Origin: Rhizobiales bacterium SYSU XM002
GTDB taxonomy: Bacteria > Pseudomonadota > Alphaproteobacteria > Rhizobiales > Beijerinckiaceae
DNA: 64,000 nt
Direction: 5' to 3'
Assembly (NCBI GenBank): GCA_009846685.1
Contig: VWVY01000002.1
Coordinates: forward strand, 310,001 to 374,000
Position 1 is the stretch's first letter. Each line of letters starts with the position of its first letter. Shown here in pieces: positions 1-64,000 of the stretch. The position numbers and the translations under genes were made by a program. The notes beneath the pieces are model-generated. The model saw nothing but the letters and a program-made list of their open reading frames with translations, was not told the DNA's origin and searched no databases.

Positions 1-1420
1 TCAGGCGGAATGCGCCGCCGTGCAGCTCGATCAGGCTTTTCACGATCGGCAGACCGAGGCCCGAACCCTGATCGGCGTTCTTGATCGCCTGCGAGCCGCG
101 CCCGAACGTCGAGAGCACGGTCTCGATCTCGTCCTCGGGAATGCCGGGACCATTGTCCTTCACCGAGAGATACTGGCCGCCGCTCGCGGTCCAGCCGACC
201 TTGACCACAATCTCGGACCCCTGCGGCGTGAATTTGATCGCGTTCGACAGGAGATTGAGCGCAACCTGCCGAACCGCGCGCTCGTCGGCCCAAAGACGCG
301 GCATACCGGCGGTGAAATTGGTCAGAAGCTTGAGATTGCGGCCCTTGGCGCGGATTTCGAGCATCTGGCAGCAGGCGTCGACAGTGGAAGCAAGGTCAAT
401 GGCTTCCTCGACGAGTTCGTGCTTGCCCGCCTCGATGCGCGAGAGATCGAGCACCTCGTTGATCAGCTGGAGCAGATGGTCGCCGGAGCGGTGGATGTCC
501 TGAACGTAGGACTTGTATTGCTCGTTGCCGACCGGGCCGAACAATTCATCCTTGATGACTTCCGAGAAGCCGAGGATCGCGTTGAGTGGTGTGCGCAGTT
601 CGTGGCTCATGGTTGCGAGGAAGCGCGATTTCGCCGCGCTCGCCTGCTCGGCCTGGCGTGTCGCCTCCTGCAGCCGGGCGTTGGCCTGCTCGACCTCTGC
701 GAACAGTTCGTCCTTCTCCGCGCGCGCCTTGAGGTTTTCCAGCGAGGTCGAATAGAGGCGGTTGGCGAGGCCCACGAACAGAAGCAGGGCAGTGAAGCAC
801 AGACCACCGAGCAGCCAGCGCTCGGACGGCTGGTGGTCGAACGTCAGGAGCACGATAACAACCGAAAGCGGCAGCGCCGCGCCATAAACCGCCGACGGCA
901 GCGTATGCGAAAGTACGGTGGAGACCGCACCGATGACCAGCACCGCGACGAGCAGGAATAGACGCATCCCTTCGCCATGCGGAATGCCGACGATGACCGG
1001 CAGCAACGCCCAAACCGTGACGAAGGCGATTTCGCTGGTGATGAGCCGCTTCACCCAGGACGGCAGGTCGACGTCGCGCACCTCCGCCTTGAGGAAGCGG
1101 CTGGAAATTAAATGCTGGACGACCAGTGCGGCGATCCCGAGCGTGAGCCAGGCCATCGCCAGGGTCGGTCGCGTCCACGAGAGGCTCGTTCCGGCGATTA
1201 CGAAGGTGTAGGGCAGCAGTGCGAGCGAGGCGCTGAGGTGATTTTGCGCAAATTCGCGCGTCAGTTCTTGCTCGAAGGCGCGGTTGAGGCCCGATGTCGA
1301 GGTGATTTTCTCCCGCGCATCCTTCACGGCGCGCTGAATCCCCCGCTTCTTGCGGTTCGCGTGGTCAGCAGCGAGCTGTTTCCGCTCGATCTCTGTCGCG
1401 GTGGGGATGTTCGGGTTCAT
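1..1420 (-). CDS. Membrane sensor histidine kinase (PleC/DivJ-like), C-terminus cut by window edge
   Basis: Membrane-bound histidine kinase that would autophosphorylate on His and pass the phosphate to a response regulator not present here. The start ATG lies at 1418-1420; 473 residues are visible and the frame runs off the left edge. Hydrophobic segments fall at about residues 62-82, 86-105, 130-147, 153-170, 176-194 and 203-220, giving a multi-pass N-terminus with no recognisable periplasmic sensor domain. A short coiled coil leads to the H-box SHELRTPLNAILG with phospho-acceptor His273. The N-box (NLLSNAIKF, about 389-397), G1 (DNGPGIP, about 422) and G2 (GSGLGLPIV, about 452) follow. The DELFGPVGNEQY segment after the H-box resembles the alphaproteobacterial PleC/DivJ branch. 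It is divergent from the nuclease-like gene to its right. The family call is secure; the signal sensed is unknown. Confidence 0.9.
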   Translation of the reverse strand, partial: MNPNIPTATEIERKQLAADHANRKKRGIQRAVKDAREKITSTSGLNRAFEQELTREFAQNHLSASLALLPYTFVIAGTSLSWTRPTLAMAWLTLGIAALVVQHLISSRFLKAEVRDVDLPSWVKRLITSEIAFVTVWALLPVIVGIPHGEGMRLFLLVAVLVIGAVSTVLSHTLPSAVYGAALPLSVVIVLLTFDHQPSERWLLGGLCFTALLLFVGLANRLYSTSLENLKARAEKDELFAEVEQANARLQEATRQAEQASAAKSRFLATMSHELRTPLNAILGFSEVIKDELFGPVGNEQYKSYVQDIHRSGDHLLQLINEVLDLSRIEAGKHELVEEAIDLASTVDACCQMLEIRAKGRNLKLLTNFTAGMPRLWADERAVRQVALNLLSNAIKFTPQGSEIVVKVGWTASGGQYLSVKDNGPGIPEDEIETVLSTFGRGSQAIKNADQGSGLGLPIVKSLIELHGGAFRL

Positions 1421-1548
1421 CGGCTTTCGGTTCTGCTGCCGGGGGCAATCATGCCTCACAAAAGGTTAAGCGAAGCCTGACGGAAACGCAGGAATTCTCG
1501 CGGAACGGGCATTCCGTGTCCGGAAACCGAATCGCATATGTATGCGCG

Positions 1549-2052
1549 ATGCTCGGACCGCGCTTCACCCTCGCTGCCGCCATCATCGCCTTCGCGGTTC
1601 TCCTGCTGGCGTTGTTCGGTCGTGCGCCGGACGAGCTGGTCGCCGGTGCTGCCCGCGCGATCGACGGTGACAGCCTTGTGGTCGCCGGGCGCGAGATGCG
1701 GCTTAGGGGTATGGATGCGCCGGAATTGCGCCAAACCTGTGAGATCGACGGCCAATCCGTCGGCTGCGGGCGGCAGGCCGCCGCCGCCTTGCGCCGCTGG
1801 CTCTCGCGCGGGCCGGTTACCTGTGTCGGCAACGAGATCGACCGATATCATCGCCTGCTCGTTGTCTGCCGGATCAACGGACAGGATATCGGCGCAGATC
1901 TCGTTCGGCGGGGTTTCGCGGTCGATTTCGGCAGCTATCCCGAGGAGGAGGCAGCCGCGCGGAAGGATGGCGTCGGCATCTGGGCCGGCACCTTCGAGCA
2001 GCCGCAACTCTACCGGCGACGAATGGCGGCGGAACGGGCGGCGCGGCCGTGA
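1549..2052 (+). CDS. Membrane-anchored thermonuclease (SNase-like) family protein
   Basis: Staphylococcal nuclease-fold protein, probably exported or anchored and acting on nucleic acid outside the cytoplasm. One hydrophobic segment follows the start (about residues 7-24). The SNase core begins at AIDGDSLVV and continues with RLRGMDAPELRQTC and DRYHRLLVVC. These keep an Arg, a Glu and a second Arg at positions that match the catalytic triad of the family, and two Cys could form a disulfide. The ATG at 1549 was preferred because it puts the hydrophobic segment at the N-terminus; an in-frame GTG at 1516 would add 11 residues. It is followed after about 70 bases by the glutathione S-transferase gene on the same strand. 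The fold is confident; the substrate is inferred. Confidence 0.8.
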   Translation: MLGPRFTLAAAIIAFAVLLLALFGRAPDELVAGAARAIDGDSLVVAGREMRLRGMDAPELRQTCEIDGQSVGCGRQAAAALRRWLSRGPVTCVGNEIDRYHRLLVVCRINGQDIGADLVRRGFAVDFGSYPEEEAAARKDGVGIWAGTFEQPQLYRRRMAAERAARP

Positions 2053-2124
2053 TCGGCGAGAGACAGCGCCAGACTTGACCCGGCCACAATCCTCGTATCC
2101 GCTATTCGCAACCAGGAGGTCGGG

Positions 2125-2736
2125 ATGAAGCTCTACGATGGCGGTCGCGTGCCGAATGCGCGCAGGGTAAGGATTTTCCTCGCGGAAAAGGGCATCTCCG
2201 TGCCGATGATTCCTGTCGATCTCGGCAAGAAAGAGCACAAGAGCGATGACTTCACCGCCCGCAATCCGCTCCAGCGCGTGCCGGTTCTCGAGCTCGACGA
2301 CGGCACCGTCATCACCGAATCTGTCGCGATCTGCCGATATTTCGAGGAGCTTCATCCCCAGCCGCCCCTGTTCGGAACGGGCGCTGTCGGCAAGGCGCTC
2401 GTGGAGATGTGGAACCGCCGTGCGGAATTCGAACTCTATCTCGCCGTTCAGGCTGCCTTTCGCCATCTTCACCCCGGCATGGCGGGTTACGAGGTGCCAC
2501 AGGTCTCCGAGTGGGGTGAGGTGAACAAGGGCCGCGCTGTCGAGGCCATGCGGCTCTTCGACCGGCAGCTCGCTTCGAACCGCTTCGTCGCCGGGGCCGA
2601 ATTCTCGATCGCGGATATCACCGCTTTCGTCTCGGTGGATTTCTTGAAGGCGGCGCGTCTTTCGATGCCCGACGATATGCCAAACCTCGCCCGCTGGCGC
2701 GACGAGGTGGCTGCCCGCCCGAGTGCTACCGCCTGA
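2125..2736 (+). CDS. Glutathione S-transferase family protein
   Basis: Cytosolic GST-type protein of 203 residues, the usual length for the family. The N-terminal thioredoxin-like domain (about 1-80) shows the cis-Pro segment QRVPVLELDDG and the glutathione-binding ITESVAICRYFEE. The helical C-terminal domain (about 90-200) carries the structural motif FSIADITAFVSVDFL with the conserved Asp of the N-capping box. The catalytic Ser/Tyr/Cys near the N-terminus is not obvious, as the start reads MKLYDGGRVPNARRVR, so substrate class cannot be assigned. A strong ribosome site (aggagg) precedes the ATG. The next gene starts 8 bases after the stop, so the two may be co-transcribed. Confidence 0.9.
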   Translation: MKLYDGGRVPNARRVRIFLAEKGISVPMIPVDLGKKEHKSDDFTARNPLQRVPVLELDDGTVITESVAICRYFEELHPQPPLFGTGAVGKALVEMWNRRAEFELYLAVQAAFRHLHPGMAGYEVPQVSEWGEVNKGRAVEAMRLFDRQLASNRFVAGAEFSIADITAFVSVDFLKAARLSMPDDMPNLARWRDEVAARPSATA

Positions 2737-2744
2737 CATCATCG

Positions 2745-3227
2745 ATGCGCGTTGTTCTGTCAGCTATCCTGATCGTCGCGGTTTCCGTCTCTGCCTCGCG
2801 AGCGGAAACGCTGAACGGCGAGGCGATCCGTGAAGCTTTCACCGGCAACACGGTCGCGGGCCGCTATGTGAACGGCAACGCCTTCAGCGAATATCATTCC
2901 AAGGACGGCCGTGCGCTCGGCGACAACGGATTTGCGCGCAATGTCGATGCCTGCTGGAATGTGGACGCCGATCGGGTCTGTTATCATTACGGGCCATACA
3001 AGGACCGCCGCACCTATTGTTTCACCGTCGAAAAGTTCGGCGAAACCTATCAGCTCAAGGTCGCGGATTCCGGCCTCCTCAATGCGATCGCCACCATCGA
3101 CAAGGGCAATCCGCGTGATCACGGTGACGGCGGGCGCCGCTGGTCCTGCGACGATCTGCTCTCGCGCGCGGTTCAACCTCCGTCGTTGGGCAGACTGGCC
3201 TCAGGCCAAACCCTGCGAACCGATTGA
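2745..3227 (+). CDS. Small exported protein of unknown function
   Basis: A 160-residue protein with an N-terminal signal peptide (hydrophobic residues 3-14, likely cleavage after SASRA). The mature part contains four Cys, in DACWNVD, DRVCYHYG, RTYCFTVE and RWSCDDLL, suggesting two disulfides in the periplasm. Repeated Gly/Asn/Tyr/Trp positions (GNTVAGRYVNG, NAFSEYHSKDG) resemble a small lipocalin or beta-type fold found in uncharacterised rhizobial proteins, but no named family is recognised. It directly follows the GST gene. Function unknown. Confidence 0.75.
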   Translation: MRVVLSAILIVAVSVSASRAETLNGEAIREAFTGNTVAGRYVNGNAFSEYHSKDGRALGDNGFARNVDACWNVDADRVCYHYGPYKDRRTYCFTVEKFGETYQLKVADSGLLNAIATIDKGNPRDHGDGGRRWSCDDLLSRAVQPPSLGRLASGQTLRTD

Positions 3228-3383
3228 TCCATGGCATTGACGACCGCGTGACGCGGCGGTCCAAATGATTGGTGCAGGCTTGTCGCGGTTCGGCCATGTT
3301 TCATTCAGGTGCCGTTTAGTTGTCGGTTGAGAGATTGGACAAAGCGGGGCAGCTTGTTCGGATGAAGTGCTAGGAGGCTCGAC

Positions 3384-5612
3384 ATGCCAATTTCCAGACC
3401 GCTCGGGCGTTTGGTCGCTGCGACCGTCCTGCTGCTCGCAGGTTTTGCCGCCGGCCTCTCAGGCGCGAGTGCGCAGGGCAAGCGGCTCGGCCTCGTCGTC
3501 GGTCTCGCCGATTATGGCGAGACGCGTCATCCGACCGCTCTGCAGGACGCCAGCCTCGTTGCGCAGGCGCTCAAGCAGGCCGGCTTCGACCTCGTGGAGG
3601 GCGCGAACCTTTCCCAGAACGAGTTGCGCGCCGTGCTGCGCGATTTCGCGGACAAGGTGGGCGCTTCCGGACCGGACGCGCTCGTTGCCGTTTATGTCGC
3701 CGGTGTCGGCGTCCAGGATGACGGCGAGAACATCCTCATCCCGGCCGGCGCGCGGCTTCGGCAGAAGTCCGATCTCGGCATCGAGGGGTTGCGGATCGAC
3801 GACATGCTCCGCGTGATCGGCGGGATGCCGGCTTCCGCGCGGATCGTGATGCTCGATGCGGCCTATGCCCATCCCTACGCGCAGCTTGTTGCCGATGGCG
3901 GACGCGGGCTCGCGCCCATCGAGAAGCGGGACGGGATGCTGGTCTCCTTCAATCACAGCCCGAACCAGACGGTGGAGCTTCCGCGCACCAATTATGGTGC
4001 CTACGCGATGGCGCTCGCCGAGGTTCTTGCCGAGCCGGGCCTTGAACTTGGCGCGATCTTCGATCGCCTGCGCCTGCGCGTCCACGATCAGACGCAGGGC
4101 CTCCAGACCCCTTGGGACGTGAACGGGCTGACCCAGCCCATGGTTCTGGTCGCGCCGGCTGCCGGCCCCGGCGCAGCGCCGCCCGTCCCTGTCCCGGCGC
4201 CGAGGCGCCCGATCGCCGAACTCAGCGCAGACGAGGCCTATGGGCGTGCGGTCGAGATCGACACGATCAAGGGTTACGAGGATTTCCTGCGCGCCTATCC
4301 CGATCACCCGCAAGCGAAGCGCGTTCGCGCGATGATTGCCTCGCGCCGTGAAGCTTTCTACTGGCAGCGCGCACGCCGGGCGAATACCTCGCGCGCCTAT
4401 TGGACCTATCTCAAGCGCTATCCCAACGGCGCCCATGCCGGCGAGGCCGAGGCTCGCCTCGCCCGTCTTTCGGCGCCGGTGGAGCCGCCGGCGGATTTCG
4501 AGGAGATCATCTACGACGATCTCCCGCCGCCGCCGCCTGCGGAGATCGAGATCTACGAGACGGTTGTCGTCGAGGATAACTGGGGAGTGCTTCCGCCACC
4601 GCCGGGCTTCGGCGTCATCGGTCTGCCGCCGCCGCCTCTCGCGATCATCGATCTGCCGCCGCCACCGCCGCCGGTGCCGAGCCAGAAGGTCCTGCCCGCT
4701 GTGGTGATCGGCGCCGGTGTCATCGGTGCGGCGATCCTCGCCAATCGTATGTGGAAGCGCCCGGCGACGGTTCGTCCGCCGGTCGCGCCGCCGATCGTTC
4801 GTCCGGTGCGTCCGGTCCGGCCGATCGGTGTTGGCCCGCGCCCGGGACCCGGCCAGATCATGCCGGTCGGCCCCGGTGTCGGACAGCCGCCGGTGGTCGG
4901 TCCTCGTCCTGGTCCTGGCCAGATCATGCCGGGTGGTGGCGTGGTCCGCCCCGGTCAACCGCCGGTGACGCCGCCGGGCCAGCCGAATGTGGTCCGCCCC
5001 GGTCAACCGCCGGTGACACCGCCGGGTCAGCCGAATGTGGTTCGTCCCGGTCAACCGCCGGTGACGCCGCCGGGCCAGCCGAATGTGGTTCGCCCCGGTC
5101 AACCGAATGTGGTTCGGCCGGGTCAGCCGCCGGTCGTGACGCCCACGCAGCCGAATGTGGGCGCAGGTGGACGCCCGTCCGTCGTAACCCCGGTTCGGCC
5201 CGGTCCCGCCAACCCACCGCAGGTCGGCCCTTCCGGACGTCCGCTGATTGGCGCCCCGCCGAACGCGGGGGGCAGGCAGAGGCCTGTCATCACGCCGCAG
5301 CGCCCGGCTCCGCCTGTCGTCCGGCCGGCGCCGCCGACGGTTCGTCCTGTCGCGCCGGTGGCTCGCCCCGCACCGCCGGTCGTCCGGCAGCCGGCTCCCG
5401 TTATTCGGCAAGCACCGCCTGTGATCCGGCAAGCTCCGCCACGCCCGGCACCGGTCTATCGTCCGCCGCCACCGGCAGTGCGGGCTGCGCCTCCGCCGGC
5501 CGTACGGTCGGCGCCGCCACCGGCTGTCCGCTCAGCTCCGGCACCGAGGCCGAATGTCGGTGGGGGCGGGCGCCCTTGCACACCGCAGATGCGCGCGGCG
5601 CGGCAATGCTGA
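3384..5612 (+). CDS. Secreted caspase-fold pseudoenzyme with proline-rich repeat tail
   Basis: A 742-residue protein with a signal peptide (cleavage near ASAQ, residue 31) and a caspase (C14, p20-like) domain at about 33-260. The sequence [20 protein letters not shown] aligns with the usual YYAGHGxQ segment, but the catalytic His position is Val108. IVMLDAAY aligns with LDACR, and the catalytic Cys position is Ala160. Both catalytic residues therefore appear lost. Residues about 280-365 hold two helical repeats around FLRAYPDHP and [10 protein letters not shown]. Poly-Pro runs (about 375-435) and a hydrophobic segment (about 440-458) follow. The rest is a Pro/Val/Arg-rich tail containing four and a half 16-residue [16 protein letters not shown] units. 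The start has an aggagg site. It stands alone and ends at a clear terminator. Confidence 0.8.
4941..5156 (+). repeat. 48-bp in-frame tandem repeat in the pseudo-caspase tail
   Basis: Units start at 4941, 4989, 5037 and 5109, with a half unit at 5085-5108. Each full unit encodes 16 residues, [16 protein letters not shown] or a close variant. The copies differ at only a few, mostly third-codon, positions, so the array expanded recently or is kept uniform by recombination. The fourth full unit (5109-5156) is the most diverged. This is a coding minisatellite and could vary in copy number between strains. Confidence 0.85.
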
Positions 5613-5618
5613 ACAGAA

Positions 5619-5643
5619 AAGGCCGGGTTTCCCCGGCCTTTTT
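5619..5643 (+). terminator. Rho-independent terminator after the pseudo-caspase gene
   Basis: A 9-bp stem, aaggccggg/cccggcctt, with a 4-base loop is followed by a T run. It lies 6 bases after the stop codon and separates this gene from the convergent dehydrogenase gene. Confidence 0.85.
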
Positions 5644-5667
5644 CATTCTCAGTATGGTGCGGAAGAC

Positions 5668-6537
5668 TCAGCGATCGAGCCTTGCGATCAGGCTGGACGT
5701 ATCCCAGCGCTTGCCGCCCATTTTCTGGACTTCGGAGTAGAACTGATCGACGAGTGCTGTCACCGGCAGATGCGCGCCACTGCGCCGGGCCTCCGTGAGG
5801 CAGATATCGAGGTCTTTGCGCATCCAGTCGACCGCGAAGCCGAAATCGAACTTCCCGGCGTTCATGGTCTTTCCGCGGTTCTCCATCTGCCAGGAGCCTG
5901 CCGCGCCCTTGGAGATGACATCAAGCACCGCCTCGATATCGAGGTTCGCCTTCTTGCCGAAGTGGATCGCTTCGGCAAGGCCCTGCACGAGGCCTGCGAT
6001 GCAGATCTGGTTCATCATCTTGGTGAGCTGCCCCGCGCCGGAATCACCAAGCCGACGGCACGCGCGGGCAAAACCCATGATGACCGGCTCGGCCTTCGCG
6101 TAAGGCTCGGCATCGCCGCCGCACATCACCGTAAGCACGCCGTTCTCGGCACCGGCCTGCCCACCGGAGACCGGCGCGTCGATGAAGTGGAAGCCGCGCT
6201 TCTTGGCTTCCGCGGAGAGTTCGCGCGCGACTTCGGCCGAGGCGGTGGTGTTGTCGACGAAGATTGCGCCCGGCTTCATGCCGTGGAACGCGCCGTCAGG
6301 GCCGATGGTGACCGAGCGCAGGTCATCGTCGTTGCCGACGCAGGCGAAGACGAAATCCTTGCCCGCAGCGGCTTCTTTCGGTGTTTTCGCCATTGCGCCG
6401 CCGTGCTGCTTGACCCAGGCCTCGGCTTTCGCGGCCGAGCGGTTGTAAACCGTGACGGCATGGCCGCCCTTGTTCTTGAGATGTCCCGCCATCGGGTAGC
6501 CCATCACGCCAAGCCCGAGGAATGCGACGTCAGCCAT
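5668..6537 (-). CDS. NAD(P)-dependent 3-hydroxyisobutyrate dehydrogenase-family oxidoreductase
   Basis: Beta-hydroxyacid dehydrogenase family (MmsB, GarR and GlxR group), 289 residues, the usual size. The Rossmann fold begins at FLGLGVMGYPMAGHL. The substrate-binding segment FIDAPVSGGQAGAENGVLTVMCGG (about 118-141) and the helix GQLTKMMNQ with catalytic Lys173 are intact. It would oxidise a 3-hydroxy acid or reduce a semialdehyde in the cytosol. Which one (3-hydroxyisobutyrate, tartronate semialdehyde or succinic semialdehyde) cannot be read from the sequence. The start has a ggagag site. It is monocistronic or follows nothing on its strand within 75 bases. Confidence 0.88.
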   Translation of the reverse strand: MADVAFLGLGVMGYPMAGHLKNKGGHAVTVYNRSAAKAEAWVKQHGGAMAKTPKEAAAGKDFVFACVGNDDDLRSVTIGPDGAFHGMKPGAIFVDNTTASAEVARELSAEAKKRGFHFIDAPVSGGQAGAENGVLTVMCGGDAEPYAKAEPVIMGFARACRRLGDSGAGQLTKMMNQICIAGLVQGLAEAIHFGKKANLDIEAVLDVISKGAAGSWQMENRGKTMNAGKFDFGFAVDWMRKDLDICLTEARRSGAHLPVTALVDQFYSEVQKMGGKRWDTSSLIARLDR

Positions 6538-6612
6538 AGTATCTCTCCGTGTATCCAGAATTGTGATTAGTGTTACAGAATCTCGACGGGGCCGGCAACC
6601 GCTTCCTCGCCC

Positions 6613-7329
6613 CTAGCGCAGCACCAGATGCCGCGTGAGCCGGGCTTCGAGCAGGTCCCACAGGCGCCGGATAATCTCCACCAGCATCAGATAGATAAGG
6701 GCCGCCACGAGATAGATCGAGAGATCGAAGCTACGGGCAAAGGCGAGGCGGGTCGCACCCATGAGGTCGAACAGCGTGACGAGCGAGGCGAGCGCGCTTG
6801 CCTTGATCATCACGATCAGTTCGTTGCCGAGCGGGCGCAGCGCGATGATCATTGCCTGAGGCATTTCCACCTTCAGGAAAATGGCGGTCGGACGCATGCC
6901 GAGTGCTCGTGCGGCTTCCGCCTGTCCCGGCGGCAGCGCCTGAATCGCACCCCGGAAAATCTCGGCCTGATAAGCGGCGGTGTTGAGCGTGAAGGCGAAG
7001 AGGCAACAATAGAGCGGCTCGCGGAAAAACCACCACATGTTCAGCTCCTGCCAGAACAGGCGGAACGCGCCGAGCCCGTAGTAAACTAGGAAGAGCTGCA
7101 CGAGGAGCGGCGTGCCACGGAAAAAGGTCGTGTAGCCGTGGATCAGCGCCGAGACGATGCGGTTCGATCGCAGCTTCGCCACCGCAAGCGCCAGCCCGAT
7201 GATCAGCCCGAGCGTGAAGGTGAAACCGACAAGATACAGCGTCAGCCCAAGCCCATCGGCCATGCGGCAGCCGTATTTCTCGAGAACCTCGAGGCCGATG
7301 ACATGGCCGGGCCATTCGCACCATTTCAT
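6613..7329 (-). CDS. Polar amino-acid ABC transporter permease (HisM/OccM type)
   Basis: Inner-membrane permease, 238 residues, of the HisMQ family. Predicted helices are spread through the protein, and the coupling (EAA) loop for the ATPase is present as QAEAARALGMRPTAIFLKVEMPQA at about 150-173. The start was placed at the ATG at 7327-7329 because it overlaps the upstream permease stop in an ATGA junction. The open frame extends further upstream but only through the neighbouring gene. It pairs with the permease at 7326-8051 as a heterodimer. No ATPase gene follows it in the window. Confidence 0.88.
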   Translation of the reverse strand: MKWCEWPGHVIGLEVLEKYGCRMADGLGLTLYLVGFTFTLGLIIGLALAVAKLRSNRIVSALIHGYTTFFRGTPLLVQLFLVYYGLGAFRLFWQELNMWWFFREPLYCCLFAFTLNTAAYQAEIFRGAIQALPPGQAEAARALGMRPTAIFLKVEMPQAMIIALRPLGNELIVMIKASALASLVTLFDLMGATRLAFARSFDLSIYLVAALIYLMLVEIIRRLWDLLEARLTRHLVLR

Positions 7330-8051
7330 CGCGCCGCTCCATGCACGATATGCCCGCGATTGGCCCGGGCTTCGAGCTTGCCGAAACCCCAGGTCGAGAC
7401 GACCGAGAAGGCGAGGTAGATCAGCGCCGCCACGCCGAAGAACAGGAACGGTTCCTTCGTCACGACATTGGCGCGGGTGGCAATGAACATCGTGTCCTGC
7501 AAGGTGATGACCGAGACGAGCGATGTCTCCTTGAGCAGCACCATCCAGTTGTTGCCAAGACCGGGCAGGGCGACGCGCATCAGTTGCGGGAAAACGACGA
7601 GGCGGAAAGCCTGCCATTTCGTAAGGCCCAATGCTGCGGCCGCTTCACGCTGTCCTTTCTGGATGGAATTCAGCGCGCCAAGCCAAACCTCGGCCGAAAA
7701 AGCGGCGAGCACGACGCCGAGTGCGACCATTCCCGCGAGGAAGGGCGATATTTCGAGGTTGGATGTGAAACCGAGCGCGGTCCAGAGCTTTTGAAGCAGC
7801 ATCTGGAATCCGAAATAGATGACGTAGAGCGTCAGGAGTTCCGGTACACCGCGGAAGATCGTCGTGTAGAGCGTCGACAGCGCCCGCAGGACCGGCGAGC
7901 GCGATCGTTTTGCCAGCGCCACCGCGAGCCCGAGTGCGAGGCCGAACGGCACGGTCGCGAGCGCGATGGAGATGGTGATCCACGCACCCGCGAGAAGTTC
8001 GTCACCCCATCCGTCGGGGCCGAACGAGAGCAGCTTGAGGTAATAGTCCAT
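7326..8051 (-). CDS. Polar amino-acid ABC transporter permease (HisQ/OccQ type)
   Basis: A 241-residue inner-membrane permease with the HisMQ EAA loop GQREAAAALGLTKWQAFRLVVFPQ at about 138-161. The sequence TIFRGVPELLTLYVIYFG is typical of the histidine, octopine and nopaline permease group. It is the middle gene of a three-gene operon: binding protein, then this gene, then its partner permease overlapping by four bases. It should import a basic amino acid or opine-like solute with the binding protein at 8097-8879. The substrate is inferred only from family resemblance. Confidence 0.88.
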   Translation of the reverse strand: MDYYLKLLSFGPDGWGDELLAGAWITISIALATVPFGLALGLAVALAKRSRSPVLRALSTLYTTIFRGVPELLTLYVIYFGFQMLLQKLWTALGFTSNLEISPFLAGMVALGVVLAAFSAEVWLGALNSIQKGQREAAAALGLTKWQAFRLVVFPQLMRVALPGLGNNWMVLLKETSLVSVITLQDTMFIATRANVVTKEPFLFFGVAALIYLAFSVVSTWGFGKLEARANRGHIVHGAAR

Positions 8052-8061
8052 CCAAGGAACA

Positions 8062-8085
8062 GGCGCCGGCGATGTGACCGGCGCC
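8062..8085 (-). other. Intercistronic GC-rich stem-loop in the ABC operon
   Basis: An 8-bp perfect stem, ggcgccgg/ccggcgcc, with an 8-base loop sits in the 45-base gap between the binding-protein stop and the permease start. There is no T run. Such hairpins are known between binding-protein and permease genes, where they protect the 3' end of the binding-protein mRNA and lower downstream expression. Confidence 0.6.
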
Positions 8086-8096
8086 CCGCGTCCCGA

Positions 8097-8879
8097 TTAC
8101 TGGATGGCCTTCTTGCCGAGCCACTTCATGGCGTGCTTGTCGAGCGAGCCGTCAGCCTTCGAGGCCGCGATCGCCTTGTTCAGCATCGCCTTGAGTTCGC
8201 CGTCCTCCTTGCGGACGGCCATGCCGACGCCCGGCCCGTGGATCGCCGGATCGCGCTTCACCTCGGCGATCACCTTGCAGCAATCCTTGCCCTTGCCCTT
8301 CACGAAGGTCTCGAGGGCCTCAAGGTCGGCGACGATGTAGTCGAGACGGCCGTTGAGCAGGTCGAGGTTGGCTTCTTCCTGCGTGGGGTAGGGGCGGGCG
8401 GTCGAGTCCTTGTAGTAGGCCTCGAGGTAGTTCATGTGGATCGTCGAGCCCTGCGCGCCGATCGCCTTGCCCTTGAGGGCGGCGGGCGAGATGTCGGTCG
8501 AGGTGATCGACTTCGCGCCGACCATCGCGATCGGGGTCGCAGTATAGACATCCGAGAAATCGACCTTCTTCTGCCGCTCCGGCGTCGCATTCATGCCGGC
8601 GACGATGACGTCATATTTCTTCGAGAGCAGCGCCGGGATGATGCCGTCCCAATCCTGCACCACCCAGGTGCACTTCACCTGCATCTTGGCGCAGAGGTCA
8701 TTCATGTAGTCGATCTCGAAGCCTTCGAGTTCCTTCTTGGCATTGAGATTGTTGTAGGGAGGGTAGGCGCCTTCGGTGCCGATGCGGATTTCCTTGATCT
8801 GGGCGCTGCTCGGGGCGGTCATCGCCATGCCCGCGGCCATTGCCAGGGCCGTGGCCATCATCAAACGCATCGCTTTCAT
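8097..8879 (-). CDS. ABC transporter periplasmic substrate-binding protein (ArgT/HisJ/OccT family)
   Basis: Bacterial extracellular solute-binding protein family 3, 260 residues from the ATG at 8877-8879. That start gives a signal peptide (MKAMRLMMATALAMAAGMAM, cleavage near PSSAQ) and has a gggaga site. The GTEGAYPPYNNLNAKKELEGFEIDYM opening is the amino-acid-binding signature. WDGIIPALLSKKYDVIVAGMNATPERQKKVDFSD supplies the ligand-binding Asp and Arg region. A Cys pair, as in HisJ/LAO, is seen in NDLCAKMQVKC. It is the first gene of the operon with two permeases and lies divergent from apbC. A palindromic candidate operator lies upstream. Confidence 0.9.
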   Translation of the reverse strand: MKAMRLMMATALAMAAGMAMTAPSSAQIKEIRIGTEGAYPPYNNLNAKKELEGFEIDYMNDLCAKMQVKCTWVVQDWDGIIPALLSKKYDVIVAGMNATPERQKKVDFSDVYTATPIAMVGAKSITSTDISPAALKGKAIGAQGSTIHMNYLEAYYKDSTARPYPTQEEANLDLLNGRLDYIVADLEALETFVKGKGKDCCKVIAEVKRDPAIHGPGVGMAVRKEDGELKAMLNKAIAASKADGSLDKHAMKWLGKKAIQ

Positions 8880-8918
8880 TGTCGTCTCCCTCTTTTTTAC
8901 TTGTCTGTCCGGACCCGA

Positions 8919-8939
8919 CTGTCCGGGACAGATATCTGT
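8919..8939. promoter_or_regulatory. Overlapping inverted repeats upstream of the ABC operon
   Basis: Two overlapping dyads were read: ctgtcc-g-ggacag (8919-8931) and a perfect 12-base palindrome acagatatctgt (8928-8939). They lie 40-60 bases upstream of the binding-protein start and about 180 bases from apbC, where a repressor or activator of the importer would be expected. The bound protein is unknown. Confidence 0.4.
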
Positions 8940-9119
8940 TCCACTTTGCCAAGGAGTTTGTGGATTTGGCAATCGTGTTTATGGCCATCAGGCGAAAGAC
9001 TTCCTGTTTCCGGCGATCCACGTTCCGATACCGTTTCCTTGATCTCCGCCATTGACCGGGCGGGCGGGAACTTCATATCTGACCTGTTCATATGAGAAAG
9101 CCCGCCGAGAAAGCCCCCC

Positions 9120-10220
9120 ATGACCGACAAAACCGCCGTCCTCGCCGCCCTCGCTAAGGTTACGATGCCCGACGGGAAAACCAGTCTCGCCGGTTCGGGC
9201 GCGCTTTCGGAGATCGTGATCCATCAGGGCAAGGCTTACTTCTCGATTTCCGTCCCTGCGAGCGCTGTGGCTGCCTCCGAACCACTGCGCAAGGCGGCCG
9301 AGATCGCGGCGAAGGGCGTCGAGGGGATCGCCTCCGCACTGGTGACACTCACGGCCGAAAAAGCACCCCAACCGGCGGCTACCCAGAAGCCGGCGGCAGC
9401 CCCTGCTGGCGTGAAAACGGCGGTGGAAGGTGTCAGGCACATCATTGCGGTGGCAAGCGGCAAGGGCGGCGTCGGCAAGTCGACAACCTCGTGTAACCTC
9501 GCGCTTTCATTTGCCGCGATGGGACTCAAGGTTGGGGTCCTCGATGCCGATATCTACGGCCCCTCGATGCCGAAGCTCTTCGCCATCCACGGCCGCCCCA
9601 CGCTGGCGGGCGGTCGCGTGCTCAATCCGATGGAGGGCTACGGCGTCAAGGTCATGTCGATCGGCTTCCTCGTCGATGAGGAGGCGGCGATGATCTGGCG
9701 CGGGCCGATGGTGATCTCCGCGATCCAGCAGATGTTGCGTGAGGTCGCTTGGGGCGAACTCGACATTCTCGTCGTCGATATGCCGCCCGGCACGGGTGAC
9801 GCCCAGCTGACAATGGCGCAGAATGTGCCGCTTGCCGGCGCGGTTATTGTCTCGACGCCGCAGGATCTCGCGCTGATCGACGCGCGGCGCGGCGTGGCGA
9901 TGTTCCGCAAGGTCGAGGTGCCGATCCTCGGTGTCGTCGAGAACATGTCGACTTTTATCTGCCCGAGCTGTGGAACACGGCACGATATCTTCGGTCACGG
10001 CGGCGCGATGGCCGAGGCCGAGCGCATCGGCGTCCCGTTCCTTGGAGAGATTCCGCTGGCGATGACTATACGCGAGAAGTCCGATGCCGGGCTTCCGGTT
10101 GTTGTCAGCGAGCCCGAGGGGCCGCATGCCAAGGCCTATCGCGCCATCGCCGAGAAAGTGTGGTCGACATTGGCTTCGGGCGGCGTGCGCAAGGCCGGGC
10201 CGAGGATCGCTTTCGATTGA
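9120..10220 (+). CDS. apbC: Mrp/NBP35-family iron-sulfur cluster carrier ApbC
   Basis: Cytosolic ATPase that carries and inserts Fe-S clusters. Residues 1-75 form the DUF59/MIP18-like domain common in bacterial ApbC. An Ala/Pro linker (about 80-100) joins it to the P-loop domain. The deviant Walker A is SGKGGVGKST (113-122), switch I is LDADIYGPS, and VVDMPPGTGD (218-227) is the Walker B region. The cluster-bridging CxxC is Cys281-Cys284 in FICPSCG. All key residues are intact and the 366-residue length is typical. It is divergent from the ABC importer and stands alone. Confidence 0.95.
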   Translation: MTDKTAVLAALAKVTMPDGKTSLAGSGALSEIVIHQGKAYFSISVPASAVAASEPLRKAAEIAAKGVEGIASALVTLTAEKAPQPAATQKPAAAPAGVKTAVEGVRHIIAVASGKGGVGKSTTSCNLALSFAAMGLKVGVLDADIYGPSMPKLFAIHGRPTLAGGRVLNPMEGYGVKVMSIGFLVDEEAAMIWRGPMVISAIQQMLREVAWGELDILVVDMPPGTGDAQLTMAQNVPLAGAVIVSTPQDLALIDARRGVAMFRKVEVPILGVVENMSTFICPSCGTRHDIFGHGGAMAEAERIGVPFLGEIPLAMTIREKSDAGLPVVVSEPEGPHAKAYRAIAEKVWSTLASGGVRKAGPRIAFD

Positions 10221-10398
10221 CGCCCCGCGTCCATCGCAATTCTTCTATGCAATTTCCGCATGGCTGATATAAGGCAAACAACCAGATAGAGCAGGGGCGC
10301 CACCACGAAAAAGGTTGCCATTGCCCTTTGGTTCACTACAAATGCCACCGTGAGTTAAAGAGCGGGGGACGCCCGTCTTTGGTACACATGTTAAATGA

Positions 10399-11502
<1,104 letters not shown>

Positions 11503-11527
11503 TCGGATCGACTGGATTACGAATGGA

Positions 11528-11555
11528 AACGGCGGCCTTCGGGCCGCCGTTTTTT
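11528..11555 (+). terminator. Rho-independent terminator after the TRAP binding-protein gene
   Basis: A 10-bp stem, aacggcggcc/ggccgccgtt, closed by a ttcg tetraloop and followed by a run of T. It lies 26 bases after the stop at 11502. Confidence 0.9.
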
Positions 11556-11784
11556 GTTGGCCGTAAGTTACTTCAGATAATCGGCCCTGCGTGCTGCCGA
11601 GCACTTCCTCGTGTGCGGTATTCGCCCTCGTCGATCCCGGCGTTGCGCAGGGGGACCGGTGCCTCGGTGACCGACGGCTATCCCTGCCGTGTCTCAATCC
11701 AACGGCGGACCCGGTTGATATTCGCCTTCCGGCGCATTGGGTCTCGCGACGATCAGAAGCAGGGACATTTCCTGTAAACCTCAC

Positions 11785-11816
11785 AAAAAAAGCCCGGCGC
11801 TGAGACCGGGCTTTTC
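11785..11816 (-). terminator. Rho-independent terminator after dctM
   Basis: Read on the minus strand, the stem agcccgg/ccgggct is extended by A/T pairs and followed by seven T. It lies just beyond the dctM stop at 11832. Confidence 0.8.
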
Positions 11817-11831
11817 GTCGTCGAATTGCCG

Positions 11832-13688
11832 TTATTGCGGCTTGGGCGGTTCCAGCCCCGGGGGCGGGCCCGGCGGGGGCGTGAGGCCCGGCAGACCGCC
11901 GCCACCACCACCACCCGGCGGTGCGAGGCCCGGCAGGCCGCCCGGCGAATCGAGGCCCGGGATCGTGAGGTTCTTCAGCTGCTGCTCAATCACCTTCGGA
12001 TCGACCTTGGTCTGCTGGCCCTTATAGTGCAGCACCATCTGCGGGAAGATGATGACCAGCGCGACCATGATGCACTGGATCACGACGAACGGCACCGCGC
12101 CCCAGTAGATTTGTCCGGTGGTAACCGGAGCCATCTCCTTGTTGGTGATCTTGTCGAGATACGGAACCTTCGGCGCAACCGAGCGCAGGTAGAAAAGCGC
12201 GAAGCCGAAGGGCGGATGCATGAAGCTCGTCTGCATGTTGACGCCGAGGATGACGCCGAACCAGATGAGGTCGATCCCGAGCTTCTCCGCCGCCGGTCCG
12301 AGCAGCGGCACGACAATGAAGGCCAGCTCGAAGAAGTCGAGGAAGAAGGCCAGCAGGAACACCATCACGTTGACGACGATCAGGAAGCCCGCCTGGCCGC
12401 CCGGCAGCGAGAGCAGCAGTTCCTCAACCCATACATGGCCGTTCACGCCATAGAAGGTCAGCGAGAAGACGCGGGCGCCGACAAGGATAAACACCACGAA
12501 GGCGGAGAGCTTGGCCGTGGAGTCGAGCGCCTGCTTGACGAGATCGAGCGTCAGCCGGCGCTTGGCGATCGCGATCAGCATCGCGCCGGTCGCGCCCATC
12601 GCGCCACCTTCCGTCGGCGTCGCAAGGCCGATGAAGATCGTTCCGAGAACGAGGAAGATGAGCCCGAGCGGCGGCATCAGCACCATGATGACCTCGGTCG
12701 CGAGGCGCGACAGAAGGTTGAGCTTCATCAGCTTGTTCACGAGGGCCACAACATAGGCGGCGATCATCGACGCGAAGGCGGCGAGGATCATCTCGGAGCC
12801 CGGCTGCACATGGCCGACGAAATGCTCCTGCATGAAGTAGGTTGCCGCGACGGCGAGTGCGAGCATGACGATCAGCGAGAGGACGCCGCCGCCAAGCGTG
12901 CGGGCTTCCGTCGGCAGTGCCGGCGCCCACTGCGGTCGGAAGATCGTAACGAGGAACACATAGCCCGCATAGAGCAGCGACAGCACGATGCCCGGAATGA
13001 AGGCGCCTTCGTACATGTCGCCGACCGAACGGCCGAGCTGGTCCGCCATGACGATCAGCACAAGCGAGGGCGGAATGATCTGCGCGAGCGTGCCCGAAGC
13101 GGCGATGACGCCGGAGGCAAGCCGCCGATCGTAACCGTAACGCAGCATGATCGGCAGCGAGATGAGGCCCATCGAGATCACTGAGGCCGCGACGACACCC
13201 GTGGTCGCCGCAAGCAACGCACCGACGAAAATGACCGCATAGGCGAGGCCGCCACGCACCGGGCCGAACAACTGGCCGATGGTATCGAGAAGGTCTTCCG
13301 CCATGCCAGAACGTTCGAGCACGAGGCCCATAAAGGTGAAGAACGGGATCGCCAGCAGCACGTCATTGTTCATGATGCCGTAGATGCGTTCCGGAAGGGC
13401 CTGCAGGAAGTTCGGCACGAAAAGGCCCAACTCGATGCCGACGATGGCGAAGAGCAGGCCGCAGGCGGCGAGCGCGAAAGCGACGGGATAGCCGAGCAGC
13501 AGCATCGCCACGAGCGAGGCGAACATGATCGGCGCCATATAGTGCGTGATGAAACCGACAAACCCCGGCTTCACATCGGAAGCAAAGGCCGGTTCGGTGC
13601 CGAGAACGGCCGCGATGGCGACCAGACCTGCGAGAATGAGCGCGCTCTTGAAGGACGCAAGGCGCGAAAGCGGGAAACTCGAAAACAT
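11832..13688 (-). CDS. dctM: TRAP transporter large permease (DctM) with Gly/Pro-rich tail
   Basis: Large inner-membrane subunit of a TRAP importer, 618 residues, longer than the usual 425-450. The N-terminus adds a hydrophobic segment before the first DctM helices (YMAPIMFASLVAMLLLGYPVAFAL). Typical DctM segments are PFFTFMGLVLERSGMAEDLL, LAATTGVVAASVISMGLISLP, ASGTLAQIIPPSLVLIVMADQ and TPTEGGAMGATGAM. Sequence between about 260 and 330 supplies extra helices. The last 40 or so residues are a low-complexity tail with seven consecutive Gly and several PPG units, outside the transporter fold. The start has a gagg site. It follows dctQ by 29 bases. It probably serves the binding protein at 10414-11502 and possibly the paralog at 58528-59625. 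Confidence 0.92.
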   Translation of the reverse strand: MFSSFPLSRLASFKSALILAGLVAIAAVLGTEPAFASDVKPGFVGFITHYMAPIMFASLVAMLLLGYPVAFALAACGLLFAIVGIELGLFVPNFLQALPERIYGIMNNDVLLAIPFFTFMGLVLERSGMAEDLLDTIGQLFGPVRGGLAYAVIFVGALLAATTGVVAASVISMGLISLPIMLRYGYDRRLASGVIAASGTLAQIIPPSLVLIVMADQLGRSVGDMYEGAFIPGIVLSLLYAGYVFLVTIFRPQWAPALPTEARTLGGGVLSLIVMLALAVAATYFMQEHFVGHVQPGSEMILAAFASMIAAYVVALVNKLMKLNLLSRLATEVIMVLMPPLGLIFLVLGTIFIGLATPTEGGAMGATGAMLIAIAKRRLTLDLVKQALDSTAKLSAFVVFILVGARVFSLTFYGVNGHVWVEELLLSLPGGQAGFLIVVNVMVFLLAFFLDFFELAFIVVPLLGPAAEKLGIDLIWFGVILGVNMQTSFMHPPFGFALFYLRSVAPKVPYLDKITNKEMAPVTTGQIYWGAVPFVVIQCIMVALVIIFPQMVLHYKGQQTKVDPKVIEQQLKNLTIPGLDSPGGLPGLAPPGGGGGGGLPGLTPPPGPPPGLEPPKPQ

Positions 13689-13717
13689 CGGGGTAACCTC
13701 GAAGTGCGCGTTGCGGA

Positions 13718-14314
13718 TCAGGAACGGGTATCGGCCTGAGCGGCCTGCAGGAGGCGTTCCGCCTCCGCTTCCGCCGCGCCGTGATGGCCCACATGCGCAT
13801 GGGGGTCTTCCATCTCGCCTCGCAGGATGGCGATGCGCTTGATGAGTTCGGAAACGCCCTGGATCATCAACAGCACGAAGCCGAGCGGAACGAGAATCTT
13901 CGCCGGCCAGACCGTGAGGCCGCCGGCGTTCATCGAGGCTTCCCTGATCTCAAAGGAGCGGAGGAAGAACGGGATGCCGTGCCAGATCATGATCCAGGCG
14001 AAAGGCATCAGGAACAGCACATGGCCGATGACGTCGATCCAGTCGCGCGTTTTCTTCGAGAAATTGCTTGTGACGATATCGATGCGGATGTGCTCGTTCT
14101 TCAGGAACGTATAGGCCGCGCCGAGCATGAAGACGGCGCCGAAAAGATACCACTGCAACTCCAGCCAGGCATTCGAGCTTTCGTTGAACAGCTTGCGGAT
14201 GATGGCATTGCCGGTCGAGACGAGCACCGCCGCCAGAATGAGCCATTTGATGAACTGCCCGACGCGCGAATTCAGCGCGTCGATCGCGGCACTTAGTTTC
14301 AACAAGGTCTGCAC
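13718..14314 (-). CDS. dctQ: TRAP transporter small permease (DctQ)
   Basis: Four-helix small membrane subunit of 198 residues that stabilises DctM. Hydrophobic segments are at about 20-40, 55-75, 95-115 and 140-160, with the DctQ signature SNAWLELQWYLFGAVFMLGAAY and NEHIRIDIV. The GTG at 14312-14314 is preceded by gggag and gives the expected N-terminus. A charged, His-rich cytoplasmic tail (about 165-198) follows the last helix. It is first of the dctQM pair on the minus strand. About 230 bases without a gene separate it from the EamA gene. Confidence 0.9.
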   Translation of the reverse strand: MQTLLKLSAAIDALNSRVGQFIKWLILAAVLVSTGNAIIRKLFNESSNAWLELQWYLFGAVFMLGAAYTFLKNEHIRIDIVTSNFSKKTRDWIDVIGHVLFLMPFAWIMIWHGIPFFLRSFEIREASMNAGGLTVWPAKILVPLGFVLLMIQGVSELIKRIAILRGEMEDPHAHVGHHGAAEAEAERLLQAAQADTRS

Positions 14315-14544
14315 ACCGCTCTCCCCAAGCGTTCTGCCCGACCGGGTATCCGGTTCTTCGGGCTATTCATGCATTGTCTTTCCGGCGGTTCCTGTCGAAA
14401 CCGACGATGATGACGCTCTTGCACAGCATCCGGTGGCGAACAACGTCACCAGTCATCCCCAATCATCATATTAGCTATGCGAAAATGCGATGGCTGAACT
14501 TGCGCTGCGTGGAAAATTCACGGGTTTTGAATGAAATGCAAGCC

Positions 14545-15426
14545 CTATTGCGTCTTTTGTCGAATGCGCTCGCGATGCAGCGTGTAAAGACCGCTTGCGC
14601 CGATCAGCGCAATGCCTGCCAGCGCGGCAGGGGTGGGCCAATCTCCGAAGACGAGGATGCCAAGCAGGACGGCCCAGATGATCACGACATAGCGGAACGG
14701 GGAGACCACCGAGAGCTCTGCATCCCGGCAGGCGGCGACGATCGAGTAGTTCCCCAGAGCGACGAATAGCGCCGCTGCGGCGATGATCAGCGCCAGCTGC
14801 GGCGTGATCGGCCGCCAGCCTTCGCCGAACAGCGAGAGCACGATCCCGGCCAGCGTTGTGCCGATGATGCTCATCAGCGCGATGACTGCGGTCGGCACAT
14901 CGAGAGGCAGGCGCCGGGTGGTGATGTCGCGGGCCGCGACGCCGAAGACCGACGCGAAGGCAAGCAGCAGGGCGAACAGCGGGAAGGCGCCGTCGCCGGG
15001 GCGGACCACGAGCAACATGCCGAGAAACCCGACGACCACCGCGCTCCAGCGGCGCCACCCCACCTTCTCTCCGAAGAAGATCATCGACAGGGCCGTGATC
15101 AGGAGTGGCGCCAGCATCAGGATCGCGGTGATCTCCGCCAGCGGCATGAAGCCGAGCGCGGTGATGAACGCGGCCGCGATGGCGGCTTCCAGGGCCCCGC
15201 GGCCGAGCATCGGCGGTCGCAGCACAAGGTTGAGCTTCCCGAGCGCGCCCGACTGGCGGAGCCAGACCGCCATGATGGTAAGGCCGAAGAGGCCCCGCAC
15301 GGCCATGATCTGCCCCGCATCCCAATGGACCCGCGCCATCTTCACCAGCGTATCGTTGATGACGAATAGCCCCATAGCGAGCATCATCGCCACGATGCCA
15401 CGCAGGTTCTTCTGAGCTTGGGACAC
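14545..15426 (-). CDS. EamA/DMT-family transporter
   Basis: Inner-membrane drug/metabolite transporter superfamily protein, about 293 residues with ten helices in two EamA repeats (about 1-135 and 145-285). Segments such as GLFVINDTLVKMARVHWDAGQIMAVRG and the repeat-two end SPFRYVVIIWAVLLGILVFGDWP are typical. The GTG at 15424-15426 was chosen because aagga lies five bases upstream and the first helix then starts normally. An in-frame GTG at 15573 would add 49 residues not typical of the family. Substrate unknown; exporters of metabolites or amino acids are common in the family. Confidence 0.85.
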   Translation of the reverse strand: MSQAQKNLRGIVAMMLAMGLFVINDTLVKMARVHWDAGQIMAVRGLFGLTIMAVWLRQSGALGKLNLVLRPPMLGRGALEAAIAAAFITALGFMPLAEITAILMLAPLLITALSMIFFGEKVGWRRWSAVVVGFLGMLLVVRPGDGAFPLFALLLAFASVFGVAARDITTRRLPLDVPTAVIALMSIIGTTLAGIVLSLFGEGWRPITPQLALIIAAAALFVALGNYSIVAACRDAELSVVSPFRYVVIIWAVLLGILVFGDWPTPAALAGIALIGASGLYTLHRERIRQKTQ

Positions 15427-15652
15427 GGTCGTCCTTGCGGGAAAGCCGGCAGCGACGTCAGCCCGCGCCTGCCGGATGTCGATGGAACTGTTCCGGACAA
15501 TGGCTACATGCCGACACCCGAGGCCGCAACTCATTCCGTCAGGAAATTCGTTCCGGAATCGAACCGAAATCACGGTGATCCCGGATATTTTAACAAGTGT
15601 TTAAGGTTACCATGATGGAATGTCTACGAGATGACATTCGGATTCTGTGGGC

Positions 15653-17431
15653 ATGATCGGCAATCTCAAGTTGATTCTGGGCGGCAAGGCTCGTGCAAAG
15701 ACCGTTGCTGAAGAGGCAGCCGGACCGTCGATCGAGCCCACGGGCATTGCCGCGCTTGATGCAGACGCCGCATCATCAACGGAAGAGCTTGCCGAGGCGC
15801 TGGACCTATTCAATCAGGACATCTCGCGCATCGTGAAGAATCTCGACACCGAAATCCTACGCGCGCGCGATCACTCCGTCGAGGCCGGAAAGCATCTTGG
15901 TTCGGTGCAGGAGAGCATGGGTACGCTTGTCAACGCGAGCGAGAAGATCAACGTCGAAATCGCCGGGGTGGCGCAATCGGCCGACGAGCTCAATGCCGCC
16001 GCGGACGAGATCACCAAGACGGTGAAGGGCGTGCAGGATCGCGCCGCCTCGACGCTGGTCTCGGCCGACAGCTCCGCAATCCAGATCGAAGGGCTCGGGC
16101 AGGCCGTGCAGCACATCGGCTCGCTCCTCAACTCGATCAGCGAGATCGCCACGCGCACAAACCTGCTTGCCCTCAACGCGACCATCGAGGCTGCCCGCGC
16201 CGGGGAGGCCGGTCGGGGTTTCGCGGTCGTCGCCGGCGAGGTCAAGGCACTCTCTGTCGCTGCCGCGCAATCGGTTGGCGCCATCCGCGCCCGGATGGAG
16301 GAATTGCAGGCGGCATCGCAGAACGCCATCGCCAACATGCATTCGATCCGTGAGGAAATCGGTGGGCTGACGCCGATCTGCGATCAGATCGCGAATTCCG
16401 CGCAGACGCAGCGCCACGCGATCGGCGATCTCGCCGGCCGGATGCACAATGCGCAAGCCGCAACCCGCGAAGTCAGCGATGCCGTGCGCTCGGTCGAGGA
16501 TGTCACCGCGAGTGCCGCCGCCGTCAGCCGCACCGCAGCCGACCTCTCGGTCAATGCCTCGCATGAAGCGGAAGATCTCGAACGCCGCGTCGTGACGATC
16601 CTGCGGACAATTCCCGCCGCTGACCGCCGCCGCTTCGAGCGCTTCCCCATCGACCTGCCGGTACGTGTCAATGTCGGCGGGCAGATGCTCGCTTGCCGCT
16701 CGTTCGATGTCAGCGAAGGCGGTATCCTGATCAAGCTACCCGAAAAGGCCAAACTGGATTCCGGTTTGACCTACGATTCCGAAATCAGCCGCATCGGCAA
16801 TGTCCGGTTGCGCGTGGTCGGCCATTCGGCTCTCGGTGTGCACTGCGCCTTTATCGATATTTCGAACAGTGCCAAGGAGGCTCTCGGGGCCACGCTCGAA
16901 GCGTTTCGCAAGGAAAACCAGCCGCTGATCGATCGCGCGCAGGCGTTCGCCGGTCAGGTCTCGGAAGCCATCGAGGCCGAATTGCAGGCCGGGCGGCTCA
17001 GCGTCGCAAGCCTGTTCGATACCGATTATCAGCCACTGCCGAACACCGATCCTGTGCAGTTGCGGACCAAATATCTCGACCGTTTCGAGCAGATCCTGCC
17101 GCCGATCTATGAGGCGATGCTTGTCACCGATTCGAATATGGTCTTCTGCCTCGCAGTTGATCGCAACGCCTATATTCCGGTGCATATCCGCAAGTTCAGC
17201 CAGCCGCAGCGGCCGGGCGAACGCGCCTGGAACCATGCCAACGCGCGCAATCGCCGGATTTTCGACGATCGTGCCGGTCTTCTGGCAGCGCGGCTGATGC
17301 GCCCCTTCCTGATCCAGTCCTACAACCGCGACATGGGTAACGGCGTTTTCGTGCCGATGAAGGAAATCGATGCGCCGTTGACCATTGCCGGTCGCCATTG
17401 GGGTGGCGTGCGCATGGCTTACAAGATCTGA
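15653..17431 (+). CDS. Soluble methyl-accepting chemotaxis-type protein with PilZ and C-terminal sensory-like domain
   Basis: Cytoplasmic receptor-like protein of 592 residues without membrane segments. Residues about 45-310 form an MCP signalling coiled coil whose tip reads [20 protein letters not shown], so it should bind CheA and CheW. A PilZ domain follows at about 320-415 with both cyclic-di-GMP motifs intact: RRRFERF, and DVSEGG. The last 130 residues (from about DYQPLPNTDP to WGGVRMAY) form the alpha/beta domain that ends many alphaproteobacterial soluble receptors (FLIQSYNRDMGNGVF, APLTIAGRHWGG). The ATG at 15653 is preferred to an in-frame GTG six bases earlier. It lies 3.4 kb before the che cluster, with unrelated genes between. 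Confidence 0.88.
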   Translation: MIGNLKLILGGKARAKTVAEEAAGPSIEPTGIAALDADAASSTEELAEALDLFNQDISRIVKNLDTEILRARDHSVEAGKHLGSVQESMGTLVNASEKINVEIAGVAQSADELNAAADEITKTVKGVQDRAASTLVSADSSAIQIEGLGQAVQHIGSLLNSISEIATRTNLLALNATIEAARAGEAGRGFAVVAGEVKALSVAAAQSVGAIRARMEELQAASQNAIANMHSIREEIGGLTPICDQIANSAQTQRHAIGDLAGRMHNAQAATREVSDAVRSVEDVTASAAAVSRTAADLSVNASHEAEDLERRVVTILRTIPAADRRRFERFPIDLPVRVNVGGQMLACRSFDVSEGGILIKLPEKAKLDSGLTYDSEISRIGNVRLRVVGHSALGVHCAFIDISNSAKEALGATLEAFRKENQPLIDRAQAFAGQVSEAIEAELQAGRLSVASLFDTDYQPLPNTDPVQLRTKYLDRFEQILPPIYEAMLVTDSNMVFCLAVDRNAYIPVHIRKFSQPQRPGERAWNHANARNRRIFDDRAGLLAARLMRPFLIQSYNRDMGNGVFVPMKEIDAPLTIAGRHWGGVRMAYKI

Positions 17432-17457
17432 CCGCCGCGCGGGATCTGATCACGACG

Positions 17458-17967
17458 ATGCAGCCTTTTCCCGGCTTCCGCTGGTATTTCGCCTACGGCT
17501 CGAACATGAACCCCGCCCGCCTTTTCGGTGAGCGGATGGTCGGTAACGGCATTGCACATGGTCGTCGGCTCGCGGCGTCGCTGCCGGGCTGGCGGCTCGC
17601 GTTCAACAAACCTTGGTCACGGTTCGACGGGGCGGGGGCCGCGAATATCGTGCGGGAAGAGGCTGCGATCGTTTGCGGCACGATCAATGAACTGCCGGAT
17701 GCCGGCTTCGAGGTGCTCGATCGCTACGAGGGTGTCGCCGGCGGGCATTATTTCCGCGCGGAGGTGACGGTCCTGGATGAGGAGGGGCGGATGACCCCGG
17801 CGATCACCTATGTCTCGCAATACCGCCTGACTGACGGGTTGAACCCGGCCTGCGCCTATCTCGCGCACCTCCTGGCGGGCCGTGACCTGCTCCCCCCGGC
17901 GTACTACGAAGCCCTCGCGCGCATGCCCTGTATCGCCGATATCGAGGAGAAGCCGCTGCGGCCCTAA
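17458..17967 (+). CDS. Gamma-glutamylcyclotransferase-like protein
   Basis: GGCT-fold protein of 169 residues. The phosphate-loop signature [12 protein letters not shown] is at the N-terminus (about 10-21), and the catalytic Glu region is present as EVLDRYEGV. The family splits gamma-glutamyl peptides or amines to 5-oxoproline, although many members have unknown substrates. The ATG at 17458 is 27 bases after the upstream stop. The frame is open further 5' but lacks family similarity there. Its stop overlaps the convergent moaA stop by four bases. Confidence 0.85.
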
Positions 17968-18992
17968 CCGCCGGTGACGCTCATGTGGCGGCCCACGGCC
18001 GGCTGGCGCGTGCGGCGGTCGATCACGAAATCATGACCGCGCGGCTTGCGTGAAATCGCTTCGTCGATGGCCTGCATCAGCACTTCGTCACTCTCGCTCG
18101 CGCGCAGCGGCTTGCGCAGGTCCGCGGCGTCTTCCTGCCCGAGGCACATGAAGAGGGTGCCGGTACAGGTGAGGCGAACGCGATTGCAGCTCTCGCAGAA
18201 ATTATGCGTCAGCGGCGTGATGAAGCCGATCCTGCCGCCGGTCTCCTTCGCGGAAACATAGCGGGCTGGTCCGCCGGTCCGATACGGAATATCCTCCAGC
18301 GTGAACTCCTGCGCGAGCCGGGTCCGCACCTCGCTGAGCGGGAGATACTGGTCGGCCCGCTGCCCCTCGATCTCGCCGAGCGGCATCACCTCGATGAAGG
18401 TGATGTCCATGTCGCGGCCATGCGCCCAGCGGATCATCGCGGCGAGTTCGTCCTCGTTGAAACCCTTGAGGGCGACGGCGTTGATCTTGACCTTCAACCC
18501 TGCCGCCTGTGCGGCGTCGATGCCGGCGAGAACCTTGTCGAGCGAGCCCCAGCGGGTGATGGCGCGGAACTTCTCCGCATCGAGCGTGTCGAGCGAGACA
18601 TTGATCCGGCGCACACCGCAATCGTAAAGCTCGTGCGCGAGGCGGGCAAGTTGCGAACCGTTGGTCGTCACGGTCAACTCGTCGAGCGCGCCTGCTTCGA
18701 GGTGGCGGGAAAGCGAGCGGAACAGTGTCATGATGTCGCGCCGCACGAGTGGCTCGCCCCCCGTGATCCGCAGCTTGCGCACGCCGCGCCGCACGAAGGC
18801 GGAACACAGCCGGTCCAACTCCTCGAGGCTCAGGAGATCGGCCTTGGGCAGGAAGGTCATGTTCTCGCCCATGCAATAGGTGCAGCGGAAGTCGCAGCGA
18901 TCGGTCACGGAGACGCGGAGATAGGTGACGGCGCGCCCGAACGGATCGACGATCACGTCGCTTCCTTTCCGGGGCAGGGAAAACTCGGTCAT
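17964..18992 (-). CDS. moaA: GTP 3',8-cyclase MoaA (molybdenum cofactor biosynthesis)
   Basis: Radical SAM enzyme that starts molybdopterin synthesis by converting GTP to 3',8-cyclo-dihydro-GTP. The N-terminal cluster is Cys33-Cys37-Cys40 in [11 protein letters not shown]. The C-terminal GTP-binding cluster is Cys266, Cys269 and Cys283 in [19 protein letters not shown]. The protein ends in the GG doublet required for activity. The GGEPLVR and NGSQLARLA segments are also standard. The 342-residue length is normal. No other moa gene is seen nearby, so the pathway is dispersed. Confidence 0.97.
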
Positions 18993-19158
18993 TACGCTTC
19001 TCTCCGGCGACAGCGCCTGTTGGGCTGCAATTTGCCCTCTTCAGGATCAAAAACAAGGGGCCAGATCAACAGGCAAAGGTCAACTCGGGGCGTGAATGCG
19101 CGTTTGGCCCTTGAATTTCGCGGTCGGGCCGGCAATTCAGGAGCAAAGGAAAAGGCCG

Positions 19159-19557
19159 ATGTCCCTGCTCGATACTCCGCTCGACGATCACGCGCCCTGG
19201 CCGACCGAGTTGCGCTTGAGCGCGGACAAACGGACGCTCCATGTTGCGTTCGAGGATGGCTTCACTGGCACCATCGATGCCGAACTCCTGCGAGTCCGCA
19301 GCCCCAGCGCCGAGGTGCAGGGTCACAACCCGGAGGAGCGGAAGACCGTTCCGGGCAAGCGGGAGGTCATGATCATCGGCATCGAACCGGTCGGAAACTA
19401 TGCGATCCGGCTGCGCTTCGACGATCTGCACGATTCCGGTATTTACGGCTGGCCGCTCCTCAACCGCTTCGCTCGGGAAGGCGCGGTACTGATGGCGGAA
19501 TACGAGGCTGAACTGGCGGCAAGGGGCATGAGCCGCGAACGCGCCCGCCGTCCGTGA
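19159..19557 (+). CDS. DUF971 (gamma-butyrobetaine hydroxylase N-domain-like) protein
   Basis: A 132-residue single-domain DUF971 protein. The signature runs through PTELRLSADKRTLHVAFEDG, LLRVRSPSAEVQGH and IEPVGNYAIRLRFDDLHDSGIYGW. The same domain forms the N-terminus of gamma-butyrobetaine hydroxylase, and stand-alone copies have been linked to iron-sulfur protein assembly. The start ATG has an aaagga site. It is divergent from moaA, an Fe-S enzyme, which may be meaningful or chance. Function otherwise unknown. Confidence 0.85.
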   Translation: MSLLDTPLDDHAPWPTELRLSADKRTLHVAFEDGFTGTIDAELLRVRSPSAEVQGHNPEERKTVPGKREVMIIGIEPVGNYAIRLRFDDLHDSGIYGWPLLNRFAREGAVLMAEYEAELAARGMSRERARRP

Positions 19558-19573
19558 TTGCCAGAAAAAGCAA

Positions 19574-19595
19574 AAGCCGGCCCGAAGGCCGGCTT
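19574..19595 (-). terminator. Hairpin between convergent DUF971 and L,D-transpeptidase genes
   Basis: A 9-bp stem, aagccggcc/ggccggctt, with a cgaa loop. The T-rich tail lies on the minus-strand side (ttttgctttttc), so it mainly ends the L,D-transpeptidase transcript, and the hairpin can serve both. Confidence 0.75.
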
Positions 19596-19620
19596 GAATA
19601 CTGTCGGAATTTCCGCTGGA

Positions 19621-20199
19621 TCAGCGCATTACGACAACGCGTGTGCCGATCTTGACGCGATTGTAGAGATCGATCACGTCCTCGTTGAGCATGCGGATGC
19701 AGCCCGAGGAAACCGCCTGACCGATCGTTTCCGGCTCGTTCGAGCCGTGGATACGGTAGAGCGACGTGCCGAGATACATGGCGCGCGCGCCGAGCGGGTT
19801 GCCTTCACCGCCGGGCATGTGGCGCGGCAGGTCGGGACGACGGCGCAGCATCTGCGGCGGCGGAGTCCAGCCCGGCCACTCGGCTTTGCGGGTGATATTC
19901 TTCACACCGCCCCACGAGAAGCCCGGACGGCCAACGCCTACGCCGTACTTCATCGCGCGGCCGTTCGGCAGCACGAAGTAGAGGCGCTTTTCGTTGGTAT
20001 CCACCACGATGGTGCCGGGCGCATGCTTGCCCTTGTAGTCGACTTCCTCGCGCGGAATGGCCGCTGCGTGGATACGGCCGCCGTCGGCATTCATAAGCGG
20101 CTGACGGGTCACCGGATCGATCATCTCGTTCGCGGCGGCGCCGGTAACGATGGCCGAACCCATGACCAGTGCAGCAGCGATCGTCTTGCACAGACGCAT
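19621..20199 (-). CDS. L,D-transpeptidase (YkuD/ErfK family)
   Basis: Periplasmic cell-wall enzyme that forms 3-3 peptidoglycan cross-links or attaches proteins to the wall through a Cys nucleophile. The protein has 192 residues from the ATG at 20197-20199, giving a signal peptide (MRLCKTIAAALVMGSAIVTGAAA). The YkuD domain spans about 70-190 with TIVVDTNEKRLYFVLPNG, the catalytic His in RIHGSNEPETIG, and the Cys in SSGCIRM. The frame is open a further 61 codons upstream but the signal peptide fixes the start. It is a single-gene unit beside tRNA-Val. Confidence 0.92.
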   Translation of the reverse strand: MRLCKTIAAALVMGSAIVTGAAANEMIDPVTRQPLMNADGGRIHAAAIPREEVDYKGKHAPGTIVVDTNEKRLYFVLPNGRAMKYGVGVGRPGFSWGGVKNITRKAEWPGWTPPPQMLRRRPDLPRHMPGGEGNPLGARAMYLGTSLYRIHGSNEPETIGQAVSSGCIRMLNEDVIDLYNRVKIGTRVVVMR

Positions 20200-20426
20200 C
20201 GTCTTTCCCCATCTGATGTTTGTGAACTTTGTCCGCAAAGCGGAAACGAATACATCAAACGCTATGCCTGCTTCGCACGGCGTTTGACAAGTGCGCCAGC
20301 ACACAACTGCGTGATCCATGTGGCATTTTTGTTCGGGCGAGCCACACTGTTGCCCCGCGGCAACAGGCTCTTTGTCGGCCATCGGCGCTCGTCTTGCCCG
20401 GCTTCGGGCCGGTTCCGTTTCTTGCC

Positions 20427-20455
20427 TTGACGCGCGGGAAGCCGTGTCCTATCGG
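20427..20455 (+). promoter_or_regulatory. Probable sigma-70 promoter of tRNA-Val
   Basis: ttgacg (20427-20432), a 17-base spacer, then tatcgg (20450-20455). Transcription would begin around 20462, four bases before the tRNA. The -35 and the spacing are strong; the -10 is poor. Confidence 0.5.
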
Positions 20456-20465
20456 GGATGCCTTG

Positions 20466-20540
20466 GGGCGCGTAGCTCAGCGGAAGAGCACTTCGTTCAC
20501 ACCGAAGGGGTCACAGGTTCGATCCCTGTCGCGCCCACCA
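20466..20540 (+). tRNA. tRNA-Val (anticodon CAC)
   Basis: A full cloverleaf was read. The acceptor stem gggcgcg/cgcgccc has 7 bp, the D-arm is gctc...gagc, and the anticodon stem cttcg/cgaag encloses ttcacac, giving anticodon CAC for the valine codon GTG. The T-arm is acagg-ttcgatc-cctgt. Discriminator A is followed by an encoded CCA. Length is 75 bases with CCA. Confidence 0.97.
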
Positions 20541-20877
20541 TTCCTTCCCAATGCTGGATTGCGTTCTTTCCCGGTCCGCTCAGGGCCGCCGGATTCTACT
20601 GCATCGAGCGGCAATTTGTTTCCCGCCGCGTGCCGGCAACGGCCATGCGGATGATGGTTCGGCAGGCTCGGACCGATATCCTCCACGAAGTCGAAGCCGG
20701 TCGGTGGGGCGGGTAGCAGATTACCGCTGCCGGTGATGCGGCCCAGAGGAGACAGGTCAGCCTCCGCTGAACGGCAAATCCCGGAAGCTTGTTAACCAAA
20801 CAACAACCAGAAGTTGTTTATTTTCCAAATATCACCCAGAGCGCGAATCGCGCGCCTCAGGATCGAGGGGCCGCCTG
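20541..20877. other. Gene-free leader region of the chemosensory cluster
   Basis: These 337 bases between tRNA-Val and the first STAS gene show no credible gene. The last 100 bases are AT-rich and hold an inverted repeat at 20798-20819, so the cluster promoter probably lies there. Confidence 0.5.
20798..20819. promoter_or_regulatory. Inverted repeat before the che cluster
   Basis: aaacaac and gttgttt form a 7-bp dyad with an 8-base centre in AT-rich DNA, about 60 bases before the first STAS gene. It may be an operator or promoter-proximal element; no regulator can be named. Confidence 0.35.
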
Positions 20878-21171
20878 ATGACCGAAACATCGCCCGGAAT
20901 GCTGACACTGCCGGCGGAATGTGACTTGCCGTGGGCCCGCGCCTTTCACGAAGGCATTCTGGAGCGCGCGGCGCTGGATAGGGACGTCGAGATCGACGCC
21001 AAGGCCGTCGAGCGCATGACGACACCGGCGGTTCAGGTGATTGTCGCGCTCTCGCGTGCGCTGGAGGCGGAGCGTCGCAGCTTGACCGTCGCATTGCCGT
21101 CTGCGGCGTTCCTGAGTGCGTTCTCCGATCTCGGCCTCGCGGATATGGCCGGAACCTGGAGCGCTACCTGA
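20878..21171 (+). CDS. STAS-domain protein at head of che cluster
   Basis: A 97-residue stand-alone STAS domain. The order of strands and helices is recognisable (LTLPAECDLPWARAFHEGIL, VEIDAKAVERMTTPAVQVIV, RSLTVALPSAAFLSAFSDLGL). Where anti-anti-sigma factors usually carry the phosphorylated Ser (as in DSAG), this one has Met47-Thr48-Thr49-Pro50, so phosphorylation on the usual Ser is not possible, though a Thr could substitute. Its stop is directly abutted by the cheY start, so the two are translated together. Small STAS proteins of this kind occur at the head of some alphaproteobacterial che operons; their role is not established. Confidence 0.82.
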   Translation: MTETSPGMLTLPAECDLPWARAFHEGILERAALDRDVEIDAKAVERMTTPAVQVIVALSRALEAERRSLTVALPSAAFLSAFSDLGLADMAGTWSAT

Positions 21172-21540
21172 ATGGCGAAGACAGTTCTCACCGTGGATGA
21201 TTCCAAAACCATGCGCGACATGGTCGGCTTCACCCTGCGCGGTGCCGGCTTTCAGGTTCTGGAGGCAGAAGATGGCGCCAAAGCGCTTTCACTTCTCGGC
21301 AACGCCCGTGTCGATCTCGTCATCACCGACATCAACATGCCGAACATGGATGGCGTAACGCTCGTCAAGCATCTGCGCGGCATGAACAATTTCCGTTCGA
21401 CCCCGATTTTGATCCTGACGACGGAAGGGGGAGAGGAGAAAAAGGCGGAAGGCCGCGCCGCCGGCGCGACCGGTTGGATCGTCAAGCCTTTCGCGCCCGA
21501 TCGCCTGCTCCAGGTCGTCAACCGCGTCTGCCCGGCCTGA
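21172..21540 (+). CDS. cheY: Chemotaxis response regulator CheY
   Basis: Single receiver domain of 122 residues. The acidic pair is Asp9-Asp10 in TVDDSKTMR and the phospho-acceptor is Asp53 in ITDINMPNMDG. The Thr of ILTTEGG and the Lys of WIVKPF complete the active site. It should receive phosphate from CheA and act at the flagellar motor, or serve as a phosphate sink. It begins immediately after the STAS stop and is followed 11 bases later by cheA. Confidence 0.93.
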   Translation: MAKTVLTVDDSKTMRDMVGFTLRGAGFQVLEAEDGAKALSLLGNARVDLVITDINMPNMDGVTLVKHLRGMNNFRSTPILILTTEGGEEKKAEGRAAGATGWIVKPFAPDRLLQVVNRVCPA

Positions 21541-21551
21541 GGAGCGAGCCC

Positions 21552-23636
21552 ATGTCGACCGGCAACGAATTCGAGCAGTTTCGCAAGACGTTCTTCGAGG
21601 AATGTCAGGAAATTCTCTCCGACCTCGACGGGCTGCTGGCGACGCTTGCGGCCGATCCGTCGGATCGCGAGTGTCTCAATGCCATCTTTCGCGGTGTCCA
21701 TTCGATCAAGGCCGGAGCGGGAGCCTTCAGCTTCACGCGCCTCGTCGGGTTCAGTCACAATCTTGAGGCCGCGCTCGATGGCTTGCGCGACGGGCGGATC
21801 GCCGGCACGGATCAGGTGACGCAACTACTCGTTCGCGCAGTCGATACGTTGGCCGCTTTTGTCGAGGCGGCGCAATGCGGTGCCGAACCACGCGCTGGAT
21901 TTGGCGACGAGCTCTCGCGTGATCTGCTCCGGATGATGGAGACCGGCGGCGAGGAGCGCCCGATAGCTTCGGCTGCGCCGAAGCCGGAGGCTGCCACGGC
22001 TTCCCCGGCCGGTGCACTGTCCCGGTTCCGCATCCGCTTCAAGCCGCATTGGGAAATGTTCCGCCACGCCAACGAGCCGCTGCTGGTGCTGCGTGAACTC
22101 CGGCAGCTCGGAACCTGCATCATCGCCTGCGACATGAGCAGACTGCCGGCCATCAACGCGCTTGATCCGGAGGAGTCCTATCTCTGCTGGCTGATCGAGA
22201 TCGAGACGGTGGCCAGCGCTGCGCGGATCGAGGAAGTCTTCGAATTTGTCGAGGACGATTGTGATCTGATGATCGAGCCAATGGACGGCATCGAGTACCC
22301 GGTTGCATCGCCGGCGGAAGAACCGGCCATTCCTGGGCTGGTTGCCGGTGAACCGGAGGAGGCGGCTGGCGTTGTCCGCGCGAATGGGGGCGAGGAGGGC
22401 GCCGGCAAGGCGCGGGGCAATAATGTCTCCTCGATCCGGGTCGAACTTTCGCGGGTCGACCGCCTCGTCAACATGGTCGGCGAACTGGTCATCACCCAGT
22501 CGATGCTCGCGCAGCAGATCGCCGACCTCGCCCTCGCGCAAGGTTCGCAGGCGGTGCGGGGGCAGGAAGACCTCGCAATGCTGACCCGCGAGTTGCAGGA
22601 GTGCGTGATGGCGATCCGCATGCAGCCGGTGAAATCGGTGTTCGCGCGGATGCCGCGCCTCGTGCGTGAGGTTTCCGCCAAGCTCGGCAAGCCGATCCGC
22701 CTCGTCACCGCAGGCGAGCTGACCGAGGTCGACAAGACCGTGATCGAGGAACTCGCCGATCCGCTTACGCACATGATCCGCAACGCGATCGACCACGGCG
22801 TCGAAAGCCCCGAGATGCGGCGTGCTGCCGGCAAGCCCGAGGAAGGAACAATCGAGCTCACCGCGCTTCATGCCGGTTCGAACATCCTCATCCATGTTGC
22901 GGACGATGGGGGCGGTATCGATCGCGACCGGCTGTTCCGCAAGGCGGTGGAAAAGGGAATCGTCTCAGCGAATGCCAAGCTGAGCGAGGAGGAAATCGAC
23001 GAACTCCTGTTCTCGCCCGGCTTTTCGACCGCCGAGAAAGTAACCGATGTTTCGGGGCGCGGCGTGGGGATGGATGTTGTCCGCCGCAACATCGTGAAGC
23101 TCGGCGGGCGCATTCAGGTGCAATCGGCCCTCGGCAAAGGCACCCGCTTTACCCTTGTCATTCCGCTCACGCTGGCGGTTCTTGACGGAATGATCGTCGC
23201 GGTCGGCACCGAGCGTTACATCCTGCCGCTGACCTCGATCATCGAGAGTTATCGCCCGCATCCACGAACCGTGCGCGTCGTGACCGGCGGAATGCAGGTC
23301 GCGGCCGTGCGTGGCGAATATGTTCGGCTGGTGCATCTGCACGATCTGTTCGGTGTCCAGGATGCTGTGACCGATCCGGCGCAAGGGCTCGTTGTCCTGG
23401 TCGAGACCGCGCAGGGCAACAAGATCGGTGTCGTCGTCGACGAACTGATCGGCCAGCAGCAAGTCGTCATCAAGAGCCTGACCGACAATTTCGATCCCGT
23501 GCGCGGGATTTCGGGCGCGACGATCCTCGGCAACGGGCGCGTCGCGCTCATCCTCGATATCGAGCAGCTTTCGGCGATGTCGCCCCGGACGGGCAGTGAA
23601 CGCCTCGTCCCACTCCCTGTCGACGTGGCCGCCTGA
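21552..23636 (+). CDS. cheA: Chemotaxis histidine kinase CheA
   Basis: Hybrid-free CheA of 694 residues. P1/Hpt has His50 in VHSIKAGAGAFSF. A P2-like region (about 160-250, RIRFKPHWEMFRHANEP onward) precedes an acidic linker. The P3 dimerisation segment is SSIRVELSRVDRLVNMVGELVI. The P4 ATPase shows the N-box HMIRNAIDHGVESP, DDGGGIDRDRL and FSTAEKVTDVSGRGVGMDVV. The P5 CheW-like domain fills the rest (ILPLTSIIESYRP to the end). The ATG at 21552 follows a ggag site; the frame is open upstream only through cheY. It sits between cheY and cheW. Output partners in the same cluster include CheY, CheB and the receiver of the PP2C phosphatase. Confidence 0.96.
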   Translation: MSTGNEFEQFRKTFFEECQEILSDLDGLLATLAADPSDRECLNAIFRGVHSIKAGAGAFSFTRLVGFSHNLEAALDGLRDGRIAGTDQVTQLLVRAVDTLAAFVEAAQCGAEPRAGFGDELSRDLLRMMETGGEERPIASAAPKPEAATASPAGALSRFRIRFKPHWEMFRHANEPLLVLRELRQLGTCIIACDMSRLPAINALDPEESYLCWLIEIETVASAARIEEVFEFVEDDCDLMIEPMDGIEYPVASPAEEPAIPGLVAGEPEEAAGVVRANGGEEGAGKARGNNVSSIRVELSRVDRLVNMVGELVITQSMLAQQIADLALAQGSQAVRGQEDLAMLTRELQECVMAIRMQPVKSVFARMPRLVREVSAKLGKPIRLVTAGELTEVDKTVIEELADPLTHMIRNAIDHGVESPEMRRAAGKPEEGTIELTALHAGSNILIHVADDGGGIDRDRLFRKAVEKGIVSANAKLSEEEIDELLFSPGFSTAEKVTDVSGRGVGMDVVRRNIVKLGGRIQVQSALGKGTRFTLVIPLTLAVLDGMIVAVGTERYILPLTSIIESYRPHPRTVRVVTGGMQVAAVRGEYVRLVHLHDLFGVQDAVTDPAQGLVVLVETAQGNKIGVVVDELIGQQQVVIKSLTDNFDPVRGISGATILGNGRVALILDIEQLSAMSPRTGSERLVPLPVDVAA

Positions 23637-23651
23637 GGCCGGAGGATCAGC

Positions 23652-24170
23652 ATGGCAACCGAGTTTGAAAGCATGACCAGCCAGATCGCCACCTTGCAGA
23701 GCGGCGCTTCCGTGTCCGGCGATGTGAGCCAGTTCATCTCCTTCCGCGTCGGGGAGGAGGAATTTGCAATCGACATCATGGCGGTGCGGGAGATCAAGGG
23801 CTGGACCCAGACGACCACCTTGCCGAACCAGCCCGACTATCTGCTCGGCATTCTCAACCTGCGCGGCACCATCGTGCCGATCTACGATCTGCGCTGCCGC
23901 TTCGGGCTCGGCCTGACGATCGCGACGCGCACGCATGTCGTCATCATCGTCTCCGTACTGGAGCGGACGGTGGGCCTGCTGGTCGACGCCGTATCCGACA
24001 TCCTTACCGTGCGGGGCGACGCCATCCGCCCGATCCCGGACATGGAGCGGCAGGGCTCGACCCAGTTCTTCTCCGGTATCATCACGGTCAACGAAAGCAT
24101 GGTGGTACTGCTCTCGCTCGAAGCCCTGTTCGAGCGCGCCGTCGCCGCACTTCCGGATCTCGCCGCGTAA
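23652..24170 (+). CDS. cheW: Chemotaxis adaptor CheW
   Basis: A 172-residue adaptor linking receptors to CheA. After about 25 extra N-terminal residues the standard fold starts with [23 protein letters not shown]. The receptor-contact region [21 protein letters not shown] and the second barrel [12 protein letters not shown] follow. A ggagga site precedes the ATG. The gene is 15 bases after cheA and 61 bases before the PAS receptor gene. Confidence 0.95.
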
Positions 24171-24231
24171 ACCCCGTCAAACCCTGCACTCCGTCACATT
24201 CGGGCCGAGGCCCCAACCGAAGGAAACGCAC

Positions 24232-26508
24232 ATGTCCTGGCTCAATCTGGGCGCGAAATCGGGTACAAAAAACAACGAGAGGTCGCATTCAATCACTGAC
24301 GAGGTTGCTGCAACCGTGTCGCGCGGCCCCTCGCTTCTGCCAGTTGGTGAGGCGCAGGCGATGGCGGAATTCACGCTTGAGGGCGACTTTATCGCTGTCA
24401 ACGAAGCCTTCTGCGATCTCTTCGGATACGATGCCAGCGAGGTTCGCGGCAAGCATCACGCCTTGCTTGCGGCCGCGCGCGACGGCGAGGACGACCGCCA
24501 GCTCTGGGGCAAGATCACACGCGGCGAGACACAGATGGGCCAATTCCGTATGACCGGGAAGGGCGGTCGCGAGTTCTGGCTTCAGGCCTGCTACGTGCCG
24601 GGAGCGGATGCCAGCGGCAAGATCTCGCGCATCGTCATGGCCGGCATGGACATCACGGAGTTCGCGCGCAAGGCCAAGGACGATGCAATCGAGCTCCGCG
24701 TCCGGTCGGACATCATGAATGAGACCAGCATCGTCTCCTACGCCGATCTCAAAGGCGATATCGTCACGATCAACGAGAAGTTCATCGAGGTTTCCAAGTA
24801 CAGCCGCGACGAATTGATCGGCAGGCCGCACAACACCACGCGCCACCCCGACATGCCCAAGGAAGTCTTCAAGGAGATGTGGGCGACGATCGGCCGTGGC
24901 AAGATGTTCCGCGGTATTATCAAGAACCGCGCGAAGGACGGCACGCCCTATTACGTCGATGCGGTGATCGCCCCCTTCCTCGGCGAAAACGGCAAGCCGA
25001 AGAAGTACCTCGGCGTGCGTTACGACATCACCGAGATCGAAATCGAGCGGCAGAACATGCGCGGCATCCTCGGCGCGATCGATGCCTCCTATGCCTACAT
25101 CGAGTTCGACCTCAACGGAAATGTCCTCAACGCCAACGATAACTTCCTGAAGGCACTTGGGTATTCGCTCGCGGATATCCAGGGCCGTCACCATCGGATG
25201 TTTGTCGAGCCGGCATATGGCAACTCTCCCGAATACGCCCAGTTCTGGCAGGATCTGCGCGGCGGCAGGGCTGTTTCCGATGTTTTCAAGCGCGTGACGC
25301 GCTCGGGTGGCGAAATCTGGATCCAGGCCGTCTATGCGCCGGTGAAGGACGAGACCGGACGTGTGAACAAGGTCGTCAAGATAGCGACGGACGTGACACA
25401 GCAGGTGCAGGCGAGCCGACTGCTGCAGGCTGCCGTCGAGGAGACACAGGCGGTTGTGACGGCGGCCAAGGACAACGATCTCACCCGCCGAATTCCGCTC
25501 GAAGGCAAGTCCGGCGCAATCCAGCACCTTTGCATCGGCGTCAACGGGCTGCTCGACACAATGTCCTCGATCATCGCCAACATGACCGAAACGGCCTCGA
25601 CAATCTCGAACGCCGTGGCGGAAATCACCTCCGGCACCGACGATCTCTCTCGCCGCACGGAGAAACAGGCCTCCAACCTTGAGGAAACTTCGGCTTCGAT
25701 GGAGGAGATCGCCTCCACCATTCGGCTCAATTCGGAGAATGCGCAGCAGGCGAATTCGCTGGCGATCCAGGCGCGTTCGGTCGCCTCGGATGGCGGCGAG
25801 ATCGTCACCCGCGCGGTCGGCGCCATGTCGCGGATCGAGGAATCCTCGACCAAGGTGTCCGATATCATCGGCGTGATCGACGAGATCGCCTTCCAGACGA
25901 ATCTTCTTGCGCTCAACGCAGCGGTCGAGGCGGCACGGGCTGGCGATGCAGGGCGCGGTTTCGCTGTTGTCGCTTCCGAGGTTCGCAGCCTCGCACAACG
26001 CTCAAGCGAAGCGGCGAAAGACATCAAGGCGCTGATTGTCCAGTCCGGGTCGCAGGTCAAGGACGGTGTCAAACTCGTCAACGACGCCGGCACTTCACTC
26101 GCCGATATCGTTACCTCGGTGAAGAAGGTGACGGACATCGTCTCCGAGATCGCTGCGGCGTCGAAGGAACAGGCGGTCGGGGTCGAGGAAATCAACAAGG
26201 CCGTCGGCCAGATGGACGAGATGACGCAGCAGAACTCGGCACTCGTCGAGGAAAGCGCCGCCGCTTGCCGCCTGTTGCAGGACCAAGCGGAGGATATGGC
26301 AAACCGCATGGCCCTGTTCCGCATTTCGGGCGATTTCGCCCATCTCGCTCCGCCACGCGCTGCCGCGCAGAAACCGGTATCGCGCCCGGCCGAACGCGGA
26401 CCGGTCCGCACGCCTGTCAAGGCTGCCGGGGGAGGGCGTGCGGGCGCGGCCGCGCTTCAGGCCAATCTGCGCGAAGCCTACGACGATCCGGAATGGAAGG
26501 AATTCTGA
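24232..26508 (+). CDS. Cytoplasmic chemoreceptor with three PAS domains and a CheR-tether-like C-terminus
   Basis: Soluble methyl-accepting protein of 758 residues with no membrane helix, so it senses an internal signal. Three PAS domains follow each other at roughly 40-150 ([20 protein letters not shown]), 160-280 ([23 protein letters not shown]) and 285-405 ([20 protein letters not shown]). The arrangement is like that of Aer-2/MCP PAS sensors, but no haem or flavin ligand can be assigned by eye. A HAMP-like segment (about 405-470) leads to the MA domain with tip [20 protein letters not shown]. The protein ends in DDPEWKEF, resembling the NWETF-type pentapeptide that tethers CheR in enteric receptors. 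Start: ATG with an aagga site. Confidence 0.92.
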
Positions 26509-26570
26509 TCAAGAAGCCGCGCAGCGCCCGCTGCCCGGCATCCCCGGCCCCTGCTTCGTGAGTTCGGTTC

Positions 26571-27440
26571 ATGTCCACCGCCGTATCGTCTTCTCTCCAG
26601 CGAACCGATCTCGAATCGACCTTCACGGATCGTGACTTCGCCTTCTTCGCCCGGCTCGTTTACGAGAAGAGCGGCATCGTGTTGGCTGATCACAAGAAGA
26701 GCATGATGTTCTCCCGTCTCGTCCGGCGTGTGCGGGAATTGAAGCTCGGGTCGTTCAAGGCCTATGGTGAATTGCTCCGCGGGCCTGACGGCGAAGCCGA
26801 GGTTGGCGATTTCATCAACGCGATGACCACGAACCTCACGAAGTTCTTTCGCGAGGATCATCATTTCGAGTTTCTGGAATCGACCGCCCTGCCGCGCGCG
26901 GCGCAGCGGGCGGTGCAGGACGGCACGCGTCGCATCCGGCTCTGGTCGGCGGGATGCTCTTCGGGTGAGGAGCCCTATTCGATCGCGATCTGCCTCAAGC
27001 GGGCCGCGAGCCAACTGCGACCGCACGACGTCCGGCTGCTGGCGACGGACCTTGACACCAACATGGTCTCCCGTGCCGCGGCGGGACTCTATCCGAAATC
27101 CGCCATCGCCGCGCTGCCGCCCCACTGGCGCAACGGCCATTTCCATTCGACCGACAAGACGCGCGAGCAGGTGGCGGTGGAGGACGACCTCCGCGCGATG
27201 ATCACCTTCCGACCCCTCAATCTCCTGCATGACTGGCCGATGAGCGGACCGTTCGATGCGATCTTCTGCCGCAACGTGATGATCTATTTCGACGGGCCGA
27301 CCAAGGTGCGGCTCGTCAATCGGCTGGCCGACTTGCTTCAGCCCGGCGGCTGGCTCTTCATCGGCCATTCTGAAACACTGCTTGAGCATCAGGACCGCCT
27401 TCGCCTCGTCGGCCGCACGATCTACGAGAGGATCGCGTGA
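26571..27440 (+). CDS. cheR: Chemoreceptor methyltransferase CheR
   Basis: SAM-dependent glutamate methyltransferase for receptor adaptation, 289 residues. The helical N-domain is about 18-80 (FAFFARLVYEKSGIVL). The catalytic domain has TTNLTKFFRE, the SAM loop LWSAGCSSGEEPYSIA, ATDLDTNMV, FRPLNLL and FDAIFCRNVMIYFD. The tail GHSETL is typical. It follows the PAS receptor by 62 bases and its stop overlaps the cheD start. Together with CheB and CheD it gives a full adaptation set. Confidence 0.96.
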   Translation: MSTAVSSSLQRTDLESTFTDRDFAFFARLVYEKSGIVLADHKKSMMFSRLVRRVRELKLGSFKAYGELLRGPDGEAEVGDFINAMTTNLTKFFREDHHFEFLESTALPRAAQRAVQDGTRRIRLWSAGCSSGEEPYSIAICLKRAASQLRPHDVRLLATDLDTNMVSRAAAGLYPKSAIAALPPHWRNGHFHSTDKTREQVAVEDDLRAMITFRPLNLLHDWPMSGPFDAIFCRNVMIYFDGPTKVRLVNRLADLLQPGGWLFIGHSETLLEHQDRLRLVGRTIYERIA

Positions 27441-28033
27441 TGGCGCCCCTTGCAATCCGAAACCCGGAAGCAGCCGGTGGGGCAGGGCGGATCGTCCGCG
27501 TTCTCCCCGGCGAGTTCCACGTCACGGGTGATCCCGCCACTACCGTCGTCACCGTGCTCGGCTCCTGCGTTTCGGCTTGCATCCGCAATCCGTTCAACGG
27601 GTTCGGCGGGCTCAACCATTTCATGCTGCCGGAAAGCGAGAGCGAGGAGTGGAACGGCGTCAGTGCCGCCAATCGCTATGGCAATTTCGCCATGGAGGCG
27701 CTCATCAACGCGGTGCTGAAGTCCGGCTGCACGAGGCTCGACCTCGAGGTGAAACTGTTTGGCGGCGCCAGCATGCACAACCCGGTTTCGAATATCGGCG
27801 GCAAGAACGCGGCCTTCGCCCGGCATTACCTCGACGTGGAGCGCATTCCGCTCGCCTCATCCGATCTTGGTGGCGATTACGGCCGCCGCATCCACTATTC
27901 GCCGGCGACGGGGAAGGTGCAGCGACTCCTCCTCAAGGACAAGGAAGACCGTCAGGTCATCACCGAGGAAGCCCGCTATGGCTCCTCTCTCAGGAAGGTG
28001 CAGTTCGATGGCGACATTGACCTCTTCGATTAA
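27440..28033 (+). CDS. cheD: Chemoreceptor glutamine deamidase CheD
   Basis: Deamidates receptor glutamines to methylatable glutamates. 197 residues. The catalytic Cys is in TVLGSCVSACI and the His in GGLNHFMLP; KLFGGASMHNPVSNIGGKNAAFA is the family signature. The ATG at 27440 overlaps the cheR stop (TGATG); a GTG three bases earlier is also in frame. Its C-terminal coding sequence overlaps the start of cheB by 26 bases, so cheR, cheD and cheB are translationally linked. Confidence 0.94.
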   Translation: MAPLAIRNPEAAGGAGRIVRVLPGEFHVTGDPATTVVTVLGSCVSACIRNPFNGFGGLNHFMLPESESEEWNGVSAANRYGNFAMEALINAVLKSGCTRLDLEVKLFGGASMHNPVSNIGGKNAAFARHYLDVERIPLASSDLGGDYGRRIHYSPATGKVQRLLLKDKEDRQVITEEARYGSSLRKVQFDGDIDLFD

Positions 28034-29075
28034 GCCCCGCACCCCGATCCGTGTGCTCGTGGTCGATGATTCAGCACTGATGCGGCAGATGCTCTCGACG
28101 ATGCTGGCCACGGATCCGGATGTCGAGGTGGTCGGCACGGCTTCCGATCCGTTGATCGCCCGCCAGAAGATCAAGCAACTCGACCCAGATGTCGTCACCC
28201 TCGATATCGAGATGCCGAACATGCACGGGCTCGAATTCCTGCGGCGGCTGATGGCCCTGCGTCCGACGCGGGTGTTGATGATTTCGTCGCTCACCCAGAA
28301 GAACACCGAATTCACGCTGGAGGCGCTGGCAACCGGTGCGATCGACTGCCTCGGCAAGCCGCGCGATGCGACCAGCGAGGGGGAGATGGCTGTCTTCCGC
28401 GAGAACCTTCTGCAAAAGCTGCACGCCGTTGCCTCGGCGCGATTGCGCCCGACGCCTGCAACAGGGACCGATGCCGTCCTGCGTGTGATCCCGGGACGCA
28501 GCCGATACCAGTTCATCGCTATCGGCGCCTCTACCGGCGGTGTCGAGGCGCTTTCGCGGGTCTTTGCCGAACTGCCCGCCGGATTGCCACCGATGGCCAT
28601 CGTGCAGCACATGCCGGGTAGCTTCACGACCAGCTTCGCGAGGCGTCTCGCAAACCTCTCGCAGGTGGAGGTGGTCGAGGCGAAGGACGGGATGCCAATC
28701 CGTTCCGGTCAGGCGGCTCTGGGGCCGGGGGGCCATCAGTTCGAGATCGTCCGGCGCGACGGCGAATTCCGATGCCGGATCTTCGACGCCCCGGTGCCGC
28801 TGGGGCACGCACCATCGGTGGATATCCTGATGGAGTCCGTTGCCCGCGAGGTCGGCGATCGCTCGATCGGCATCCTCCTCACGGGTATGGGGCGGGATGG
28901 TGCGCTCGGCATGAGCGCGATGCGGGCCGCGGGTGCCGTTACGTTCGGGCAGGACGAGGCCTCGAGCCTCGTCTACGGCATGCCGCGCGTGGCCTTCGAG
29001 GCGGGCGGGGTCGAACAGCAATTGCCGCTCGCGCGCATCGCAGCGGAGATCGTTGCCGTCGTCGAGACCCGATAG
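28008..29075 (+). CDS. cheB: Chemotaxis protein-glutamate methylesterase CheB
   Basis: Response regulator methylesterase of 355 residues. Receiver at about 14-125 (RVLVVDDSALMRQML; phospho-acceptor in VVTLDIEMPNMHGL; Lys in LGKPRD). A linker is followed by the esterase domain (from about 165) with the Ser in GASTGGVEAL, the His in IVQHMPGSF and the Asp in GMGRDGALGM. The ATG at 28008 lies within the cheD end and has an aggaagg site; the open frame upstream is just the cheD shadow. It closes the adaptation genes; an AT-rich gap of 95 bases before the next gene may hold an internal promoter. Confidence 0.95.
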   Translation: MATLTSSIKPRTPIRVLVVDDSALMRQMLSTMLATDPDVEVVGTASDPLIARQKIKQLDPDVVTLDIEMPNMHGLEFLRRLMALRPTRVLMISSLTQKNTEFTLEALATGAIDCLGKPRDATSEGEMAVFRENLLQKLHAVASARLRPTPATGTDAVLRVIPGRSRYQFIAIGASTGGVEALSRVFAELPAGLPPMAIVQHMPGSFTTSFARRLANLSQVEVVEAKDGMPIRSGQAALGPGGHQFEIVRRDGEFRCRIFDAPVPLGHAPSVDILMESVAREVGDRSIGILLTGMGRDGALGMSAMRAAGAVTFGQDEASSLVYGMPRVAFEAGGVEQQLPLARIAAEIVAVVETR

Positions 29076-29170
29076 GGGACGACACACGGCAAGCGTGCAA
29101 TTCGTGACAACACAACTATTAGTTAAATATCAATCGGTAATCTACCAAGGATTGCAGAATTCCAACCGAG

Positions 29171-30214
29171 GTGCCTGTGACGATTCCGGCCACATCTTCC
29201 GAACGCGAACATCCGGTTGTGGGAACAGTTCCACCCGGTTTGCAGCCGGACGACTCGGTCGCGACGATGCGCCGTCTGACGCTCGAAGCTGTCAGCCAGG
29301 TCCTGCAGGGCGTTTCCGATCTCATCGAGACCAATTCCACCGGTGTCTCCGCCCGATTCGGCAAGATCGCGGGCGACGCCGCGATGCAGACGGCCGGTAT
29401 CCGCGACCTGATCGACAGGACCTCCACCATTGAGGTCGATGGCGAGCGGGTCGCGCTCACGAGCCTCGCCTCGGAACTTCAGGGCGCGCTGGCTGAGCTC
29501 GTGAGAAAGATCATCTTTCTCTCCTCGCGCGGTATGGCGATGGTCTACGCGCTGGAGGACGTTCTCGACGAGGTGCAGCAGGTCCGAAAAAGTGTGGCAA
29601 ACATCGAGAAACTCAACAGTCAGACCAATCTCCTCGCGCTCAATGCGAAGATCGAAGCGGTTCATGCGGGTGACGCAGGGCGGGGCTTCGCGGTCGTGGC
29701 CAACGAGGTGCGGCAGCTCGCGCAGCGCACCAACGAGATTTCCGGAGACCTTCATCAGCGCATCACGCGCGTGACGGCGGGGCTCGACAACAGCTTCAGC
29801 CTTCTCAAGGAGATTTCGACCATCGACATGTCCGAAGAGAATGTCTTCGCGAACGAGCGGATCAACATGATCGTCGACAGTCTCGTCAAACAGCACGCGA
29901 TGTTTTCCGAGGCGCTGGAACTGGCCTCGGTGAATACAGGTCAGCTCACCAACGAAATCCGGGACGCGGTCGTCAAGATGCAGTTCCAGGACCGGGCGAC
30001 ACAGGAAATCCAGAGTATCCGGCAGGTGATGGGCATTCTTGCTCAATCGCTTTCAACGCCGGCAGGCGGGCGGAGTATTGACGCCGAGATCGACCGGACC
30101 CTCACCCTCGGCGACGTCAAGGCGCGGATACTCGCAAAGGTCCACGGCCTCCCGCCGCCCGCCGAGTCGCTCCGCGCCGATGCAAGCGATGCGGGCGAAA
30201 TCGACCTGTTCTGA
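29171..30214 (+). CDS. Short soluble methyl-accepting chemotaxis-type protein
   Basis: A 347-residue receptor-like protein without membrane helices or a sensor domain. An N-terminal helical region (about 30-130) precedes the signalling tip [35 protein letters not shown] (about 150-184). Near the C-terminus KMQFQDRATQEI is the motif often found after the coiled coil in soluble receptors of this kind, and the end is acidic (DAGEIDLF). It starts with GTG at 29171; another in-frame GTG lies six bases later. It sits between cheB and the second STAS gene, 11 bases before the latter, and may connect the array to the partner-switch genes. Confidence 0.85.
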   Translation: MPVTIPATSSEREHPVVGTVPPGLQPDDSVATMRRLTLEAVSQVLQGVSDLIETNSTGVSARFGKIAGDAAMQTAGIRDLIDRTSTIEVDGERVALTSLASELQGALAELVRKIIFLSSRGMAMVYALEDVLDEVQQVRKSVANIEKLNSQTNLLALNAKIEAVHAGDAGRGFAVVANEVRQLAQRTNEISGDLHQRITRVTAGLDNSFSLLKEISTIDMSEENVFANERINMIVDSLVKQHAMFSEALELASVNTGQLTNEIRDAVVKMQFQDRATQEIQSIRQVMGILAQSLSTPAGGRSIDAEIDRTLTLGDVKARILAKVHGLPPPAESLRADASDAGEIDLF

Positions 30215-30225
30215 AGGAGTGCGCG

Positions 30226-30528
30226 ATGCGAGCGGAACTGACGAAGACAAACCAGGAAATGAAGGTCAAGCTACAGGAGCGCCTCTCCTTCTCCGATCAC
30301 ACCAAGTTCCGGGAATTACTGACCTCGATCGATCGGGAAAAGCCGACGCACTGTGTCTTCGATATGTCGGAGCTGATTTCGATCGATTCGGCGGGTCTCG
30401 GAATGCTGATGATCGCCCACCAGCAGTCGGAGAAGTCGGGCTGGAAACTTTCGCTGCAAGCGCCGAAAGGGCATGTGAAGCAACTTCTCGAACTCTCCCG
30501 CTTCGACAAGATCATTCCGATCACATGA
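30226..30528 (+). CDS. STAS-domain anti-sigma factor antagonist (RsbV/SpoIIAA-like)
   Basis: A 100-residue stand-alone STAS domain with the classical phosphorylation site: MSELISIDSAGLGML, where Ser55 follows Asp54. In RsbV/SpoIIAA this Ser is phosphorylated by the GHKL kinase and dephosphorylated by a PP2C phosphatase. Both such proteins are encoded directly downstream. A ggag site precedes the ATG. The stop overlaps the next start in ATGATG, so translation is coupled. Unlike the first STAS protein of the cluster, this one keeps the phosphosite. Confidence 0.9.
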   Translation: MRAELTKTNQEMKVKLQERLSFSDHTKFRELLTSIDREKPTHCVFDMSELISIDSAGLGMLMIAHQQSEKSGWKLSLQAPKGHVKQLLELSRFDKIIPIT

Positions 30529-31760
30529 TGAACCTCGCCAACAGGCATCTCGCGCCGCACCTGCAGGGCATCGGCGATGTAGCCGATCCGACGCTCGCCG
30601 TGGATTTTTCCGGCTCCCGCATTCTTGTCGTCGACGACAGCGTCACGATCCGGAAAACGATCACGACCTACCTCCGTAACCGAGGCTTCGCCAACGTGAT
30701 GGAGGCAGCCAACGGTCGGATCGCGCTTGAGATCATCGAACAGATCGAACCCGATCTCATCATTGCCGACATCGCCATGCCGGAGATGGACGGTCTCGCC
30801 CTTTGCAGGGTCCTCAAGTGCAGCGATCGTTACGCGCAGATCCCGGTGCTGATCCAGACCGGCACGGAATCGGCCGACCGGCGGGCGGAGGCTTTCTCGC
30901 ACGGCGCGCAGGATCTCATCACGAAGCCGATCAACCTGCGCGAGATGCTGGGCCGCGTTCAGGTTCATCTCGAACAGCGCCATCTCGTCCGGCGTCTGTC
31001 GGACTACCAGCAGTCTATGGCGCAGCAGCTCGAGATGGCGCGCGAGATGCAGGAGTTGTTGCTGCCGAGCGGCGACGATATCCGGGCGTTCGAGGCCGTT
31101 TTCCCGGTGTTGATCGCATCGTCCTACAAGGCGTCCTCTGGCCTTGGCGGCGATCTCTGGGGCTGTCAGGCCACGGACGATGGCGCTCTCCGTTTCTTCA
31201 TGGCGGATTTTACCGGTCACGGTGTGCTGGCGGCGCTCAATACCTTCCGTTTTCACTCGTTCCTGCGCAATGAGCCGCTCGATTCGTTGCCAGAGGCGGA
31301 TGCGATGGCCTGCCTCAACAGCTTCCTCAAGGATGTGCTGCCGGTCGGCCAGTTCGCGACCTTCCTGAGTTGCCGGATCAACTTCCGGGAAGGCTGGATC
31401 GAGATCTGTTCAGCGAGCGGTCCGCCACCCATGCTGCGGAGCGGGAGCGATGGCGAGTTCGAGCCGCTCGCCTCCGACGGCCTGCCGCTCGGCATCCTCA
31501 TCGAGAGTGATTATTGCGCCCGCCGCTATCCGTTTCCGCCCGGCAGCATGCTGATCCTCTACAGTGACGCGCTGATCGAGACGCCGCTTCCGCCGGATGC
31601 CGTCTTCACCACGGACAGCCTATGCCGCCATCTCAACCGGCTGGCTCCGGATGCCAGCAGCCACAGTATCATGCGCGATCTCCTCGCCAGCCTGATGCCG
31701 AACCTTCCTGAAGATGACCTGACGGTGCTCGTCATCAAGCACAAGGAGCAACCGGAATGA
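30525..31760 (+). CDS. Response regulator with PP2C-type (RsbU/SpoIIE) phosphatase domain
   Basis: A 411-residue two-domain output protein. The receiver (about 30-150) has Asp37-Asp38, phospho-acceptor Asp82 in IADIAMPEMDG and Lys134 in ITKPIN. A helical linker with AREMQELLLP joins the SpoIIE/RsbU phosphatase domain (about 180-410). Metal ligands are visible: Asp210 in GLGGDLW, Asp228 in MADFTGHG, and the C-terminal DDLTVLVI. CheA phosphorylation of the receiver would switch the phosphatase, whose likely substrate is the upstream STAS protein. This matches the architecture of HsbR and RsbU-like regulators elsewhere. The start overlaps the STAS stop; the stop overlaps the next gene by four bases. 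Confidence 0.93.
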   Translation: MMNLANRHLAPHLQGIGDVADPTLAVDFSGSRILVVDDSVTIRKTITTYLRNRGFANVMEAANGRIALEIIEQIEPDLIIADIAMPEMDGLALCRVLKCSDRYAQIPVLIQTGTESADRRAEAFSHGAQDLITKPINLREMLGRVQVHLEQRHLVRRLSDYQQSMAQQLEMAREMQELLLPSGDDIRAFEAVFPVLIASSYKASSGLGGDLWGCQATDDGALRFFMADFTGHGVLAALNTFRFHSFLRNEPLDSLPEADAMACLNSFLKDVLPVGQFATFLSCRINFREGWIEICSASGPPPMLRSGSDGEFEPLASDGLPLGILIESDYCARRYPFPPGSMLILYSDALIETPLPPDAVFTTDSLCRHLNRLAPDASSHSIMRDLLASLMPNLPEDDLTVLVIKHKEQPE

Positions 31761-32386
31761 TCGAGAACGCCTCCGGCGTGATCCATGCGCCGTCTTTGTG
31801 CGGCGTGAATTTTGGCAAGCAGCAATCCGTCAAGCAAGCGGTTCCCTGCAGGGAGCGGCTGCAGGCGATCCGCCGTTACGTGGCGATCAACAAGCCGGCA
31901 ATCGGCCAATTGGTGCAGGGTGTCTTCGATATCCGCACGCTTGAGGAGGCGGAGCGCCTCTCCTCCATGCTGGCGATGCAATGCCCCGAGCCGGAGACCG
32001 CCGCGATCGGCATCTGGGAACTCCTCTCGAACGCCATCGAACACGGCTCGCTCCAGATCGACGGCGAGACCAAGGCCCGCCTGGTTCTCGACGGGACCTT
32101 TCTTGACGAGATCGCGCGGCGGCAGGAAATGGAACCCTATCGCGGGCGTGTCGTGCGGGTCATGTTCCGCAAGCAAGCCCGGTCGATCCGCATCCGGGTG
32201 ATGGATGAGGGGCCGGGGTTTGATTTTGCGGCGCTTGCCCGCGATATCCAGCCGACCGACGCACCATGCGGGCGCGGCCTCGCGCTTGCCCGCGGTATTG
32301 CGTTCAGTTCCATCGTCTTTCTCGGTCGGGGCAATGTAGTCGACGCCCGGATACAGGTGAAGCTGGCGGCGGCCCCGGCCGGTTAA
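31757..32386 (+). CDS. GHKL ATPase, RsbW-like anti-sigma/serine kinase
   Basis: A 209-residue protein with an HATPase domain of the anti-sigma kinase type. N-box is IWELLSNAIEHG (Asn92, Glu88), G1 is MDEGPGFD (about 149-156), and the last ATP-lid glycines are CGRGLALARG. There is no H-box, so it is not a sensor kinase. In the Rsb system this protein holds a sigma factor and phosphorylates the STAS antagonist. About 70 extra N-terminal residues may bind the target. It is the last gene of the cluster (ATGA overlap with the phosphatase). No sigma factor gene follows: the next gene is a convergent receptor whose stop shares bases with this one. Confidence 0.85.
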   Translation: MIENASGVIHAPSLCGVNFGKQQSVKQAVPCRERLQAIRRYVAINKPAIGQLVQGVFDIRTLEEAERLSSMLAMQCPEPETAAIGIWELLSNAIEHGSLQIDGETKARLVLDGTFLDEIARRQEMEPYRGRVVRVMFRKQARSIRIRVMDEGPGFDFAALARDIQPTDAPCGRGLALARGIAFSSIVFLGRGNVVDARIQVKLAAAPAG

Positions 32387-34077
32387 GCGGCGCGGATCGA
32401 ACCGAGGAACTCGTTGACTGCGCCAGCAAGCGCCTGCCCTTCACGACCGAGATCGCGGGAGGAGCCGAGAACCTCCTCGACGAGCCGTCCGGAGTTCTGG
32501 ATCGCGAGACTGACGTTGGAGATACTCTTCGTCACCTCGACCGTTCCCTTGGCCGCCTCGTCGATATTGTCGGCGATCATTCCCGTGGTCGTCATCTGGT
32601 CGGAAATCGAGACCCCGATCACTTCCGAAATCTGGTTCACTTCACCGATTGTGCCGGCAATGGAGCGGATCGCCTCGATCGCGTTGGTACTCGCGGCCTG
32701 GATAGCGGTGATTTGGCCGGCAATTTCCTCGGTTGCGCGTGCGGTCTGGGCGGCGAGTTCCTTCACTTCCTGCGCCACGACCGCGAAACCGCGCCCGGCT
32801 TCACCGGCGCGCGCGGCCTCGATGGTGGCGTTGAGCGCAAGAAGGTTGGTCTGGCCAGCGATATCGCTGATGACCTTGGCGACCGTGCCGATCGAGTCGG
32901 CGGCCGCACCGAGGGACTGAACATCCTGGTCGGTCCGGCGGGCTTGCTCGGCGACCTGGCGGATGCGCTCGCCGCTGTCAGCGACCTGCGAGCCCACCTT
33001 GTTCATGGCATCGGAGAGTTCGGCAGTCGCCGCCGCGACGGTACGGACGTTTTCCGTCGCTTCCTCGGAGGCAGCCGCGACGGCGGTGGCCTGCCCCGTC
33101 GCGGAACCGGATTCGCGCGACATTTCCTCGGCGGTCCGTTCCAGAATGCTCACGGCTTCCGTGACCGATTGCACGACGCGACCGACGCGCTGCTCAAAAG
33201 CCTGTGCCAGTTCGGCGAGCCCCGCCTTGCGACGATCCTCAGCAGCGGTGCGATCCTGCTCTTGCGCGATCCGCAAGGCCTCCGTCTCGCGCAGGTTCTG
33301 CTGGAAGACCTGAACCGTCTCGGACATGCGCCCGACTTCGTCGCGCCGCTTGCTGGGCGGAACTTCCGCATCGAGCTTGCCGAGGCTGAGCAGCGACATC
33401 ACGTCGCTCAATCGCGAAATCGGCCGGATGATCCGGCGGAAAATGACGAGCCCGGTCCCGAAGAGCGCCAGGACGATAACGGTGCCGAGGCCGACAATCT
33501 TGATGAGTGCCTCCATCGCGGTGGCTTCCATCCGCTGCGTCACGAACTGGATCCGGTCGCGCATCACGCCGAGCATGCCACTGGCGGATTCCGAAAGCGC
33601 CTGCATGGATTCATTCTGGCGCGTGGCAAGCGCAAGGCGCGCTTCCGGCTCCGCGGCGCCGGCGGCTCCGGCAAGGCTGTCATCGAGCGCCTTCCGCGCC
33701 CGCGCAAGCGCGCCGTCCGTCCCGGCGATCGCGGTCCTGACATTCTCGGGAAAGCCTACCGACATGCCGACGAGGGTTTTCCAGTCCGGATCCACCTTGG
33801 TATTCCGCGCCGCGATACTGGTCCGCGCAGCCTCCGCCTTTGCCGGAGTGATCAGGGCATCCGTCACCTCGACATGGTTGCGCCACTGCGCCTCGATGAG
33901 CGCATGGACGTAGTTCGGCGGCACGGAAGCCTCCCACACCGCGTCGCGCGTGTTGTCGAGCAGGCGCATCGTCATCGTCAGGGCCAGCCAGCCCGCGACC
34001 GCGCAGAGGGTCAACAACACGCCGAACGCGAGGAGCATGTCGGCGAGGAAGGAATGTTGCTTTGAAAAAAGGCGCAT
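32383..34077 (-). CDS. Membrane methyl-accepting chemotaxis protein
   Basis: Typical transmembrane receptor, about 564 residues. First membrane helix about 12-36, periplasmic helical-bundle sensor about 37-192, second helix about 195-215 (IVGLGTVIVLALFGTGLVIF), HAMP about 216-270 (RPISRLSDVMSLLSLGKLDAEVP), then the signalling coiled coil with tip [22 protein letters not shown]. The start chosen (34077) puts the helix at the N-terminus; an in-frame ATG at 34119 adds 14 residues and neither has a clear ribosome site. No CheR-tether motif is seen at the end (FLGSIRAA). It converges on the che cluster and its stop overlaps the GHKL gene by four bases. Ligand unknown. Confidence 0.9.
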   Translation of the reverse strand: MRLFSKQHSFLADMLLAFGVLLTLCAVAGWLALTMTMRLLDNTRDAVWEASVPPNYVHALIEAQWRNHVEVTDALITPAKAEAARTSIAARNTKVDPDWKTLVGMSVGFPENVRTAIAGTDGALARARKALDDSLAGAAGAAEPEARLALATRQNESMQALSESASGMLGVMRDRIQFVTQRMEATAMEALIKIVGLGTVIVLALFGTGLVIFRRIIRPISRLSDVMSLLSLGKLDAEVPPSKRRDEVGRMSETVQVFQQNLRETEALRIAQEQDRTAAEDRRKAGLAELAQAFEQRVGRVVQSVTEAVSILERTAEEMSRESGSATGQATAVAAASEEATENVRTVAAATAELSDAMNKVGSQVADSGERIRQVAEQARRTDQDVQSLGAAADSIGTVAKVISDIAGQTNLLALNATIEAARAGEAGRGFAVVAQEVKELAAQTARATEEIAGQITAIQAASTNAIEAIRSIAGTIGEVNQISEVIGVSISDQMTTTGMIADNIDEAAKGTVEVTKSISNVSLAIQNSGRLVEEVLGSSRDLGREGQALAGAVNEFLGSIRAA

Positions 34078-34189
34078 GGCGAGGCCCGAAGTCGAGGAAA
34101 ATCGGGCGATTTCTCGCATATTCGCGTTAAGTGGCCGTTAACCACGCTAGATTGCGGGGATTGTCTATGCCCGCGTTGGTTGCAAATGA

Positions 34190-34216
34190 AACGACCGGCT
34201 GAAGCCGGTCGTTTTT
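34190..34216 (-). terminator. Hairpin terminator after the A2M-pbpC-TMEM43 operon
   Basis: A 10-bp stem, aacgaccggc/gccggtcgtt, with a tgaa loop, 11 bases beyond the TMEM43-family stop. The longest T run is on the plus-strand side, but only the minus-strand operon ends here. Confidence 0.65.
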
Positions 34217-34226
34217 TGGAGCAAAC

Positions 34227-35438
34227 TCAGGCGGGCTGTTGCGCCATGCCGGCCTGCCGTCGCAGGCGAAGTTGCCGGAACCCGAAGGCGATGGCCGCGC
34301 CGATCGCCAGCACCGCAATCGAGACAATCGGGCGATAGGCGAACCACGCGATGGCGATGACACTGGGGCCGACGATAGCCGTTGCTGCCGCCGCAACCAG
34401 GCCGACGGCACCGGAAACGAGCGAGCCGAGGATCGGGACGTAGCTTGCGAGCAGCGTCACCGGCGCGAACAGCGCCGAGAAACCGATGAACAGCACCAGC
34501 AGCCCGACGCCGCGCAGGATCCACGTCAATGTCGCGTTGTCGTCCTGCGCTTTCTCGAACATTTCGTCGGTCGTCTTGGTCCCGGATTGCGCCAGCAGGA
34601 ATTCACGGCCGTTCTTGGCGCGATAGGCATCGATTCCGTCTGGTGTCTGCTTGCCGACGAAGCTCGCCTTGCCTTCGGGCACCAGCTTGAACGATACCTT
34701 GTAGTGGCCGATCTGCGGGTTGTTCGGGTTGCCGCCGATGTAATAGCCGCCGTTGTAGGTCTGGGCCGGGCCGAGGTTGGCGCGGCGGACCGCGTCGAGC
34801 CCGTTGGCGCCGACCGTGAATTCGCGGCTGTCCGTCAGGCTCTGCGCCGCCAGCCCGACGGGATAGACGCCGATCTTGGCATCCTTGGCGGCGAAACTCT
34901 CGTTACGGATGTTGAAGTTGCCGGGGTTCTGATGGCCTTGCGGAAACTTGAAGCGTGAGGAATCGACCGGCCGGTCGCGCCATTCGCGGCTGTAGGTGAA
35001 CTTGCGGTCCTGGCCGGACCCGCTTTCCTTCTCCACCCACTGATATTGTTCGACATGGCGGATCAGTTTGAGCCCGGAGGTCTTCACGCCGAAGAGCGGA
35101 TCGGCGACCCCCTCCGCACTCTTCACCTCACCGGAGACATGGATCAGTTTGCCGTCAAGTGCGCGGTCGATCCTGTCCGTGCCGATGGCCTGCACGATCG
35201 ATTGGCCCTCGGTGAGCGCGCGGGCGGTTTTCACCGCGCGGCCCTCGTTCCAGAACAGGCCCCAGCAGGCGAGGGGGATCATGACGAGCCCGGCGATGAT
35301 CGACCCAAAGGAGTTCGAGAGCCGCTCCATGAAGCCTTGCGGCGCGGCATGGACATCCTCGCCGCCATCTGGCGCCGAAAAGCTCTGGTTGTCGTTGTTG
35401 TCGAGGCCGAACTCTGAATAGTTGTTGTCGTCGCTCAT
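34227..35438 (-). CDS. TMEM43-family membrane protein
   Basis: A 403-residue homolog of the LUMA/TMEM43 family. One helix near the N-terminus (about 40-58, GSIIAGLVMIPLACWGLFWNEG) is followed by the family signature WNEGRAVKTARALTEG and a large extracytoplasmic region (about 60-300). Three hydrophobic segments then close the protein (about 305-325, 330-360 and 365-385). Bacterial members have no established function. The ATG at 35438 is used in preference to a TTG 12 bases earlier. It lies 18 bases after pbpC on the same strand and is probably the third gene of that operon, suggesting an envelope role. Confidence 0.85.
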   Translation of the reverse strand: MSDDNNYSEFGLDNNDNQSFSAPDGGEDVHAAPQGFMERLSNSFGSIIAGLVMIPLACWGLFWNEGRAVKTARALTEGQSIVQAIGTDRIDRALDGKLIHVSGEVKSAEGVADPLFGVKTSGLKLIRHVEQYQWVEKESGSGQDRKFTYSREWRDRPVDSSRFKFPQGHQNPGNFNIRNESFAAKDAKIGVYPVGLAAQSLTDSREFTVGANGLDAVRRANLGPAQTYNGGYYIGGNPNNPQIGHYKVSFKLVPEGKASFVGKQTPDGIDAYRAKNGREFLLAQSGTKTTDEMFEKAQDDNATLTWILRGVGLLVLFIGFSALFAPVTLLASYVPILGSLVSGAVGLVAAAATAIVGPSVIAIAWFAYRPIVSIAVLAIGAAIAFGFRQLRLRRQAGMAQQPA

Positions 35439-35456
35439 CGCTTTTCTCAAATCCCT

Positions 35457-37535
35457 TTATTGAAGCCTCACCGTCACCCGGTCCGTCGCGCCAGTGGCGT
35501 CGATCACCGAGATCTGGGCAAATCCCAGTCCTTCCGGGCGCAACCCTGCCTCGCGGCGGCTGGACGGTGCGTGCGCTGGCGCACCATTGAGGAGATAGGT
35601 GAACGGGGGCGAGCCGCCGTTGATCTTCACCTTCAGTAACGGGTGGCCGTCGATCCGCGTCGCTTCGGAATCGATCGCCGCACCATCAGGCGGGAAGGCG
35701 ATCTGCAAGCCCGGCCGGCTCATCGCGGCGATGGTCTTGGGCACGTCCTGCCGGACATGGCGCAGAGGCGGAGGCAACGTAAGATTGGTTGCGACGAGCG
35801 CCTCGCGCGGGCGCCGCGGCAAGCCGGAATGTAGTCCAATGCGATTGAAGGCGTCGAACAGGATCGGTGCCGCGACACGCCGACCGACGAGACCAGGCAC
35901 AGCCCCGTTATCCGCCTGCCCGACCCAGACGCCGATGGTGTGCTTGAGGTCGAACCCTACCGCCCAGGCGTCGCGATATCCGTAGGACGTGCCGGTCTTG
36001 TAGGCGAGGCGGGCCTGCGGCGCATTGTCGGGTGGCGGCGCGCCGATCAGGATGTCGGCAATATACCAGGCCGGAACATGGCCGACGAACTGGAGCGGAT
36101 CGGGTTTGGCCGTGCGCTCGGGCAGTTCGCGCAGGTCGAGCATCGCGCCGCCGCGCGCGAGCCCGGCGTAGAGCATTGTCAGATCATTCAGCGAAATCCC
36201 GAGCCCGCCGAGGCCGATGGCAAGACCCGGAGCGCCGCCGTCCTTCGGCGTCTCGACCGTTGCACCCGCCTCGCGCAGCCGTGAGATGAACTTCTGTGCG
36301 CCGACGAGCTTGAGGAGATCGACCGCCGGCAGGTTCAGCGATTGCTGGAGCGCGGCGCGCGCCGTCACCATGCCCTGAAAGGTGTTGTCGAAGTTCTCCG
36401 GCGCATAGAGCCCGAAGCGGTGCGGGCGGTCTTCCAGCATCGTCTCGGGATGGGCGATGCCGTTCTCGAACGCCAGCGCGTAGATGAAGGGTTTTAGCGC
36501 TGAGCCCGGCGACCGGATCGCGCGCGTAAGATCGATGCCACCGGCACGCTCGGACGCAAAGTAGTCGGCGCCGCCGACCGAGGCGCGCACCAACCCGGTC
36601 TCATTCTCCACCACGACGACGGCGACAGAGAGCTTCGGCCCGATCGCCTCGGCGCGCTCCTTGGCGAGCCGTTCGAGCACGACCTGCCAGCCGTGATCGA
36701 GCGAGGTCTCGATGCGCGTCACGCCGGCGTTTGCAGCGACCAGCGCCTCGGCACGATGGGCTGCATGGTTGGGGAAGGGGCGGCGGGCTGTAGGCACGGC
36801 CTCGGCCAGCGCTCGTTCGATCTCCGCGATCGGCAACACACCGCCTTCACGGACGCGTGCGAGAACGCGATCCCGAGAGGCTTCAGCCCTTGTGGCAAAG
36901 CGATCCGGGCGACGGCTTTCTGGCGCCTGCGGAATTGCGACCAGCAGCGCGGCCTCGGCGGTGGAAAGCCGCGCCGGCTCCTTGCCGAAATAGGCGAAGC
37001 TCGCCGCGCGCACCCCTTCGAGGTTGCCGCCGAACGGTGCGAGGCTGACGTAGAGATCGAGAATGCCCTGCTTGCCGACACGGCGTTCGAGCTCGAGCGC
37101 GCGCGCCATCTGTCTTGCCTTGGCGAGAAGGCTGCGCTCCTCGCGCGGCTCGACCAGACGCGCAACCTGCATCGAGAGCGTCGAGCCACCGGAGACGATC
37201 CGACCGTGCCGGACGAACTGCCAGCCCGCGCGCACGAGGGCGACGGGGTCGACGCCGCGGTGCTTGTAGAAGCGCCGGTCTTCGTAGTCGACCAGCATGG
37301 CGAGGTAGCGGGAATCCACCTCTTTCGCGCTGAGCGGCATCCGCCAGCGCCCGTCCGCCATCACGAAGGGGCGAAGCAGCTTGCCGTCCTTGTCCAGCAC
37401 GACGGTCGAGCGCGCCTTGGTGGCGTCGAGATCGAGTGGCGGCAAGTTCGCGGCATAAAGCGCGAAGGCGAGAGGTGCGGCGGCGAACGCCGCCACACCT
37501 CCAGCCGTCCAGCGCAGGGCGCGGGTAAAGCGCAT
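35457..37535 (-). CDS. pbpC: Penicillin-binding protein 1C
   Basis: Bifunctional peptidoglycan synthase, 692 residues. An N-terminal membrane anchor (about 8-28) precedes the glycosyltransferase (GT51) domain, with catalytic Glu in DYEDRRFYKHRGVDP and SGGSTLSMQVARL. The transpeptidase domain has the Ser motif SPGSALKPFIYALAFENG, ASL/SLN region QSLNLPAVDLL, and KTGTSYGYRDAWAVG. The C-terminal beta domain of PBP1C (BiPBP_C) covers about 610-692. It starts four bases after the alpha-2-macroglobulin stop. That pairing is conserved in many Gram-negatives, and PBP1C is thought to repair the wall while the macroglobulin traps invading proteases. Confidence 0.95.
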   Translation of the reverse strand: MRFTRALRWTAGGVAAFAAAPLAFALYAANLPPLDLDATKARSTVVLDKDGKLLRPFVMADGRWRMPLSAKEVDSRYLAMLVDYEDRRFYKHRGVDPVALVRAGWQFVRHGRIVSGGSTLSMQVARLVEPREERSLLAKARQMARALELERRVGKQGILDLYVSLAPFGGNLEGVRAASFAYFGKEPARLSTAEAALLVAIPQAPESRRPDRFATRAEASRDRVLARVREGGVLPIAEIERALAEAVPTARRPFPNHAAHRAEALVAANAGVTRIETSLDHGWQVVLERLAKERAEAIGPKLSVAVVVVENETGLVRASVGGADYFASERAGGIDLTRAIRSPGSALKPFIYALAFENGIAHPETMLEDRPHRFGLYAPENFDNTFQGMVTARAALQQSLNLPAVDLLKLVGAQKFISRLREAGATVETPKDGGAPGLAIGLGGLGISLNDLTMLYAGLARGGAMLDLRELPERTAKPDPLQFVGHVPAWYIADILIGAPPPDNAPQARLAYKTGTSYGYRDAWAVGFDLKHTIGVWVGQADNGAVPGLVGRRVAAPILFDAFNRIGLHSGLPRRPREALVATNLTLPPPLRHVRQDVPKTIAAMSRPGLQIAFPPDGAAIDSEATRIDGHPLLKVKINGGSPPFTYLLNGAPAHAPSSRREAGLRPEGLGFAQISVIDATGATDRVTVRLQ

Positions 37536-37539
37536 TGGC

Positions 37540-40500
37540 TTACTTCTTTTCGTCCGTGGCCTTGTCCGCGTCGTCCTTGGCGTCCGTGTCCTTGCCGGGC
37601 GGCAGGACCGTCAGCGCGCCGAAAGCGGTGCGGCCGAAGAGTTCGGGCCGGTACATATCCTCGACGATGGCTGCCGGATGCACATAGGTTCCCGGCGTCA
37701 CGGCGCGGACGAGATAGCCGACGCGGATCGGTGCCTTTTCGCCACCGCTGCGGTTGAAGGCGGCGACGAAGCGGTCATCGCGCGATTCCGCATGATCCGG
37801 TTCCGTCCGGTTCTCGAAGAAGCTCAGCCCCTCCGAGGAAGCACCGGTCAGCTTCGGGTTCTCGATTTCGAGGCCCGCCGGCAGCGGGTCGACCACCAGC
37901 AGTCGCCCGCCGCGACGCGGCGCGGAATCGACTTCCAGCGTCACGAGATAACGTTCGTTCTGGCGGATCTCGTTTGGCGCCACTTCCTCGCCCGAGAGCG
38001 TGAAGATCTTGCGGGAAATCGAGTAACCCTCGTTCACCGCCGGGGTCGGCGTCGTCGGGATGCCGGAGACGGACAGAATCACGCGCGCCTCGCCCTGGCC
38101 ATCATGGCGGATGACCAGCGGCTTGCCGGCAAGGCTCGCCTCGGGGAGGTTGCGATAGAACGCACCACGATGTTCCGCTCCGTTGACGGTGAGGCGGAAG
38201 TTGGCGGCCTCCTTGGCGAGCGCCTGCGCGGCGAGTACCATCCAGTTCTGCTCCTGCGTCGAGGTATAGCGCTTGGCTGAACGCGCCTGATCCACCATCG
38301 ACGCAACGCGGGCGATGCGCGCCTTTTCGGCGTTGCCTTCCGCGAGGAGGGCCAGTACGCCGGCGCCGTCCCGCAGGAGCGAACCGTAGTCCGAACGGTA
38401 GGTCAGCGCGTCCTTGTAGCTCTGGAGCGCATCGAGCGCGCTCGCATAGGCCTTGTCGGCGCGGCCACGATCGCCGAGCAGGGCGAGCGCAGCGCCAAGC
38501 TGGGCCTTGGCCATCGGCAGATCGAACTCGCCGAGCTTGTTGTCGACGATATAGCGCAGGTCGCCCATCACCGGCCGCCCGTTGCGCGCCAGCACATAGA
38601 GCGCGTAGGCAATGCCGGCGCGGTCCTCGGCGTTGAACTCTGTCGAATTGACGACCTTATTACGCAACCGGTCGAGCGCGAGCATGAACGCCGTCTGCGG
38701 CACGGCGATGTTGCGCTCGCGGGCGCGGGTCAGGAAGTCCGTGACGAAAGCGTCGAGCCAGATGTCGCCGCGATCGGTCGAGATGCTCCAGAGACCGAAG
38801 CCGCCGTTCGCCCCCTGACGGGAGAGAACTCTCTCGATGGCCGCCTCGATGCGCTTGTCGGCATTGGCGTCGAGCGCGAGGCTTTCCATGGTCGCGAGGT
38901 TGTTGACATAGAGCAGCGGCATCGCGCGGCTCACTGTCTGCTCCGTGCAGCCATAGGGATAGCGGTCGAGCGCCGAGAGCAGTGCCGGCACGTCGAGAGC
39001 AGCGAACGGCGAGACCGAGACGGCAACCGAGCCGGATTTCGGGACGAAGCTCGCGAGGAGATCGGACGAGATCTCGAGGCTTTGCCCGCCTGCAAGCGGT
39101 CGAACAGTGCGATCGACGATACTCGGTGCTGACGGCTTCACGTTGACGCGCACGGTCTGGTTCAGCGTCTCGCCGCCGCCCTTGAGCGTGAGGTCGAGTT
39201 CGGCGGTGCCAAGTCCGGCCGCGATCACGGGGAGCGCGAAGGCGACTTTCTTGCCCTTCTCAAGGTGGATCTTTCGCAGGGCCGGATCAAGCGTCACCGA
39301 GACCGGGCCGCGAAGATCGACGTCGAGCACATAATCGCCGGTCGCGCCCTCGACATTGTTGATGTCGATGTGGAACTGCGACTTGTCGCCGAGCGCGAGG
39401 AAGCGCGGCACGGTCGGCTGCACGACGATCGGATCACGGACGATGATATCCGCTTCCGCTTCGCCACTCTTGCCGGCGGTCCAGGCGACGGCCATCACGC
39501 GAACGGTACCGTTGAACGCCGGGATTTCGAACTCGATCGGCACCGTGCCGTCGGCGTTGACCTTCACGACACCGGAATAGCGCGCGAGCGGCTCTTGTGT
39601 GGGGCGCTCGCCCTTGGCCTGCGGCGTTTCGTCGCCGCCGGAGCGGATGCCACCCTTCGTGCCCTGCATCCCGTCGATGAGGTAGCCGTAGAGATCACGC
39701 ATCTCGCCGGATAGCTGGCGTTGGCCGAAGAAATGCCCGGTCGCGTTCGGCGATTTGTAGCGCGTGAGGTTGAGAATGCCGACATCGACGGCCGCGACCG
39801 TCACGAAGGCTTCCTCGCCCGCCTTGAGATTGGTGAGCGTGATCGGCAGCTTCATCGTCTGCCGCGGCCGCATCTGCGGTGGGGCGTTAAGCGCGACGCC
39901 GATCTTGCGCGCCTCGCGGCCGATGCCGAACCAGGCGAGGCCGAGCGCGCGGCCCGGCATGCGTTTCGCGGCCTCGTCGAGCGGACGATGCGCCATCGCG
40001 ACGAGATAGGCACCGGCGCCCCAATCCTCGCCGACCTTCAGCGAGACGGTCTTGCCGCCTTCCGCGACGTCGATCGTCTCGATATGCGCGACGCGGTCCG
40101 AGATCACGGCGAGGGTCGCCTTGCCATTGAAGCGCGAGTTGAGGCGCACCTGCATGGTATCGCCCGCCGCATAGCCGGACTTGTCGAGTGAGACTTCCAG
40201 CACGTCGGGGGTATCCGCCTTCGCATCCGCGACATAACCGACGGTAAAATCGAGCGCGCTCTCGGCGTCATCGGTGCCGGAGGCGCGGACTTCGAGGCGG
40301 TAATTGCCCCAACCGACCTTGGTGGCGATTTCCGCCGGGGCGTTTTCCAGCGTCGCGATCTCGCCATCCGCGACGCGGCGCGAAACCTTGATGCCTTCGT
40401 AAGCCCAGCGCCCGTCCTTGAAGAACCACTGGTAATTGCGGGTGATACGCGAGAGCTGCCATTTGACGCCCTGCCGCGCGAGACGCTTGCCCTGACCGGT

Positions 40501-42852
40501 CGCGAGGATCACCGCGAACTTGGCGGTATCGCCGTTGCCGATCTCGTTTTCGTTGAACAGCGGCTTGATGCCGATTGCGTTGCCCTTCGGCAGGATCGGC
40601 ATGACGATCGTGCGCGTCACGGCGCGGCCGCCGGTTTCCGAGGCGGAAACCTGGAATTCCGCCTCCATCGGCACATTGGTCTCCGGCTCCTTCACCGGAA
40701 TAGAAAGCGTGACCTTGCCGTCGTCATCGGTGCTCGACGATTCAAACTCGCTACGCTGAGGTTCGACGGCCTCGTCCGTCAAACCGACGGTATAGCCTTC
40801 GAAACCGGGGATGGCGCTGCCCTTGGCGCGGCGGATCGCGATATCGCCGGAGACGGTGAGGTCCGCGCCGGGCGCGCCGTAGAGATAGCGCACATTGACG
40901 TCAATCTCGGCGTTCTGGCCTACGGTGATCGCCTTTTCCTTCGGCTCCAGCGTGATTTCGAGCCGTTCGGGCACATAGTCCTCGACGAGGAACGTCACTT
41001 CGCCGATGGCCGGGCGTTTGGGATCGGAGTAGGCCTGCACCCGCCAGGTGCCCACGGGCGCACCCGAGAGCAGCGGCACCGAGAGCGCGCGGCCGCCCGC
41101 GCCTTGGTCCTGCACCACCTGCCGGCGGTATTCCATGCCGTCGGGACGGCGGACGACCAGCGTCAGCGGCATCCCGGTGACGGCCACGCCGCGCGGATCG
41201 CGCAGCAACGTCGTGACATAGGCCGTCTCGCCCGGACGATAGACCCCGCGCTCGGCATAGAGATAGGCGTCAAGACCGGCAGGGGCCACGCGGCCCGTCA
41301 CGCCGCGATCGGTGAGATCGAACGCGCTCTGCTGAAGGTCCAGGAAGCCGTAATCGTCCTTGAGTTGGGCGGTCACGAGGCCCGGTGCGAGGCCGCCGGT
41401 GCCGCGCGAAAGCCCGGCATCGAAACGGGCATGGCCCTTGGCATCGGTCTTGACGGTCGCAAGAACCTCGTTGTTGCGCGCGAGCAGGCGAATCTCCGTG
41501 TCTGCGACCGGCGCGGCAGTCGACAGCGAGCGCACGAAAACATGGACCCCGTCCTGCCCCGTGAACGTAGTCAACCCGAGATCCGAGACCACGAACCACT
41601 GCGTCGCGATATCCGCACCGCTGTTGCTCACGTCGCCATCACCGTCGGGATTTGGCGTGGCGGTGGCGCCACTCTCGGTCTTGAAGCCACCGGCCTGCGC
41701 GGCGATCAGGTAGACGCCGGGTTCGAGCTTGCCGGTCGCTTCCGTCACCGGGAACGCAGTCACGACATCCTTGTTGAGCTCCGACTTGACGTCCATCTCG
41801 CCCTTCCAGACCTGCTGGCCGGATTCACGGATGATTTCGTCGACCTTGTAGGGCTCGACCTGTTCGAGGAAGCCTTCCTTGCGGACGGTGTTGATGAGGT
41901 TGCGGTCGCCGATGCGGAGCACACGGATGCCGATCTTGTCGGTGTTGACCGAAACGAGCGGCACACCCTGCTGGCCGGTTCGGGGGAGGACGTAGGTCTT
42001 TCCGCTCGCGCGTACCGAGGGGCTGCGGTCGCGGACATAAATCTCGTAGTCGCCGTTCTTCAGCAGGCTCTCACCCGGAATGGCCGAGGGAATGCCCTGT
42101 CGCAGGACGATTGCATAGCGTTCACCGTGGCGCAGGCCATCGACGCAGATTTCGGCATTTTCCGCCGTGATCGCGAAGTCGCCCTTGCCGGAAACGGCGA
42201 CATAGGGTGCGAAATCGACCCTGCCGCGCGCGAGCGGTTCCGAGAACGAGAAACACGCGCGAGGGGAGGCGCTGTCAGCATCAACCTGATTGGAGAGGAG
42301 GCGGAAGCCGCGCTTCTCGCGCAGGTCCTCGTAGGCCTTGCGGGTTGGGCCATCGTCGCGGGCTTCAAGACTGATGCGATAGGCGGTCAGTGCCGGGCGC
42401 CACATCTGCCGCCATTCGAAGGTCTGGCCGAGAATGGAAAGGGCGATGCCCTCGGTCTCCTGCCCCTTGGCACGCACATAGCCAAGATAGGCGGCTGCCA
42501 CCGCGCGTTCCTGGAGGTCGTAGCGTTCGCGCCAGTCCTTCGGCTCGATCGCCCGGGCCGCACGGGACATCAGCAGCCACGCCGTCGATGAGGAAGGGTC
42601 GGCCAGCACCGCGAGATTGGCGAATTGCAGCGCCTTGCGCGGATCCTTCTGGTTCAACGCGGCGAGGCCGGTCTCGAAGCTTGCCCGGGCGTTCGTGCCG
42701 GCCGGCAACGCGACCTCGCGCTTCAGCTTTTCCTCGATCGCGGCGCCGGATTGCGCGAGATCGTCCCGCACGAAGGGTTTCTGTGGGCTCTGCGCGAGCG
42801 CTGAACCAGCCAGAAACAAGCCGAAGAGACCGGCGAGAGCGAAGGATTTCAT
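37540..42852 (-). CDS. Bacterial alpha-2-macroglobulin family protein (YfhM type)
   Basis: Very large periplasmic protease trap, about 1770 residues from the ATG at 42850-42852. That start gives a signal peptide (SFALAGLFGLFLAGSALAQ) cleaved by signal peptidase I. There is no lipobox Cys, so unlike the E. coli homolog it is probably not a lipoprotein. Macroglobulin-like (MG) beta domains fill the first 1100 residues. The thioester motif is Cys1302-Thr-Glu-Gln in YPYGCTEQTVSRA, in the expected thioester domain. The following alpha/alpha segments and receptor-binding-like C-terminus are complete. The last residues are charged (DTDAKDDADKATDEKK). Operon with pbpC and a TMEM43-family gene. Confidence 0.95.
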   Translation of the reverse strand: MKSFALAGLFGLFLAGSALAQSPQKPFVRDDLAQSGAAIEEKLKREVALPAGTNARASFETGLAALNQKDPRKALQFANLAVLADPSSSTAWLLMSRAARAIEPKDWRERYDLQERAVAAAYLGYVRAKGQETEGIALSILGQTFEWRQMWRPALTAYRISLEARDDGPTRKAYEDLREKRGFRLLSNQVDADSASPRACFSFSEPLARGRVDFAPYVAVSGKGDFAITAENAEICVDGLRHGERYAIVLRQGIPSAIPGESLLKNGDYEIYVRDRSPSVRASGKTYVLPRTGQQGVPLVSVNTDKIGIRVLRIGDRNLINTVRKEGFLEQVEPYKVDEIIRESGQQVWKGEMDVKSELNKDVVTAFPVTEATGKLEPGVYLIAAQAGGFKTESGATATPNPDGDGDVSNSGADIATQWFVVSDLGLTTFTGQDGVHVFVRSLSTAAPVADTEIRLLARNNEVLATVKTDAKGHARFDAGLSRGTGGLAPGLVTAQLKDDYGFLDLQQSAFDLTDRGVTGRVAPAGLDAYLYAERGVYRPGETAYVTTLLRDPRGVAVTGMPLTLVVRRPDGMEYRRQVVQDQGAGGRALSVPLLSGAPVGTWRVQAYSDPKRPAIGEVTFLVEDYVPERLEITLEPKEKAITVGQNAEIDVNVRYLYGAPGADLTVSGDIAIRRAKGSAIPGFEGYTVGLTDEAVEPQRSEFESSSTDDDGKVTLSIPVKEPETNVPMEAEFQVSASETGGRAVTRTIVMPILPKGNAIGIKPLFNENEIGNGDTAKFAVILATGQGKRLARQGVKWQLSRITRNYQWFFKDGRWAYEGIKVSRRVADGEIATLENAPAEIATKVGWGNYRLEVRASGTDDAESALDFTVGYVADAKADTPDVLEVSLDKSGYAAGDTMQVRLNSRFNGKATLAVISDRVAHIETIDVAEGGKTVSLKVGEDWGAGAYLVAMAHRPLDEAAKRMPGRALGLAWFGIGREARKIGVALNAPPQMRPRQTMKLPITLTNLKAGEEAFVTVAAVDVGILNLTRYKSPNATGHFFGQRQLSGEMRDLYGYLIDGMQGTKGGIRSGGDETPQAKGERPTQEPLARYSGVVKVNADGTVPIEFEIPAFNGTVRVMAVAWTAGKSGEAEADIIVRDPIVVQPTVPRFLALGDKSQFHIDINNVEGATGDYVLDVDLRGPVSVTLDPALRKIHLEKGKKVAFALPVIAAGLGTAELDLTLKGGGETLNQTVRVNVKPSAPSIVDRTVRPLAGGQSLEISSDLLASFVPKSGSVAVSVSPFAALDVPALLSALDRYPYGCTEQTVSRAMPLLYVNNLATMESLALDANADKRIEAAIERVLSRQGANGGFGLWSISTDRGDIWLDAFVTDFLTRARERNIAVPQTAFMLALDRLRNKVVNSTEFNAEDRAGIAYALYVLARNGRPVMGDLRYIVDNKLGEFDLPMAKAQLGAALALLGDRGRADKAYASALDALQSYKDALTYRSDYGSLLRDGAGVLALLAEGNAEKARIARVASMVDQARSAKRYTSTQEQNWMVLAAQALAKEAANFRLTVNGAEHRGAFYRNLPEASLAGKPLVIRHDGQGEARVILSVSGIPTTPTPAVNEGYSISRKIFTLSGEEVAPNEIRQNERYLVTLEVDSAPRRGGRLLVVDPLPAGLEIENPKLTGASSEGLSFFENRTEPDHAESRDDRFVAAFNRSGGEKAPIRVGYLVRAVTPGTYVHPAAIVEDMYRPELFGRTAFGALTVLPPGKDTDAKDDADKATDEKK

Positions 42853-43107
42853 GGTGGGCCTCGAAGAAGCGGGGAGGGGGCAGAAGCAGGAAGGGCCAGA
42901 GGACGAGGGCGCGTGCATGACGAGGCTCCGGTCGAGACAATCCTTCGCTCAACCTAGCACGCCGATTCGTGTCCGCAATGTGCGATATCGCACGGAAATC
43001 CTGTTTGCAGGCGGGTTGCAATGGATGCGCGAGCCATGCAAGCCTGCACCGGGCCGAACCGCCCTTTCCATCCATATGCCGTGATCTTCCGCTGACGGAG
43101 TTGGCCC

Positions 43108-44538
43108 ATGAGCCGGGAAATTCACCCCTCGATCCGAGTTCATCGCCGCATGGCGGAAACGGCGCTTCTTGCCGTCATGCTGGCGGGCCTGTCGCCGGTG
43201 CTCGCGTTTGGGCAGGCGGCCGATATGGGACCGCCCGGCGGCGCAGCGCGGCCGGCGTCGAAAGTCGATCCGGCATTTCAGGCAGCCGAAAAAGCGTTTC
43301 TCGCGCTGGAGATCAACGAACGCAAGGCGATCCAGAACGATCTGATATGGGCCGCCAAATTCGCCGGATCGCCGACAGGAGACTTCGGCCCGTTGACTTT
43401 CGCGGCGATCCGCCGGTTCGAGACCGAGAACAAGATGGCCGCGAACGGCATCTTGACCGCCGCTGCGCGTGAACGCCTGCGCGCACAGGCCGAGATTCAG
43501 CGCAAGACTGCCGGTTTCGCCGTCCAGACCGATCCGAAATCCGGTATGAAGATCGGCTTGCCGGCTTTCCTGCGAGTAAAAACCGCGCCGAACAATCTCG
43601 GTGCCTCGCGCTGGCAGGACAAGGACGAGAAGGCGACAGTCGATCTCTCGGTCCACAAGCGCGAGGATGAGTTGCCCCAGCTTTTCGAGCGCGGCATCGA
43701 TCCCAAGGTCAAGGGCCGCAAGATCACGTACAAGCTGTTGCGCCCTGATTTCTTCGTCATCACGGGTGAAACCGAGGGCGGCAAGTTCTATCGCCGCGTC
43801 GAGAAGAGCGAAAAGGGCGATATTCGTGGCTTTTCCATCGGTTACGACAAGAAGATGGCCGCGGCGATCGACCCCTTCGTCGTGGCGATTGCGGCGACCT
43901 TCGATCCCTTCGGCAAATCCGGTGGGGCACCCGCATCCTCACCCGTCGCGCCGGTGGCGGATGCCGGTCCGCAGAAGCGCCGCGCGACCGGGCTCGTTGT
44001 TGCGAACGATACAATCCTCACCAGCGAGGGCGCGCTCAAGGGGTGCGGCGAGATCGCGCTCGACCTCGGTAAGGAGGGCAAGTTCGCGCCGGCCCGCATC
44101 ACGAAGACGCTCGGCGCCAGTGGCCTGATGATCGTCTCGGCGAAGACTGGCAAGCCGCTTTCGATCGGCATCACCGAAGGCGGCGAGGCGAGCGGCGTCA
44201 TCGTCCAGCGTGATGCTTCAGGTGAATTGCTCGCGAGCGGCGCCGAGATCGCCAGTGGCAAGGCCACAGCCTCGCTTCAGTTGGGTGGTGGCGGCGCGGC
44301 GCTCTTCAACCGTAACGGCGCGCTCGCTGGCGTCATCGCCGCACCGCCGGTCGAGAAATTCAAGGTTGCTGGCGTGGTGCCGAGCCTCTCCTATGCCTTC
44401 GTGCCGGCGGCCGAAGCCCTGCGCCTCGCGGGCGTGGATGTGAGGCCATCGGAAGCGCGGACCCCGCAATCAGCGGCTGCTGTTGCCGAAGCGGTGCGGG
44501 AAGGGATCGTTTCACTCGTCTGCGCGTCCGACAAATAG
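43108..44538 (+). CDS. Secreted peptidoglycan-binding protein with degenerate trypsin-like domain
   Basis: A 476-residue exported protein. The signal sequence is near residues 15-37. A peptidoglycan-binding (PG_binding_1) domain at about 65-128 includes DFGPLTFAAIRRFETEN. A middle domain of unknown type (about 135-265) follows. The C-terminal third resembles a trypsin/Do-like protease, starting with RATGLVVANDTILTSEGALKGC. In that segment the usual catalytic His position (TNxHVVxGC) is Gly308. In LGGGGAALFNRNGALAGVI the usual GNSGGPLF Ser position is Gly395. Both assignments are by eye. It should bind the wall but not cleave peptides. It is divergent from the alpha-2-macroglobulin operon and convergent with gph. 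Confidence 0.78.
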   Translation: MSREIHPSIRVHRRMAETALLAVMLAGLSPVLAFGQAADMGPPGGAARPASKVDPAFQAAEKAFLALEINERKAIQNDLIWAAKFAGSPTGDFGPLTFAAIRRFETENKMAANGILTAAARERLRAQAEIQRKTAGFAVQTDPKSGMKIGLPAFLRVKTAPNNLGASRWQDKDEKATVDLSVHKREDELPQLFERGIDPKVKGRKITYKLLRPDFFVITGETEGGKFYRRVEKSEKGDIRGFSIGYDKKMAAAIDPFVVAIAATFDPFGKSGGAPASSPVAPVADAGPQKRRATGLVVANDTILTSEGALKGCGEIALDLGKEGKFAPARITKTLGASGLMIVSAKTGKPLSIGITEGGEASGVIVQRDASGELLASGAEIASGKATASLQLGGGGAALFNRNGALAGVIAAPPVEKFKVAGVVPSLSYAFVPAAEALRLAGVDVRPSEARTPQSAAAVAEAVREGIVSLVCASDK

Positions 44539-44540
44539 GG

Positions 44541-45206
44541 TCAGAAGCCGAGCGCTTTCACCGCGCCGCGCAATTCGTCGAAATGGTGGATAAGCTGGTC
44601 CGGCGCGAGGTCCTGCATCGGCGTATCGGTATAGCCGAAACTCACGCCGATCACCGGCACTCCGGCGCCACGCGCGGCATCGACATCGGTGCGGCTGTCG
44701 CCCACCATGATTGAGCGCGTGGGATCGCCCCCGGCGAGGCGGATTGTCTCGATGATATGGCGCGGATCGGGTTTGCAGAACGGGAAAGTCTCGCGCCCGG
44801 CGATGGCGTCGAACAGCGGCAGCGCACCGAGCTTCTCAATGAGCGCGCGCGAGTGCGGCTCTGGCTTGTTGGTGCAGACCGCGAGCGCGAAACCCTCCTC
44901 TTTGCAGAGGCGAAGCGCGGCATCCGCGCCTTCGAACAGATGCGAGAGATCGGCGATGTGGTCGAGATAGTGAACGAGAAAGTCCTGAAACAGCGCTTCG
45001 AGTCTCTCCGGACCAAGCGGTTCGCCCGCCGCCTTGAACCCGCGGTCGAGCAGGGCGCGCGCACCCGCGCCGACCAGACCTCGCGCGGCAGAGACGGGAA
45101 GGGTCTGAAGGCCCTCACGCGCCAAAAGGTGGTTGAGCGTCGCCATGATATCCGGGGCGGTTTCCGCGAGGGTCCCGTCCAGATCGAAAACAAGCGTGCC
45201 GCGCAT
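44541..45206 (-). CDS. gph: Phosphoglycolate phosphatase (HAD family)
   Basis: HAD-superfamily phosphatase of 221 residues. Motif I is VFDLDGTLAETAPDI with the nucleophile and acid/base Asp; motif II is AVCTNKP; motif III Lys is in FCKPDP; motif IV is MVGDSRTDVDAARGAG. The cap domain resembles Gph, which salvages 2-phosphoglycolate from DNA repair or oxygenation. Closely related HAD enzymes cannot be fully excluded. The start has a ggaag site. It converges on the pseudo-protease gene with two bases between the stops. Confidence 0.88.
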   Translation of the reverse strand: MRGTLVFDLDGTLAETAPDIMATLNHLLAREGLQTLPVSAARGLVGAGARALLDRGFKAAGEPLGPERLEALFQDFLVHYLDHIADLSHLFEGADAALRLCKEEGFALAVCTNKPEPHSRALIEKLGALPLFDAIAGRETFPFCKPDPRHIIETIRLAGGDPTRSIMVGDSRTDVDAARGAGVPVIGVSFGYTDTPMQDLAPDQLIHHFDELRGAVKALGF

Positions 45207-45294
45207 CGTTCTTCCCTTTTCGTCCGATGGAACGAGTGCCTACACTGAGATGGACGATTCGGGAAAAGCAAACGTCGCAAAGAGGGAGGTGAAA

Positions 45295-45678
45295 ATGCCT
45301 TCGAGGACCGGATTGCGAGTTTATCTCGCGTTTTCGCTGGTATGCCCGTTCGTTGCGCCGGCACTGGCGGAGAGCGGAGCCTATAGTTTTGTGCCCGCGC
45401 CGCAGCAGGATCTCAACCGCATCTACCGCATCGATACGGCGAACGGCGAGGTCGTTGCCTGCCAGTTCGCGGTGAAGGAGGACGCTCCGATCGGCCTCAC
45501 GCTCTGTTACCCCGCGGGCGAGGGCGCCAAGGCGGGGGAGGCGGGGGACTACGGGCTCGTCGCCTCCAGCCACCGGCAGGAAGCGGGCATCTTCCGCGTC
45601 AACCGCCGCACGGGTTCGATCAGCGTCTGTTATGTCCGCGACGATACAGATGTCGTCTGCACGCCGCCGGCAAAGTAG
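45295..45678 (+). CDS. Small exported protein of unknown function
   Basis: A 127-residue protein with a clear signal peptide (VYLAFSLVCPFVAPALAES) and a strong aggaggtgaaa ribosome site, which sets the start at 45295. The mature part has two similar short segments, RIYRIDTANGEVVACQF and GIFRVNRRTGSISVCYV. They suggest a duplicated beta-hairpin unit of the kind found in some WD or PQQ-like repeats. Two more Cys (TLCYP, VVCTP) could make disulfides. No family is recognised. It is divergent from gph. Confidence 0.75.
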   Translation: MPSRTGLRVYLAFSLVCPFVAPALAESGAYSFVPAPQQDLNRIYRIDTANGEVVACQFAVKEDAPIGLTLCYPAGEGAKAGEAGDYGLVASSHRQEAGIFRVNRRTGSISVCYVRDDTDVVCTPPAK

Positions 45679-45887
45679 GGGTGCCAATCCCGCGATGCTT
45701 GCCGCGCGGCGCGGCCGGATTCCCGGGCTTGTCGGGTACAGGTTGGCTGTCGGCCTTTGTTTTGCCGTTTATCTTGGTTCAGAGGAGGGGGTTGCCGTGA
45801 TCGGCCGGAGGCCGTAACAGGCTCTCAGACCTCGCGGGGTGCCGGAAGGCATTCCGCCCGGCGCATCCGCAAAGCAAGGGATTGCCC

Positions 45888-46454
45888 ATGATTAGGCTCG
45901 TCACGTTCGTCCGTTCCGTCGCGCTTGGCGCGACCCTCGTTGCCAGCCTTGCTGCCAGCACCGTGGCCACGCAGGCGCAACAAGCCCCCGCGCCCGGCGC
46001 CGAGGCCGATCTCGCGAAGATTCTGAGCGCGCCGGTCATCCCGTCCCATCTCGCGGTGGCCGAGCAGGTGCTCAAGGCCTCGGGCCTCAAGACCATGTTC
46101 GAGAATTCGATGCCGAACGTCGTCGGTGCCCTGCGCGTCAACGTGACGCGTCAGCGTCCGGAACTCGCCAAGGACATCGAAGCTTCGCTCAAGGTCGTCG
46201 AGGAATCCGGTGGCAAGCTGATCGACAGCGGTGTCTCCGGTGCCGCACGGCTAATGGCGTCGAAGCTCACCGAGGCCGAGCTCAAGGAAGTTCTCACCTT
46301 CATGACCTCGCCGGTCGGCAAGAAATACGTCGAGGCTCTGCCGAGCTTCATGGACCTCGTGGTGCCTTACCTGCAGGTCTGGTCGCAAGAGGCCGGCGGG
46401 CAGATGACCAAGATATTTGCCGATGAGATGGCCAAGCGCGGCCACAAGCTCTGA
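45888..46454 (+). CDS. DUF2059-family exported protein
   Basis: A 188-residue periplasmic protein. Signal peptide residues 1-30 (VTFVRSVALGATLVASLAAS, cleavage near TQAQQ). The DUF2059 helical domain spans about 50-175, with the typical end segment LTEAELKEVLTFMTSPVGKKYVEALPSF. The ATG at 45888 follows an aaggga site; a TTG six bases upstream is in frame but less likely. Function unknown in the family. It ends at a good terminator. Confidence 0.85.
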   Translation: MIRLVTFVRSVALGATLVASLAASTVATQAQQAPAPGAEADLAKILSAPVIPSHLAVAEQVLKASGLKTMFENSMPNVVGALRVNVTRQRPELAKDIEASLKVVEESGGKLIDSGVSGAARLMASKLTEAELKEVLTFMTSPVGKKYVEALPSFMDLVVPYLQVWSQEAGGQMTKIFADEMAKRGHKL

Positions 46455-46479
46455 CGCGACTTCATACATTGGAACTTTG

Positions 46480-46510
46480 AGGCGGGGCGCACTGGCGACC
46501 CCGCCTTTTC
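46480..46510 (+). terminator. Rho-independent terminator after the DUF2059 gene
   Basis: An 8-bp stem, aggcgggg/ccccgcct, with an 11-base loop is followed by ttttc. It lies 25 bases after the stop and before the glutathione reductase promoter region. Confidence 0.75.
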
Positions 46511-46618
46511 TTTGAGGATGACGCCCTGTTCACAGAACTGTGGTGCCTCCGAGGGGTGCAAATTTGCGGGTGCCCTGCCTAGATTAGGCGGGACAGAAAC
46601 CGGAACAGGGGGCCAGAA

Positions 46619-48013
46619 ATGGCGGATGGGGCATATGACGTCGATCTCTTCGTGATCGGCGGCGGTTCGGGCGGCGTGCGCGCGGCGCGCATCGCGGCCG
46701 GGCATGGCGCGAAGGTGATGCTGGCGGAGGAGTTCCGTATGGGCGGCACCTGCGTCATCCGCGGTTGTGTGCCGAAGAAGCTCTACGTCATGGCCTCGCG
46801 CTTCGCGAAGGATTTCGAGGAGTCGCGCGGTTTTGGTTGGCAGGTGGGCAGTCGCGAATTCGAATGGTCGCGGCTTGTCGGCGCCAAGGAAGCCGAGATC
46901 ACCCGTCTCGAAGGGCTCTATGCCAAGGGGCAGGAGGGCGCGGGCGTCACGGTGGTGAAATCGCGCGCTGTCATCGAGGGGCCGGGGCTGGTGCGCCTCG
47001 TGGTTGATGGCCGACTAATCCGTGCGAAGAACATCCTGATCGCCACCGGCGGCCGGCCCAATCTCGATCCTGAGGTGCCGGGGATCGAGCATGTTGTGAC
47101 CTCAAACGAGGTTTTCGATCTCAAGACCTTCCCCAAGCGCATCGTCGTCGCGGGCGGCGGCTACATTGCGCTCGAGTTCGCCGGCATCTTCCGTCTGCTC
47201 GGCGCGGAGGTGACGGTGATCTACCGCGGCACGCAGGTGCTGCGCGGCTTCGATCAGGACCTGCGCGACGGACTGACGGCCGCTTATGAACGGCTCGGCG
47301 TGCGCTTCATCTACAACGATGTCTTTGCCCGCATCGAGAAGCACGCGGATGGCCTCAGGGGTTTTCTCACCGACGGCACCGCGATCGAGGCGGATCAGAT
47401 CCTCTTCGCGATCGGCCGCGCACCGAATGTCGAGGGGTTGGGGCTGGAGAAGGCCGGCGTCAAGACGGGGCGCGACGGCGCGATCATGGTCGATGCCGGC
47501 TCGGCGACCAATGTGCCCGGCATCTACGCCGTCGGCGACGTGACGAACCGCGTCAACTTGACACCGGTTGCGATCCGCGAGGGGCATGCGCTGGCCGATA
47601 CACTGTTCGGCGGTGCGAAGGGCATCGCCCCGTGGCAGGTGAACTACGATTTTATCCCCACGGCGGTGTTCACGACGCCGGAGATGGGTACCGTGGGCCT
47701 TACGGAGGAAGACGCGCGGGCGAAGTTCGCCGTCGTCGACATCTACAAGACCTCGTTCCGCGCAATGAAGGCGACCCTCTCCGGTGCAGAAGATCGTGTG
47801 ATGATGAAGCTCGTCGTCGATGGCGAGACCGACAGGGTGCTCGGCGTGCATATCCTCGGTGAGGGCGCGGGCGAGATGATCCAACTACTCGGGATTCCCC
47901 TGAAGATGGGCGCGACCAAGGCCGACTTCGACGCCACGATGGCCGTGCATCCAACCGCTGCAGAGGAACTGGTAACGATGCGCACCCGTAGCGCAAGGTA
48001 TTTGCGGAACTGA
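46619..48013 (+). CDS. gor: Glutathione-disulfide reductase
   Basis: FAD-dependent reductase that restores glutathione with NADPH, 464 residues. FAD-binding GGGSGGVRAARIAAGHG at the N-terminus and the redox-active disulfide GGTCVIRGCVPKKLYV (Cys47-Cys52 region). The second dinucleotide site is VVAGGGYIALEFAGIFRLLG. The FAD motif is GIYAVGDVTNRVNLTPVA. The catalytic His-Glu pair is in VHPTAAEELVTM. The C-terminal RTRSARYLRN agrees with plant and alphaproteobacterial glutathione reductases. It is followed 47 bases later by the alcohol dehydrogenase gene. Confidence 0.95.
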   Translation: MADGAYDVDLFVIGGGSGGVRAARIAAGHGAKVMLAEEFRMGGTCVIRGCVPKKLYVMASRFAKDFEESRGFGWQVGSREFEWSRLVGAKEAEITRLEGLYAKGQEGAGVTVVKSRAVIEGPGLVRLVVDGRLIRAKNILIATGGRPNLDPEVPGIEHVVTSNEVFDLKTFPKRIVVAGGGYIALEFAGIFRLLGAEVTVIYRGTQVLRGFDQDLRDGLTAAYERLGVRFIYNDVFARIEKHADGLRGFLTDGTAIEADQILFAIGRAPNVEGLGLEKAGVKTGRDGAIMVDAGSATNVPGIYAVGDVTNRVNLTPVAIREGHALADTLFGGAKGIAPWQVNYDFIPTAVFTTPEMGTVGLTEEDARAKFAVVDIYKTSFRAMKATLSGAEDRVMMKLVVDGETDRVLGVHILGEGAGEMIQLLGIPLKMGATKADFDATMAVHPTAAEELVTMRTRSARYLRN

Positions 48014-48030
48014 GGTCGAGCGCCTAGTCT

Positions 48031-48053
48031 CCCGGCAACATCACTTTGCCGGG
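48031..48053 (+). promoter_or_regulatory. Stem-loop covering the ribosome site of the iron-type alcohol dehydrogenase
   Basis: An 8-bp stem, cccggcaa/ttgccggg, with a 7-base loop ends seven bases before the ATG at 48061. The only purine-rich Shine-Dalgarno candidate (ggga) overlaps its 3' arm. It may limit translation or act as a weak terminator for gor; there is no T run. Confidence 0.4.
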
Positions 48054-48060
48054 ATTCCCC

Positions 48061-49191
48061 ATGCCTCTGATCAATTACCTGACGACCATCCGTTTCGATT
48101 TCGGGGCGGTAGCCGCACTTGCCGAAGACATTGCCGCCTGCGGCATGAAAAACCCGCTTCTGGTGACGGACAAGGGCGTCGTCGCGACCGGGATTGCGGC
48201 CAGGATAGCGGCCCTGATGCCGATGGGCGGGCAGACGCCGATTTACGACGGCACGCCCTCGAACCCCACCGAGGAAGCGACGGAAGAGGCGGTTGAACTC
48301 TACAAGGCGCATGATTGCGATGGCATCATCGCGCTCGGCGGCGGCTCGCCGATGGATCTGGCGAAATCCGCCGCCATTCTTGCGACCCACGGCGGAACAT
48401 TGCGCGACTACGTGATGATCTATGGCGGGATGCCGAAGATCACGACGAAGATCGCGCCGGTGATCGCCATCCCGACGACGTCGGGCACCGGCTCGGAGGT
48501 CGGGCGCGGCGCTGTGATGAGCTTCCGCGACGGGCGCAAGCTTACGGTCATCTCGCCGCTGATGATCCCCAAACGCGCGATCTGCGACCCCGAACTGACG
48601 CTCGGCCTTCCGCCCTATCTCACCGCCGCGACCGGCATGGACGCGCTGACGCATGGCATCGAGTGTTTCATCTCGAATGTCGAGAACCCGCCCGGCGGCG
48701 CCATTGCGCTGGAGGCTGCGCGCCTTGCCGCCCGCAATATCGAGACGGCGGTGAAGGACGGCGCCAACCGTTCGGCCCGCTATAACATGATGATGGCCTC
48801 GATGATGGGAGCGATGGCGTTCCAGAAGGGCCTCGGTTCGGTGCACGCGCTCTCGCACACGCTTGGCGGCATCAAGGAGGCGAAGCTCCATCACGGCACG
48901 CTCAATGCGGTGCTGCTCCCGGCGGTGCTGCGTTACAACGCCTCGATCCGGCAGGAGGAATACGCCCGTCTCGCGCAGGAGATGGCGGTGCCGGCCGGGC
49001 AGAGCCTCGATCGTTTCATCGAGAACCTCAACGTCCGCATTGGTATGCCGAAAAACCTCTCCGAGATGGGCGTGAAGCGGGAATGGTTCGACAGCGTGGC
49101 AGAGCTTTCGCTGGAGGATCACACCTCCAAGACCAATGCCCGCACGCCCAACGCGGCGGACTACCGCGCCATTCTCGACGAGGCCTACTGA
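48061..49191 (+). CDS. Iron-containing alcohol dehydrogenase
   Basis: Group III metal-dependent alcohol dehydrogenase, 376 residues. The NAD-binding region has GGGSPMDLAKSAA (about 98-110) and IPTTSGTGSEVGRGAV. Metal ligands are visible in ATGMDALTHGIECFIS, GSVHALSHTLGGI and HHGTLNAVLLP, with the expected Asp and three His. The ATG at 48061 matches the family start better than a TTG 15 bases earlier. Substrate not determinable; the family includes ethanol, 1,3-propanediol and 4-hydroxybutyrate enzymes. Its stop overlaps the convergent methyltransferase end by seven bases. Confidence 0.9.
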   Translation: MPLINYLTTIRFDFGAVAALAEDIAACGMKNPLLVTDKGVVATGIAARIAALMPMGGQTPIYDGTPSNPTEEATEEAVELYKAHDCDGIIALGGGSPMDLAKSAAILATHGGTLRDYVMIYGGMPKITTKIAPVIAIPTTSGTGSEVGRGAVMSFRDGRKLTVISPLMIPKRAICDPELTLGLPPYLTAATGMDALTHGIECFISNVENPPGGAIALEAARLAARNIETAVKDGANRSARYNMMMASMMGAMAFQKGLGSVHALSHTLGGIKEAKLHHGTLNAVLLPAVLRYNASIRQEEYARLAQEMAVPAGQSLDRFIENLNVRIGMPKNLSEMGVKREWFDSVAELSLEDHTSKTNARTPNAADYRAILDEAY

Positions 49192-49826
49192 ACCTTGCGT
49201 GCGACGAGGTAGCGCCGCGGCGGCGAGGCCGGAAAATTTCCGGCCTCGATGATCTCGAACCCGGCCGCACGGACCCAGCCGTCGAGCTGATCGACCGGGA
49301 AGAAACGCACATCCGGCGCGAGGCCAACGAGGCGCATCAGCGGCAGGAGCTTCAGGAATAGCCGGATCTTGAGCGGCACGCGCTCATCGCCGAGACAGAT
49401 GGTTTTCGAAATGAAGAGCCCGCCGGGTTTCACGAGATCGCGGATACGGGCAAGCGACGCCGGCAGATCATCCACGAGATGCAGGATGTTGAACGCCATC
49501 ACGACATCATAAGGGCTGGGGCCGAGCGCGGGGTCGCAAAGATCGGCGGCGACAAGACGAATATTGGTGATGCCCCGGTCAGCGACTTTGCCCCGACCGA
49601 TCTCGATCATCTTCGACGAGACGTCGCTGGCGACAATTTCGGTGACATTGCCGGCAAGCTCTAGCGCTGTCGAGGCCGTTCCGCAGCCAATTTCGAGCGC
49701 TCGATCCTCGGGCTTGAGATAGCTCCGGGTGCGTTCGAGCGTATGGGTGTAGGCGGGCATGTCCGCGATGGTCGAACGGGCATAGCGGGTGGCGATCCGG
49801 TCCCAGAAGGCGGCGGCATTTTTCAT
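49185..49826 (-). CDS. Class I SAM-dependent methyltransferase
   Basis: A 213-residue methyltransferase. The SAM-binding motif I is ALEIGCGTASTALEL, the acidic residue after strand 2 is in EIVASDVSSKMIEIG, and motif II region is YDVVMAFNILHLVDD. PGGLFISKTICLGDE follows. The ATG at 49826 has an aaggag site. The hydrophobic KIRLFLKLLPLMRLVG could contact a membrane or a lipid-like substrate, as in UbiE/MenG-related enzymes. Substrate unknown. Confidence 0.85.
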   Translation of the reverse strand: MKNAAAFWDRIATRYARSTIADMPAYTHTLERTRSYLKPEDRALEIGCGTASTALELAGNVTEIVASDVSSKMIEIGRGKVADRGITNIRLVAADLCDPALGPSPYDVVMAFNILHLVDDLPASLARIRDLVKPGGLFISKTICLGDERVPLKIRLFLKLLPLMRLVGLAPDVRFFPVDQLDGWVRAAGFEIIEAGNFPASPPRRYLVARKVQ

Positions 49827-50027
49827 CGAATCTCTCCTTGCGCCTCTGGATAGCCGAGCGGAGCGATCCCGCAAACCGCCGCCGGAACACTTCCAGGCGT
49901 CCCTACGCCTTCTTAATCGCTCGCCATTTTGCGCATGCCGGTGTAAGAACCCCTCCCTTCCGGATGGCGAAAGTCATTCCGGGAGCCTGCGCCATGCGGG
50001 CGCAGCGGCGTAAGAAGGAAAAGCGTC

Positions 50028-51434
50028 ATGAGCAAGAACGGCAACAGCACCCCGAACGCAACCTGGAATCCGGGTTCCTGGCGGTCGTTTCCGATCTCGC
50101 AGGTGCCGGATTATCCGGACCAGGATGTCCTGAAGGCGACCGAGGCGCAGCTCGGCACCTTTCCGCCGCTGGTGTTTGCGGGCGAGGCGCGCAAGCTCAA
50201 GCGGGCGTTGGGCAAGGTCGCGAACGGCGAGGCGTTTCTGCTTCAGGGCGGCGATTGTGCCGAAAGCTTCGCCGAGCATTCGGCAGACCACATCCGCGAT
50301 TTCTTCCGCGTGTTCCTGCAAATGTCGGTGGTGCTCACCTATGCCGGCTCCTCGCCGGTGGTGAAGGTCGGGCGTGTTGCCGGCCAGTTCGCCAAGCCGC
50401 GCTCCTCGCCGGTCGAGAAGGTCGGCGATGTCGAGTTGCCGAGCTATCGCGGTGACATCATCAACGGCACGGATTTTACCGCCGAGGCACGCATCCCCGA
50501 TCCGCGCCGCCAGCTTGAGGCCTATCGCCAGTCGGCCGCGACGCTCAACCTCCTGCGCGCCTTCGCGACGGGCGGTTATGCCAACCTCGATAACGCGCAT
50601 CGCTGGATGCTCGGCTTCGTGAAGGATTCGCCGCAGAGCGGGCGATATAATGAACTTGCGAACCGCATTACAGAAGCGCTCGACTTCATGCGCGCCATCG
50701 GCGTTTCGGCCGATACGCATCCGGAAATGCAGCAGACCGAGTTCTTCACCTCGCACGAGGCGCTGCTGCTCGGGTACGAACAGGCGCTGACCCGCGTCGA
50801 TTCGACCTCTGGCGACTGGTATGCGACCTCGGGTCATATGCTCTGGATCGGTGACCGCACGCGCCAGCCGGATCATGCGCATGTCGAGTATTTCCGCGGC
50901 ATCAAGAACCCGATCGGCCTCAAGTGCGGCCCGTCGCTGACGCCGGACAACCTGCTCGGCTTGATCGACAAACTGAACCCGGAGAACGAGGCTGGGCGCC
51001 TCACGCTGATCGCGCGCTTCGGTGCCGACAAGGTGGGCGAACATCTGCCGGGCCTGATCCGCGCCGTGCAGAAGGAAGGCCGCAAGGTCGTCTGGTCCTG
51101 CGATCCGATGCACGGCAACACCGTCAGCCTCGCGGGCTACAAGACGCGGCCGTTCGACCGGATCATGGGCGAGGTGAAGAACTTCTTCGCGATCCATGAA
51201 GCCGAAGGAACCTATGCCGGCGGCATCCACCTCGAAATGACGGGCAAGGATGTGACGGAGTGCACGGGTGGTGCCCGTGCGCTCACCGCCGAGGGGCTTT
51301 CGGATCGCTACGACACCGCCTGCGATCCGCGTCTTAATGCCGAGCAGGCGATCGAACTCGCGTTTCTCGTGGCCGATCTTCTCAAGCACGAGAAGGCTGC
51401 GCGCGGCCCAGCCGTTCCGGCGGCGGCTGAGTAA
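50028..51434 (+). CDS. Class II 3-deoxy-7-phosphoheptulonate (DAHP) synthase
   Basis: First enzyme of the shikimate pathway, condensing phosphoenolpyruvate and erythrose 4-phosphate. 468 residues, the plant-like class II type. Signatures: [68 protein letters not shown], and [18 protein letters not shown], which contains metal and substrate residues. [17 protein letters not shown] and [19 protein letters not shown] close the barrel. An aggaaa site precedes the ATG. Single gene; no feedback domain can be recognised by eye. Confidence 0.95.
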
Positions 51435-51450
51435 CCAAGGGAAATGGCGG

Positions 51451-51675
51451 TCAGCGCGTGTAGCCGCGCTTGACCGCCTCTTCCTTAATGCAGTCGTCCC
51501 AGTCGCGGCTGCCCATCGAGACATTGCGGGCCCGGCAGGCGGATTCGAGCGCCTTCACCGCGCGTTCGACCTCGGCCGGGCTCATCTCTTCGATGGTTTT
51601 TCCTGTCGGCTCGCCGCCGCACGCGGCAAGGAACAGCGCGACAAACGGGGCGGTCCTGAGAAAAAGGGGGGACAT
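51451..51675 (-). CDS. Small lipoprotein of unknown function
   Basis: A 74-residue protein from the ATG at 51673-51675, preceded by ggagg. The lipobox LAAC sits at about residues 16-19 of MSPLFLRTAPFVALFLAACGG, so the mature protein starts at a lipidated Cys. The rest is a short helix-rich segment, TGKTIEEMSPAEVERAVKAL, then two Cys (SACRARN, DDCIKE) that could pair. No family recognised. It converges on the DAHP synthase gene. Confidence 0.75.
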   Translation of the reverse strand: MSPLFLRTAPFVALFLAACGGEPTGKTIEEMSPAEVERAVKALESACRARNVSMGSRDWDDCIKEEAVKRGYTR

Positions 51676-51845
51676 CGAGACCTCCGCTGGCCGGAAAACG
51701 GGATCAGGGTATGCCGTTCGTCGTGCCCTGGAAAGATGAACGTTAACCAACACGCGATGTTCAGACTTGGGCCAGCGGGGTCGTTCTAATGTCCTCCTCA
51801 TGAAGCCGGGCACCAGGCCCGCGACTTCGCGACAGGAGATCGACG

Positions 51846-52304
51846 ATGACCACCACTTTCGGCAAGAAGGCCGCTGCGGCGGCGCTGGCGGCTCTCACCC
51901 TTGGTGCCGGGATGACCCTTTCGGCGGGCGACGCGGAAGCGCGCGGCGGGCGCAAGGGCGCGATGATTGCTGCCGGCGTGATCGGTGCGGTTGCGGCTGG
52001 CGCCCTCATCGCCGGGGCGTCGAACGCGCATTCTGCGCCAGCCTATTACTATACCGCCCCGAGCTATGCCTACGAGGCGCCGACCTATAGCTACGAGGCG
52101 CCGCGCGCGGTCTATTATCCGCAGCAGCCGGTCGTGGAATACGGCTATCCGGCAAACCCGGGCTATTACCATCGTCCCGCCCGGCGTCATTACGGCTACA
52201 CCGAGACGGGCTATGCCTATCGCGGCCCGGTCTGCAAGGTCCGCAAGGAGCGCGTCTGGGACGGCTACGGCTGGCGGATGCAGCGCTATCAGGTCTGCCG
52301 CTGA
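51846..52304 (+). CDS. Tyr-rich exported protein with Gly-zipper segment
   Basis: A 152-residue exported protein. Signal peptide about 1-32 (AAAAALAALTLGAGMTLSAGDAEA). A glycine/alanine-rich hydrophobic stretch, IAAGVIGAVAAGALIAGAS, resembles a glycine-zipper. The middle is extremely rich in Tyr, Pro and Ala (AYYYTAPSYAYEAPTYSYEA), and the end carries a conserved-looking CKVRKERVWDGYGWRMQRYQVC with a likely disulfide. Related small proteins are common in rhizobia, but no function is established. Divergent from the lipoprotein gene and convergent with the porin-like gene. Confidence 0.75.
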   Translation: MTTTFGKKAAAAALAALTLGAGMTLSAGDAEARGGRKGAMIAAGVIGAVAAGALIAGASNAHSAPAYYYTAPSYAYEAPTYSYEAPRAVYYPQQPVVEYGYPANPGYYHRPARRHYGYTETGYAYRGPVCKVRKERVWDGYGWRMQRYQVCR

Positions 52305-52341
52305 CCCCCCACTATTCCGGTCTCGCGTAACCAGAAACAGG

Positions 52342-52367
52342 AAAGCCCGGCATCGTGCCGGGCTTTT
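52342..52367. terminator. Bidirectional terminator between convergent genes
   Basis: An 11-bp stem, aaagcccggca/tgccgggcttt, with a 3-base loop, lies between the Tyr-rich protein gene and the outer-membrane protein gene. A/T pairs at the base let it serve both strands. Confidence 0.85.
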
Positions 52368-52390
52368 GTGATTGGATATAGTTGTTGGCC

Positions 52391-53245
52391 TCAGAACTTG
52401 ATACCGCCGGCGACGCGCGCGGTATTGATCGAGATATTGGGTCGCTGCCCGCCAGAAGCGAGTTGGATGTATTGCCACTCCACGCGGGTGAAGGTGCCCG
52501 GCAGAAGCTGCATATCCACACCGGCGCCCAACGCGCCGCCGTAAGTGATGCCGCGCCGACCCACGACGCTCGAAAAAGTGCCGCTGCTGACGAACGTACG
52601 CGCCGGGGGAGCGGAAACATCGTAGCGAGACCAGCTGCCGTTCATGGTGGCTCGACCGTCGACGTTGCCGAAGGCGACACCGGCCGTGAGATAGGGCATG
52701 AACATGCCGGCGGCCCAGCCGATGCGCCCGCGCAAGGTGCCCCAATCCGAAATCCGCGCGCGTGAGGTCGCGCTGACCGTGACATCGTATTCGTCGGTTG
52801 TGCCGGTGGGCTGGGTCGTGATGCCGCCGCTGAAGGTGGAATTCGCTTTGATGCTGGAGCGGGTGTAATCCATCTCGACGCCCAGAACGACGTCGTCCCA
52901 GAGCCAATTGATGCCGACGAAGCCGCCGTAGCTTATGGCGGCCTTGTTGGTCTCTTTCAGGTTGATGAGCGAAGAAACTGGCCCGTAGAGAACCGAACTC
53001 TGCGGCAAGGCGCCATCGGTCAACGGCTGTGCGAAGGGGCGGGGGTCTGTCTGGGCGGAGGTGATGCCTGCGTGGACGCCGCCGTAAACGCCGGCCCAAT
53101 CAACGCCAGCAGATGCCGGAGCTGTATCGCCAGAATAGGCGCCTCGGAGATAGTCGGCGGCCTCGGCGCCCGGCACCATTCCGGCTGTTGCCGCCGCACA
53201 GGCGATCGCCAGAGCGCGACCGGACATCCAACGAGACTTCACCAT
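52391..53245 (-). CDS. Outer-membrane beta-barrel protein (Omp25/31-like porin family)
   Basis: A 284-residue outer-membrane protein with a signal peptide (GRALAIACAAATAGMVPGAEA) and the typical mature opening DWAGVYGGVHAGI. Alternating hydrophobic strands follow: YGGFVGINWLWDDVVLGVEMDY, WGTLRGRIGWAAGMFMPYLTAGVAFG and ITYGGALGAGVDMQL. The end TARVAGGIKF finishes in Phe, the usual insertion signal. The ATG at 53243-53245 follows a gggga site; a further in-frame start seven codons earlier is less likely. Probably structural or a small-solute barrel. Confidence 0.88.
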   Translation of the reverse strand: MVKSRWMSGRALAIACAAATAGMVPGAEAADYLRGAYSGDTAPASAGVDWAGVYGGVHAGITSAQTDPRPFAQPLTDGALPQSSVLYGPVSSLINLKETNKAAISYGGFVGINWLWDDVVLGVEMDYTRSSIKANSTFSGGITTQPTGTTDEYDVTVSATSRARISDWGTLRGRIGWAAGMFMPYLTAGVAFGNVDGRATMNGSWSRYDVSAPPARTFVSSGTFSSVVGRRGITYGGALGAGVDMQLLPGTFTRVEWQYIQLASGGQRPNISINTARVAGGIKF

Positions 53246-53485
53246 GACATCATCCCCAAAAAGCACTGTTCCGCGAATCCGGCAGGGAGGCCGAAACGCT
53301 GCGATAATAAAAAAGTAACGTTACCCGCGCGTTAAGCCCGCGAGCGAGGCGAATGGCCCGTTTTGGGACGGTTGACGACACGGCAAACCTTTTATACTCA
53401 AGATGAACATATCATCCGCCGCCGATTGCTCGCGTGCCGGTGGCGGGATAAACCTCTCCGGGCCAATGCCGCCCCAGGATGCTTC

Positions 53486-55219
53486 ATGACCGACAGGCTT
53501 CGCCTCGCGCTAGCGCAGCTCAACCCCGTGATGGGCGACATCGCCGGCAATCTGGCGATGGCGCGTAAGGCCCGCGCCGAGGCCGCCGGGCAGGGGGCGG
53601 ATATCGTCATGTTCACCGAACTGTTCCTGACCGGCTACCCACCGGAGGACATGGTGACGAAGCCGGCGCTGGAGGAAGCCTGCCGCGCCGCGCTCGACGA
53701 TCTCGCGCGCGAGACCGCCGATGGTGGGCCGGCGGTGCTGATCGGCCTGCCGTGGCGGGAAGACGGCAAGCTGCACAATGCTTTCGCCGCACTCGATGCC
53801 GGGCGGATTATTGCGGTGCGCTTCAAGGTCGATCTCCCGAATTACGGCGTTTTCGACGAGAAGCGTGTGTTCGATCCCGGCCCGATGCCCGGCCCGGTGA
53901 TGCTGCGCGGAGCCAAGATCGGCCTGCCGATCTGCGAGGACATCTGGGGCGAGGAGGTCGTCGAATGCCTCGCTGAGACCGGGGCCGAGATGCTGCTCGT
54001 CCCGAACGGGTCTCCTTATGAGCGCGACAAGACCGATACTCGCCTCAACATCGCCGTCGCGCGCGTTACGGAAAGCCGCCTGCCGCTCGTCTATCTCAAT
54101 CAGATCGGCGGGCAGGACGAGCTGGTTTTCGACGGCGCGTCCTTCGGCATCAATCCCGGTGGTGATCTCGCCTTCCAGATGCCCGCCTTCCAGGAGGAAA
54201 TCCGCCTCATCGAGCTTGCGCGCACGGGGGGCGACTGGGCAATCTTGCCCGGTGCGAAGGCGCTGATCGACGAGGGGCTCGCGGGCGATTATGCGGCCTG
54301 TGTGCTGGGCCTGCGGGACTACGTCGAAAAAAACCGTTTCCCCGGCGTGGTGCTCGGCATGTCCGGCGGCATCGACTCGGCGCTCTGCTGTGCCATCGCG
54401 GCCGATGCGCTGGGGCCGGAGAAGGTCCACGCGATCATGCTGCCCTATCGCTACACTTCGGAGGAGAGCTTCGCCGACGCGAAGGCCTGCGCCAACGCGC
54501 TCGGTGTGCGTTACGATATTCTCCCGATTGCGGATGCGGTCGAGGGGCTGGAGGCGAGCCTCGCGCCGCTTTTCGCCGGCAAGCCGCGCGATATCACTGA
54601 GGAGAATATCCAGTCCCGCGCGCGCGGCACGATCCTGATGTCGATCTCGAACAAGTTCGGGCCGATGGTCGTCACCACCGGCAACAAGAGCGAGATGAGC
54701 GTCGGCTACGCGACGCTCTATGGCGATATGAACGGCGGCTACAATCCGATCAAGGACCTCTACAAGATGGAGGTGTTCCGCATGGCCGCGCTGCGTAACC
54801 GCTGGAAGCCGACGGGAGCCAAGGCGCCGGGCGGCGGCGTGATCCCCGAGAACATCCTCGTCAAACCGCCGAGCGCGGAATTGCGCGATAACCAGAAGGA
54901 TCAGGATTCGCTCCCGCCCTACGAGGTGCTGGACGATATCCTCGAATGTCTCGTCGAGAAGGAGATGCACGTCGCCGATATCGTCGCGCGCGGGCATGAA
55001 TTGGCCGTGGTGCAGCGGATCGAGCATCTCCTGTCGATCGCGGAATATAAACGCCGCCAGTCCGCGCCGGGCGTCAAGGTAACGCGCCGCAACTTCGGCC
55101 GCGACCGGCGCTACCCGATCACCAACCGCTTCCGCGACCGGCTGGAAAAGGCGTATGAACCCGATGCCGCGCTCGCGCCGGAGGGTGCGAAAAGCCTCGG
55201 CGAAGCTTATGACGGGTGA
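53486..55219 (+). CDS. nadE: Glutamine-dependent NAD+ synthetase
   Basis: Two-domain NAD synthetase, 577 residues. The N-terminal nitrilase-like glutaminase domain (about 1-260) has the catalytic Glu in FTELFLTGYPPEDM, the Lys in FKVDLPNYGVFDEKR and the Cys in GLPICEDIWGEE. The C-terminal synthetase (about 275-577) has the ATP pyrophosphatase loop GMSGGIDSALCCAIA and TTGNKSEMSVGYATLYGDMNGGYNPIKD. The ATG at 53486 follows an agga site; open frame upstream lacks similarity. It makes NAD+ from deamido-NAD+ with glutamine nitrogen. Confidence 0.96.
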   Translation: MTDRLRLALAQLNPVMGDIAGNLAMARKARAEAAGQGADIVMFTELFLTGYPPEDMVTKPALEEACRAALDDLARETADGGPAVLIGLPWREDGKLHNAFAALDAGRIIAVRFKVDLPNYGVFDEKRVFDPGPMPGPVMLRGAKIGLPICEDIWGEEVVECLAETGAEMLLVPNGSPYERDKTDTRLNIAVARVTESRLPLVYLNQIGGQDELVFDGASFGINPGGDLAFQMPAFQEEIRLIELARTGGDWAILPGAKALIDEGLAGDYAACVLGLRDYVEKNRFPGVVLGMSGGIDSALCCAIAADALGPEKVHAIMLPYRYTSEESFADAKACANALGVRYDILPIADAVEGLEASLAPLFAGKPRDITEENIQSRARGTILMSISNKFGPMVVTTGNKSEMSVGYATLYGDMNGGYNPIKDLYKMEVFRMAALRNRWKPTGAKAPGGGVIPENILVKPPSAELRDNQKDQDSLPPYEVLDDILECLVEKEMHVADIVARGHELAVVQRIEHLLSIAEYKRRQSAPGVKVTRRNFGRDRRYPITNRFRDRLEKAYEPDAALAPEGAKSLGEAYDG

Positions 55220-55249
55220 GGCTCAGGCCTCGCCCCGATTACCTGCTAA

Positions 55250-56608
55250 ATGAAGAAGTCCATGCCCCCCGTTTTCCGCTTCGCGCCTTCGCCCACCGGC
55301 TACATTCACATCGGCAACGCCCGCACGGCGTTGTGGAATGCGCTGCTGGCGAAAAAGCTCGGCGGCACCTTCATCCTGCGGTTCGACGATACCGATACGG
55401 ATCGGTCGAAACCGCATTTCGTCGAGGCGATCCTTGAGGATCTCGCGTGGTTGGGCATCAAGCCCGACCGGATCGAGCACCAGTCCGCCCGCATCCCGCG
55501 CTATCAAGCCGCGCTAGCGGATCTGAAGGCGCGCGACCTCGTTTACCCATGCTACGAAACCCCGGAGGAACTCGACCGTAAGCGCAAGCGGCAGCAGGCG
55601 CGTGGTCTGCCGCCGGTTTACGATCGCGCTGCGCTCGCACTCACGACCGAAGATAGAGAGAAGCTCGAAGCCGAAGGGCGGCATCCGCATTGGCGCTTCA
55701 AGCTCTCGGGGCGCAATGTGATGTGGGATGACGGCGTGCGCGGGCCGAGCCACATCGAAACCTCATCGCTCTCCGATCCGGTTCTGGTGCGTGCGGATGG
55801 CACCTTCCTCTACACCTTCGCCTCCGTGATCGACGATATCGACATGGAAACAACGGATATCCTGCGCGGCGAGGACCACGTCGCGAACACGGCGGTGCAG
55901 ATCGAACTCTTCGAAGCCCTCGGCGCGAAGCCCCCACGGTTCTCGCACCACAACCTCATCACGACGCTTACCGGCGAGGAGATGTCGAAGCGCACGGGCT
56001 CGCTTTCGATCCGCTCGTTCCGCGAAGAAGGCGTCGATCCGCTCGCGGTGTCGCTGGTCGCCGTGCTGACCGGAACGTCAGAGCCTGTGCATCCGGTCGC
56101 GCAGCTTGATGATCTTGCCGCGCTGCTCGACCTGTCGAAATTCTCGCGCGCGCTGACGAAGTTCGATCCCGGCGAGATCCGCGACCTCTCGAAAAAGCTG
56201 CTGCACGCCAAACCGTTTGCCGAGATCGCGCCGAAACTCACGGCGCTCGGGATTTCCGGCATGAAGGCCGAAGCGTTCTGGGCGGCGCTGCATGGCAACA
56301 TCGACCGGATCGAAGACGCGGCCGATTGGTGGAAAATCCTGATGACCGACCGGCATTTTGCTTCCGCCGAGTCCGAGTTTCTTGCCGAAGCCGCTGCGTG
56401 CTTGCCGGATGGGGCACTCGACGAAACAAGCTGGAGCCGCTGGATCGGTGCGATTCAGGCGCGCACGGGTCGCAAGGGCAAGGCGCTGTTCATGCCGTTG
56501 CGCCTCGCGCTCACCGGGCGCGAGACGGGGCCGGAACTCAGGGCCGTGCTTCCCCTCTTAGGTCGATCGGCCGTTCTTTCCCGGTTAGCTCCGGCGCCAC
56601 ATTCCTGA
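55250..56608 (+). CDS. gltX: Glutamyl-tRNA synthetase
   Basis: Class I aminoacyl-tRNA synthetase, 452 residues. HIGH motif is HIGNART (FAPSPTGYIHIGNARTALWN), and the KMSKR region reads GEEMSKRTGS, so the first Lys is replaced by Glu while SKR is kept. RFDDTDTDRS and RGEDHVANTAVQIELFEALG are normal. The C-terminal anticodon-binding domain is complete. Alphaproteobacteria often carry two gltX genes, and the variant motif suggests this could be the second, specialised copy. It begins 30 bases after nadE, and its last 71 bases are antisense to the DUF2865 gene end. Confidence 0.93.
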   Translation: MKKSMPPVFRFAPSPTGYIHIGNARTALWNALLAKKLGGTFILRFDDTDTDRSKPHFVEAILEDLAWLGIKPDRIEHQSARIPRYQAALADLKARDLVYPCYETPEELDRKRKRQQARGLPPVYDRAALALTTEDREKLEAEGRHPHWRFKLSGRNVMWDDGVRGPSHIETSSLSDPVLVRADGTFLYTFASVIDDIDMETTDILRGEDHVANTAVQIELFEALGAKPPRFSHHNLITTLTGEEMSKRTGSLSIRSFREEGVDPLAVSLVAVLTGTSEPVHPVAQLDDLAALLDLSKFSRALTKFDPGEIRDLSKKLLHAKPFAEIAPKLTALGISGMKAEAFWAALHGNIDRIEDAADWWKILMTDRHFASAESEFLAEAAACLPDGALDETSWSRWIGAIQARTGRKGKALFMPLRLALTGRETGPELRAVLPLLGRSAVLSRLAPAPHS

Positions 56609-57785
56609 CAGTCCGCTTGGTGCCTTGCGCATCGACGACCTGCTGCTTCAACCCGCCCTTCGTATCGACCTTCCGCTCGCTCGTCGTGCGCGGGCCGATA
56701 CCGGACGAAGCGCTGCCGCCGGTAGGAAGGGCGGTCTCGGGCAGGTTCTCGGTCTCCTCGGCCTTGCGGGCGGCCTCGATTTCCTGCTGCTTCTTGCTCT
56801 TGCGGGTCGTCTTGCTCTCGGGCGCCTTCGCTTCCTTCGGGCGCGACATGGCCAGTGCCTGTTCCTGTGTGACGACGATATCGCCCTTGCGGGCCTCGAC
56901 GATATCCTCGACGCCCTTCATCGCGTTTGCCCAGGTCTGGCCCGGCTGCTTGCAGAAACACGCCGGGTCGCGCTGTTGGGTGTAGAGCTTGGCGTTCGGC
57001 AGCGACATGTAGGGCGTGCCGTCGCGCGCGGCGGCGCGCTCGATATCCGCGCCGTTGTTCATGAAGAAAATGCGCGTTTCCGCACCGGGACAGAGCGACG
57101 CACAGACGGCGGCGTATTCGTCCCGTGCGCCGATGCCTTCGAAATTCACCGGGAAGAAGAAGCCGTCGCAGGTGCGGACGCAAACGGCCATCCGCCCGCC
57201 AAGCCTCTCCTTAAACTCGGCATCAGGGTCCACAGGCGGTTCGTCACCGCGCGGACCGTCAACCACGCCGTTGGAGTCCCCGCCGAACAGGCGGTCGAAC
57301 AGGCTCGGCTGGTTCGGCGCGGCATAGATGACACCGCGTTGCGGAGCCGGTTCGCGTCCCGTACAGCCGTAACGATCAAGTGCAGCGAGCAATTGCGCCC
57401 GCCGGCCTTCGTTCCCGCCGCCTTCAATCTGGCGAATCTGCGCTTCGTACTGCCCGGCCTGTGCCCGCAATGGGCCGCAGACCGGCGGCGGCCCGCCGAT
57501 GCCGAGAAAGCCCGTCCGGCTGCAATCGTTCTGCTGAAGGGCAAGGCGGATGCGGCTCAACTCGGTTCGCAGGCGGGAGGACTGCGCCGTCGGACCGCCC
57601 CCTCTTAACTGCGCCAGTTCGGCGCGAATCTGACCACAGACCGGCGATTGCTGGCTGAGCGCCGTGCTTGCGGGAACGAAGGCCGCGACGATGCAGAGCG
57701 CAACCCGGCGGAGCCACGATGCCGCTGCGCGCCGCGACGGGCGCACGTGCTCGAATTCCGGATGTGTCGGCACGCTACCTGCCAC
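56538..57785 (-). CDS. DUF2865-family exported protein
   Basis: A 415-residue exported protein of a family common in rhizobia. Signal-like segment at about 22-44 (SWLRRVALCIVAAFVPASTALSQ). Coiled-coil and Cys-rich N-region about 50-135. The DUF2865 core (about 195-295) has RMAVCVRTCDGFFFPVNFEG, YAAVCASLCPGAETRIFFMN, and FCKQPGQTWANAMKGV, with paired Cys. The C-terminal third is charged and low in complexity (RKSKKQQEIEAARKAEE). Function unknown. It overlaps the end of gltX by 71 bases tail to tail. Confidence 0.85.
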   Translation of the reverse strand: MAGSVPTHPEFEHVRPSRRAAASWLRRVALCIVAAFVPASTALSQQSPVCGQIRAELAQLRGGGPTAQSSRLRTELSRIRLALQQNDCSRTGFLGIGGPPPVCGPLRAQAGQYEAQIRQIEGGGNEGRRAQLLAALDRYGCTGREPAPQRGVIYAAPNQPSLFDRLFGGDSNGVVDGPRGDEPPVDPDAEFKERLGGRMAVCVRTCDGFFFPVNFEGIGARDEYAAVCASLCPGAETRIFFMNNGADIERAAARDGTPYMSLPNAKLYTQQRDPACFCKQPGQTWANAMKGVEDIVEARKGDIVVTQEQALAMSRPKEAKAPESKTTRKSKKQQEIEAARKAEETENLPETALPTGGSASSGIGPRTTSERKVDTKGGLKQQVVDAQGTKRTVRNVAPELTGKERPIDLRGEARP

Positions 57786-57899
57786 GCGTCTCGCCCCGCC
57801 TCGAATCGTTCTGACCCGTTCCGGTTCTCTATGCTGCCCGATTTTGATGCAAGCAAGGCGGGAATGCGTTCAACGCCGGGTGCAATCGCCGGAAAACCG

Positions 57900-58400
57900 T
57901 CAGGTTTGCGGTGCGATCTGCCCCAGCTGGCTCATCAGCTTGTCGATCAGCGCATCGAGTTGGCGCGTCTCGTCCGGGCTCAATCCGCGACAGAGAGTCT
58001 CGGAAAAGGCGGTCGCCATCGGCACGATATCAAGATAGATGCGGCGCCCCTCTTCGGACAGATCGAGAAAAGCCTCGCGCAGGTCGTTCCTGTTCGCTTT
58101 CCGCGCCAGCAGCTTGCGTTTCTCCAGCGTTGCGACCGCACGGCTCACTGTCGTCTTGTGCATATGACTATGGGCACAGATATCGCGCGCCGTGATGGTG
58201 CCGAACTGCCCCAGCGTCGCCAGAACGCGCCATTCTGGAATCGAAATGCCGAACCGTTCACCGTAGGCCTGCGCCAGCGCCTGACTGATCTCGGACGCCA
58301 GCAGATTGAGGCGATACGGAAGAAAACTCTCCAGTTTCAGCGGTGCGACGGACGCGCTGGCAGGATCGGTGGGCTTATGGGATGTCTTGTTGTTTTGCAT
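57900..58400 (-). CDS. MarR-family transcriptional regulator
   Basis: A 166-residue winged-helix regulator. After a polar N-terminus of about 22 residues, the MarR fold spans about 28-155. The recognition region is TARDICAHSHMHKTTVSRAVATLEKRKLLARKAN, and the wing is NDLREAFLDLSEEG. It resembles regulators of aromatic catabolism (HpaR, HcaR type). It lies downstream of the second TRAP binding-protein gene, next to a divergent aromatic hydroxylase operon, so it likely controls both. Effector unknown. Confidence 0.9.
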   Translation of the reverse strand: MQNNKTSHKPTDPASASVAPLKLESFLPYRLNLLASEISQALAQAYGERFGISIPEWRVLATLGQFGTITARDICAHSHMHKTTVSRAVATLEKRKLLARKANRNDLREAFLDLSEEGRRIYLDIVPMATAFSETLCRGLSPDETRQLDALIDKLMSQLGQIAPQT

Positions 58401-58435
58401 TGTTTCCGGTCAGGCAATAAAACCAATATATTCCG

Positions 58436-58465
58436 GAAAACCGGCGGCGTTAAGAATGCCGCCGG
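58436..58465 (-). terminator. Possible terminator between the TRAP binding protein and marR
   Basis: Minus-strand reading gives the stem ccggcggc/gccgccgg with a 9-base loop, followed by ttttcc. It could end the binding-protein transcript 60 bases after its stop. A ttaacg-17-tatatt promoter-like pair for marR overlaps the hairpin and its 3' side, so initiation for marR may begin here. Confidence 0.45.
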
Positions 58466-58527
58466 TAGCCACATTTGTCCATGATGGCCGCAGGCTGTCC
58501 CGTTATACTATAGTAATAGGGCGCGCC

Positions 58528-59625
58528 TCAGCGCCGCACCCGCGTCTTAATCATCATGGTGTCGTAGGAATATTCGCTGATCTGCCACCAGGTATATTGC
58601 TCACCGAGATAGGCATTGACCGAATCGAGCGCCTTCTTGAAGAGCGGATTCTTGGCGGCGATTTCGTCGTAATACGTCTTCGCCGCGTCAAAAGCCGCAT
58701 CCATGATCTCGGGCGAGAACGGCCGGAGTTCCGTACCTTTGCCGACAAGCCGCATCAGGGCCGGCGCGTTCACCGAATCGTACTTCGCAAGCATCCAAGT
58801 ATTCGCGGCATCCGCCGCCTGACGGAAAATTGCCTGATAGTGCTTCGGCAGGCGATTCCATTGCTCGGTGTTGGCACAGAGATGCAGCATCGCTCCGCCT
58901 TCCCAGAAGCCGGGATAGTAATAGTACTTCGCGACCTTGGAAAACCCGAGCTTCTCGTCATCGTATGGGCCGACGAATTCAACCGCGTCGATCGTTCCCT
59001 TTTCCAGCGCGGGATAGATGTCGCCGGGGGCGATCTGCTGCGGAACAACACCAAGCCGGGCGAGAATCGCGCCGCCGGTGCCGCCGATGCGGAACTTGAG
59101 GCCCTTGAGGTCCTCCAGCGTCTTCACTTCCTTGCGAAACCAGCCGCCCATCTGCGTGCCGGAATTGCCGCAGACGAAAGAGATCGCGTTGAACTTGGCC
59201 AGCGCCTCATTGACGATCGCCTCGCCGCCGCCGAACTGCCACCAGGACTGCTGGAGGCGCGCGTTCGGCCCGAACGGCATGCCGGTGCCGAAGCCGAGGG
59301 TGGGATCCTTGCCGTTATAGAAGTAGGTCGGCGTATGGCAGCATTCGAGCGCACCGGAGGTAACGGCATCGAGCGCCTGAAGACCGGGCACAATCTCGCC
59401 GGCCGCGAAGGGCTGGATCTGGAAGCGGTTGTCCGTCGCTTCGGCGACATACTTGCAGAAGGTCTGCGCGGTGCCGAAAATGGTATCGAGCGATTTCGGA
59501 AAGCTCGAGGTCAGGCGCCATTTCACTTCCGGCATGTTCTGGGCGATGGCCGGACTGGCGACGGTTCCTGCCGCGACCGCTGTTCCCGCACCCAACCCGG
59601 AAAGCAACAGGTCTCGCCTACGCAT
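58528..59625 (-). CDS. TRAP transporter substrate-binding protein (DctP/TakP family), second copy
   Basis: A 365-residue periplasmic binding protein with a twin-arginine signal (MRRRDLLLSGLGAGTAV, cleavage near SPAIAQ). It is a clear paralog of the protein at 10414-11502: [64 protein letters not shown] and YYYYPGFWEGG are shared. The ATG at 59625 has a ggag site and is preferred to a GTG nine bases earlier. No DctQ or DctM gene is nearby, so it may use the permease at 11832-14314 or one elsewhere. The neighbouring genes suggest an aromatic acid or oxoacid ligand. Confidence 0.9.
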   Translation of the reverse strand: MRRRDLLLSGLGAGTAVAAGTVASPAIAQNMPEVKWRLTSSFPKSLDTIFGTAQTFCKYVAEATDNRFQIQPFAAGEIVPGLQALDAVTSGALECCHTPTYFYNGKDPTLGFGTGMPFGPNARLQQSWWQFGGGEAIVNEALAKFNAISFVCGNSGTQMGGWFRKEVKTLEDLKGLKFRIGGTGGAILARLGVVPQQIAPGDIYPALEKGTIDAVEFVGPYDDEKLGFSKVAKYYYYPGFWEGGAMLHLCANTEQWNRLPKHYQAIFRQAADAANTWMLAKYDSVNAPALMRLVGKGTELRPFSPEIMDAAFDAAKTYYDEIAAKNPLFKKALDSVNAYLGEQYTWWQISEYSYDTMMIKTRVRR

Positions 59626-59668
59626 GATCTTCACTCCTCACATTCGCACACTTTCCCGCCCGGAAATG

Positions 59669-59718
59669 GTTTCAAGAGAAACTTTATGCTTGTGTCCGAG
59701 GCGGTTCTTCGGGAAGAA
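59669..59718. promoter_or_regulatory. Inverted repeats in the divergent promoter of the aromatic locus
   Basis: gtttc-aaga-gaaac (59669-59682) and ttcttc-gg-gaagaa (59705-59718) lie between the divergent TRAP binding-protein and FAH-family starts. Either could be the operator for the MarR regulator. Confidence 0.4.
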
Positions 59719-59834
59719 TTGCACAGAGAATGCGCGACGTCACCCAAATCCGCGATGCTTTTCGCGGTGCGGGTGAATTATTCTTGCTGTTGCGCCGAGG
59801 AAACGTAGCGCCGATCGTGGCGGGGAGGAAATGA

Positions 59835-60857
59835 ATGAAGCTGGCTTCGCTCAAAGGCGGGCAGGATGGTCGTCTTGTCGTCGTATCGCGCGATCTCACC
59901 CGCGCTACCGAAGCGACCCATCTCGCACCCAATCTCCAGCGTGTGCTCGACAACTGGGATATCTTCGCGCCGGCCCTCGCCGATCTCGCGGAGAGCCTGG
60001 AGCATGGATCGGTGCCCAGCTTCCGCTTCCACGAGCATGATTGCGCCGCGCCGTTGCCGCGCGCCTACCAGTGGGTCGACGGCTCCGCCTACGTCAACCA
60101 CGTCGAACTCGTGCGCAAAGCGCGAGGGGCCGAACTGCCCGAGAGCTTCTGGACCGACCCGCTGATGTATCAAGGCACGTCGGACAGCAATCTTGGCCCG
60201 CGCGACCCCGTGCCGGTCGCGAGCGAGGATTTCGGCATCGATTGCGAGGCGGAGGTCGCCGTCATCACCGGTCCCGTTCGTGCCGGCGTGAGCACGAGCG
60301 ATGCCGCCAGAGCGATCCGTCTGGTGATGCTCGTCAACGATGTCTCGCTGCGCAATCTTATCCCGTCGGAACTGGCGAAGGGCTTCGGCTTCCTTCAGTC
60401 GAAGCCGCCGACCGCCTTTTCCCCGGTCGCTGTAACGCCGGATGAACTGGGCGAGGCCTGGGATGGCGGCAAGGTCAAGCTGCCGCTGCTCACCACCGTC
60501 AATGGCAGGATGCTCGGTTGCCCGGAGGCGGGCGAGGAGATGACCTTCGAGTTCCCTGCGCTGATCGCCCATGCCGCCAAGACGCGACCGCTCGGGCCGG
60601 GCACGATCGTCGGTTCCGGCACGGTCTCGAATCGCGATCCGGATGGGTCGCCGGGGCGTCCGGTCTCCGAAGGCGGGCGTGGGTATTCCTGCATCGCCGA
60701 ACAGCGCATGGTCGAGGCCATCCGTGACGGCGCGCCGAAAACGCCGTTCATGCGGTTCGGTGATGTCGTTCGCATCGAGATGAAGGACAGCAAGGGTCAT
60801 TCGATCTTCGGCGCGATCGAACAGCGCATGGAGCCTGCCGGCATGGGAGGCACCTGA
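59835..60857 (+). CDS. Fumarylacetoacetate hydrolase (FAH)-family protein
   Basis: A 340-residue protein of the FAH superfamily. The first 70 residues form the N-terminal small domain of fumarylacetoacetases. The catalytic core (about 100-335) has metal-binding segments DFGIDCEAEVAVITG, VNDVSLRNL and PGTIVGSGTVSN, and the FLQSKPPTAFSP strand. It should hydrolyse a beta-diketo or oxo acid after ring cleavage. FAH, fumarylpyruvate and acylpyruvate hydrolases cannot be separated by eye. First gene of an operon with the MBL-fold protein, one base after its stop. Confidence 0.88.
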   Translation: MKLASLKGGQDGRLVVVSRDLTRATEATHLAPNLQRVLDNWDIFAPALADLAESLEHGSVPSFRFHEHDCAAPLPRAYQWVDGSAYVNHVELVRKARGAELPESFWTDPLMYQGTSDSNLGPRDPVPVASEDFGIDCEAEVAVITGPVRAGVSTSDAARAIRLVMLVNDVSLRNLIPSELAKGFGFLQSKPPTAFSPVAVTPDELGEAWDGGKVKLPLLTTVNGRMLGCPEAGEEMTFEFPALIAHAAKTRPLGPGTIVGSGTVSNRDPDGSPGRPVSEGGRGYSCIAEQRMVEAIRDGAPKTPFMRFGDVVRIEMKDSKGHSIFGAIEQRMEPAGMGGT

Positions 60858-60858
60858 G

Positions 60859-61815
60859 ATGAGCGGTCCTGCCTTCGCCTCCGCATCGGACCTTGCCGAG
60901 AAGAAGATCACCTTCGCCGAGATCGGTGAGGGCCTTTACGCCTTCACGGCGGAAGGAGACCCGAACACCGGCGTCGTCATCGGTGACGATGGCGTGCTCA
61001 TCGTCGATGCGCAGGCGACGCCGGCGATGGCGGCGGCCGTCATCGAGCGCGTCCGCAGTGTGACGGACAAGCCGATCACCCATGTCCTGCTTTCGCATTA
61101 TCATGCCGTGCGCGTGCTCGGTGCGTCCGCCTATAAGGACGCGAAGACGATCATCGCTTCCGATGCGACGCGGGCGCTGATCGTCGAGCGAGGCCAGTTT
61201 GACATGGATTCCGAGATCGGCCGCTTTCCGCGCCTTTTCCGGGGCAAGGAGACCATTCCCGGTCTCACCTGGCCGAGCGTGACTTTCGCCGGCGAGATGT
61301 CGATCTGGCTCGGCAAGCGCGAGGTCCGTATCAAGCATCTCGGGCGCGGGCACACGGCGGGGGACACCGTCGCCTGGGTGCCCGATGCCGGCGTGATATT
61401 CTCGGGCGATCTCGTCGAATACAAGTCCGCCTGCTATTGCGGCGACGCGCATTTCGCCGATTGGCCGGAAACGCTGAAGAGGGTGGCCGGGCACGATCCC
61501 GTCGCGCTGGTGCCCGGGCGCGGCGATGCCCTCGTCGGGCGCGAGAAGGTGGGCGCGGCCATCGCCGGAACGAAGGATTTTCTTGAAACGCTCTATAGCA
61601 CGACGCAGCGGGCAGTCGCGGCGGGCAAGGATCTCAAGGCCGCTTTTGCCGATGTTCGTGCGGCGATGGATGCGCCGTTCGGTTCTTACGCCATCTACGA
61701 GCATTGCCTGCCCTTCAACGTTTCGCGGGCCTATGACGAAGCCAGGGGCGCCGACCATCCTGTGATCTGGACCGCCGAGCGTGACCGCGAGATGTGGTCG
61801 AAGTTGCAGGGGTAG
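60859..61815 (+). CDS. Metallo-beta-lactamase-fold protein with only one metal site
   Basis: A 318-residue MBL-fold protein. The HxHxDH motif reads SHYHAVRVLG: His80 and His82 remain, but the Asp and third His are Val84 and Arg85. GHTAGDT keeps His165, and FSGDLV keeps Asp184. The last metal His, usually PGHG, is Arg221 in VPGRGDAL. Zn1 ligands (three His) are therefore intact while those for Zn2 are lost. The protein may be a mononuclear hydrolase or a structural variant. It sits between the FAH-family gene (one base gap) and the flavoprotein hydroxylase (30 base gap). Function is unknown; it may handle an intermediate of the aromatic pathway. Confidence 0.85.
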   Translation: MSGPAFASASDLAEKKITFAEIGEGLYAFTAEGDPNTGVVIGDDGVLIVDAQATPAMAAAVIERVRSVTDKPITHVLLSHYHAVRVLGASAYKDAKTIIASDATRALIVERGQFDMDSEIGRFPRLFRGKETIPGLTWPSVTFAGEMSIWLGKREVRIKHLGRGHTAGDTVAWVPDAGVIFSGDLVEYKSACYCGDAHFADWPETLKRVAGHDPVALVPGRGDALVGREKVGAAIAGTKDFLETLYSTTQRAVAAGKDLKAAFADVRAAMDAPFGSYAIYEHCLPFNVSRAYDEARGADHPVIWTAERDREMWSKLQG

Positions 61816-61845
61816 GGCCAGAGGACAGGGTGAGGGGGAGCGGTG

Positions 61846-63444
61846 ATGCACGCGGTCTATGCCAGCTTTCAATACCGGAAATCGCCTGATCAGGCGGCGG
61901 AAGCGCCGGTGCGCCACCCCGTCGTCGTCGTCGGCGCCGGGCCGGTCGGCCTGTCGATGGCGATCGACCTTGCCCAGCGCGACACCCCTGTCGTCATCCT
62001 CGACGACAACGACCGCATCGGGGAAGGCAGCCGAGCCATCTGCTTCTCGAAGAAGACGCTCGAAGCCTTCGACAGGTACGGCTGCGGCGAGGAACTGCGC
62101 GATGCCGGCGTCTCGTGGAGCCGTGGCCGTGTCTTTCAGGGCGATGGTGAACTCTATGCCTTCGATCTCCTGCCGGAGGCGGGGCACAAGATGCCGGCCT
62201 TCATCAACATCCAGCAGTTTGTGGTCGAAAAAGCCCTCGTGGATCGTGCCGAAGCCCTCGAAAACCTCGATCTGCGCTGGAAGAACCGCGTAGCCGGTAT
62301 CGAGAACGGCGCGGAAGGCGTGGTGCTGACGATCGAGACGCCGGACGGCGACTATCGCCTTTCCGCCGATTACGTCATTGCCTGCGATGGTGCGCGCTCG
62401 CCCATACGGGCCATGCTGGGGCTCGATTTTCCCGGCGAGATCTTCGAGGAACAGTTCCTCATCGCCGATGTGAAGATGCATGGCGATTTCCCGGCCGAGC
62501 GCTGGTTCTGGTTCGATCCGCCGTTCCACCTTGGTGGCTCGGCACTGTTGCACAAACAGCCGGATGATGTCTGGCGCATCGACCTCCAGCTCCCCGCGAC
62601 GGCGGATGCCGAGTTCGAGAAAAAGCCCGAAAATGTGATCCCGCGTATCCAACGCATGCTCGGACATAGCAATTTCAAACTCGAATGGGTGTCGATCTAT
62701 CGTTTTCGCTGTCTACGGCTCGATAAATTCATTCATGGCCGAGTGATCTTTGCGGGCGACGCTGCGCATCAGGTCTCGCCGTTCGGCGCGCGCGGCGCGA
62801 ATTCCGGTGTGCAGGATGTCGAGAACCTCGGCTGGAAGCTCGCGGCTGTTCTCAAGGGCGGGGCACCGGCGAGCCTGCTTGCGACCTACGATTCCGAACG
62901 TGGCGAGGCAGCGGACGAGAACCTCGGCCATTCGACCCGTTCGACCGATTTCATCGCGCCGCAATCGCCGGCCGAGCGCGTTCTGCGCGATGCCGCGCTG
63001 GCGTTGGCGCAACGCTACGACTTCGCCAAGCGCATGGTGAATTCCGGCCGGCTTTCCGCGCCGACGGCCTATCGTACAAGCCCGCTGTCCACGCCGGATG
63101 CGGGACCCTGGGAAGCCGGACCAGTGCCCGGCGCGCCGATTCCGGATGCCCGGCTGAAAAGCCCCGAAGGCAAGGAACTTTTTCTCTCGGAATGTCTCGG
63201 TGCCGGTTTTTCATTGTTGATGCGCGGGGGCGAGCCGAAGGAAGTGCCCCCTGGCGTCACCTCGGTCTGTGTCGGCGCCAACGGCTATTTCGATCGCTTT
63301 GGTGAAGTTGCGAGCCGTTTCGCTTTGGAGCCGGGGCGGGCCTATCTGATCCGGCCGGACGGCCATGTCGCGGCCCGCTTCACGGCATGGAAGCAGGCGG
63401 ATGTCGAGGCTGCGCTGGTAAGAGCGCACGGAGGTGCCGCATGA
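61846..63444 (+). CDS. FAD-dependent aromatic hydroxylase (MhpA/PheA-type monooxygenase)
   Basis: Class A flavoprotein monooxygenase, 532 residues, inserting one oxygen into an aromatic ring with NAD(P)H. The FAD loop is VVVVGAGPVGLSMAIDLAQR (about 28-47). The DG motif region is ADYVIACDGARSPIRAMLGL, and the GD motif is GRVIFAGDAAHQVSPFGARGANSGVQD. The C-terminal thioredoxin-like domain (about 430-532) ends at a typical position. The ATG at 61846 is preferred to the GTG just before it. It is similar to 3-(3-hydroxyphenyl)propionate and related hydroxylases; the exact substrate is unknown. Coupled to the next gene by an ATGA overlap. Confidence 0.9.
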   Translation: MHAVYASFQYRKSPDQAAEAPVRHPVVVVGAGPVGLSMAIDLAQRDTPVVILDDNDRIGEGSRAICFSKKTLEAFDRYGCGEELRDAGVSWSRGRVFQGDGELYAFDLLPEAGHKMPAFINIQQFVVEKALVDRAEALENLDLRWKNRVAGIENGAEGVVLTIETPDGDYRLSADYVIACDGARSPIRAMLGLDFPGEIFEEQFLIADVKMHGDFPAERWFWFDPPFHLGGSALLHKQPDDVWRIDLQLPATADAEFEKKPENVIPRIQRMLGHSNFKLEWVSIYRFRCLRLDKFIHGRVIFAGDAAHQVSPFGARGANSGVQDVENLGWKLAAVLKGGAPASLLATYDSERGEAADENLGHSTRSTDFIAPQSPAERVLRDAALALAQRYDFAKRMVNSGRLSAPTAYRTSPLSTPDAGPWEAGPVPGAPIPDARLKSPEGKELFLSECLGAGFSLLMRGGEPKEVPPGVTSVCVGANGYFDRFGEVASRFALEPGRAYLIRPDGHVAARFTAWKQADVEAALVRAHGGAA

Positions 63445-63647
63445 GCGAGACCCTGACGACAGCCTCCCGATTTCCTGATCCGGATCGCGCGTTCCGTCTG
63501 TTGATCGAGGCGCGGCGCGGGCTTTCGGCCGAGGAGGCCGCCGCACTCGACGCCCGGTTGGTGCTGCTGCTCGCGAACCACATCGGCGACGAAGCCGTCC
63601 TTGCGGAAGCGATCCGCGCCGCGCGGGAGACGCAGACGCCGCGCTGA
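63441..63647 (+). CDS. Small DUF2783-like protein
   Basis: A 68-residue protein starting at an ATGA overlap with the hydroxylase stop. The two helices (FPDPDRAFRLLIEARRGLS and LDARLVLLLANHIGDEAVLAEAI) match the DUF2783 type of small protein found beside FAD-dependent hydroxylases. It has no signal peptide. It may be an accessory subunit of the hydroxylase; no function is established. Confidence 0.7.
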   Translation: MSETLTTASRFPDPDRAFRLLIEARRGLSAEEAAALDARLVLLLANHIGDEAVLAEAIRAARETQTPR

Positions 63648-63720
63648 GTCCCTTTCAATTTTCCCGCGCCGTGCCTATCTGCTGGCGAAGGCCTCGGCGG
63701 CACATCTTGAGGAGCGAGCG

Positions 63721-64000
63721 ATGCGCGGAATTCTGGCAGCCCTGTTTCTGTCCCTTGGCATTCTGCCGGCCATCCATGCACCGGCCTCCGCACAGTCGCC
63801 GGATCTGATCTTCAAGAAATCGACCGTCTTCCGCTTCCTCACGCCGGACGACAAGCTCGCGACCTATGCGATCGACGATCCGATCATCGAGGGTGTCGCC
63901 TGCCATTACACGGTGCCGGAAAAGGGTGGCGTCTCAGGCGGACTGGGGCTTGCGGAGGAGGTGTCTGATATCTCGCTCGCCTGCCGTCAGGTCGGGCCGA
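63721..64000 (+). CDS. creA: CreA-family protein, C-terminus cut by window edge
   Basis: The start ATG at 63721 gives a signal peptide (LAALFLSLGILPAIHAPASAQ) and the CreA signature LIFKKSTVFRFLTPDDKLATYAIDDPIIEGVACHYTVPEKGG, then EEVSDISLACRQVGP. 93 residues are visible before the right edge. CreA proteins are small periplasmic proteins of unknown function. A gagga-like site precedes the start. It may be a new transcription unit 73 bases after the DUF2783-like gene. Confidence 0.9.
   Translation, partial: MRGILAALFLSLGILPAIHAPASAQSPDLIFKKSTVFRFLTPDDKLATYAIDDPIIEGVACHYTVPEKGGVSGGLGLAEEVSDISLACRQVGP

Follow-up and report, generated by a model that had tools for sequence, protein, structure and literature searches.

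Partner Switches and F7 Arrays

Partner switching, as known from RsbU/V/W of Bacillus, is built from a PP2C phosphatase, a STAS protein, and a GHKL kinase, which are the same parts as those of the locus described here. To our knowledge, there is no che core in the operons of HsbR/HsbA, SiaABCD, or BgrU/V/W/R. HsbR/HsbA and SiaABCD come from Pseudomonas and BgrU/V/W/R from Sinorhizobium meliloti, and in all three a STAS protein is set by a phosphatase along with a kinase, with a diguanylate cyclase as the target (PMC7647112, in the parts of that paper available to us).

Chemosensory systems of the F7 type are described as ancestral to the E. coli chemotaxis core and as having a ‘still-unknown biological function’ (PMC7184735, Ortega et al. 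2020, cited here and below from the parts available). The gene order of what is there called stage 1 F7 is STAS-cheY-cheA-cheW-Aer2-cheR-cheD-cheB-McpA-STAS-serine phosphatase, with cheW present twice.

An F7-Like Operon with One cheW

The window, that is, the whole 64,000-nucleotide stretch of DNA that was analysed, holds twelve genes at 20878-32386, all on the + strand. As an earlier note on this DNA had claimed, and as Pfam matches bear out, these begin with a STAS protein (STAS1; 20878..21171; 97 aa; STAS_2, 2.7e-11), followed by cheY (21172..21540; Response_reg, 1.8e-28), cheA (21552..23636; Hpt, H-kinase_dim, HATPase_c, and CheW, with no receiver domain found by Pfam), a single cheW (23652..24170; CheW), an Aer2-like PAS receptor (24232..26508; PAS in three stretches plus MCPsignal), cheR (26571..27440; CheR), cheD (27437..28033; CheD), cheB (28008..29075; CheB), and a short, McpA-like receptor (29171..30214; MCPsignal alone). 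Then come an RsbV-like STAS protein (STAS2; 30226..30528; STAS, 5e-14), a receiver-bearing phosphatase (REC-PP2C; 30525..31760; Response_reg, 2.3e-27, plus SpoIIE, 2.1e-36), and a GHKL protein that is a predicted kinase (31757..32386; 209 aa; HATPase_c_2, 1.1e-8).

Starts were chosen in the analysis for cheA (21552), the PAS receptor (24232), cheB (28008), and REC-PP2C (30525), with the cheB start overlapping cheD by 26 bases. The start/stop overlaps noted earlier for the last three genes are of 4 bases each: the STAS2 stop (30526-30528) lies over the REC-PP2C ATG at 30525, and the REC-PP2C stop (31758-31760) over the GHKL ATG at 31757. Counting against the CheA output reading proposed below, a 95-base gap 5' of the short receptor, about 45% GC, might accommodate a promoter of its own, although a search of 20600-32600 turned up no sigma-70-type site. 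Horizontal gain of the cluster was considered but is weakened by its composition, which does not deviate from that of the flanks (62.6% GC versus 63.3 and 64.3%). The cluster starts 337 bases past a tRNA-Val. Of seven flanking genes that were tested, none lies next to the genus's two other clusters, other than as weak receptor-to-receptor matches. Elsewhere the genome encodes a second CheA, which may or may not belong to an F6 system such as goes with stage 1 F7, and CheZ-family proteins as well.

The gene order is the same as that of stage 1 F7, hence already published and not new here, and an Aer2 tether is common to both (PMC7184735). There are differences, however. The window has one cheW rather than two; its GHKL gene is a separate one, which goes unnamed for stage 1 F7 in the parts seen of PMC7184735; and the McpA of P. 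aeruginosa and V. cholerae has a transmembrane region (PMC7184735), whereas the window's McpA-like receptor is without a hydrophobic segment. Assigned from gene order, the operon thus is F7-like, set apart from stage 1 proper by its single cheW. In Vibrio sp. THAF191d, an F7-type cluster (L227) has the same order as well, and its cheA is 40% identical to the window's. Its STAS protein has DSAG, like STAS2, and its McpA-like receptor and CheD end in the tails EVELF and DVELF, respectively. It differs in having two cheW, in the fusion of receiver, PP2C, and GHKL into one 564-aa protein with the kinase C-terminal, in the hydrophobic N-terminus of its McpA-like receptor, and in carrying QFTDIIVQ where the window has QFQDRATQ.

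A Phosphatase, STAS Protein, and Predicted Kinase Inside a che Operon

REC-PP2C is the genome's only SpoIIE match. Its receiver residues D37, D38, D82, and K134, along with PP2C residues D210, D228, D348, D397, and D398, are invariant in 13 aligned REC-PP2C proteins, which agrees with the earlier claim of complete receiver and metal residues; by alignment, the predicted phosphoacceptor is Asp82 (30768..30770, +). In STAS2 the predicted phosphosite, again by alignment, is Ser55 of IDSAG (30388..30390, +), i.e., the IDSAGLG site pointed to previously, and this Ser is kept in 18/18 rows. The GHKL protein, which had been described as RsbW-like and without an H-box, indeed has no H-box domain that was found, and its E88, N92, D150, G152, G154, and G172-R173-G174 are invariant in 10 proteins. 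Its structure model, folded without alignments, is too weak for use (pLDDT 36.7). RsbU/V/W-type parts, that is, PP2C with metal residues, STAS with a Ser site, and GHKL lacking an H-box, are all present, and a complete phosphatase/STAS/kinase triad with intact active sites, inside a che operon, is supported. To that extent the earlier note's reading stands; its sigma-factor end point, considered below, is not supported.

Bacillus RsbU/V/W differs in that its phosphatase is not known to have a receiver, whereas REC-PP2C carries one, and in that relatives of the GHKL protein outside of the genus have an extra, N-terminal receiver-like region. Alike over its full length to REC-PP2C is Pseudomonas RssB, which we take to be the protein of PDB 3eq2 (1e-57; NCBIfam NF045505, 2e-28, though at 99.5 bits versus a cut-off of 700), and whose gene neighbourhood presumably is different from that here. 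Among solved structures, the GHKL domain best matches PDB 9qih, ‘SenB’ (3.2e-17), which at 304 aa is similar in length to the receiver-GHKL relatives.

As the triad lies in a che operon, is for the most part inherited along with it (next section), and has intact sites, a second CheA output through REC-PP2C is the natural reading, with the phosphotransfer being one that we infer. We consider it probable, that is, that this is an F7-like accessory chemosensory operon in which CheA's second output, REC-PP2C, sets STAS2 phosphorylation against the GHKL kinase. An array of the PAS (Aer2-like) receptor, probably cytoplasmic, would control CheA, and CheA would phosphorylate CheY, CheB, and presumably also the REC-PP2C receiver. 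Receiver phosphorylation would switch the PP2C domain either on or off; PP2C would strip phosphate from STAS2 Ser55; and the GHKL protein would both rephosphorylate STAS2 and bind its unphosphorylated form. The state of STAS2 would then be a slow, graded output, with CheY the fast one. If true, fast array signalling would be linked to slow Ser/Thr switching, and a phosphatase, STAS protein, and kinase travelling with an F7 array would represent a concrete, assayable output.

Co-Inheritance of Switch and che Core

A synteny search, as the earlier note had proposed, shows the arrangement to be more than accidental: of the 20 stretches fetched around REC-PP2C relatives, 13 have che genes adjoining in the window's order, two of the 13 (L126 and L134) being cut by contig ends; further clusters with this order were found beyond the 20 fetched. 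STAS1 was not detected in three of the stretches (L128, L130, L135), and in two (L136, L137) cheW and cheR are not separated by a PAS receptor. Among 17 genomes of the genus, three have both an F7-type cheA (68-100% identity) and REC-PP2C and 14 have neither, two of these 14 being only 78 and 83% complete. Across a class sample of 289 genomes, REC-PP2C (E<=1e-30) is found in 16/18 with a cheA match of more than 590 bits, a limit set once a gap had been seen between 598 and 540 bits; the remaining 271 genomes contribute 26. For 17 clusters, the trees of CheA+CheB+CheR and of REC-PP2C have 7 of 14 splits in common, versus at most 3 in 2000 permutations, and a kinase gene is beside or fused to REC-PP2C in 16/17, in three layouts. 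On a tree of 43 REC-PP2C proteins, the 13 F7-labelled rows, labels that are incomplete in that L151 and L152 were later found to be F7-like, imply 4 changes versus a shuffled mean of 11.3 (0/500 as low).

The linkage is not absolute. REC-PP2C is not adjacent in 5 of the 22 F7-like clusters examined, the corresponding 17/22 being biased in that most of the switch-bearing clusters were reached via REC-PP2C; a cheA-based search places REC-PP2C adjacent in 12/18. Two genomes, G640 and G700, have STAS/REC-PP2C/GHKL with no che genes detected in the 20 kb fetched. As to conservation of the last three genes independently of che, which had been raised as a point against the proposal, che core and switch are for the most part inherited together, with the G640 and G700 loci going the other way. 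Those same loci would fit with the module and che genes being mere neighbours, that is, sharing an operon but with REC-PP2C driven by some other kinase or HPt. An added HPt-like protein, which might take the place of CheA as phosphodonor, is seen in the operons of G243 (L136; Pfam Hpt, 2.2e-5) and G144 (L137; read by eye). Given co-gain or co-loss in the genus, the tree congruence, and the 4-base overlaps, however, we hold such independence to be unlikely.

Farther afield, a REC-PP2C scan of named genomes gave a relative in 468 of 489 stretches, of which the best 80 were kept, the top one having a best segment with 27% identity. Thirteen of the 80 loci were re-examined and none has the cluster, an absence that means little as the scan omits the window's close relatives and covers pattern hits only. 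In a phylum sample, REC-PP2C alignments at E<=1e-80, which is too strict to judge spread outside of the class, number 10/398. Two candidates were set aside: Vibrio sp. THAF190c (L158), not F7, with a REC-PP2C/STAS/GHKL-like set in a different, exopolysaccharide-like neighbourhood (ORFs by eye), and a Leisingera CheA (L229) belonging to another che layout. The presence of the same set in many relatives may show what this old F7 array type controls.

What STAS2 Might Act Upon

The sigma-factor end point of the earlier note would have the GHKL protein as an anti-sigma, released from a sigma factor upon STAS2 dephosphorylation. The RsbU/V/W-like parts with their intact residues are consistent with this, as is a STAS2 match to TIGR00377 (anti-sigma antagonist) at 50.9 bits, just under the cut-off of 53.45. 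The genome's four Sigma70_r2 matches, however, consist of a 692-aa protein that is RpoD by size only, two of sigma-32/RpoH type, both under the SigB/F/G cut-off, and one that is ECF-like. No SigB/F/G-type factor was found among these four, an EcfG-type factor being one that could escape the PF04542 search, and reading the listed flanks by eye revealed no sigma gene. A sigma switch consequently seems improbable.

A point against the CheA output reading is that the operon has no linked target gene. Under that reading, the STAS2 target would lie outside of the operon and probably would be no SigB-type factor. At least as likely as a sigma factor is a diguanylate cyclase or other enzyme, controlled by STAS2 or the GHKL protein. 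SiaABCD, HsbR/HsbA/HsbD, and BgrU/V/W/R all steer a diguanylate cyclase via partner-switch parts (PMC7647112, in part), and the lack of a SigB-type factor among the Sigma70_r2 matches points in the same direction. Against this, inspection by eye of the listed neighbourhoods brought up no cyclase gene. We view such a target as a real possibility, if one falling short of an even chance. The one hint of c-di-GMP here is the PilZ domain of an MCP encoded at 15647-17428.

A third kind of target would be the array itself, with GHKL and PP2C setting both STAS1 and STAS2, and STAS1, like CheS, tuning CheA. CheS is a single-domain STAS protein which binds CheA (PMC12654446, in the parts available). STAS1 likewise is a small, STAS-only protein and, as expected of one that is CheS-like, is found directly 5' of cheY. 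By place and size, CheS is a better comparison for it than RsbV. Its phosphosite position is Thr in 8/9 aligned rows (Ala in one), but it lacks the D-S-x-G signature of STAS2, and back-action of this sort we judge to be rather improbable as well.

Receptors and a Shared Tail

The best NCBIfam match of the PAS receptor is aer2_vibrio (1.8e-100; 337 bits, far under the cut-off of 1200). The PAS receptor has no hydrophobic segment, its highest 19-residue hydropathy being 1.24, and its C-terminal EWKEF (26491..26505, +) fits the CheR-tether motif x-[HFYW]-x-x-[HFYW] (motif from PMC7184735). The short receptor has an MCP hairpin, with no sensor domain or hydrophobic segment found, and on its sequence is McpA-like as described in PMC7184735. 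There, in the parts seen, McpA is, like the short receptor here, without tether but with a conserved C-terminus, and it is this C-terminus that is called important yet unclear. What is new here is this McpA-like short receptor, its CheZ-like motif, and a tail in common with CheD, motif and tail both having gone unmentioned in the earlier note.

The motif, FQDxxxQ, is FQDRATQ at residues 272-278 (29984..30004, +), and [FV]QDxxxQ is present in the short receptor of 21/22 clusters. From its Asp to the C-terminus are 73 residues, versus 71 in E. coli CheZ and 72 to 119 in single-hairpin McpA-like proteins of other clusters. CheZ has FQDxxxQ in common with the short receptor, but the latter's motif sits inside an MCP hairpin and is without the Ala of the CheZ AXXFQ. 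CheT carries DXXXQ (PMC12654446, in part). As Pfam's CheZ profile does not match the short receptor, and as a PDB profile search with it gives MCPs as strong matches with no CheZ listed, the claim is of a CheZ-like motif and does not extend to homology. The short receptor's structure model, folded without alignments, is too weak for use (pLDDT 53.0).

The tail is GEIDLF in the short receptor (30194..30211, +) and GDIDLFD in CheD (28010..28030, +), i.e., a C-terminal [IV][DE]LF-type tail common to both. A CheZ-like, CheY-binding end was considered but is weakened by CheD's having the same tail, which instead looks like a general docking tail. Via its motif the McpA-like receptor may drain phosphate from CheY or REC-PP2C. 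More speculatively, and somewhat doubtfully, the F7 array's original output may have been a Ser/Thr partner switch, with CheA driving a receiver-phosphatase versus a kinase that in relatives is itself receiver-linked, the two competing over a single STAS protein, and with the McpA-like protein an array-bound CheZ-type phosphatase rather than a sensor, recruited like CheD by its [IV][DE]LF docking tail. The motif and common tail together give the McpA-like receptor a testable role.

Composition and Conservation of the Cluster

The window's cluster (20878–32386, + strand) consists, as the earlier note had it, of twelve genes in the order STAS1, cheY, cheA, cheW, PAS (Aer2-like) receptor, cheR, cheD, cheB, short receptor, STAS2, REC-PP2C (receiver plus PP2C phosphatase), and GHKL (a predicted kinase), with starts as set in this analysis. 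The overlaps claimed for the last genes are found too, with 4 bases shared between STAS2 and REC-PP2C and again between REC-PP2C and GHKL. At E<=0.001, the 3.46-Mb genome has no SpoIIE-family match besides REC-PP2C. Its receiver and metal residues, likewise claimed previously, hold up across 13 aligned REC-PP2C proteins, with D37, D38, D82, and K134 of the receiver and D210, D228, D348, D397, and D398 of the phosphatase part all invariant. The claimed STAS2 phosphosite is a Ser in 18 of 18 aligned rows; the matching STAS1 position is Thr in all but one of 9 rows, the exception having Ala. Invariant among ten aligned GHKL proteins are the N-box (E88/N92), D150-x-G152-x-G154, and G172-R173-G174.

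This arrangement is F7-like, that is, ordered as the stage 1 F7 cluster which was described in 2020 as including two STAS genes plus a serine phosphatase, with function given as unclear (PMC7184735). A review of V. cholerae systems describes the role of this system as poorly understood (PMC7534058), and one of STAS-only proteins notes briefly that chemotaxis operons contain some of them (PMC8256260).

In a synteny search, as suggested by the earlier note, 20 stretches were fetched around REC-PP2C relatives, and 13 of them have che genes in the window's order, two of the 13 being truncated at contig ends. STAS1 was undetected in three stretches (L128, L130, L135), and two (L136, L137) are without a PAS receptor between cheW and cheR. 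REC-PP2C relatives are found in non-che neighborhoods as well. Among 289 genomes of the class, 42 have a REC-PP2C match (E<=1e-30) and 35 match the window's CheA as query (E<=1e-110). Given a 590-bit CheA cut-off, chosen post hoc at a gap seen in the scores, REC-PP2C is present in 16 of the 18 genomes exceeding it versus 26 of the remaining 271. In 12 of those 18, REC-PP2C adjoins the cluster (G257 being judged across a contig break); it is located elsewhere in G127, G035, G043, and G110, 30 kb off in the last (region not fetched), and G082 and G115 have no match in the class-sample search (E<=1e-30) despite CheA scores above 590 bits. Within the genus (17 genomes), three possess both an F7-type CheA and REC-PP2C and 14 neither. 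REC-PP2C is found in none of 44 other family and order relatives (E<=1e-30), several of which have a cheA 44–51% identical to the window's. Lastly, for 17 clusters, the tree of CheABR and that of REC-PP2C have 7 of 14 splits in common, versus a maximum of 3 and mean of 0.26 over 2000 label permutations, though with many REC-PP2C branches weakly supported and with these switch-bearing clusters, mostly found via REC-PP2C, a biased sample of F7-like clusters. The che core and the switch (REC-PP2C, STAS2, and GHKL), with parts and sites intact, are mostly co-inherited.

Kinase Layouts

A GHKL gene follows REC-PP2C in 12 of the 17 clusters, on the opposite strand in two of these (G211, G257). Three others (G243, G144, G051) have a different GHKL gene between STAS2 and REC-PP2C, and the REC-PP2C of G010 carries an N-terminally fused HATPase-like part (3.5e-4, below the Pfam cut-off). 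No kinase gene was found in the ORFs read for G133. In Vibrio sp. THAF191d the last genes instead are STAS and a 564-aa REC-PP2C-GHKL fusion. Phosphatase and kinase thus are paired, in varied layouts, in 16 of 17 clusters as well as in Vibrio, a pattern that speaks for function and against drift.

Seven of ten aligned GHKL proteins, all from outside of the window's genus, possess an N-terminal part of about 130 residues resembling a degenerate receiver, one absent from the GHKL of the window and two genus relatives. Pfam Response_reg matches two of the ten (E<=1; best 0.01), and GHKL profile positions 1–140 hit PDB receivers, PleD among them (1.8e-4 to 2e-3 and weaker). The GHKL protein's nearest solved relative is 'SenB' (PDB 9qih_A, 304 aa). 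L213:12098–17084 encodes a fused GHKL-REC-PP2C protein and, after it, a short PAS protein, LOV-like by eye, and L158 (Vibrio sp. THAF190c, 14992–18163) carries REC-PP2C, STAS, sugar-nucleotide-transferase-like, and GHKL-like genes in what by eye is an exopolysaccharide-like operon.

Proposed Mechanism and Target

In the mechanism proposed, CheA would phosphorylate the REC-PP2C receiver, with the PP2C and GHKL both presumably acting on STAS2 and with the sign of control likewise conjectural. Within two F7-like clusters, a candidate rival to CheA as phosphodonor is an HPt-like protein overlapping the REC-PP2C end (L136:12455–12814, Pfam Hpt at 2.2e-5; L137:3059–3421, judged by eye). The sigma/anti-sigma end point that had been suggested is doubtful. 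That is, the genome's four Sigma70_r2 matches are one RpoD-sized (by size only), two of sigma-32 type, and one ECF-like, a count based on PF04542, which EcfG-type factors may escape. Partner switches acting instead on diguanylate cyclases are known (PMC7647112).

The McpA-like Receptor

The short receptor corresponds to the McpA-like receptor in the published F7 cluster. It is made up of an MCP hairpin; no sensor domain was found in it, and the window's protein lacks a hydrophobic segment, its highest 19-residue mean being 1.27 versus 2.08 for the Vibrio McpA-like protein and 2.48 for a HAMP-type MCP. Fourteen aligned sequences have 24 invariant positions, the C-terminal ones being Q271, Q273, D274, Q278, L346, and F347.

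Several of these residues fall within FQDxxxQ, present in the McpA-like receptors of 21 of 22 clusters (as VQDxxxQ in two), with FQDxxxD in the other (G043). For CheZ, the motif given in the literature is A-x-x-F-Q and then D-x-x-x-Q (PMC7750401), which in full fits CheZ of E. coli and the host genome's two CheZ-family proteins; McpA-like proteins match from the F onward, the window's lacking the Ala. The Vibrio McpA-like protein (QFTDIIVQ) keeps D and Q but lacks the preceding Q. No homology of the short receptor to CheZ was detected. The motif is absent from the host's 13 other MCPs. A hairpin pattern picked out 44 MCP frames in the fetched regions. Of these, 20 have [FVIY]QDxxxQ, including an MCP in L211 that looks unrelated, and the 16 which are W-x-x-F-tethered all lack it. 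As four of five clusters without adjacent REC-PP2C retain the motif, CheY would, were the motif active, be a likelier substrate than REC-PP2C. In L213 the McpA-like receptor is duplicated, at 696 aa, and only its first half carries the motif. On Methylobacterium oryzae plasmid pMOC3 (L228, 13780–16023), a McpA-like receptor that has FQDRAKQ and ends in GIDLF is encoded next to genes for a STAS protein and a response regulator; the 16-kb stretch shown has no annotated cheA.

In all 22 clusters the McpA-like receptor has [IV][DE][LM]F at its C-terminus, and CheD ends in [IVA][DE]LF (with at most one extra residue) in 20, the window's included; G051 and G116 CheD have a similar ELF 8 and 5 residues from the end, and Vibrio CheD ends in DDVELF. 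Within the window, the McpA-like receptor and CheD are the only ones of 409 stop-to-stop frames of at least 80 residues with such an end. The simple inference is that the two, having this tail in common, may have a common docking partner. A CheD from another che layout ends in AVTLF, and a looser form of the tail may be more widely spread. Among the open-access papers listed by literature searches, neither titles nor opening lines of abstracts hint at this tail or at the receptors' CheZ-like motif, which is weak evidence that both are new.

Host Background

The host genome has 14 MCP matches, two CheA matches, and one FliM, with its two CheZ-family proteins encoded outside of the cluster. The second CheA (C9) lies near cheW, a receiver, cheB, and cheR and, judged by identity and length, is of the type that the remaining 14 genus members carry. 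Flagellar control therefore probably rests with that system, the window's cluster being accessory. Those flanking genes of the cluster which were tested were not found beside the genus's two other clusters. A tRNA-Val (CAC; 20466–20540, +) lies 337 bases upstream, and a convergent HAMP-type MCP gene (32383–34119, −) overlaps, at its end, the GHKL stop. Also nearby (15647–17428, +) is an MCP with a C-terminal PilZ domain, possibly a c-di-GMP-responsive receptor.
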